This document shows positions 1 to 25,239 of a stretch of 25,239 bases of DNA, in pieces (the first letter of the stretch is position 1; every line of letters begins with the position of its first letter). Origin of the DNA: a virus. Location: the IMG/VR virus record IMGVR_UViG_3300042292_000174, positions 1 to 25,239 of that record, one strand, 5' to 3'. The position numbers and the translations under genes were made by a program. A model generated the notes under the pieces. That model was not told the DNA's origin. It saw only the letters and a program-made list of their open reading frames with translations, and made no database searches.

Positions 1-272
1 TTCGTGGTGATATTTTATGTAGACAAAGTATAACTGCTTTTGGAAATTTAAATGCAGGTATAAATGTTTTTGCAACAGAAAGTCTACAAACAACAGGGTA
101 TTTGTCAGTGTTGGGTGTTGGTGGTATTGGAGGTTTATTAACAGCCGGCGCAGCAATAACTGCGACTGGAATTGTCACAGCATCAGATTTTGTTAGTAGT
201 ATAACTACATTCAATACACATACTCACACATCAGCATCACCGGGTTCACCAACTTCTGCACCAATCGCATGA
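1..272 (+). CDS. Baseplate central spike/hub protein, gp5/gpV-like, C-terminal part (5' end cut off)
   Basis: An open frame runs in from the left edge (codons from base 3) and ends at TGA 270-272, giving the last 89 residues. The segment is rich in Gly, Thr, Ala and Ile, as expected of a beta-helical spike shaft. It ends with an FNTHTHT motif followed by a Ser/Pro-rich tail (SASPGSPTSAPIA). Phage spike proteins such as P2 gpV carry a similar HxH near the end, where three chains bind one iron ion at the apex; the same role here is inference. Position directly before gp25 and gp6 supports a hub/spike identity. T4 gp5 itself carries a lysozyme domain, but the region that would show one lies outside the window. 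It could also be another beta-helical baseplate protein. Confidence 0.6.
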   Translation, partial: RGDILCRQSITAFGNLNAGINVFATESLQTTGYLSVLGVGGIGGLLTAGAAITATGIVTASDFVSSITTFNTHTHTSASPGSPTSAPIA

Positions 273-288
273 ACTTAAACAAATCACA

Positions 289-296
289 TATAAATA
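289..296 (+). promoter_or_regulatory. T4-type late promoter element TATAAATA
   Basis: A perfect match to the T4 late promoter core lies in the 28-nt gap before gp25 and ends 4 nt before its ATG. No Shine-Dalgarno sequence is visible between the upstream stop and this ATG. In T4 the element spans about -13 to -6, so a transcript from here would begin at or inside the gp25 start codon. Confidence 0.65.
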
Positions 297-300
297 ACAG

Positions 301-693
301 ATGGCACAATTACAAAAAATATATTCGGATTTAGATTTGAGGTTTACCCCTCAACCTGGAACCAAAGATGTATCGTTATCTTATGACGATCAAGCGGTAA
401 TTCGCTCTATTAAAAATTTGTTATTGACTAAACCCAATGAGAAGTTATGGAACCCAACAATAGGTTCTAATGTTGATGGTCTTTTATTTGAACCGATTAC
501 ACCATTAACGGCGAGTTTGTTACAAGACGAAATAACAAGAACAATAAACAACTGGGAACCACGAGCCAGGATTGCAACTATAGATGTAGTAGCATATCCA
601 GACCAGAATGGTTATAATGTATCGTTATTCTTTTACATAGGAAATAACACTACCCCAACTGGCATTCAACTAGTATTAAAGAGAGCAAGGTAA
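301..693 (+). CDS. 25: Baseplate wedge subunit gp25 (GPW/gp25 family)
   Basis: At 130 residues this matches the usual size of T4 gp25 (about 132). The family's conserved core is visible: an N-terminal YSDLDLRF, a helix with AVIRSIKNLL, the LWNPTIGSNVDGLLFEP stretch and the characteristic NWEPRA segment with the EPR triad near residues 85-90. gp25 joins gp6, gp7 and gp53 in the wedge core and contacts the sheath-initiating end of the baseplate. The only Met is the first residue, so the start is fixed. It has no Shine-Dalgarno sequence and follows a TATAAATA element by 4 nt. It ends 3 nt before gp6, in the same frame. Confidence 0.92.
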   Translation: MAQLQKIYSDLDLRFTPQPGTKDVSLSYDDQAVIRSIKNLLLTKPNEKLWNPTIGSNVDGLLFEPITPLTASLLQDEITRTINNWEPRARIATIDVVAYPDQNGYNVSLFFYIGNNTTPTGIQLVLKRAR

Positions 694-696
694 CAA

Positions 697-2775
697 ATGG
701 CTGGTGCTAATTCACAAATGTCCCTAGTTGGGTTAGATTTTAATACAATTAAAAACAACCTAAAAACATTCCTTCAATCTCAAGATAAGTTTAAAGATTA
801 TAATTTTGAGGGTTCTGGGTTATCCACACTATTAGATGTATTATCGTACAATACACAATATAACGCATTCTATTTGAATATGGTTGCTAATGAAATGTTT
901 CTGGATTCTTCTATTCAGAGATCATCAGTAGTTTCTCATGCAAAAGTATTAGGTTATACACCAAAGTCATATACTGCACCCGGTGCTTATGTAAACATCA
1001 CCACAACTAATACATCAGATTCTAGTGTAACACTACCATCTTATACTAATTTCCTATCAGAATCCGTTGAAGGGGTTAACTATAACTTTTTAACTACCAC
1101 ATCAACCACTGCCGATGTTGTTGAAGGTGTTGCAACCTTTTCTAATATTCTACTTAAACAGGGTCTATCTACCACTTATAGATTTGTTGTTAATGGTACT
1201 ACCAACCCAACCTATACATTTGAATTGCCAGACAATACAATAGACACATCTACCATTCTGGTTACTGTACAACAATCTTCAACAAATACCAGTTATGACA
1301 TATACACAATGTCAGACAGTTATTTGAATATTGATAATACTAGTAGAGTATTCTTTTTGCAAGAATCATTAAATGGAAACTATGAAATAATTTTCGGTGA
1401 TGGACTATTAGGCAAAAAACTAACAGACGGAAACATTGTCAATGTTAGTTATATTATGACACAAGGTAGTTTATCTTCAGGTGCTAATAACTTTACATTA
1501 ATGGATTCTATAAATGGTTTCAATGTAACCAATGTTATTCCAGTAATTGCCGCATATAATGGTAGTGAAAAAGAAACCATTGACTCTATAAAATATCAAT
1601 CACCTAAATCATTTTCTGCACAAAATCGTGCGGTCACAAAAGATGATTATATTACAATCATAAATCAAAACAAAATAGGGTTAACCTTCGATGCAGTAAA
1701 TGTATGGGGCGGTCAAGAAAATGACCCACCAGTATATGGTAAAACCTTTATTTGCATGAAACCTACTAGTGGGTATCTAATAACAGATGCACAAAAAGAA
1801 AAATTGATTCAAGATGTTATTAAACCTTTATCTGTTATGACTGTAGAACCAAGTATTGTTGACCCAGATTATAATTTCATCAAAGTTACCGTTAATGTAA
1901 CATACGACACAAGTAAAACTACATTAAATTCTTCACAGATCAAAAACTTAGTTAAACAAACTATTATAAATTTCGGTAATTCTACATTAAATACATTTAA
2001 TTCTACGTTTGTTCCTAGTGATTTAACTGCATCTATATCCAGTTCAAGTCCTTCAATTGTTGCAAGTGAAGTAACAATACAGTTACAGAAAAAGTTTTAC
2101 CCAAGCATCACCGAAACCAAATCATATAAATTGCATTATGGTGTTCCTATACAAAAGGGTATGTTCCAAAGTGGGGTTAATAGTTCACCGACTCTACAAT
2201 TCGTTGACCCTAATGATTCAACTAAAATTATCACTGGTGTATTGATTGAAGAAATACCTTCCTCTACTGGTGGTATTGAATCTATCTACATTACAAATCC
2301 AGGTTTTAGTTATCTGGTTGCACCAACCGTAACCATTATAGGAAACGGTTCAGGAGCCACCGCAGAAGCAGTTATAGATATTAACGGTTCATTATCTGCA
2401 ATCAATGTTTTAACCCCAGGTAGTGGTTATACCGATGCTCTTGTGCAAATAACTGCACAATCGTATGATACTACTGGACAATCTGGTGCAGCAATTGCCA
2501 ATTTGGAAGGTAAATATGGAACATTGAGAACCTATTACTATAACACACTAAATGCAAAAACTATTCTAAATGCAAATGCAGGTACAATAGATTATATAAA
2601 TGGGGTACTTACTTTAGATTCATTCAACCCTATAGAAGTCGATGATCCATTTGGTAAATTAACCATGTCTGCATCTCCAACAACTTCAATTATTTCATCA
2701 TCTTATAATAGAATTATAACAATAGATCAATACGACCCACAATCAATTGTTGTTAACGTATCTACAAAAAAGTAA
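697..2775 (+). CDS. 6: Baseplate wedge subunit gp6 (baseplate J-like)
   Basis: This 692-residue protein (T4 gp6 is about 660) opens with the gp6 signature: FNTIKNNLKTFL, then GSGLSTLLDVLSYNTQYNAF and NMVANEMFLDSSIQR. A J-like middle region follows, including the segment AQNRAVTKDDYITII near residue 310. gp6 forms the dimeric ring that joins baseplate wedges, bound to gp7 and gp25. Residues about 525-586 hold an insert of two GSGY-type beta half-repeats (GGIESIYITNPGFSY and INVLTPGSGYT) that T4 gp6 does not, to my knowledge, have and that recurs in the three following baseplate proteins. An AAGG Shine-Dalgarno sequence lies 6 nt before the ATG, inside the end of gp25. The stop TAA directly abuts the gp7 ATG. 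Confidence 0.9.
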   Translation: MAGANSQMSLVGLDFNTIKNNLKTFLQSQDKFKDYNFEGSGLSTLLDVLSYNTQYNAFYLNMVANEMFLDSSIQRSSVVSHAKVLGYTPKSYTAPGAYVNITTTNTSDSSVTLPSYTNFLSESVEGVNYNFLTTTSTTADVVEGVATFSNILLKQGLSTTYRFVVNGTTNPTYTFELPDNTIDTSTILVTVQQSSTNTSYDIYTMSDSYLNIDNTSRVFFLQESLNGNYEIIFGDGLLGKKLTDGNIVNVSYIMTQGSLSSGANNFTLMDSINGFNVTNVIPVIAAYNGSEKETIDSIKYQSPKSFSAQNRAVTKDDYITIINQNKIGLTFDAVNVWGGQENDPPVYGKTFICMKPTSGYLITDAQKEKLIQDVIKPLSVMTVEPSIVDPDYNFIKVTVNVTYDTSKTTLNSSQIKNLVKQTIINFGNSTLNTFNSTFVPSDLTASISSSSPSIVASEVTIQLQKKFYPSITETKSYKLHYGVPIQKGMFQSGVNSSPTLQFVDPNDSTKIITGVLIEEIPSSTGGIESIYITNPGFSYLVAPTVTIIGNGSGATAEAVIDINGSLSAINVLTPGSGYTDALVQITAQSYDTTGQSGAAIANLEGKYGTLRTYYYNTLNAKTILNANAGTIDYINGVLTLDSFNPIEVDDPFGKLTMSASPTTSIISSSYNRIITIDQYDPQSIVVNVSTKK
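2269..2454 (+). repeat. GSGY-type beta module inside gp6
   Basis: Two half-repeats of the pattern IxxIxVxxxGxGYxxxPTVxIxGxGSGATA occupy residues about 525-586. The same pattern is found in the gp7, gp8 and DUF4815 proteins of this window. Confidence 0.6.
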
Positions 2776-5604
2776 ATGGCTACTAATTATAACAAAACAT
2801 CGTTACTGATTCCTAGTCAGATTCCTGAATATATTCGGGATGACCCTTCTTATGATAATTTTGTTGCTTTCTTGCAATCATATTATGAATGGTTAGAACA
2901 GGAAGGAAACGTAACAGATAGAGCAAAAAACTTATTAAATTATGCAGATATAGACAAAACTACAGATCAATTTATAAGTTATTTTACCAATGAATTCTTA
3001 CAGTATTTCCCCGAAGAAATTTTAGTAGATAAAAGAACAGCAGTAAAATTTGCAAAGGAATTATATCAATCAAAAGGAACACTATCCGCTTATAAATTAT
3101 TATTCCGTGTATTATATAATTCAGATATAGACATATACTTTACCAAAGATCAAATCCTAAGAGCATCCGATGGTGTTTGGTATATTGAAAGATATATAAA
3201 TTTACTTACAAATGATCTTAGATTTTTAGATACAAAAAACTATAGAATTTTTGGAGAAGAATCTAAGTCATTAGCGACTATTGAAAATTCAGTAGTTGAA
3301 GGTAATAGAATAAAAATATTCATATCAAACCTACAGAGGTCATTCCGTTCTGGTGAATATATCAGAATAGTTAATGATTTCAATCAAGATATTATTATTG
3401 ATGGAGAAAACCTAAGAGCAAAAATCTTAGGTCATGTTTATGAAATTGTAGTTGACTCGAATAATAGAGGAAAATATTATAATGTAGGTGATCCTGTTGT
3501 CGTTTATGGTGGGTTATCTGATGCGAATGGTGTAGGTGCTATAGCAAAAGTAGGTTCAGTAACATCTGGTTCAATTAAATCTATTTCAGTAGTTAATGGT
3601 GGTTATGGTTACAGACCAAACCCAAATACCATTATCAATATAAGCGCACCGGGAACATCAGCGGTAGTAAGTTCAGTAAACACCGATGTTGATAAAACTT
3701 CTTTAGTTAATCTGTTTCCCACTGATAGTATTGAATTACATAAGAATACACAGTTAGGTGCTGTGAGTTATAGTTTTGCAGCATTTAATGCAGCCAATGC
3801 AAACTCTACTTTATTTCAATCATTATCGTTTGTTTCTTTTTCTGCATACCCAATCGCTTCTGTTTTAGTTACAAACAGTGGAAGTCAATTAGCATCATTA
3901 CCAACTATCACCGCTGATTCTATAGTAAATACAGATTACACATATGCATATGTAAAATCACTAGGTATATTAGCAAAACCAATAATACTCAATCCGGGTT
4001 CTGGATATTCATCCGGTGACACTATTAGTATTTCAGGTGGGAGGGGTTATGGTGCATATGCTAATATAACTGTTTCTGGTGGTGAAATCATTGCAGTAGA
4101 TTATGTCAATGGTAGTTCAAATAATTACTGTTTAGGTGGTATGGGTTATACGTCAGATTCACTACCTACTGTATCTATAACCACATCAACTGGTTCAAGT
4201 GGTTCAATCATAATTCCAGGCATATTGGGTGATGGTGCTTCATTCTTACCACAAACTGATGAATTAGGACAAATACAAACTGTTGTGTTAACACAACAAG
4301 GTGAAGATTATGTTGCAACTCCAAATGTATCTTTCAAAGTACAAGACCTTGCAGTTAAAAATATTACTCTTGCGGAAACACCGGAACCAGGTGATATAAT
4401 ATATCAAGGTGTGGATATAGACAACACATCATATATGGCATATGTTGATTCTCTTTTATCAATCAAGAATAATATAAACCCATTAGAGACAGTCTATAGA
4501 TTGAGAGTTTATAATTATTCATCGGCAAATGAATATCCACAAAATATACCAGACCCAAATCAATCAATAAAAATTTACAATAAAACAATAACTGTAAATT
4601 TAACAAATTCTAATGCTGGTGTAGAATCTTATTTCCCATATAACCCAGATTTAAGTGTATTGGGTGTCAATGTATATGCCAAAAATCAACCCACAGCACT
4701 AGGAACTGCAAAATTCTTAAATGGGTTAATCACCAGTGAAGGAAGGTATATCAACACAAAGGGACATTTAAGTTCCTATGATATATTACAGGATGAAAAT
4801 CACAATGATTTCACCTATATGATTATAGTGGAAAAAGAAATTGCCAAATACAGAGAGATGTTATTGAATCTTTTACACCCGGCTGGTTTAAAAGTTCTTG
4901 GTAAGTATTCTATTGTAACCGAATCTAATTTTGACATGCATAATTTTGATTTCACTTATGGTGGTCAACCTCTGAGATATTATGCAAATACTGATACTGC
5001 AACTGCAACCATAGTTGCAGATTTCACCAACAAAAGTAATAATATTATAAAATTCAATAACCTTGCTGGTGCAAACATTGCTGAATTCATAACTGCAAAC
5101 GATACAATAGTTGAATTGATTCCAACTAATGGTCCTAATGTCAAGTCTGAGGTTATATCTGTAAACTATACATCAAATACAGTTGTATTAAATGATAATG
5201 TGTGGTTGACCTTTGCTAACGTTGCATATGTTAATGCAAATACCAACACTATAAATATTGTATCATTAACTGGAACGTATGATTTAATTAATAATGGTGA
5301 TTACAGTGATGCAAATCTACCATTAAAGGATATAGTATTTGCTGGAGACACAATAAAGGTCAATAATGAGACAAAAGTTGTATCTAGTGTAGATTATGCA
5401 AATGGAATAATAACCTTAACTACTAATTTGACAAATAATACGTCATCTAATTTGTCTGTAAATAGAACTGTATTATGTAATTCTTCGCCCGTTTCAGATC
5501 AAGTAATTATATGGCATCTAATAGATTATACCAATATGCCAGTATTAACTGATGGGTACGGCAACAAAATAACAACACAAGACGGTTCACTAATACTCAT
5601 ATAG
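2776..5604 (+). CDS. 7: Baseplate wedge subunit gp7-like, with short N-terminus
   Basis: Residues about 20-135 resemble a central to C-terminal part of T4 gp7 as I remember it: YDNFVAFLQSYYEWLEQ, then LVDKRTAVKFAKELYQSKG and TLSAYKLLFRVLYNSDIDIY (T4 has STKGIEASYKFLFKVLYNEEVEI). A later LLNLLHPAGLKVLG near residues 692-706 resembles the T4 FVHPVGFGF segment. gp7 is the large wedge protein that pairs with a gp6 dimer. The T4 protein is about 1030 residues and carries several hundred residues before this motif, which are missing here. Residues 265-302 and 398-524 are instead GSGY-type beta modules. The ATG follows the gp6 TAA with no gap and no clear Shine-Dalgarno sequence, suggesting translational coupling. 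The fold assignment rests on recall, but the order gp25-gp6-gp7-gp8 agrees. Confidence 0.8.
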   Translation: MATNYNKTSLLIPSQIPEYIRDDPSYDNFVAFLQSYYEWLEQEGNVTDRAKNLLNYADIDKTTDQFISYFTNEFLQYFPEEILVDKRTAVKFAKELYQSKGTLSAYKLLFRVLYNSDIDIYFTKDQILRASDGVWYIERYINLLTNDLRFLDTKNYRIFGEESKSLATIENSVVEGNRIKIFISNLQRSFRSGEYIRIVNDFNQDIIIDGENLRAKILGHVYEIVVDSNNRGKYYNVGDPVVVYGGLSDANGVGAIAKVGSVTSGSIKSISVVNGGYGYRPNPNTIINISAPGTSAVVSSVNTDVDKTSLVNLFPTDSIELHKNTQLGAVSYSFAAFNAANANSTLFQSLSFVSFSAYPIASVLVTNSGSQLASLPTITADSIVNTDYTYAYVKSLGILAKPIILNPGSGYSSGDTISISGGRGYGAYANITVSGGEIIAVDYVNGSSNNYCLGGMGYTSDSLPTVSITTSTGSSGSIIIPGILGDGASFLPQTDELGQIQTVVLTQQGEDYVATPNVSFKVQDLAVKNITLAETPEPGDIIYQGVDIDNTSYMAYVDSLLSIKNNINPLETVYRLRVYNYSSANEYPQNIPDPNQSIKIYNKTITVNLTNSNAGVESYFPYNPDLSVLGVNVYAKNQPTALGTAKFLNGLITSEGRYINTKGHLSSYDILQDENHNDFTYMIIVEKEIAKYREMLLNLLHPAGLKVLGKYSIVTESNFDMHNFDFTYGGQPLRYYANTDTATATIVADFTNKSNNIIKFNNLAGANIAEFITANDTIVELIPTNGPNVKSEVISVNYTSNTVVLNDNVWLTFANVAYVNANTNTINIVSLTGTYDLINNGDYSDANLPLKDIVFAGDTIKVNNETKVVSSVDYANGIITLTTNLTNNTSSNLSVNRTVLCNSSPVSDQVIIWHLIDYTNMPVLTDGYGNKITTQDGSLILI
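3568..4347 (+). repeat. GSGY-type beta modules inside gp7
   Basis: At least three copies are seen: GSIKSISVVNGGYGYRPNPN (residue 265 on), KPIILNPGSGYSSGDTISIS with the following SGGEIIAVDYVNG (398 on), and a degenerate IQTVVLTQQGEDYVATPNVS (about 503 on). They share the spacing of the modules in gp6, gp8 and the DUF4815 protein. Confidence 0.55.
5250..5257 (+). promoter_or_regulatory. Possible internal late promoter TATAAATA
   Basis: A perfect 8-base late promoter word lies inside the gp7 gene, about 355 nt before the fibre gene that starts at 5613. One of only three matches found inside genes, so it may be chance. Its position before a gene that lacks a junction promoter makes it worth noting. 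Confidence 0.3.
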
Positions 5605-5612
5605 GACGAATA

Positions 5613-7583
5613 ATGCCAACTAAAACCATATCACAGTTGCCAGTTTTAACTCAATTAAACGCAAACACTTCAAATACACTTTTCGTTGTAGTAGATATTC
5701 CTTCTGGTGTTGATGGCACAAAATCATTAACCGCTAATGTCTTAGCAAGATGGTTATACGCATATGAAACATTGAATGTAGGTGGAAATGTACTAGTAAC
5801 AGGTAATACTGGTTTAGGTACGGCAACTCCCACACATAAATTACATGTTATAGGTACAACTTCATCTGATAGTTTTATATCTACCGTCGGAGATGGGACT
5901 GCACCACTTGTAGTTTATTCGACTACTCCAGTAGCAAATTTAACTGCTAACACAGTGGTTAATGCTAATCTTTCTGGTGAAGTAACAACCGTGGGGACGG
6001 TCGCAACATTAAATAATGCTTCGGTTATTTCACAGAATTTAACTGGGTTTGTATCTAGTAATGGTGTTATTTCTAGTTCAGACTCTATTATATCATCTAT
6101 CCAAAAATTAGATGGTAATGATGTATTGAATTTAAATACTGCGATGACCTTTGCAAATACCATGAATGTTTGGTTGCAAGCAAATGATGCAGTGACTTTA
6201 AATACTGCAATGAACTATACCAATGACGCTAATACATTCTTGCAAGCAAATGATTTTATAACTTTAAATACTGCAATCAACTATACAAATGCAGCCAATG
6301 TCTTTTTACAGGCAAATGATTTTATAACTTTAAATACTGCTATTAATTACACTAATGCAGCCAATACATTCTTGCAAGCAAATGATTTTATAACTTTAAA
6401 TACTGCTATTAATTACACTAATGCCGCTAATGTTTTCTTACAAGCAAATGATGCAGTTACATTAAATACCGCAATCAATTACACTAATGCAGCTAATGTG
6501 TTCTTACAGGCAAATGACACAATAACTTTAAATAGTGCTAGATCATATACAGATAATGCAAATACATATTTGATTGGTTTAATAAACTATCAAACAACAA
6601 ATAGGTTTTATGTAGACCCTTCTAGAACAGATACTTATACTGCTACCGGTAGTTTAAATAAACCATTCAAAACGGTAGGAGCAGCATTAACCTATATCCA
6701 TGATGGTATAGATAATTCCAGTATTACTAACCCACAAGTTAACCCGATTTATATATCATTAAAAAATTCAACTACTGAAAACATTACCTTAACTAGAGGT
6801 AAAATATTCTTGGTTGGTGAATCTTCTGTACTATATAACCCAATAACAATAAATGGAACCATTACAGTAAATGGCGCCAATACAAGCACCAATGCGATTG
6901 ATGTTAATTATTTTGTACTTAGTGGGTTATCAGTTATCGGAGGGGATAATAATGCATGTATACAAACCTCTGGAAGCAACGCACAGAGTCTATTACTAAA
7001 AGATATTAAAATAAGTGCAAGTGGAAGTACGGGTGTTGGTATATACGCCAATAATACAGGTGTTAGGTCGAGTGATGGTAAATTGTCATTTATCCGTGGT
7101 TCAGATATCATAGTAAGCCATACTGGCACTGGTGATGTTTATTGTTTCAACATAAACAAAGGTACTGCTGAGTTTACTAATGTAGAAACTATCAATGCAA
7201 CACAAGTAGGTGCTGCACAAACTGGTGCAAAATTATCATTTATAGGTAGTCAACTACAAGCAAATGGAGCAACTTGTGTAGAATCATATGGTACTGGTGA
7301 ATTAAACATATTGAATTCATCTATCACAAACACCAGAATTGCAGCTGATACCTACGGTATTTGGTTACATGATAGTGGTTCTCTCGCTATTGTAGACCAA
7401 TGTAGGTTTGATATTAGAGACACGGTGAATTCAGGCAGTCGGGCAGTAAAAGGTGTGTCTGGGTCTATAATAGTTTATTCTAACCTATCATTTGCTGCAA
7501 ACTCAACATATGGAAGCACTAATAATTTATTAGATACCGCAGTAAGTTACTACCTGTTGACTAATTCATTTACAAGAGTATAA
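5613..7583 (+). CDS. Fibre-like protein with 22-residue repeats and beta-helix
   Basis: This is a 656-residue structural protein of likely tail-fibre or spike type. Residues 1-50 (TKTISQLPVL...SLTANVLARWLY) match an N-terminal module common in phage fibres. GNTGLGTATPTHKLHVIG near residues 68-85 is a familiar fibre motif. Residues 170-323 form seven 22-residue repeats. From about residue 330 (RFYVDPSRTDTYTATGSLNK, then PFKTVGAALTYI) the chain reads as a right-handed beta-helix with many short beta turns. An AGGA lies 7 nt before the ATG, overlapping the gp7 stop. Its place between gp7 and gp8 is unlike T4. Whether it sits on the baseplate as a short fibre is inference; the ligand is unknown. 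Confidence 0.7.
   Translation: MPTKTISQLPVLTQLNANTSNTLFVVVDIPSGVDGTKSLTANVLARWLYAYETLNVGGNVLVTGNTGLGTATPTHKLHVIGTTSSDSFISTVGDGTAPLVVYSTTPVANLTANTVVNANLSGEVTTVGTVATLNNASVISQNLTGFVSSNGVISSSDSIISSIQKLDGNDVLNLNTAMTFANTMNVWLQANDAVTLNTAMNYTNDANTFLQANDFITLNTAINYTNAANVFLQANDFITLNTAINYTNAANTFLQANDFITLNTAINYTNAANVFLQANDAVTLNTAINYTNAANVFLQANDTITLNSARSYTDNANTYLIGLINYQTTNRFYVDPSRTDTYTATGSLNKPFKTVGAALTYIHDGIDNSSITNPQVNPIYISLKNSTTENITLTRGKIFLVGESSVLYNPITINGTITVNGANTSTNAIDVNYFVLSGLSVIGGDNNACIQTSGSNAQSLLLKDIKISASGSTGVGIYANNTGVRSSDGKLSFIRGSDIIVSHTGTGDVYCFNINKGTAEFTNVETINATQVGAAQTGAKLSFIGSQLQANGATCVESYGTGELNILNSSITNTRIAADTYGIWLHDSGSLAIVDQCRFDIRDTVNSGSRAVKGVSGSIIVYSNLSFAANSTYGSTNNLLDTAVSYYLLTNSFTRV
6120..6581 (+). 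repeat. Seven tandem 66-nt (22-residue) repeats
   Basis: The unit is DxxTLNTAxNYTNxANxFLQAN. Copies start at 6120, 6186, 6252, 6318, 6384, 6450 and 6516; the first and last are degenerate and the middle five nearly identical. A length of 22 is two hendecads, which fits a trimeric coiled coil or other rod with 11-residue periodicity. Confidence 0.9.
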
Positions 7584-7586
7584 ATA
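7579..7586 (+). promoter_or_regulatory. T4-type late promoter element TATAAATA before gp8
   Basis: A perfect match overlaps the stop codon of the fibre gene (TAA 7581-7583) and ends 4 nt before the gp8 ATG. This is the same spacing as at gp25. No good Shine-Dalgarno sequence lies close to the ATG; the nearest purine run, AAGAG, is about 13 nt away. Confidence 0.65.
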
Positions 7587-7590
7587 AATC

Positions 7591-8967
7591 ATGGCTAATA
7601 AAACACTTTTAACAAATGCGGCAAAATTATATTCTGTACAGAGTTGGTACTATAGTCCAGTATCTATAACACCACCATATACTACTATACCCGACTCGAC
7701 ATATATGTTTGTGTCGCATATTGACCCTTGGGAGATTGATTCTGCGCCGCCTACACCAACCCAAGACCAGAAATCATTAAAAACTATAATGAAAAAAATA
7801 TTTGCTGTAAAGAAATTAACAGCAAATGATATTTCACCAGTCCTACAAAGAATAGATTGGGAATCTGACACTGTTTATGATTATTATGATGATAATGTAG
7901 ATATGACTGAACTTGACCAAAATGGGTATTTGGTCAACAATTTTTATGTGAAAAACAAATACGATCAAGTTTTCAAATGTTTATGGAATAATAATGGTGC
8001 TGTATCAACAGTAGAACCATATTTCGAACCGGGGACATTCAGTGTAAATAACATTTTCGCGGGTAACGATGGTTATAAGTGGAAATACATGTATGTCATA
8101 AGTCCTGGTTTAAAAGTTAAATTTATGAATACAGAGTGGATGCCTATTCCAACATCAACCACCAGCCCTAATTCAATATCAACTGATGCAGGATGTGGTA
8201 ATATAGATGTAATTAACATTACAAATGTTGGTTCTGGTTATGATGCAGTTAATACAACAATATTTGTCACAGTAACGGGTGATGGACAAAATTGCAGTGC
8301 ATCAGCAGTTGTTGCAAACGGTGAAATAACAAATATAACTGTATCTAACACTGGTAAAAATTATACATTTGCCAACGTAACTATTACATCTACTAATAAT
8401 CAAATAGGTTCCGGTGCAACGGCTATTGCACCTATTTCTCCAGTAGGTGGTCATGGGTTTGACCCTATATCAGAACTTGGGTGTGCTCATGTAATGTTTG
8501 CACCACAAATAAGTGGTTCTGAAAATGGTTATATCCCTACTGATATAACATACCACCAAGTGGGGTTATTAGTCAATCCCATATCACAACAGTCGGTAAA
8601 TGCAGGTGCTCCTAATGCAAATGGAGAAATATATAAAACTAGCACCGATTTAGTGGTTTCTGGTTTTGGAATATTTTCCCCGAATGAAACAGTATATCAA
8701 GGAACTAGTTTAGAAACTTCGACATTTTCCGGTACTGTTTTATCATTTAACGATAGTAGCAACCTACTTAGCCTTATAAATACAAAAGGCACACCGACAA
8801 CAGATACCACTATTACCTCAAGTAATAGCGTATCACAAACAGTGTTATCTTATACCACATCAGATTATGATATATTCTCTGGATATATTACATACATAGA
8901 AAATAGATCAGGTATTGAAAGAAGTGCAGACGGCATCGAACAATATAAAATAATTTTAGGATTCTAG
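7591..8967 (+). CDS. 8: Baseplate wedge subunit gp8
   Basis: T4 gp8 features can be followed through the chain: an early FVSHIDPWEID (T4 has FGRSEPW), RIDWESDTVYDYYDD near residues 87-101 (T4 RRDWGDTRY), NNFYVKNKYDQVFKCLWNNN, the GNDGYKWKYMYVISP turn near 158-172 (T4 GDGYVWEYLFEIPP), and the C-terminal SGYITYIENRSGIERSADG followed by EQYKIILGF (T4 GEMIYMENRPPI). gp8 bridges gp7 and gp10 in the wedge. At 458 residues it is longer than T4 gp8 (334). Much of the difference is a GSGY-type insert at residues 202-283. Spacing and lack of a Shine-Dalgarno sequence at the start are unusual, but the N-terminus aligns with T4, so the start is kept. Confidence 0.88.
   Translation: MANKTLLTNAAKLYSVQSWYYSPVSITPPYTTIPDSTYMFVSHIDPWEIDSAPPTPTQDQKSLKTIMKKIFAVKKLTANDISPVLQRIDWESDTVYDYYDDNVDMTELDQNGYLVNNFYVKNKYDQVFKCLWNNNGAVSTVEPYFEPGTFSVNNIFAGNDGYKWKYMYVISPGLKVKFMNTEWMPIPTSTTSPNSISTDAGCGNIDVINITNVGSGYDAVNTTIFVTVTGDGQNCSASAVVANGEITNITVSNTGKNYTFANVTITSTNNQIGSGATAIAPISPVGGHGFDPISELGCAHVMFAPQISGSENGYIPTDITYHQVGLLVNPISQQSVNAGAPNANGEIYKTSTDLVVSGFGIFSPNETVYQGTSLETSTFSGTVLSFNDSSNLLSLINTKGTPTTDTTITSSNSVSQTVLSYTTSDYDIFSGYITYIENRSGIERSADGIEQYKIILGF
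8194..8439 (+). repeat. GSGY-type beta module inside gp8
   Basis: Two half-repeats, IDVINITNVGSGYDAVNTT and GEITNITVSNTGKNYTFANV, are followed by a GSGATA turn. This is the same architecture as the insert in gp6. Confidence 0.6.
8775..8782 (+). promoter_or_regulatory. Possible internal late promoter TATAAATA
   Basis: A perfect late promoter word inside the gp8 gene, about 195 nt upstream of the DUF4815 gene start. It could serve that long gene together with the GATAAATA at the junction, or be chance. Confidence 0.3.
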
Positions 8968-8975
8968 GATAAATA
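8968..8975 (+). promoter_or_regulatory. Late promoter-like GATAAATA
   Basis: A NATAAATA variant lies in the 9-nt gap between gp8 and the DUF4815 gene and ends 1 nt before the ATG. Too close to drive translation of that ATG. An AGGA at 8966-8969 serves as Shine-Dalgarno sequence, so the match may partly reflect the ribosome site and AT-rich start context. Confidence 0.3.
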
Positions 8976-8976
8976 A

Positions 8977-11900
8977 ATGAAAGATTACAATATCTCGCCT
9001 TATTACGATGATTTTGATTCTACGAAAAACTATCATCGTATACTATTTAAACCAGGTGGTGCGGTACAAGCAAGAGAATTAACTCAGTCACAGACTATTC
9101 TTCAGGATCAGATTTCAAAATTTGGTCTTGGTGTCTACCAAGATGGTTCAAAAGTATCTGGCGGTAATATAACTATTGATACACAAATAGTTACAGCAAA
9201 ACTTATAAGTAATGCGAATAATGTGTCATCTTTTGTTGATTTATTTGCCGTTGGTTCTACATCTAAATTTATATCACAAGTTGTTGAAGTTGATGCAACA
9301 AATAAGTATATAATAACAAAACCAGTTAACGTTGAAAATAACTCTTCGTTTGCTTCTGGTGAAACAATAAAACTATATTCTTCAAAAGCACAAGCGTTGA
9401 ATTCTTTAAATTCCGCTGTTACTGAAAAATATGTATCTCAAATAAAAACAGAATCTTATGTATTAGTAAATGCTACTGGGGAACAGTATGATGATTCCCT
9501 AACTATGCAAACAGTTAATTTGAGTGTAGGAGATGAACTTTATATCTCTACTATTAATTTCAGATCAACTATTGTAAGTCTCAGTTCTGATGGCAATTCC
9601 TTAACATTAGATAAACCACTTCCCCAATCAATTACTAGTGCATCTGCTAATGTAACTAATAAAATATCAGTAAATGCAACACAATTTAATATCGATCAAG
9701 GTGTTTGGTTCACAAATGGTTTCTTTGTATCCAACTATAATAGTTCTATAATCCCAGACGCTCTGAGTGTTTACCCATCAGTAGTTGTTGGTTTTGAATT
9801 ATTAGAATCAACAGTCACTTATTTGAATGATGATTCTTTATTAGACCCAGCAATAGGTGCTTCTAATTATCAGGCACCTGGTGCAGATAGATATTGCCTT
9901 CAATTCAATTTAACAACAAAACCATATGTTGACCAACAAACTGTTGGTAATCTGACAACAAATAAGTTTATTGAATTAGCAAGAATCAATAAAGGAATAG
10001 TAGAGAGTGTCAATAAAACTCCTATTTTCCCAGAAATTAGTAAGTCTATTGCACAATCTGTTTATGACCAATCTGGTGATTTTATAGTAAACCCGTTTAG
10101 TTTAAGTATTGGTAATTCTTCAGCTAATAACGCAAATATTGTATCTCATATCAGTGCAGGTAAAGCATATATCAGTGGGTATCCAGTTGAACATACCGCA
10201 CCAACAAAATATGTTTTAGAGAAGGCAAGAGATTACACATCAGAAACAAATATCAACGTTAATAGTTATTACGGTAGTTACTTAAAAATTAAAGATATTA
10301 GTGGAACAATACCAACCTTTTCCACTGGTGAAATTATAGATTTGCGAGATTCATCTGATGCCATAATTGGTAAATCCAGAGTTAGAAATTTTGCATTTGA
10401 AGGAGATACTACTCTTTCTTCTAATACTGCATCTAAAATATTTTTATATGATATATCTATAACAAATTCATCATTTTCTATTGCGAATGTATCAAGTGTA
10501 AAATCTAATACAACTAGTTTCGTAGCGAATGTTAATAATGCACTAAACAGTACAGTTTTATATGATGGGTCATATAATTCTTTAGTGTTTGCATTAGACC
10601 AAATTAATATCAAAGAAGTAACAAATGTTGACTATGTAACAACAAGACGACACTCAGCTACATTTAGTGCTGGTGTTGCAACATTATCATGTGCATCGAA
10701 TGAAGATTTCTTGGATGCGGGTAGTGCATCATTACGTCAAAGATATTACACTATAGTACTTTCCAGTGGTCAATTTATTGATATGGGCTGGTCGAATGTA
10801 AGTATAACCACTGGATCACATAGCGTAACCTTAAATTATGCCAGTTATGGAGGCACAGCTACAGTATTTTCAACAATTAGTGTAACTAATGACCCAATAA
10901 AAGTTAAAACAGCAAATACAAATGTAGCGGTTTTAGTAAATGCCGATGCAAACACTCCTATAGATTTGGGAGTATCAGACATTTATAAGTTCCACGGTGT
11001 TTATGAAATAGGCGCTTCTAAACCATATCAAGGCGCTTGGAACAGTGGTACTTCTTATACCACAAACCAATCTGTATCATACTTGAACACGGTATATTAT
11101 GCCACAACCAGTTCAACAAACCAGAACCCAGTTACTAATACATCGGCTTGGTCAGTTGTAACTAATGGTGCAGGAACTAACTTTACAACTGATAGTGGTC
11201 AACGTGACACCCATTATGACCACGGTTATATCACTAACATCAGTGGTGTTGCAAAAAGTAATGTAGTTGCAGTATTCGATTACTTCACACATTCTGGTGG
11301 GTCTGGTTACTTTGATGTAAATTCTTACAACAGTATAAATTATAATGAAATTCCATCATTTACATCTCAACAATATGGTACAACATATAGTCTAAGAGAT
11401 GTTATAGATTTCAGACCAAGAAGAACTGATGGTGCAACTACATTTGATAGTTTCCAATTACCAGCACCTTTCAATAATGCGTTTGTAGATTATGCATACT
11501 ACCTGAGTCGTATTGATAAAATTACCATGTTCCCTAATGGTCAGTTCAAAACAATCAGAGGAATAAGTTCATACTTAAATCCGGTTGAACCAGTTGACCT
11601 TCCAGGTGCATTAACTCTATTTACCTTAAATTACGCACCATATACTTTCAGTGGGGATGACATTACCGTTGTACCTACAAATCTGAGAAGATATACAATG
11701 AGAGATATTGGTATTCTGGACAGAAGAGTAACTAATCTAGAATATTACACAACTCTTTCTTTAGCTGAAAATGAAGTATCTGGTGGTGATGTTACTGATG
11801 CATCAGATGGTCAACGATTATTTAAAAATGGTTTCTTGGTTGATGGGTTTAAAGGACACGGTGTAGGTGATGTAAATAACCCAGATTACAAAGCGTCTAT

Positions 11901-14787
11901 TGATTTTACTAGTAAGTATTGCAGACCTCTGTTTTCATCTACCACTCCTTCATTATATATTAACCCAGCTCAAGGTGTATTTAATACTTCTACAAAAACT
12001 AATAATAAATTAGTTTTAAAAGACAACCTAGTTATGTTTACATATGATGAAACACCTTTCATTACTCAAACTATAGCGTCTGATTTCATTAATGTTAACC
12101 CATTCAATGTTATTAATTTTATTGGTGAATTTAAATTATCACCTTCTAGTGATGTATGGTATGATACAGTTAACAAACCAGTAATTAATATCGTTAATGA
12201 AGACCAAGCTGCATGGCAAGCAGCAGTTAATGGTTCAGGTAATGGTACTCAATGGAATGATTGGAACATTAACTGGACAGGTCAAAGTGTAGTAGACCCC
12301 AATAATCAAGATCAAATTTCCAGAGATACTAAAGCTATACAAGATACCATTACACAAAAGGGTCTATCTGGGGCATTAACTGGTGGAAACATTCAGGTTT
12401 CATCAACTACTCAAATACTATCCAATGCAATTATTCCATATTGCAGAAGTGTACCTGTTCGTTTTGATTTGAGAGGTATGCCTCCTTATACAGAACTATA
12501 TGCCTTTATGAATGGTGTGTTGGTTAGCCCATACATAGCACCTGATGCACCTTCTACTGATGGTGTATGGTATGTCGAAATAACCAATGCTGGTACTCTT
12601 TATACCGATGCTAATAATATTTCTGTTTCCGTTAGTGGTAACAATACTATTTCAGCAAACGTTACAGCAAATATAGTTGGTGGTAAAGTTGTTAATGTTG
12701 ATGTTAAGCAGGCAGGAGCAGGATACCAAACAGTTCCTACTTTATCATTACAATCATCAACATCAGGAACACCAGCCGTACTTACTGTTAAGAATACAAC
12801 AGGGCAGGTAGGCGCTCAACTTAAAACAGATGTAAATGGTAAAGCATCAGGAACCATATATATTCCTAATGATGATATCGCTAAAATCACAACCGGAACT
12901 ATTTTTGTAGAGTTTAGTGACCAACCTCATATTAGTGCAATCAATGGTGCATATGCATCAGGTTCATTCTTTGCACAAGGTACTTTACAGACACTACAAT
13001 CCACAGTAGTTTCTACAAGACCACCTTTAAGTACATCAAAAACACCTCCTTATGTTCCTGAAATTGACGGTGGTTCTTCGAATGAATATTGGTCAACTGA
13101 TGCATTAAAACCAAATGCACCAACATTATCATATGATGAAGTTAAAACCTCGGTATATAATTATTTAATAGCCAGAGCACAATCTCCAAATACAGCAATA
13201 ACACCATTTAGAGTTAATAAATTCTGGAATGCTGGTGGGTTTGACACAATTTATAATCAAGTAAAAACATCATTTGGATCAAACCCAACTGTTGCTATGG
13301 TTGCTGGGTATTGTTTAAGGTCAATTCAGATTGATACACAATCAAATGAATTAAGTGCGTCTGGTGCTATCGGTCGTGTAGTGACTATAATCATAAACAC
13401 TGCGAAAAGAACTAGTCAAAATATTCCATTAGTTGATGCTAATCAAACAAGAAGAATATTAAATAACGCAAGAAATACAAAGATTGCAAAGAAAACATGT
13501 TTGATGGGTAAAGACCCAGTATCTCAAAATTTCTATGTTATACCTGATGAATATCCTAATGGGTTATTCGTATCATCCGTTGATTTATTCTTTGTATCAA
13601 AAGATGATTATGCCGAAGTAAATGTTCGCATTAGACCAACCGTAAACGGGTTCCCTGATTCAGAGAATGATATTCCTGGTTCTATTGTTTACAAAAACCC
13701 AAGTGAGATTAATGTTCCAGATGCAGCCAACAGAAAAAATTCAATAGGACCATCTACTACATTTACTTTTGACCACCCAATATATCTGGCACCTGGTGAA
13801 TACTCATTAATGATTATGTCTAATAGTAATGGGTATCAAGTTTACCATTCGAAAAAAGGACAAATAGAATTCCCTGTAACAGATGGGAAACAAACTATAA
13901 CTGGTCCAACTTATGCTGGTTCGTTCTTTAAGTCACAAAATTCAACTACATGGGTTCCATCTTCAGAAGGTGAAACATTATGTTTTGTATTGCGTAGATG
14001 TGATTTTGCTGGTGGTACAGCATCATTCCAAGCAACATCAAATACAAGCAGTTCAGCAACCTATTTCGATGTAGCTCAAGTATCAACGAATGATTTATCT
14101 TTTGCTGGTTCTGATACTATAGATTATCAGATAACAACAAAAGACGCAACTTCATCCGCTACAAATCAAATTACTATTATTCCTAATGATAATATTAATT
14201 TTGCAACAAGACAAATACAAAATACAGCAAGTGATATTATAATAACTCCAACATTGAGTAATATTAATAGGTTTACATCACCTGTTGTTGATTTAGAAAG
14301 GTTGAATGCAATTCTAGTTAAAAATATTATTTCATCTTCATCGACTGCAAATACGGCATCTGAATCTTTAGGTGGGTTACTTAAAGGTAATGCTGTTGCA
14401 AAGTACATTACTCGTCGCGTAACATTGAATAAGAATTTTGATGCTACTGGTTTGACGGTTTATGTAGATGTTCAGAGACCTTTAGGCACTTCTATCGAAG
14501 TTTTCTATAAAGTTCTTAATTCCGTAGACCAGAATAACTTTGATAATCAACCATATGTAAAAATGAACGCAGTATTTGCTCCAGGTGATAGTGTACAATA
14601 TACTACAACTTCATCTTGGACAAGTGATACTTATCAAATGAATGATATCACTTATGCAGATTTAACAACCAATGTTGTATACAGTGACTTTAGAACTTTT
14701 GCTATTAAGGTTGTATTCTATTCAGATAACCCTGCATTGGTTCCCAAGATAAAGAACTTCAGAGCAATAGCAACGGTAAAACAATGA
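8977..14787 (+). CDS. Giant DUF4815-like baseplate/tail-fibre protein
   Basis: At 1936 residues this is the largest gene in the window. The start, YNISPYYDDFDSTKNYHRIL followed by FKPGGAVQARELTQSQTILQ, is the hallmark of DUF4815 phage structural proteins. Other conserved blocks are DSGQRDTHYDHGYI (about 738), DRRVTNLEYYTTLSLAE (about 914), YCRSVPVRFDLRGMPPYTEL (about 1155) and a jelly-roll-like stretch with NGLFVSSVDLFFVSKDDY (about 1528), PIYLAPGEYSLMIMSNSNGY and SFFKSQNSTTW. Two apparent inserts are a chitin-binding-like segment (682-733) and a GSGY-type module (1196-1276). It sits where T4 has gp9/gp10, so a link between wedge and fibres is likely by context, not by homology I can demonstrate. 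An AGGA Shine-Dalgarno sequence precedes the ATG; the end overlaps the next gene by 4 nt (ATGA). Confidence 0.78.
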   Translation: MKDYNISPYYDDFDSTKNYHRILFKPGGAVQARELTQSQTILQDQISKFGLGVYQDGSKVSGGNITIDTQIVTAKLISNANNVSSFVDLFAVGSTSKFISQVVEVDATNKYIITKPVNVENNSSFASGETIKLYSSKAQALNSLNSAVTEKYVSQIKTESYVLVNATGEQYDDSLTMQTVNLSVGDELYISTINFRSTIVSLSSDGNSLTLDKPLPQSITSASANVTNKISVNATQFNIDQGVWFTNGFFVSNYNSSIIPDALSVYPSVVVGFELLESTVTYLNDDSLLDPAIGASNYQAPGADRYCLQFNLTTKPYVDQQTVGNLTTNKFIELARINKGIVESVNKTPIFPEISKSIAQSVYDQSGDFIVNPFSLSIGNSSANNANIVSHISAGKAYISGYPVEHTAPTKYVLEKARDYTSETNINVNSYYGSYLKIKDISGTIPTFSTGEIIDLRDSSDAIIGKSRVRNFAFEGDTTLSSNTASKIFLYDISITNSSFSIANVSSVKSNTTSFVANVNNALNSTVLYDGSYNSLVFALDQINIKEVTNVDYVTTRRHSATFSAGVATLSCASNEDFLDAGSASLRQRYYTIVLSSGQFIDMGWSNVSITTGSHSVTLNYASYGGTATVFSTISVTNDPIKVKTANTNVAVLVNADANTPIDLGVSDIYKFHGVYEIGASKPYQGAWNSGTSYTTNQSVSYLNTVYYATTSSTNQNPVTNTSAWSVVTNGAGTNFTTDSGQRDTHYDHGYITNISGVAKSNVVAVFDYFTHSGGSGYFDVNSYNSINYNEIPSFTSQQYGTTYSLRDVIDFRPRRTDGATTFDSFQLPAPFNNAFVDYAYYLSRIDKITMFPNGQFKTIRGISSYLNPVEPVDLPGALTLFTLNYAPYTFSGDDITVVPTNLRRYTMRDIGILDRRVTNLEYYTTLSLAENEVSGGDVTDASDGQRLFKNGFLVDGFKGHGVGDVNNPDYKASIDFTSKYCRPLFSSTTPSLYINPAQGVFNTSTKTNNKLVLKDNLVMFTYDETPFITQTIASDFINVNPFNVINFIGEFKLSPSSDVWYDTVNKPVINIVNEDQAAWQAAVNGSGNGTQWNDWNINWTGQSVVDPNNQDQISRDTKAIQDTITQKGLSGALTGGNIQVSSTTQILSNAIIPYCRSVPVRFDLRGMPPYTELYAFMNGVLVSPYIAPDAPSTDGVWYVEITNAGTLYTDANNISVSVSGNNTISANVTANIVGGKVVNVDVKQAGAGYQTVPTLSLQSSTSGTPAVLTVKNTTGQVGAQLKTDVNGKASGTIYIPNDDIAKITTGTIFVEFSDQPHISAINGAYASGSFFAQGTLQTLQSTVVSTRPPLSTSKTPPYVPEIDGGSSNEYWSTDALKPNAPTLSYDEVKTSVYNYLIARAQSPNTAITPFRVNKFWNAGGFDTIYNQVKTSFGSNPTVAMVAGYCLRSIQIDTQSNELSASGAIGRVVTIIINTAKRTSQNIPLVDANQTRRILNNARNTKIAKKTCLMGKDPVSQNFYVIPDEYPNGLFVSSVDLFFVSKDDYAEVNVRIRPTVNGFPDSENDIPGSIVYKNPSEINVPDAANRKNSIGPSTTFTFDHPIYLAPGEYSLMIMSNSNGYQVYHSKKGQIEFPVTDGKQTITGPTYAGSFFKSQNSTTWVPSSEGETLCFVLRRCDFAGGTASFQATSNTSSSATYFDVAQVSTNDLSFAGSDTIDYQITTKDATSSATNQITIIPNDNINFATRQIQNTASDIIITPTLSNINRFTSPVVDLERLNAILVKNIISSSSTANTASESLGGLLKGNAVAKYITRRVTLNKNFDATGLTVYVDVQRPLGTSIEVFYKVLNSVDQNNFDNQPYVKMNAVFAPGDSVQYTTTSSWTSDTYQMNDITYADLTTNVVYSDFRTFAIKVVFYSDNPALVPKIKNFRAIATVKQ
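11020..11175 (+). other. Carbohydrate-binding module (CBM5/12-like) insert
   Basis: Residues about 682-733 read PYQGAWNSGTSYTTNQSVSY and continue with NTVYYATTSST, then NTSAWSVV. This matches the chitin-binding-like pattern W-x-S-G-T-x-Y-x(5)-V-x-Y-x(3)-Y-Y with a closing W. It lies between VYEIGASK and TTDSGQRDTHYDHGYI, blocks that normally lie close together in DUF4815 proteins as I recall them. Aromatic residues W688, Y695 and Y704-Y709 are candidates for sugar stacking. Confidence 0.55.
12562..12804 (+). repeat. GSGY-type beta module inside the DUF4815 protein
   Basis: Residues 1196-1276 hold GVWYVEITNAGTLYTDANNI and GGKVVNVDVKQAGAGYQTVP, two half-repeats of the same module found in gp6, gp7 and gp8. 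It directly follows the conserved FMNGVLVSPY segment. Confidence 0.55.
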
Positions 14788-14981
14788 AAATAGCCAAAGT
14801 TCAAGACCATCCTGATTTAGTGAGAGATTTGGAGAGTAATGCTGTATTAAATACCAACTATGCAGCATTACTCGAATATAGAAAGAAACAACAAATGGTT
14901 AAAGATATGGATTTATTAAAATCAGAAGTTGTGGAACTCAAAGAAATGATGGGTCAAATTCTTTCGTTATTAAATAAATAA
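14784..14981 (+). CDS. Small coiled-coil protein, unknown function
   Basis: A 65-residue charged protein. The N-terminus MKIAKVQDHPDLVRDLESNA is followed by AVLNTNYAALLEYRKKQ and a C-terminal heptad stretch (MDLLKSEVVELKEMMGQILS), predicted to be a coiled coil of about 25 residues. I recall similar short proteins (HPDLVRD...LNTN...) after large baseplate genes of marine T4-like phages, with no known role. The ATG overlaps the preceding stop as ATGA, so the two are translationally coupled and probably needed together. It might be a minor virion part or an assembly factor for the DUF4815 protein. Confidence 0.75.
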   Translation: MKIAKVQDHPDLVRDLESNAVLNTNYAALLEYRKKQQMVKDMDLLKSEVVELKEMMGQILSLLNK

Positions 14982-14984
14982 ATA
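14973..14984 (+). promoter_or_regulatory. Overlapping late promoter-like AATAAATA words
   Basis: Two overlapping AATAAATA matches (14973-14980 and 14977-14984) span the stop codon and the start of the 28-nt gap before the S74 fibre gene, leaving about 25 nt to the ATG and room for the AAAAGG Shine-Dalgarno sequence. A T-run follows at 14992-14997. A simple TAAA tandem repeat is the alternative reading. Confidence 0.4.
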
Positions 14985-15009
14985 AAACAATATTTTTTAA
15001 AAGGTTAAA

Positions 15010-15909
15010 ATGGCTAATACAGTTTCTCTTCTAGGGTACGCCAATACATTTGGCGATATGATGGTCAAAATTAACGCATTGGCCAAAGAAAACAATGACC
15101 TTGCCTCTAATAATTACATCAAACCTACTGGAACATTATACCTAAATTCATCAACATTAGGTTTACAGGTACAGACAAACGCAATCATATATGGTGGTCT
15201 ACAAGCTAATACAATAACTGCCAATACTTTAACGTTAAATTCTACAACAGTAGGACAGATTTTAGTTGGTGGTGGTTCTTCTGGTACTGTTAAATCATTG
15301 GCCAATACCGGAACTGCTGGAACCTATGCAAATGCATCACATGTTCCAGTAATTACCACTGATGGGTATGGTAGAGTTTCTGGTGTAACCAATACTAAAA
15401 TTGCAATAACTTCTACACAAGTATCTGGTTTAGCAACATCTGCGACTACAGATACTACAAATGCAGGTAATATATCATCAGGTACATTAAGTGCGGCTAG
15501 GTTAGGAACTACTTCTGATGTGCAATTTAAATCAATTGGGGTAGGCACTGCGGCATCTGGAACAACTGGTGAAATAAGAGCAACCAATCAAATTACTGCT
15601 CACTATTCAGACGAGAGACTGAAAAATAGACTAGGTGGTATAGAAAATGCTTTAGATAAAGTTAATTCTTTATCTGGTTTCTATTATGAAGCAAACGAAA
15701 TAGCACAAGACTTAGGGTATTCGGTTCAACGAGAAGTTGGTGTATCAGCACAAGAAGTACAAAGAGTATTACCAGAAATTGTCGTTCCTGCACCAATCGA
15801 TGAAAAATATTTAACAGTTAGATATGAACGATTAGTTCCTTTGTTAATAGAATCAATAAAAGAATTAACAGATAAAGTGAATGATTTGGAATCTAAGTTA
15901 AAGGGTTAA
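15010..15909 (+). CDS. Tail fibre protein with C-terminal S74 chaperone domain
   Basis: A 299-residue fibre. The N-terminal 40 residues (LGYANTFGDMMVKINALAKE) are followed by a Thr/Gly/Asn-rich beta shaft with common fibre words such as TTDGYGRVSG, SGTLSAARLGTTSDVQF and TGEIRATNQITAHY. Residues 200 to the end form a peptidase S74 intramolecular chaperone: SDERLK with Ser200 and Lys205 as the expected dyad, GGIENALDKVNSLSGFYYE, VGVSAQEVQRVLPE, TVRYERLVPLLIESIKEL and a closing coiled coil. In endosialidase-type proteins this domain trimerises the fibre and then cuts itself off before the Ser, here after about residue 199. The shaft is short, so this is a small tip or side fibre. An AAAAGG lies 5 nt before the ATG. 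Confidence 0.88.
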   Translation: MANTVSLLGYANTFGDMMVKINALAKENNDLASNNYIKPTGTLYLNSSTLGLQVQTNAIIYGGLQANTITANTLTLNSTTVGQILVGGGSSGTVKSLANTGTAGTYANASHVPVITTDGYGRVSGVTNTKIAITSTQVSGLATSATTDTTNAGNISSGTLSAARLGTTSDVQFKSIGVGTAASGTTGEIRATNQITAHYSDERLKNRLGGIENALDKVNSLSGFYYEANEIAQDLGYSVQREVGVSAQEVQRVLPEIVVPAPIDEKYLTVRYERLVPLLIESIKELTDKVNDLESKLKG

Positions 15910-15913
15910 AACG

Positions 15914-16447
15914 ATGCCTGTTACATTGAACAATTTGGGTATTGTCTTTTCAGATACTACCTCTATGACCACTGATGAAATTCCATCTAATACAAGGACG
16001 GTGTTTGCTAATACATCAGCACCCTCTGGATGGACAAGGTTAACAGGAATAGATACATTTAACGATTCTATGTTGCGATTAAGTTATGCAACAGGTGGTT
16101 CGTCTGCGGGTTCTGGTGCATTATCTTTTGGTGCAAATACAGTTCCTTCTCATACACATACTTACACCACATCAGCTCCATCTACTCAACATAATCATTA
16201 TATCGCAGATAATGGTCACTACCATTATTATGCAGGTTCTTTTTATGATTATGATATATCTGTTGTTGCTGCACCTAATCCTTATTATACAGCAACAACC
16301 CTACAACCAACAACCGCGGCAGCACCTTCTGCCACATTCGGTAATCAAAGTGTTTCACATTATCATACAGCAACAACAGGATCGGCATCTTCATCAGGAA
16401 CTTGGATTCCGAGATATGTTGATGTTTTAATATGTTACAAAAATTAA
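15914..16447 (+). CDS. Tail-collar/fibre-tip protein with HxH motifs, copy 1
   Basis: A 177-residue protein, first of three tandem paralogues. The N-terminus MPVTLNNLGIVFSD and the C-terminus WIPRYVDVLICYKN are shared with the other two; the middle differs. The segment TSAPSGWTRLTG (about 35-46) is the start of the phage tail-collar/microcystin-dependent-protein-like fold, also found near the end of T4 gp10 and gp12. Four HxH motifs lie at His80/82, 93/95, 102/104 and 149/151. In T4 gp37 such motifs from three chains bind iron along the fibre tip, so a trimeric metal-bearing tip is a reasonable inference. An AAGGG Shine-Dalgarno sequence lies in the end of the upstream gene. Confidence 0.8.
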   Translation: MPVTLNNLGIVFSDTTSMTTDEIPSNTRTVFANTSAPSGWTRLTGIDTFNDSMLRLSYATGGSSAGSGALSFGANTVPSHTHTYTTSAPSTQHNHYIADNGHYHYYAGSFYDYDISVVAAPNPYYTATTLQPTTAAAPSATFGNQSVSHYHTATTGSASSSGTWIPRYVDVLICYKN

Positions 16448-16456
16448 GAGTTTAAT

Positions 16457-16996
16457 ATGCCAGTAATACTAACTTCTAGTGGTATACAATATTCTGATAG
16501 TACAACCACCACAACAAAACCATTCCCTATAGGTGCAAATACTATTTTTTGTCAGGCAGCAGCACCGACAAACTGGACGAGAATCAATCGAGATGACAAT
16601 TCCATGATCCGTGTTTTGACAACATCCGGTGGTACAACTGGTGGTACACATAATGTATCAACAGGAATAACCGGTTCACATGTTCCATCACATACACACT
16701 CGGCAACAACTGGTGGTATATCATCAGACCATACACATACCGTATCAGTTACAGGTCACAATCATACCAATTTAAGAACTGTTTCGGCCGCGGCAGGTAT
16801 TATGTATCAAACAGGTTCACAGATGGCATCATATTCCGCAGGTAATATGTATTGGAATACTTATTTGGGTTATCATAGTTACACAGTAGCATTAGATTCA
16901 TCACATACACACAGTGGAACAACTGTTGCAAACCCATCAGCAGCTAATTGGGTTCCGAAATATGTAGATTTTATTTTTTGTCAAAAAACTTCTTAA
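16457..16996 (+). CDS. Tail-collar/fibre-tip protein with HxH motifs, copy 2
   Basis: A 179-residue paralogue of its neighbours, beginning MPVILTSSGIQYSD and ending WVPKYVDFIFCQKTS. The collar segment is AAAPTNWTRINRDD. HxH pairs occur at His79/81, 92/94, 101/103 and 150/152, nearly the same register as copy 1. The central stretch (TNLRTVSAAAGIMYQTGSQM) is unrelated by eye to the same region in the other copies, as expected if that loop region contacts the receptor. AAGAG acts as the Shine-Dalgarno sequence 9 nt upstream. Confidence 0.8.
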   Translation: MPVILTSSGIQYSDSTTTTTKPFPIGANTIFCQAAAPTNWTRINRDDNSMIRVLTTSGGTTGGTHNVSTGITGSHVPSHTHSATTGGISSDHTHTVSVTGHNHTNLRTVSAAAGIMYQTGSQMASYSAGNMYWNTYLGYHSYTVALDSSHTHSGTTVANPSAANWVPKYVDFIFCQKTS

Positions 16997-17010
16997 TAGG
17001 AAACTAAAAA

Positions 17011-17616
17011 ATGCCGGTAACTTTGACAAATGCAGGAATACAATTTTCTGATGGTACATTTACTAATACAAATCCTATACCATCAGGAACACAAATGTTC
17101 TTTTTGATGGCGGCCGCTCCTTCTGGGTGGACAAAAATAGTAACAGATATAGCTAATGATAGAATATTAAGAATTAATACAACATCTGGTAGTGGCACAG
17201 GAGGAACATCTTCAACAACATCAGTGTCTACATTACCAGACCATACCCATACATTAGGCACAAATGATTTTGCATCAGTAACACACTCCCATACATTAAC
17301 AGCAGGTAATCATACACACTCATATCGTCAAATAACAAATGCACTAACAAATAATCAAGGAGGTCCGGGCACTGTAGGTGGGACTGGTGTTACTGGTATC
17401 GTGGACAATTCTCCATCTGGTTCAGCATGGACGAGTGATGCTTTTGGTGCGGGAGCCAAGAATCCAAATCCAGGTCAGGGGGCAGTAGCTGGGTCTGGTA
17501 TAACAGGTACATCAGGCGCTTCAACTAACCATACACATACACTAACAACAGGAACAGGCCCGAGTGTAAATTGGCAACCAAAATATATAGATAGTATACT
17601 TTGCAGTAAAAATTAG
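17011..17616 (+). CDS. Tail-collar/fibre-tip protein with HxH motifs, copy 3
   Basis: A 201-residue member of the trio, beginning MPVTLTNAGIQFSD and ending WQPKYIDSILCSKN. The collar segment is AAAPSGWTKIVTD, then ILRINTTSGSGTGGTS. HxH pairs lie at His78/80, 92/94, 101/103 and 174/176; the extra length lies in a Gly/Pro-rich loop between the third and fourth pairs (QGGPGTVGGTG, NPNPGQGAVAGS). A strong AGGAAA Shine-Dalgarno sequence precedes it. Of the three it is closest to generic collar proteins. Confidence 0.8.
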   Translation: MPVTLTNAGIQFSDGTFTNTNPIPSGTQMFFLMAAAPSGWTKIVTDIANDRILRINTTSGSGTGGTSSTTSVSTLPDHTHTLGTNDFASVTHSHTLTAGNHTHSYRQITNALTNNQGGPGTVGGTGVTGIVDNSPSGSAWTSDAFGAGAKNPNPGQGAVAGSGITGTSGASTNHTHTLTTGTGPSVNWQPKYIDSILCSKN

Positions 17617-17628
17617 GAGATAATTATA

Positions 17629-17997
17629 ATGGCCGAAGAATTAGTAACATCATATTTCTACAGAGATAACAAATCTTTTGGTGGAATATATCAATTTCCT
17701 CGAAATACAGATTTAGAATACATAAATTTACCACCAAACACAACTCTAATACCACCTCATTTTGAGATACCAACATGCAAAGAATCTGCATGGGATGAAG
17801 ATAAACAAGAATGGTACTTGAGAGATGTAGACTTTAGTTGGGCTGGTCTAAATATAAATAGTTACACAGGTCAATTGAATGAAGAACCAAGAAAAATACA
17901 CCCTAGAGCAGTAGATTTGACTCTTGTTAATAGGTTGCCTGGTGCTCCATTACCCGACGAATCTGTATATGAAAATTGCGAATTAATAGAATATTAG
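17629..17997 (+). CDS. Small accessory protein, possibly tail-fibre assembly factor
   Basis: A 122-residue soluble acidic protein, directly after the tip trio with a strong AGGAG Shine-Dalgarno sequence. Residues 5-50 (VTSYFYRDNKSFGGIYQFPR, then LPPNTTLIPPHFEIPTCKES) and AWDEDKQEWYLRD loosely resemble the start of tail-fibre assembly proteins, which often read ...PPNATxxxPPE...AVWDxxxxxW. No membrane segment or catalytic motif is visible. A chaperone that helps the neighbouring tips trimerise is an inference from position and this weak likeness; a structural role is equally possible. Confidence 0.6.
   Translation: MAEELVTSYFYRDNKSFGGIYQFPRNTDLEYINLPPNTTLIPPHFEIPTCKESAWDEDKQEWYLRDVDFSWAGLNINSYTGQLNEEPRKIHPRAVDLTLVNRLPGAPLPDESVYENCELIEY
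17853..17860 (+). promoter_or_regulatory. Possible internal late promoter TATAAATA
   Basis: A perfect late promoter word inside the 122-residue gene, about 147 nt before the four-Cys protein that starts at 18008. It could give that last gene before the terminator its own transcript, or be chance. Confidence 0.3.
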
Positions 17998-18007
17998 GAG
18001 AAGTGTC

Positions 18008-18328
18008 TTGAATGAATTGAAAGAAGTTATTACTTGTCCATTAGGAAGTAAATGTCATGAAATTAAAAATAACGAAATACATAGATGTGCTTGGCATGTA
18101 AAACTAGCTGGAATGAACCCGAATACGGGAGAATCTATAGATGAATATGGATGTGCTATGGTATGGATGCCGGTATTATTAATTGAAAATTCCCAACAAC
18201 AAAGAAGTACAGGCGCCGCAGTAGAATCATTTAGAAATGAAATGGTAAAATCTAATGAAGTTGGTCAACAATTATTATTAAATGCAGTTATTGATAAAAA
18301 AACCAAAGATATTAAATTGATAGAATGA
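18008..18328 (+). CDS. Four-cysteine conserved phage protein, unknown function
   Basis: A 106-residue protein that starts at TTG. The choice is supported by AGGAG at 17996-18000, 7 nt upstream, and by lack of an in-frame ATG before the conserved region. Cysteines at 10, 16, 27 and 49 (TCPLGSKCHEI, HRCAWHVKLAG, EYGCAMVWMPVL) with His17, 25 and 30 suggest a zinc or iron-sulfur site. The block NSQQQRSTGAAVESFRNEMV follows. I recall this pattern (CPLGxxC...IxRCxWY...CAxxWxPxLLIE...AAVESFR) in many phages and prophages without a known function. It is the only Cys-rich cytosol-type protein in a virion block and is the last gene before a terminator. Confidence 0.8.
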   Translation: MNELKEVITCPLGSKCHEIKNNEIHRCAWHVKLAGMNPNTGESIDEYGCAMVWMPVLLIENSQQQRSTGAAVESFRNEMVKSNEVGQQLLLNAVIDKKTKDIKLIE

Positions 18329-18351
18329 TATTATTGTTTTTATAATACTCT

Positions 18352-18387
18352 AAAACCTTCTCGCATAAATAAACGAGAAGGTTTTTT
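18352..18387 (+). terminator. Rho-independent terminator, perfect 12-bp stem
   Basis: The arms AAAACCTTCTCG (18352-18363) and CGAGAAGGTTTT (18374-18385) pair perfectly around a 10-nt loop and run into a six-T tract (18382-18387). The A-run on the left arm means it could act on both strands. It is the only strong hairpin terminator I found, 23 nt after the four-Cys gene, and it divides the block into two transcription units. Confidence 0.9.
18364..18371 (+). promoter_or_regulatory. Late promoter word CATAAATA inside the terminator loop
   Basis: The loop sequence is CATAAATAAA, a NATAAATA variant. If used, transcription would start in or near the right arm, about 30 nt before the ATG at 18406. 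The AGGG at 18396-18399 would be the Shine-Dalgarno sequence. Confidence 0.45.
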
Positions 18388-18405
18388 CATTTATAGGGTA
18401 CAAAC

Positions 18406-18927
18406 ATGCCTGTTGCATATTCGGACATTTTCTTAGCACAAGCAACCAAGTTTAATAAAACAATAACACTAAAAGATGATAATGGTAATGCAGTAAATCT
18501 TTCGGGTTATTCTGTGTTATCTTATGCAAAAAGGTCATACTATACTAACAGGGTTGCTTTAGTATTCAATGCCTCTATTTCTGATGCAAGTAATGGTATC
18601 ATAACATTATCTGCAAATTCATCTATTACTGCAAACATCGGGCCAGGTAAACTGGTTTATGATGTAATCATTTCTAATGCATCCACAGGTGATGCAGATA
18701 GAGTGATGGAAGGTACTGTATTTGTATCTCCATCTACTTCTAAAGGACCAGTTTATAGCGATTACTATTATTCATATGATACCACACAAGACTGTAATAC
18801 TGGTTGCAATCCATGTGGTAATAATAACACCAATAACATCTATACTAATAACATATATGCCGCAAATATCATTTTTGCAAATACAGATATGTTTAATGCA
18901 GATGTGGATGGTGGCATATATCAATAA
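18406..18927 (+). CDS. BppU-like Ig-fold virion protein with Cys/Asn-rich tail
   Basis: This protein has 173 residues. Residues about 12-112 show the fold seen at the N-terminus of baseplate upper proteins and many phage fibre connectors: FNKTITLKDDNGNAVNLSGY, VLSYAKRSYYTNRVA, NGIITLSANSSITANIGPGK and LVYDVIISNASTGDADRVME with GTVFVSPST. Such domains attach fibres to a baseplate. The tail differs: Cys130, Cys134 and Cys137 (DCNTGCNPCG), then Asn-rich NIYTNNIYAANIIFANT, which resembles the hexad style of the 700-residue fibre downstream. An AGGG lies before the ATG. It is the first gene after the terminator and opens the second fibre group. Confidence 0.72.
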   Translation: MPVAYSDIFLAQATKFNKTITLKDDNGNAVNLSGYSVLSYAKRSYYTNRVALVFNASISDASNGIITLSANSSITANIGPGKLVYDVIISNASTGDADRVMEGTVFVSPSTSKGPVYSDYYYSYDTTQDCNTGCNPCGNNNTNNIYTNNIYAANIIFANTDMFNADVDGGIYQ

Positions 18928-18930
18928 ATA
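18923..18930 (+). promoter_or_regulatory. Late promoter-like AATAAATA
   Basis: This word overlaps the TAA stop of the BppU-like gene (18925-18927) and lies 23 nt before the ATG of the 1183-residue fibre, leaving room for the AAGAAG Shine-Dalgarno sequence. The stop codon supplies part of the match. Confidence 0.4.
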
Positions 18931-18953
18931 TATGAGTTATAAGAAGTAATAAT

Positions 18954-21900
18954 ATGACAACATCAAATACACATATTTCAGAAATTCAGTTTAAAAGAAG
19001 TAGTGTTCCAAACGCTAGACCTACTTCATTGTTGCCTGGTGAACCAGCACTTAACTTATATGATGGTAAGATGTTTGTCCAATTGGTTAACGGTAAAGTC
19101 GTTAATATAGCAGCATCACCAATAGGTAATACTTATTATGTTTCTACATTTGGTTCAGATAATGATGATGGGTTAACTGCAAGTAGATCATTTAAGACAG
19201 TAAATCATGCTGCTAAAATTGCAGAACCCGGTGATTCTGTAGTTGTTGCTTCTGGTGTTTATATAGAAAAAACACCTATTCTAATTGCACAGAATGTACA
19301 GATACAAGGTGCGGGGGAAAGAAACTGTATTATACAACCAGAAGACCCTACAAAGGACGTATTTTGGGTAAATAATAATAGTTATGTAACTGGTTTTAAA
19401 TTTTTAGATCGTGCGAGTTCTGCTATTGCATTCCCAGATGAAATCGAAAGTGGGACAGCGAACGGAACAACCAATAATACAATAACCCTACCTTCAACAT
19501 CAGAAACAGTCGATAACTATTATATAGGTATGGAGATAACCATTACTAGTGGTAATGGTGCTAGTCTAATCTACAATAAAGACCTATGTGCTCGTGATGT
19601 TGGTTATATGGTAGATAGTGTTAGTTTTGATCTATTGTATGGTGGTAATCGTCAATCAATCCAATCTGGTGCTTATTATTATGGGTATGATGCAAATACC
19701 ACAGTAATTCCAGGTGAATTATATCAAACAGGTACAGCTTACGAACATTTAAAATTTATTGCTGGTCAAATTATTTTAGGTGAAACTGTAACAACATACC
19801 AGAATACTTATACACAAAATACCAGTCTAGGGTTTGGTACTGCATCGCAAGTTTCAAATATAGAAGATAGTATCGACAGTATTATTAACATTATTGATAA
19901 TGGTCCTAGTGTTGCGGGTCCAAAAATACCTATAAATTTAACCGCCAATACTAACACTAATGTGGCTAATGCGGCATTTATATTAAATGCCAATAGAACA
20001 TTTATGTCTGCCGAAATAGTGGCATTTATCAATTATGAATTCCCTGGATTCGTTTATGATAATAATTTATGTCAAAGAGATACTGGTTTAATTATTGATG
20101 CCATTACTCAAGATTTGTTATTTGATACAAACAGTCAATCAACCTTTGCTGGTCTACAATACTGGAGTCAAAATAATTATACAGGTGAAATAGAAAGTCA
20201 ATTAGATGTAACTATTGGCGCAATAAATTATGTTAAAAATTTATGTTCCAAAATAATTGTAAATGATGGCACAGGAACTCGATACCAAAACCTTCAACAA
20301 CAATATTATGGAGTTCTAATATACGATAAGGATATATGTGCTCGTGATGCTGGTTACATAGTTGATAGTATTAGTTTCGATTTAAAATACGGTGGCAACC
20401 GCCAAGCATTCCAATCTGGTGCTTATTATTATAATTATGACTCAACTTCAACAGCAATACCAGGTGAAATAGTAGAAACTATAGATGCACTCGAACACCT
20501 GAAAGTAATTACTGGTCAAATTATTCTAGGTCAGACAGTAACAACATACCAGAACACTTATACACAAAACACTAGTTTAGGTTTTGGTACTGCATCACAA
20601 GTTTCGACTGTGCAAGACAATATTGATATAATCATTAACATTATTGATAATGGTCCTAGTGTTGCTGGTCCAAAAAGACCAATCAATTTAACTGCTAACA
20701 GTAACCCTAATGTGGCCAATGCGGCATTTATATTAAATGCCAATAGAACTTTCATTGCTGCTGAATTAAATGCGTATGTCGGTAATACATTCCCATCATT
20801 CGTTTATGATGAAGAAGTTTGTGCTAGAGATACTGGTTTAATTGTTGACGCTATTGCACAAGATTTATTATTCGATAGTACAAGTCAATCAACTTTTTCT
20901 GGCATAAGATATTGGAACAAAAATAATTATACTGGTGATATTGAAAATGAGTTAGGTATAACTTACGATGCAATCAATTTCCTTAAAAGTTTATCTCAAA
21001 AAATTATACTTAATGATACATCAGGTACACGATACCAAACCGTATATACTCAACAGTTTGGTCCAGCTGCATCATCTTCTGAAGTTTCAGTTATTGGTAC
21101 AGATTTCGATTATCTAAACACTATCTTTATTGTAGATGGACCTAATGTTACTGATACTATCGTACCTAATAGTTTAGTTGCCAACACTGCGGCCACTGTA
21201 ACTAATGCATACAACTTACTACAACTTAACAAAAACTACCTAAAAGCAGAAACAGTTGCTTGGGTACAAGCAAATAAAATAAACTATTCATTTGATTCAG
21301 GTTCTCCAGCAGAAGTTACATTGATTAATTCTGACTTCAATGTTATTACTAATATTTTAGCTAACGGTACTGCTAACATAACCAGTACAATTGTACCGAA
21401 TAGTTTAACTGCAAATACCGATAAAACAGTAATTAATTCTTACAACCTTTTACAGAACAACAAAGAATATCTAAAGGCAGAAGCAATTGCTTGGGTAGAA
21501 TCAAATAAGTTTATGAACCGCGCTAATGTGGTTTCATATTCTGCAAACACAAAAACTATAACAATAGATAGAAATTGGGCAGTAAAACCAGACAATAATT
21601 GCGAATATTTTATTAGAATTCCTCTAAGAGATACACCAGCACCATTAAATCAAAGATATACTACATTTATTGTGGGTAGTCCATATATTTACAACTGTTC
21701 GTCAATTTCACCAGGTGGTACTGGTATCAAAGTTGACGGTAGTTTGGCTATGGGTAATAAAAGTATAGTATCTGCACAATTCACACAATTTAACTCTGGT
21801 GGAGATGGTATGCATATCCTGAACGATGGGTATGCACAGTTGGTTGGTATTTATGGGTTATTCTGTGATAGAGCATTTATAGCAGAAAGTGGTGGTACTG

Positions 21901-22505
21901 CATCATTAGGTAACTGTAACGTCAACTTCGGTAACTATGGTTTAGTATCAATAGGCAAAGGTGGTTTAGCAATGACTGCTAAATTAAGATTAGATACTGA
22001 AATTGCATCAAAAACATTATCAATTTATAATATAAGAACAAACCCAGAATTAAGTGTAAGAGCTCCTAAACCATACACCGGAATGGTTATGAAGGTGCAA
22101 AATGACCCAGATGCTAATGCATATTATATTGTGGAATCTGCAAATACTGTGGGAGATGTAACAACTGTAACCTTTGCTTTCAGAAATACAAAAGTATTCT
22201 TAGCTAATACTAATGTTTATTTCTATCAACAAAGTCAATTACGTGCTTCTGGACAAACATATGAATATGTTGGTGCAGGAATAGACATGCAACAAGTATT
22301 ACCAAAATACGGTGGTGTACAAGACGGAACTAAACAAACATTGGTAATTGATGAAGGGGTGGTTTATGCAACAGCAACAGACCAAAATGGTGATTTCATC
22401 GTATCTGATTTAACTATCAAACAAGCAACATCTGCTATAGTAGGAAGAACTTTTGAAAAAAGTTTATTTGCACAGATGACGCCATATATTTTGGCAATAC
22501 AATAA
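18954..22505 (+). CDS. Large beta-helix tail fibre with internal duplication
   Basis: This protein has 1183 residues. Residues 10-48 (IQFKRSSVPNARPTSLLPGE, then PALNLYDGKMFV) are an N-terminal module common to phage fibres. Residues about 62-155 (TYYVSTFGSDNDDGL, KTVNHAAKIAEPGDSVVVAS, NVQIQGAGERNCII) look like the start of a right-handed beta-helix. The helix is interrupted by about 650 residues of repeated A and B modules and resumes near 905 (YIYNCSSISPGGTGIKVDGS, FNSGGDGMHILNDGYAQLVG, LGNCNVNFGNYGLVSIGKGG), a segment I recall from cyanophage fibres. No catalytic site is recognisable, so depolymerase activity cannot be claimed. AAGAAG is the Shine-Dalgarno sequence. Confidence 0.82.
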   Translation: MTTSNTHISEIQFKRSSVPNARPTSLLPGEPALNLYDGKMFVQLVNGKVVNIAASPIGNTYYVSTFGSDNDDGLTASRSFKTVNHAAKIAEPGDSVVVASGVYIEKTPILIAQNVQIQGAGERNCIIQPEDPTKDVFWVNNNSYVTGFKFLDRASSAIAFPDEIESGTANGTTNNTITLPSTSETVDNYYIGMEITITSGNGASLIYNKDLCARDVGYMVDSVSFDLLYGGNRQSIQSGAYYYGYDANTTVIPGELYQTGTAYEHLKFIAGQIILGETVTTYQNTYTQNTSLGFGTASQVSNIEDSIDSIINIIDNGPSVAGPKIPINLTANTNTNVANAAFILNANRTFMSAEIVAFINYEFPGFVYDNNLCQRDTGLIIDAITQDLLFDTNSQSTFAGLQYWSQNNYTGEIESQLDVTIGAINYVKNLCSKIIVNDGTGTRYQNLQQQYYGVLIYDKDICARDAGYIVDSISFDLKYGGNRQAFQSGAYYYNYDSTSTAIPGEIVETIDALEHLKVITGQIILGQTVTTYQNTYTQNTSLGFGTASQVSTVQDNIDIIINIIDNGPSVAGPKRPINLTANSNPNVANAAFILNANRTFIAAELNAYVGNTFPSFVYDEEVCARDTGLIVDAIAQDLLFDSTSQSTFSGIRYWNKNNYTGDIENELGITYDAINFLKSLSQKIILNDTSGTRYQTVYTQQFGPAASSSEVSVIGTDFDYLNTIFIVDGPNVTDTIVPNSLVANTAATVTNAYNLLQLNKNYLKAETVAWVQANKINYSFDSGSPAEVTLINSDFNVITNILANGTANITSTIVPNSLTANTDKTVINSYNLLQNNKEYLKAEAIAWVESNKFMNRANVVSYSANTKTITIDRNWAVKPDNNCEYFIRIPLRDTPAPLNQRYTTFIVGSPYIYNCSSISPGGTGIKVDGSLAMGNKSIVSAQFTQFNSGGDGMHILNDGYAQLVGIYGLFCDRAFIAESGGTASLGNCNVNFGNYGLVSIGKGGLAMTAKLRLDTEIASKTLSIYNIRTNPELSVRAPKPYTGMVMKVQNDPDANAYYIVESANTVGDVTTVTFAFRNTKVFLANTNVYFYQQSQLRASGQTYEYVGAGIDMQQVLPKYGGVQDGTKQTLVIDEGVVYATATDQNGDFIVSDLTIKQATSAIVGRTFEKSLFAQMTPYILAIQ
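19575..21060 (+). repeat. Tandem 750-nt (250-residue) duplication in the beta-helix fibre
   Basis: Matching landmarks lie exactly 750 nt apart: TGT codons at 19587 and 20337, and GATACCAAA at 20281 and 21031. Each unit holds A, B, A', where A is C-x-RD-x-G-(Y/L)-(I/M/V)-x-D (Cys212, 373, 462, 623; intervals 161, 89, 161) and B is the PxxLxANxxxxVxNAxxxLxxNxxxxxAE type. Two more degenerate B modules follow at about 21081 and 21312, 231 nt apart. Confidence 0.88.
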
Positions 22506-22515
22506 GGAAAAACAC

Positions 22516-22878
22516 ATGGCCGTAAATGCAGATTTACCATTAAATACATTTAAAACATTAACACATGATATTACTACTACTGAAACTATAGTTTACACTT
22601 GTCCACCAGGTGTTACCACTGTTGTTTTATTGAGTCAAGTATCCAATATACATGCGTCTAATACATTTTTTGTTTCTGCATATATATCGAGGTATATTTC
22701 TTTCGAGACATATTCAACCACATATCTAGTTAAAAACGCCCCTATACCAACCAAAGATGCTGGTACATTATTAACTGGTAAATTAATTTTACAAGAAAAC
22801 GATAGACTTGTGGTATTTGGAAATGCATCAAACACCGCGCAGTTAGTAGTTTCATACCTAGAAACAGCCAATGCCTAA
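22516..22878 (+). CDS. Small all-beta virion protein
   Basis: A 120-residue protein reading as one beta sandwich: FKTLTHDITTTETIVYTCPP, GVTTVVLLSQVSNIHASNTF, KDAGTLLTGKLILQENDRLV, QLVVSYLETANA. I recall proteins of this pattern (ITTTPTTVYTAPAG...LLTGKLVLEAGD) among structural genes of marine T4-like phages, but no function is assigned. One cysteine, no membrane segment. AAGGAA precedes the ATG by 6 nt, and the stop overlaps the next gene by 8 nt, so its product is probably made with and used beside the 700-residue fibre. Confidence 0.75.
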   Translation: MAVNADLPLNTFKTLTHDITTTETIVYTCPPGVTTVVLLSQVSNIHASNTFFVSAYISRYISFETYSTTYLVKNAPIPTKDAGTLLTGKLILQENDRLVVFGNASNTAQLVVSYLETANA

Positions 22879-24973
22879 CAGTATAAAACTTTTAAGTGGG
22901 AGAGTACCCACAAGTAATGCTTACTTAGTAACATCAGACCGTTACCAGTTTATTGATTTAACTTCTGTTGAACCAAATCTAGGTGTTCCAAGTGGTCCAA
23001 TAACAGGAAACAATCAATATATTCTGTTATTTGATACTGACCCCCTTACTGGTTATAGAAGATGGGCAAATTTAAGTAATTTATTACCCCCACCATTAAC
23101 TGTAGATATAAAAACAGTTATCTATACAGCAAATGTTGGGGATACAGTGTTTGTTACCCCTCAATATGTACCATCATCAAATCAGATAAATTTATACATT
23201 GATGGTGTAAAACAGTATCCTACAGAATTTATAGAGACCTCACCAACTTCTATAACATTAACTAATGCAGCATCACAAGATGATATAATTCTTATCGAAG
23301 TTATATCTACTGGTACTAGTTCTGGTACATCTGCCGGTGCAAACGTTATCAGTATTATAAACAATAATACTTCACTTAATGTATTTTACCCAACATTTTT
23401 ATCGAATACTTCAGGTAACTTAGAAGTAATATACACATCCAGTCCATATTATAATTTTGTTCCTAATACTGGAACATTAACCGCAAACTCATTTGTAGGT
23501 AATGGTTCTGGGTTAAATAATTTAAATGCTTCTAATTTAACTTCAGGTACAGTTAATACAGCCAGACTTGCAACTGGAACTGCAAACGCGAATACTTATC
23601 TTTCTGGTGATGGTACTTGGAAAGTAATCACTATCCCAGACACAAACAATGTAAATCACGCAAACACTGCTGATTTCGCAAATACATCACTGTTTGCAAA
23701 TAATTCCAATAGTTCTAATACTTCTTTATTCGCAAACACTTCATTATTTGCCAATACATCACTGTTAGCCAACACTTCTCTATTTGCAAATACGGCACTG
23801 TTCGCCAACACTTCATTATTTGCTAACACTTCATTATTTGCTAACACTTCATTATTCGCTAATACATCACTGTTTGCAAATACTTCGTTGTTTGCTGATA
23901 ATTCTAATAGTTCTAATACATCTCTGTTTGCTAACACTTCATTATTCGCTAATACATCACTATTTGCAAATACTTCTTTATTTGCCAATACGTCACTCTT
24001 TGCTGATAATTCAAATAGTTCTAATACATCACTATTCGCCAATAATTCCAATAGTTCTAATACGGCACTGTTCGCCAATACTTCTTTATTTGCTAATACA
24101 TCACTGTTTGCTAATACTTCAAACTTAGCAAATTCATTAGTTCATTCATTATCATTTATAAATGATGGGTCGGGTGTTGCATCTGGTTCTAGTTATAATG
24201 GTTCTAGTGATATAACTATATCGTATAATTCCGTAGGTGCTTCTCCATTAGCCGGTAGTGATAGTTTAGTAACAACAGGTAATGTAACATCTGGTATTTG
24301 GTATTCTTCTATAGGTGCAGTTTCCGGTGCAAACTTAACCAACCTAACTGCTGATAATTTATCAGGAACTATACCAAGTGCAGTATTAGGTAACTCTAGT
24401 TTATACATCGGAACAACTTCTATTGCATTAAATAGACCATCTGGTGCATTAACACTTAATGATATAACACTCACCAACCCAGTTATTAATGGTTTTACTG
24501 GTGATAACTCTATTATTAATATAGCTAATGGTCAATTCTATAAAGATACTAGTGGACGAATCGGTATCAATACTACTGACACTACCGACTATACATTTGA
24601 AATAAATGGGTCATTTGCGGCCGTTCAAAAAGCATTCGTAATTAATCATCCAACCAAAGAAGGGATGAAATTAAAACACGGTTCATTAGAAGGACCAGAA
24701 AACGGCGTATATGTAAGAGGTCGTAGTGAAAACACTGTCATATTTTTACCCGATTATTGGACAGGACTAGTAGACGAAAATACAATCTCAGTAAATTTAA
24801 CTCCTATCGGTGATAGTGTTATACCAAGAGTATCCCATTACATAAACAATACTATAGTTGTTTTTTCAAAGGAACAAGGGGATTTTAATTATTACTTTAC
24901 TGTTTTTGCAGAAAGAAAAGATGTAGATAGGTTGATTGCCGAATATGAAAAGCAACCACCATCAATCACATAA
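22871..24973 (+). CDS. Tail fibre with 26 hexapeptide repeats and conserved C-terminal head
   Basis: A 700-residue fibre. The N-terminus (YQFIDLTSVEPNLGVPSGP... GYRRWANLSNLLPPP) is a frequent fibre attachment module; residues 77-147 (VIYTANVGDTVFVTPQY, INLYIDGVKQYPTEF) form a second beta module seen in marine phage fibres. A hexad array covers residues 267-422. Beyond it come short beta words (GASPLAGSDSLVTTGNVTSG). The C-terminal about 115 residues (FVINHPTKEGMKLKHGSLEG, PENGVYVRGRSENTVIFLPD, YWTGLVDENTISVNLTP, FTVFAERKDVDRLIAEYE) are a conserved head I recall from many phage fibres, possibly a trimerisation or chaperone domain. The start lies 8 nt inside the previous gene and has only a weak ribosome site, so translational coupling is likely. 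Confidence 0.82.
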   Translation: MPNSIKLLSGRVPTSNAYLVTSDRYQFIDLTSVEPNLGVPSGPITGNNQYILLFDTDPLTGYRRWANLSNLLPPPLTVDIKTVIYTANVGDTVFVTPQYVPSSNQINLYIDGVKQYPTEFIETSPTSITLTNAASQDDIILIEVISTGTSSGTSAGANVISIINNNTSLNVFYPTFLSNTSGNLEVIYTSSPYYNFVPNTGTLTANSFVGNGSGLNNLNASNLTSGTVNTARLATGTANANTYLSGDGTWKVITIPDTNNVNHANTADFANTSLFANNSNSSNTSLFANTSLFANTSLLANTSLFANTALFANTSLFANTSLFANTSLFANTSLFANTSLFADNSNSSNTSLFANTSLFANTSLFANTSLFANTSLFADNSNSSNTSLFANNSNSSNTALFANTSLFANTSLFANTSNLANSLVHSLSFINDGSGVASGSSYNGSSDITISYNSVGASPLAGSDSLVTTGNVTSGIWYSSIGAVSGANLTNLTADNLSGTIPSAVLGNSSLYIGTTSIALNRPSGALTLNDITLTNPVINGFTGDNSIINIANGQFYKDTSGRIGINTTDTTDYTFEINGSFAAVQKAFVINHPTKEGMKLKHGSLEGPENGVYVRGRSENTVIFLPDYWTGLVDENTISVNLTPIGDSVIPRVSHYINNTIVVFSKEQGDFNYYFTVFAERKDVDRLIAEYEKQPPSIT
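23669..24136 (+). repeat. 26 tandem hexapeptide (18-nt) repeats
   Basis: The unbroken array of six-residue units is mostly SLFANT with variants ALFANT, SLLANT, SLFANN and SLFADN, plus four SNSSNT units always preceded by a unit ending in N. Codons vary between copies (for example TCTTTATTCGCAAACACT against TCATTATTTGCCAATACA), while runs of two to four units recur at the DNA level, showing higher-order duplication. Confidence 0.92.
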
Positions 24974-24999
24974 ATAATAAATTATAAGGTTTATAAATC
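24969..24999 (+). promoter_or_regulatory. Late promoter-like CATAAATA (and TATAAATC) before the last gene
   Basis: CATAAATA (24969-24976) overlaps the stop of the 700-residue fibre gene and lies 24 nt before the next ATG, with TAAGG at 24985-24989 as ribosome site. A second word, TATAAATC (24992-24999), one base off consensus, lies right before the ATG and is too close to serve it with a leader. Confidence 0.4.
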
Positions 25000-25000
25000 A

Positions 25001-25239
25001 ATGACAACAAAGGTCAGAAGTTCAGTATTAGCGAATACATCTGTTGTTGCTGGCACTTATGGTAGTAATACAGATGTAGTAGTTATTACAGTAGATGCAC
25101 AAGGTAGGTTGACTTTTGCATCTCAAATATCTTTATCTAATACTTTTGTTGATGCAAATACAGCTCAATCAATTTTTGAATTAGCGAATACAGCTTTACA
25201 TTTAGCACAGACAGCAATAGATATCGCTAACACCAAATA
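25001..25239 (+). CDS. Tail fibre-like protein, N-terminal part (3' end cut off)
   Basis: An open frame from ATG 25001 runs off the right edge, giving about 79 residues. It begins MTTKVRSSVLANTSVVAGTY and continues VVVITVDAQGRLTFASQISL, a collagen-like/fibre shaft word also seen as TTDGYGRVSG in the S74 fibre. The final part (FVDANTAQSIFELANTALHL, AQTAIDIANTK) has Ala/Asn-rich 11-residue spacing typical of coiled-coil fibre rods. A fibre or fibre connector is likely; the rest is outside the window. Confidence 0.65.
   Translation, partial: MTTKVRSSVLANTSVVAGTYGSNTDVVVITVDAQGRLTFASQISLSNTFVDANTAQSIFELANTALHLAQTAIDIANTK

Follow-up and report, generated by a model that had tools for sequence, protein, structure and literature searches.

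The late promoters of phage T4 (gp55/gp33/gp45) have been described (PMC2988020), and their motif occupies positions -13 to -6 (PMC1524935), which places +1 on the sixth base after the motif. The T4 consensus matches TATAAATA, with a variable first base, and CTAAATA is found in Aeh1 (PMC1524935). In cyanophages the late promoter motif is NATAAATA (PMC2984593), and in S-PM2, Syn9, Syn33 and P-SSM4 the first base of the motif is likewise not conserved. For the Methylophilales phage Melnitz, 15 late promoters have been predicted, leaders not being discussed in the part of the report consulted (PMC9004378), and attempts to predict late promoters in pelagimyophages are reported to have failed (PMC7029224). 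Leaderless genes have been recognized by a -10 box located about 12 nt ahead of the start (PMC3160421), and initiation on leaderless mRNAs by 70S ribosomes at a 5'-terminal AUG has been reviewed (PMC9031893). Phage transcripts are often leaderless according to PMC5312081, which cites other work on this point and whose own phage, AR9, is leadered.

We analyzed a 25,239-base virus record (IMGVR_UViG_3300042292_000174; 34% G+C), hereafter the window, whose content is the T4-like baseplate and tail-fibre region of a virus of bacteria (Table 1). An earlier note on this DNA had described a TATAAATA exactly 4 nt before the gp25 ATG, the lack of a ribosome site and the lack of any other Met in gp25. 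These observations were borne out: the motif (289-296) is followed by the spacer ACAG (297-300) and the ATG at 301, no Shine-Dalgarno (SD) 4-mer (AGGA, GGAG, GAGG or AAGG) is present in the -20 to -1 region, and the translation of gp25 contains a single Met, at position 1. An in-frame start further upstream is excluded by the in-frame TAA at 295-297. The first T of TATAAATA lies 12 nt before A301, which is the distance given for the -10 box of leaderless genes. The note had also held that T4 geometry would place the transcript start at the start codon; this is off by one base, as with a 4-nt spacer strict T4 numbering puts +1 on the T of the ATG (302), a point that counts against a transcript beginning exactly at the A.

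Table 1. Features of the window discussed in the text
Feature	Position	Strand	Remarks
TATAAATA, T4-type (gp55) late promoter core, predicted	289..296	+	4 nt before gp25 ATG; spacing conserved in relatives; T4 consensus match
In-frame TAA directly before gp25	295..297	+	Overlaps promoter core; read from sequence
gp25, baseplate wedge subunit	301..693	+	phrog_261, E 2e-44; mRNA predicted leaderless, 5' end at or a few nt from A301
gp6, baseplate wedge subunit, downstream in operon	697..2775	+	phrog_219; control gene with SD-like motif, without NATAAATA
Wedge-like gene, labelled gp53-like by this analysis	2776..5604	+	phrog_17744; without SD, without motif
Second TATAAATA	7579..7586	+	Again 4 nt before ATG (7591)
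gp8-like baseplate wedge subunit; the second late gene predicted to be leaderless	7591..8967	+	phrog_438
GATAAATA	8968..8975	+	1 nt before ATG at 8977; overlaps SD-led start
AATAAATA	14977..14984	+	Ordinary leadered geometry, 25 nt before ATG at 15010
CATAAATA	18364..18371	+	Ordinary leadered geometry, 34 nt before ATG at 18406
CATAAATA	24969..24976	+	Ordinary leadered geometry, 24 nt before ATG at 25001

The TATAAATA 8-mer is found five times in the window, always on the + strand, compared with 6.7 expected occurrences. Because there is no excess, enrichment of the bare motif was dropped as an argument, which therefore rests on spacing and not on number. The arrangement TATAAATA-N4-ATG occurs twice in the window, at 289-303 (gp25) and at 7579-7593 (gp8; cyanophage gp8 annotations occur among the matches of this gene), and is absent in a reversed-pattern control. 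The GATAAATA at 8968 was rejected as a late promoter and regarded as a chance look-alike, since, among the distinct upstreams of the 8977 gene, 43 of 44 (isolates included) lack NATAAATA within 70 nt and 41/41 have an SD 4-mer; missing in relatives, the stretch at 8968-8977 is a useful negative control. Elsewhere in the window, we noted protein-coding tandem repeats with 66-base units (6165-6540, within the ORF at 5613-7583) and with 36/108-base units (SLFANT-like; 23681-24123, within the ORF at 22871-24973). Three adjacent ORFs at 15914-17616 (177, 179, and 201 aa) share the beginning MPV[TI]L... and, judged by their translations, look like paralogous tail-tip or fibre proteins.

To compare the gp25 junction in relatives, as the earlier note had proposed, we collected 60 gp25 loci from IMG/VR by protein and a second set of 80 loci by gp6. 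A quick gp6 tree, used only for clade grouping, placed the window and 62 representatives in one group (63 rows, SH-aLRT 97) outside the SAR11/OM43 and cyanophage isolates, with three other isolates on long, unsure branches. Within this clade, the identity of gp25 to that of the window goes down to about 46%. When the 60 gp25 loci were tallied by eye, NATAAATA preceded the ATG in 54 (38 at 4 nt, 15 at 5 nt, and 1 at 7 nt); five of the remaining six carry ACTAAATA at 5 nt, and one (L008) has neither motif and an AGG at an SD-like distance. Among 77 distinct homology-anchored upstreams of gp25 from both sets (isolates excluded; 8/157 loci were unusable, lying at an edge or having no start), NATAAATA is found with a spacer of 4 in 61, of 5 in 11, and of 7 in 1 and is missing from 4, i.e. 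it stands 4, 5 or 7 nt before the ATG in 73/77 upstreams of uncultured relatives. The spacing at gp25 is conserved to a degree well above chance, with 72/77 at 4 or 5 nt. The same is seen at gp8, where, after 12 of 87 matches that begin beyond residue 60 had been dropped, 47 of 52 distinct upstreams (isolates excluded) have NATAAATA 4-7 nt before the ATG (30 at 4, 3 at 5, 3 at 6, and 11 at 7), one has it at 22 nt, and four are without it. The motif is absent within 70 nt in 82 of 83 distinct upstreams of gp6 and in 78/78 of the gp53-like gene, isolates included in both cases. The fixed spacing is not simply a matter of close kinship, because the surroundings of the motif vary widely in sequence from locus to locus. 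We noted that the base before the ATG at the 4-nt spacer is mostly G at gp25 (37/61) and C at gp8 (27/30, AATC-ATG) and that the 7-nt class of gp8 resembles the 4-nt class with one codon added. Many relatives share a conserved A-tract/GCG stretch ahead of gp25, which was considered as an upstream promoter element and rejected: in the few rows that were translated by hand, it gave a PDxFQ..KKRFYS-like peptide, as the end of the coding part of the upstream frame.

The spacing was then surveyed in 139 sequences (1.8 Mb) that overlap and are enriched for gp25 and gp6. The 358 distinct NATAAATA sites fall into two classes with respect to ATG-started ORFs, 122 being at 4-7 nt, 2 at 8-21 nt, and 56 at 22-34 nt; the control motif NATTTATA gave no peak of this kind. 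Three gene families belong to the short class (gp25, 67/67; gp8, 47/49; a third family, 7/7), although these counts over-represent gp25 and gp6 because the loci were fetched with patterns from those two genes of the window. The third family was identified, by means of a homologue from a SAR11 phage, as the gp2 DNA end protector (phrog_429). Leadered geometry is typified by a family of ~447-449 aa (43/44 at 25 nt or more), and the leadered late promoters of clade phages generally lie 16-39 nt from the gene, usually with an SD sequence. Genome-wide, compared with composition-matched permuted motifs, ATAAATA at 4-8 nt was found 5, 2, 4, 2, 2, and 3 times in six clade records (G001-G006; G004 scanned over 120,000 of 121,249 bases) versus 0.3-0.9 expected. 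It was likewise found 12 times versus 0.9 in HTVC008M, 7 versus 1.3 in Mosig, 3 versus 0.8 in Melnitz, and 3 versus 0.6 in P-SSM4 and was not found in the genomes of Syn33, T4, and phi-pp2. Inclusion of the CTAAATA core added one site at 5 nt in T4 and one at 4 nt in Syn33. The ATG of gp2 stands at spacer 4 in 6/6 clade records (five of them with CTAAATA) and at spacer 5 in 3/3 SAR11/OM43 phages. The tail tube gene has CTAAATA or NATAAATA at spacer 5 in G003, G005, HTVC008M, and Mosig and a longer leader with an AAGGAG-like SD sequence in G001, G002, G004, and G006. CTAAATA is an alternative late core in the clade (gp19 and gp2 genes of G001-G006), as in Aeh1, and is missed by scans for TATAAATA alone.

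An independent estimate of the transcription start came from scoring the likely initiating purine after the motif, in leadered promoters alone so that the ATG would have no influence on the count; the comparison genomes entered this count without thinning by family. In T4, cyanophages, phi-pp2, and SAR11/OM43 phages the purine peaks at +6 (only +5 versus only +6, 14 versus 60 pooled), whereas in the clade of the window it peaks at +5 (63 versus 24 over all 120 sites and 34 versus 11 once the largest gene family is removed). When each family contributes a single site, the clade counts are 16 versus 6, a preference that is only slight with the clade taken alone (p 0.05) and counts against a leaderless reading; the difference between the clade and the other groups gave Fisher p values of 1.8e-9 without the largest family and 5e-6 with one site per family. 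The spacers of the short class differ in the same manner: the six clade records have 18 at 4 and 6 at 5, and HTVC008M, Mosig, and Melnitz have 0 at 4 and 21 at 5. At genes of the short class, the A of the ATG falls on +6 in SAR11/OM43 phages, where the spacer is 5, and mostly on +5 in the clade, where it is 4; the start-site geometry of the clade appears to be one base shorter than that of T4. We consider this agreement between the estimated start site and the position of the ATG to be the strongest single argument that the mRNA would start at the AUG.

Taken together, the motif and its conserved spacing, the lack of SD sequences, the exclusive use of AUG, and the gp55 homologue of the long relatives lead us to favor, with considerable confidence, the explanation that gp25 would be read from a leaderless mRNA made at a gp55-type late promoter. 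Specifically, we infer that TATAAATA at 289-296 acts as a T4-type late promoter read by RNA polymerase with a gp55-type late sigma factor and that transcription would begin at or within a few bases of A301, giving a gp25 mRNA without a leader or with one of at most about 4 nt. Ribosomes, probably 70S, would translate this mRNA by recognizing its 5'-terminal AUG directly. The clade would then have a small set of late genes with the start codon at the late start site (gp25, gp8, gp2, and sometimes the tail tube), an arrangement probably shared in part by SAR11 phages (gp25, gp2, and tail tube), and the other late genes would keep a leader, mostly with an SD sequence. Consistent with the proposed machinery, a gp55-family late sigma factor (phrog_34068) is encoded in 15 of the 16 genomes searched, the window not being one of these, including 7/8 clade records, and is absent only from a 77-kb fragment. 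A single scan of genome contigs for a relative, as a clue to the host, gave no match.

Start codon usage and ribosome signals point in the same direction. At spacer 4-5 in the clade, the start codon is ATG in 107 cases and GTG or TTG in none. An SD 4-mer occurs in 3/77 upstreams of gp25 and in 0/52 of gp8, although this absence is partly mechanical at spacer 4-5 because the promoter fills the SD position. These phages do use SD sequences, as an SD 4-mer accompanies 47 of the 74 leadered promoters of the six clade records, and AGG, GGA, or GAG is present in 70/70 upstreams of gp6. The gp53-like gene has an SD sequence in 0/76 upstreams and no promoter, and its start lies directly on the gp6 stop in the window (2776) and at a gap of -4 to 0 in most relatives, often overlapping (-4 or -1), so it is probably translated by coupling to gp6; the lack of an SD sequence alone is, therefore, no proof of leaderlessness. 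The first 45 nt are weakly folded in gp25 of the relatives (mean minimum free energy (MFE), -0.78 versus -6.34 further in) and in gp8 (-1.31 versus -3.09), but a similar tendency in the SD-led 8977 gene (-2.53 versus -6.30) makes this support weak.

The earlier note had offered two options, a leaderless gp25 mRNA or a promoter serving only the genes downstream. In the second case, the promoter would serve gp6 and the genes beyond it, SD-less initiation on longer transcripts from upstream would produce gp25, and the motif would owe its place to a free gene boundary. It is true that gp6, with its SD-like motif, directly follows gp25 and that read-through RNA from the upstream gene is possible. 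However, the distance to the gp25 ATG would then be free to drift, yet the 4- or 5-nt spacer is kept in nearly all upstreams however much room is available before the gene (2 to 105 nt), and spacer and purine offset shift together between clades. We consequently regard this explanation as unlikely, and of the two options it is the leaderless one that is strongly supported by the fixed spacing, the AUG-only starts, the lack of SD sequences, and a purine offset that tracks the spacer. We think it very unlikely that translation of gp25 is coupled to that of the gene before it and that the promoter is incidental: although the gp53-like gene indicates that coupling is seemingly used in this operon, the upstream stop in the window ends 28 nt before the gp25 ATG, and in relatives the closest open frame upstream stops anywhere from 2 to 105 nt short of it, without one preferred value. 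Finally, that ATAAATA next to the ATG is an A/U-rich, S1-type ribosome-binding element of a leadered mRNA and not a promoter, as A/U-rich upstream stretches have been discussed as S1-type signals in SD-less genes (PMC3160421), seems extremely improbable given that the motif is also found 16-35 nt upstream of other genes having SD sequences, that it matches the established late consensus, of which CTAAATA is a variant reported for Aeh1 (PMC1524935), that other genes of the operon lack it, and that gp55 occurs in relatives.

Several observations count against the leaderless explanation. The clade also uses spacers of 5 (11/77 at gp25) and 7 (11/52 at gp8), so some transcripts would carry 1-3 extra bases, and the A-rich spacer would permit transcript starts 1-3 nt upstream of the ATG. 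In Melnitz, which is nearer to HTVC008M, the gp25 spacer is 16 nt and contains AGGAG, and gp8 is leadered in HTVC008M (18 nt) and Mosig (25 nt).

Compared with known systems, the clade shares the 8-mer TATAAATA with the T4 late promoters, and its long relatives have gp55 homologues. In T4, however, an ORF of at least 60 aa begins with its ATG 4-8 nt after 0/64 ATAAATA sites and after only a single CTAAATA site, and NATAAATA was not found in the 300 nt upstream of gp25. In the clade, the ATGs of gp25, gp8, and gp2 coincide with the presumed start site, which is nearer to the motif by one base. The earlier remark on how unusual leaderless late mRNAs would be in T4-like phages fits T4 itself but not the clade or the SAR11 phages. 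Cyanophages have the promoter at the same genes (gp25 in Syn33; gp8 in Syn33 and P-SSM4) but with leadered spacers of 24-27 nt, apart from three sites at spacer 5-6 in P-SSM4 and the CTAAATA site of Syn33; leadered gp25 spacers are 24 nt in Syn33, 21 nt in S-SRM01, and 23 nt (with GGAG) in phi-pp2. In the Pelagibacter myophages, TATAAATA precedes gp25 at spacer 5 in HTVC008M and 8 in Mosig. HTVC008M, Mosig, and Melnitz have 12, 6, and 3 ORFs, respectively, at spacer 5 genome-wide, and gp2 stands at spacer 5 in all three; they differ from the clade in that the spacer is 5, not 4, and the purine is at +6. The gp25 of Melnitz is leadered with an SD sequence, and the leadered gp8 of HTVC008M and Mosig is as in cyanophages (27). 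Leaderless mRNAs such as lambda cI and mycobacterial and other bacterial ones likewise have a -10-like box ~12 nt before the AUG, an AUG start, no SD sequence, and weak 5' structure, but lambda cI and bacterial leaderless genes have a host sigma70-type promoter, whereas the clade would use a phage late sigma factor, at a few virion genes only.

Two phage-encoded candidates for helping leaderless translation were rejected for the clade. A bS21 homologue (PF01165) was found in 1/20 genomes, HTVC008M only (W06, 91237-91392), and in 0/12 clade records. The hallmark of an initiator tRNA is the GGG/CCC pairs of the anticodon stem; G001-G005 have one to three tRNA-Met(CAT) genes (three each in G001, G003, and G004), none with these pairs. 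The long relatives G001 (L155-L163), G003 (L164-L172), and G002 (L208-L215) encode 24-28 tRNA genes and a predicted tmRNA.

Late promoters and leaderless translation are each known, but we found no description of T4-type phages having a defined class of leaderless late genes in which start-site offset and spacer shift together, and our search of the open-licence literature gave no report of leaderless late mRNA in these phages. We put forward, tentatively, that fusion of the late promoter with the start codon in a fixed set of virion genes may form a transcription-translation gate, in which only RNA from the late promoter would be translatable and upstream read-through RNA would be silent. Such a gate might be kept by selection, with spacer and start-site offset evolving together, and might have arisen by loss of the ~20-nt leader that these genes still have in cyanophages and KVP40-like phages. 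More broadly, our analysis leads us to expect that leaderless late mRNAs form a systematic class in T4-like phages of aquatic habitats, cultured SAR11 phages included, with 5' ends predicted to the base. It offers an evolutionary comparison in which the same promoter stands before the same gene with and without a leader, and it bears on the annotation of start codons and on how the ribosomes of streamlined hosts may initiate on phage RNA without an SD sequence.
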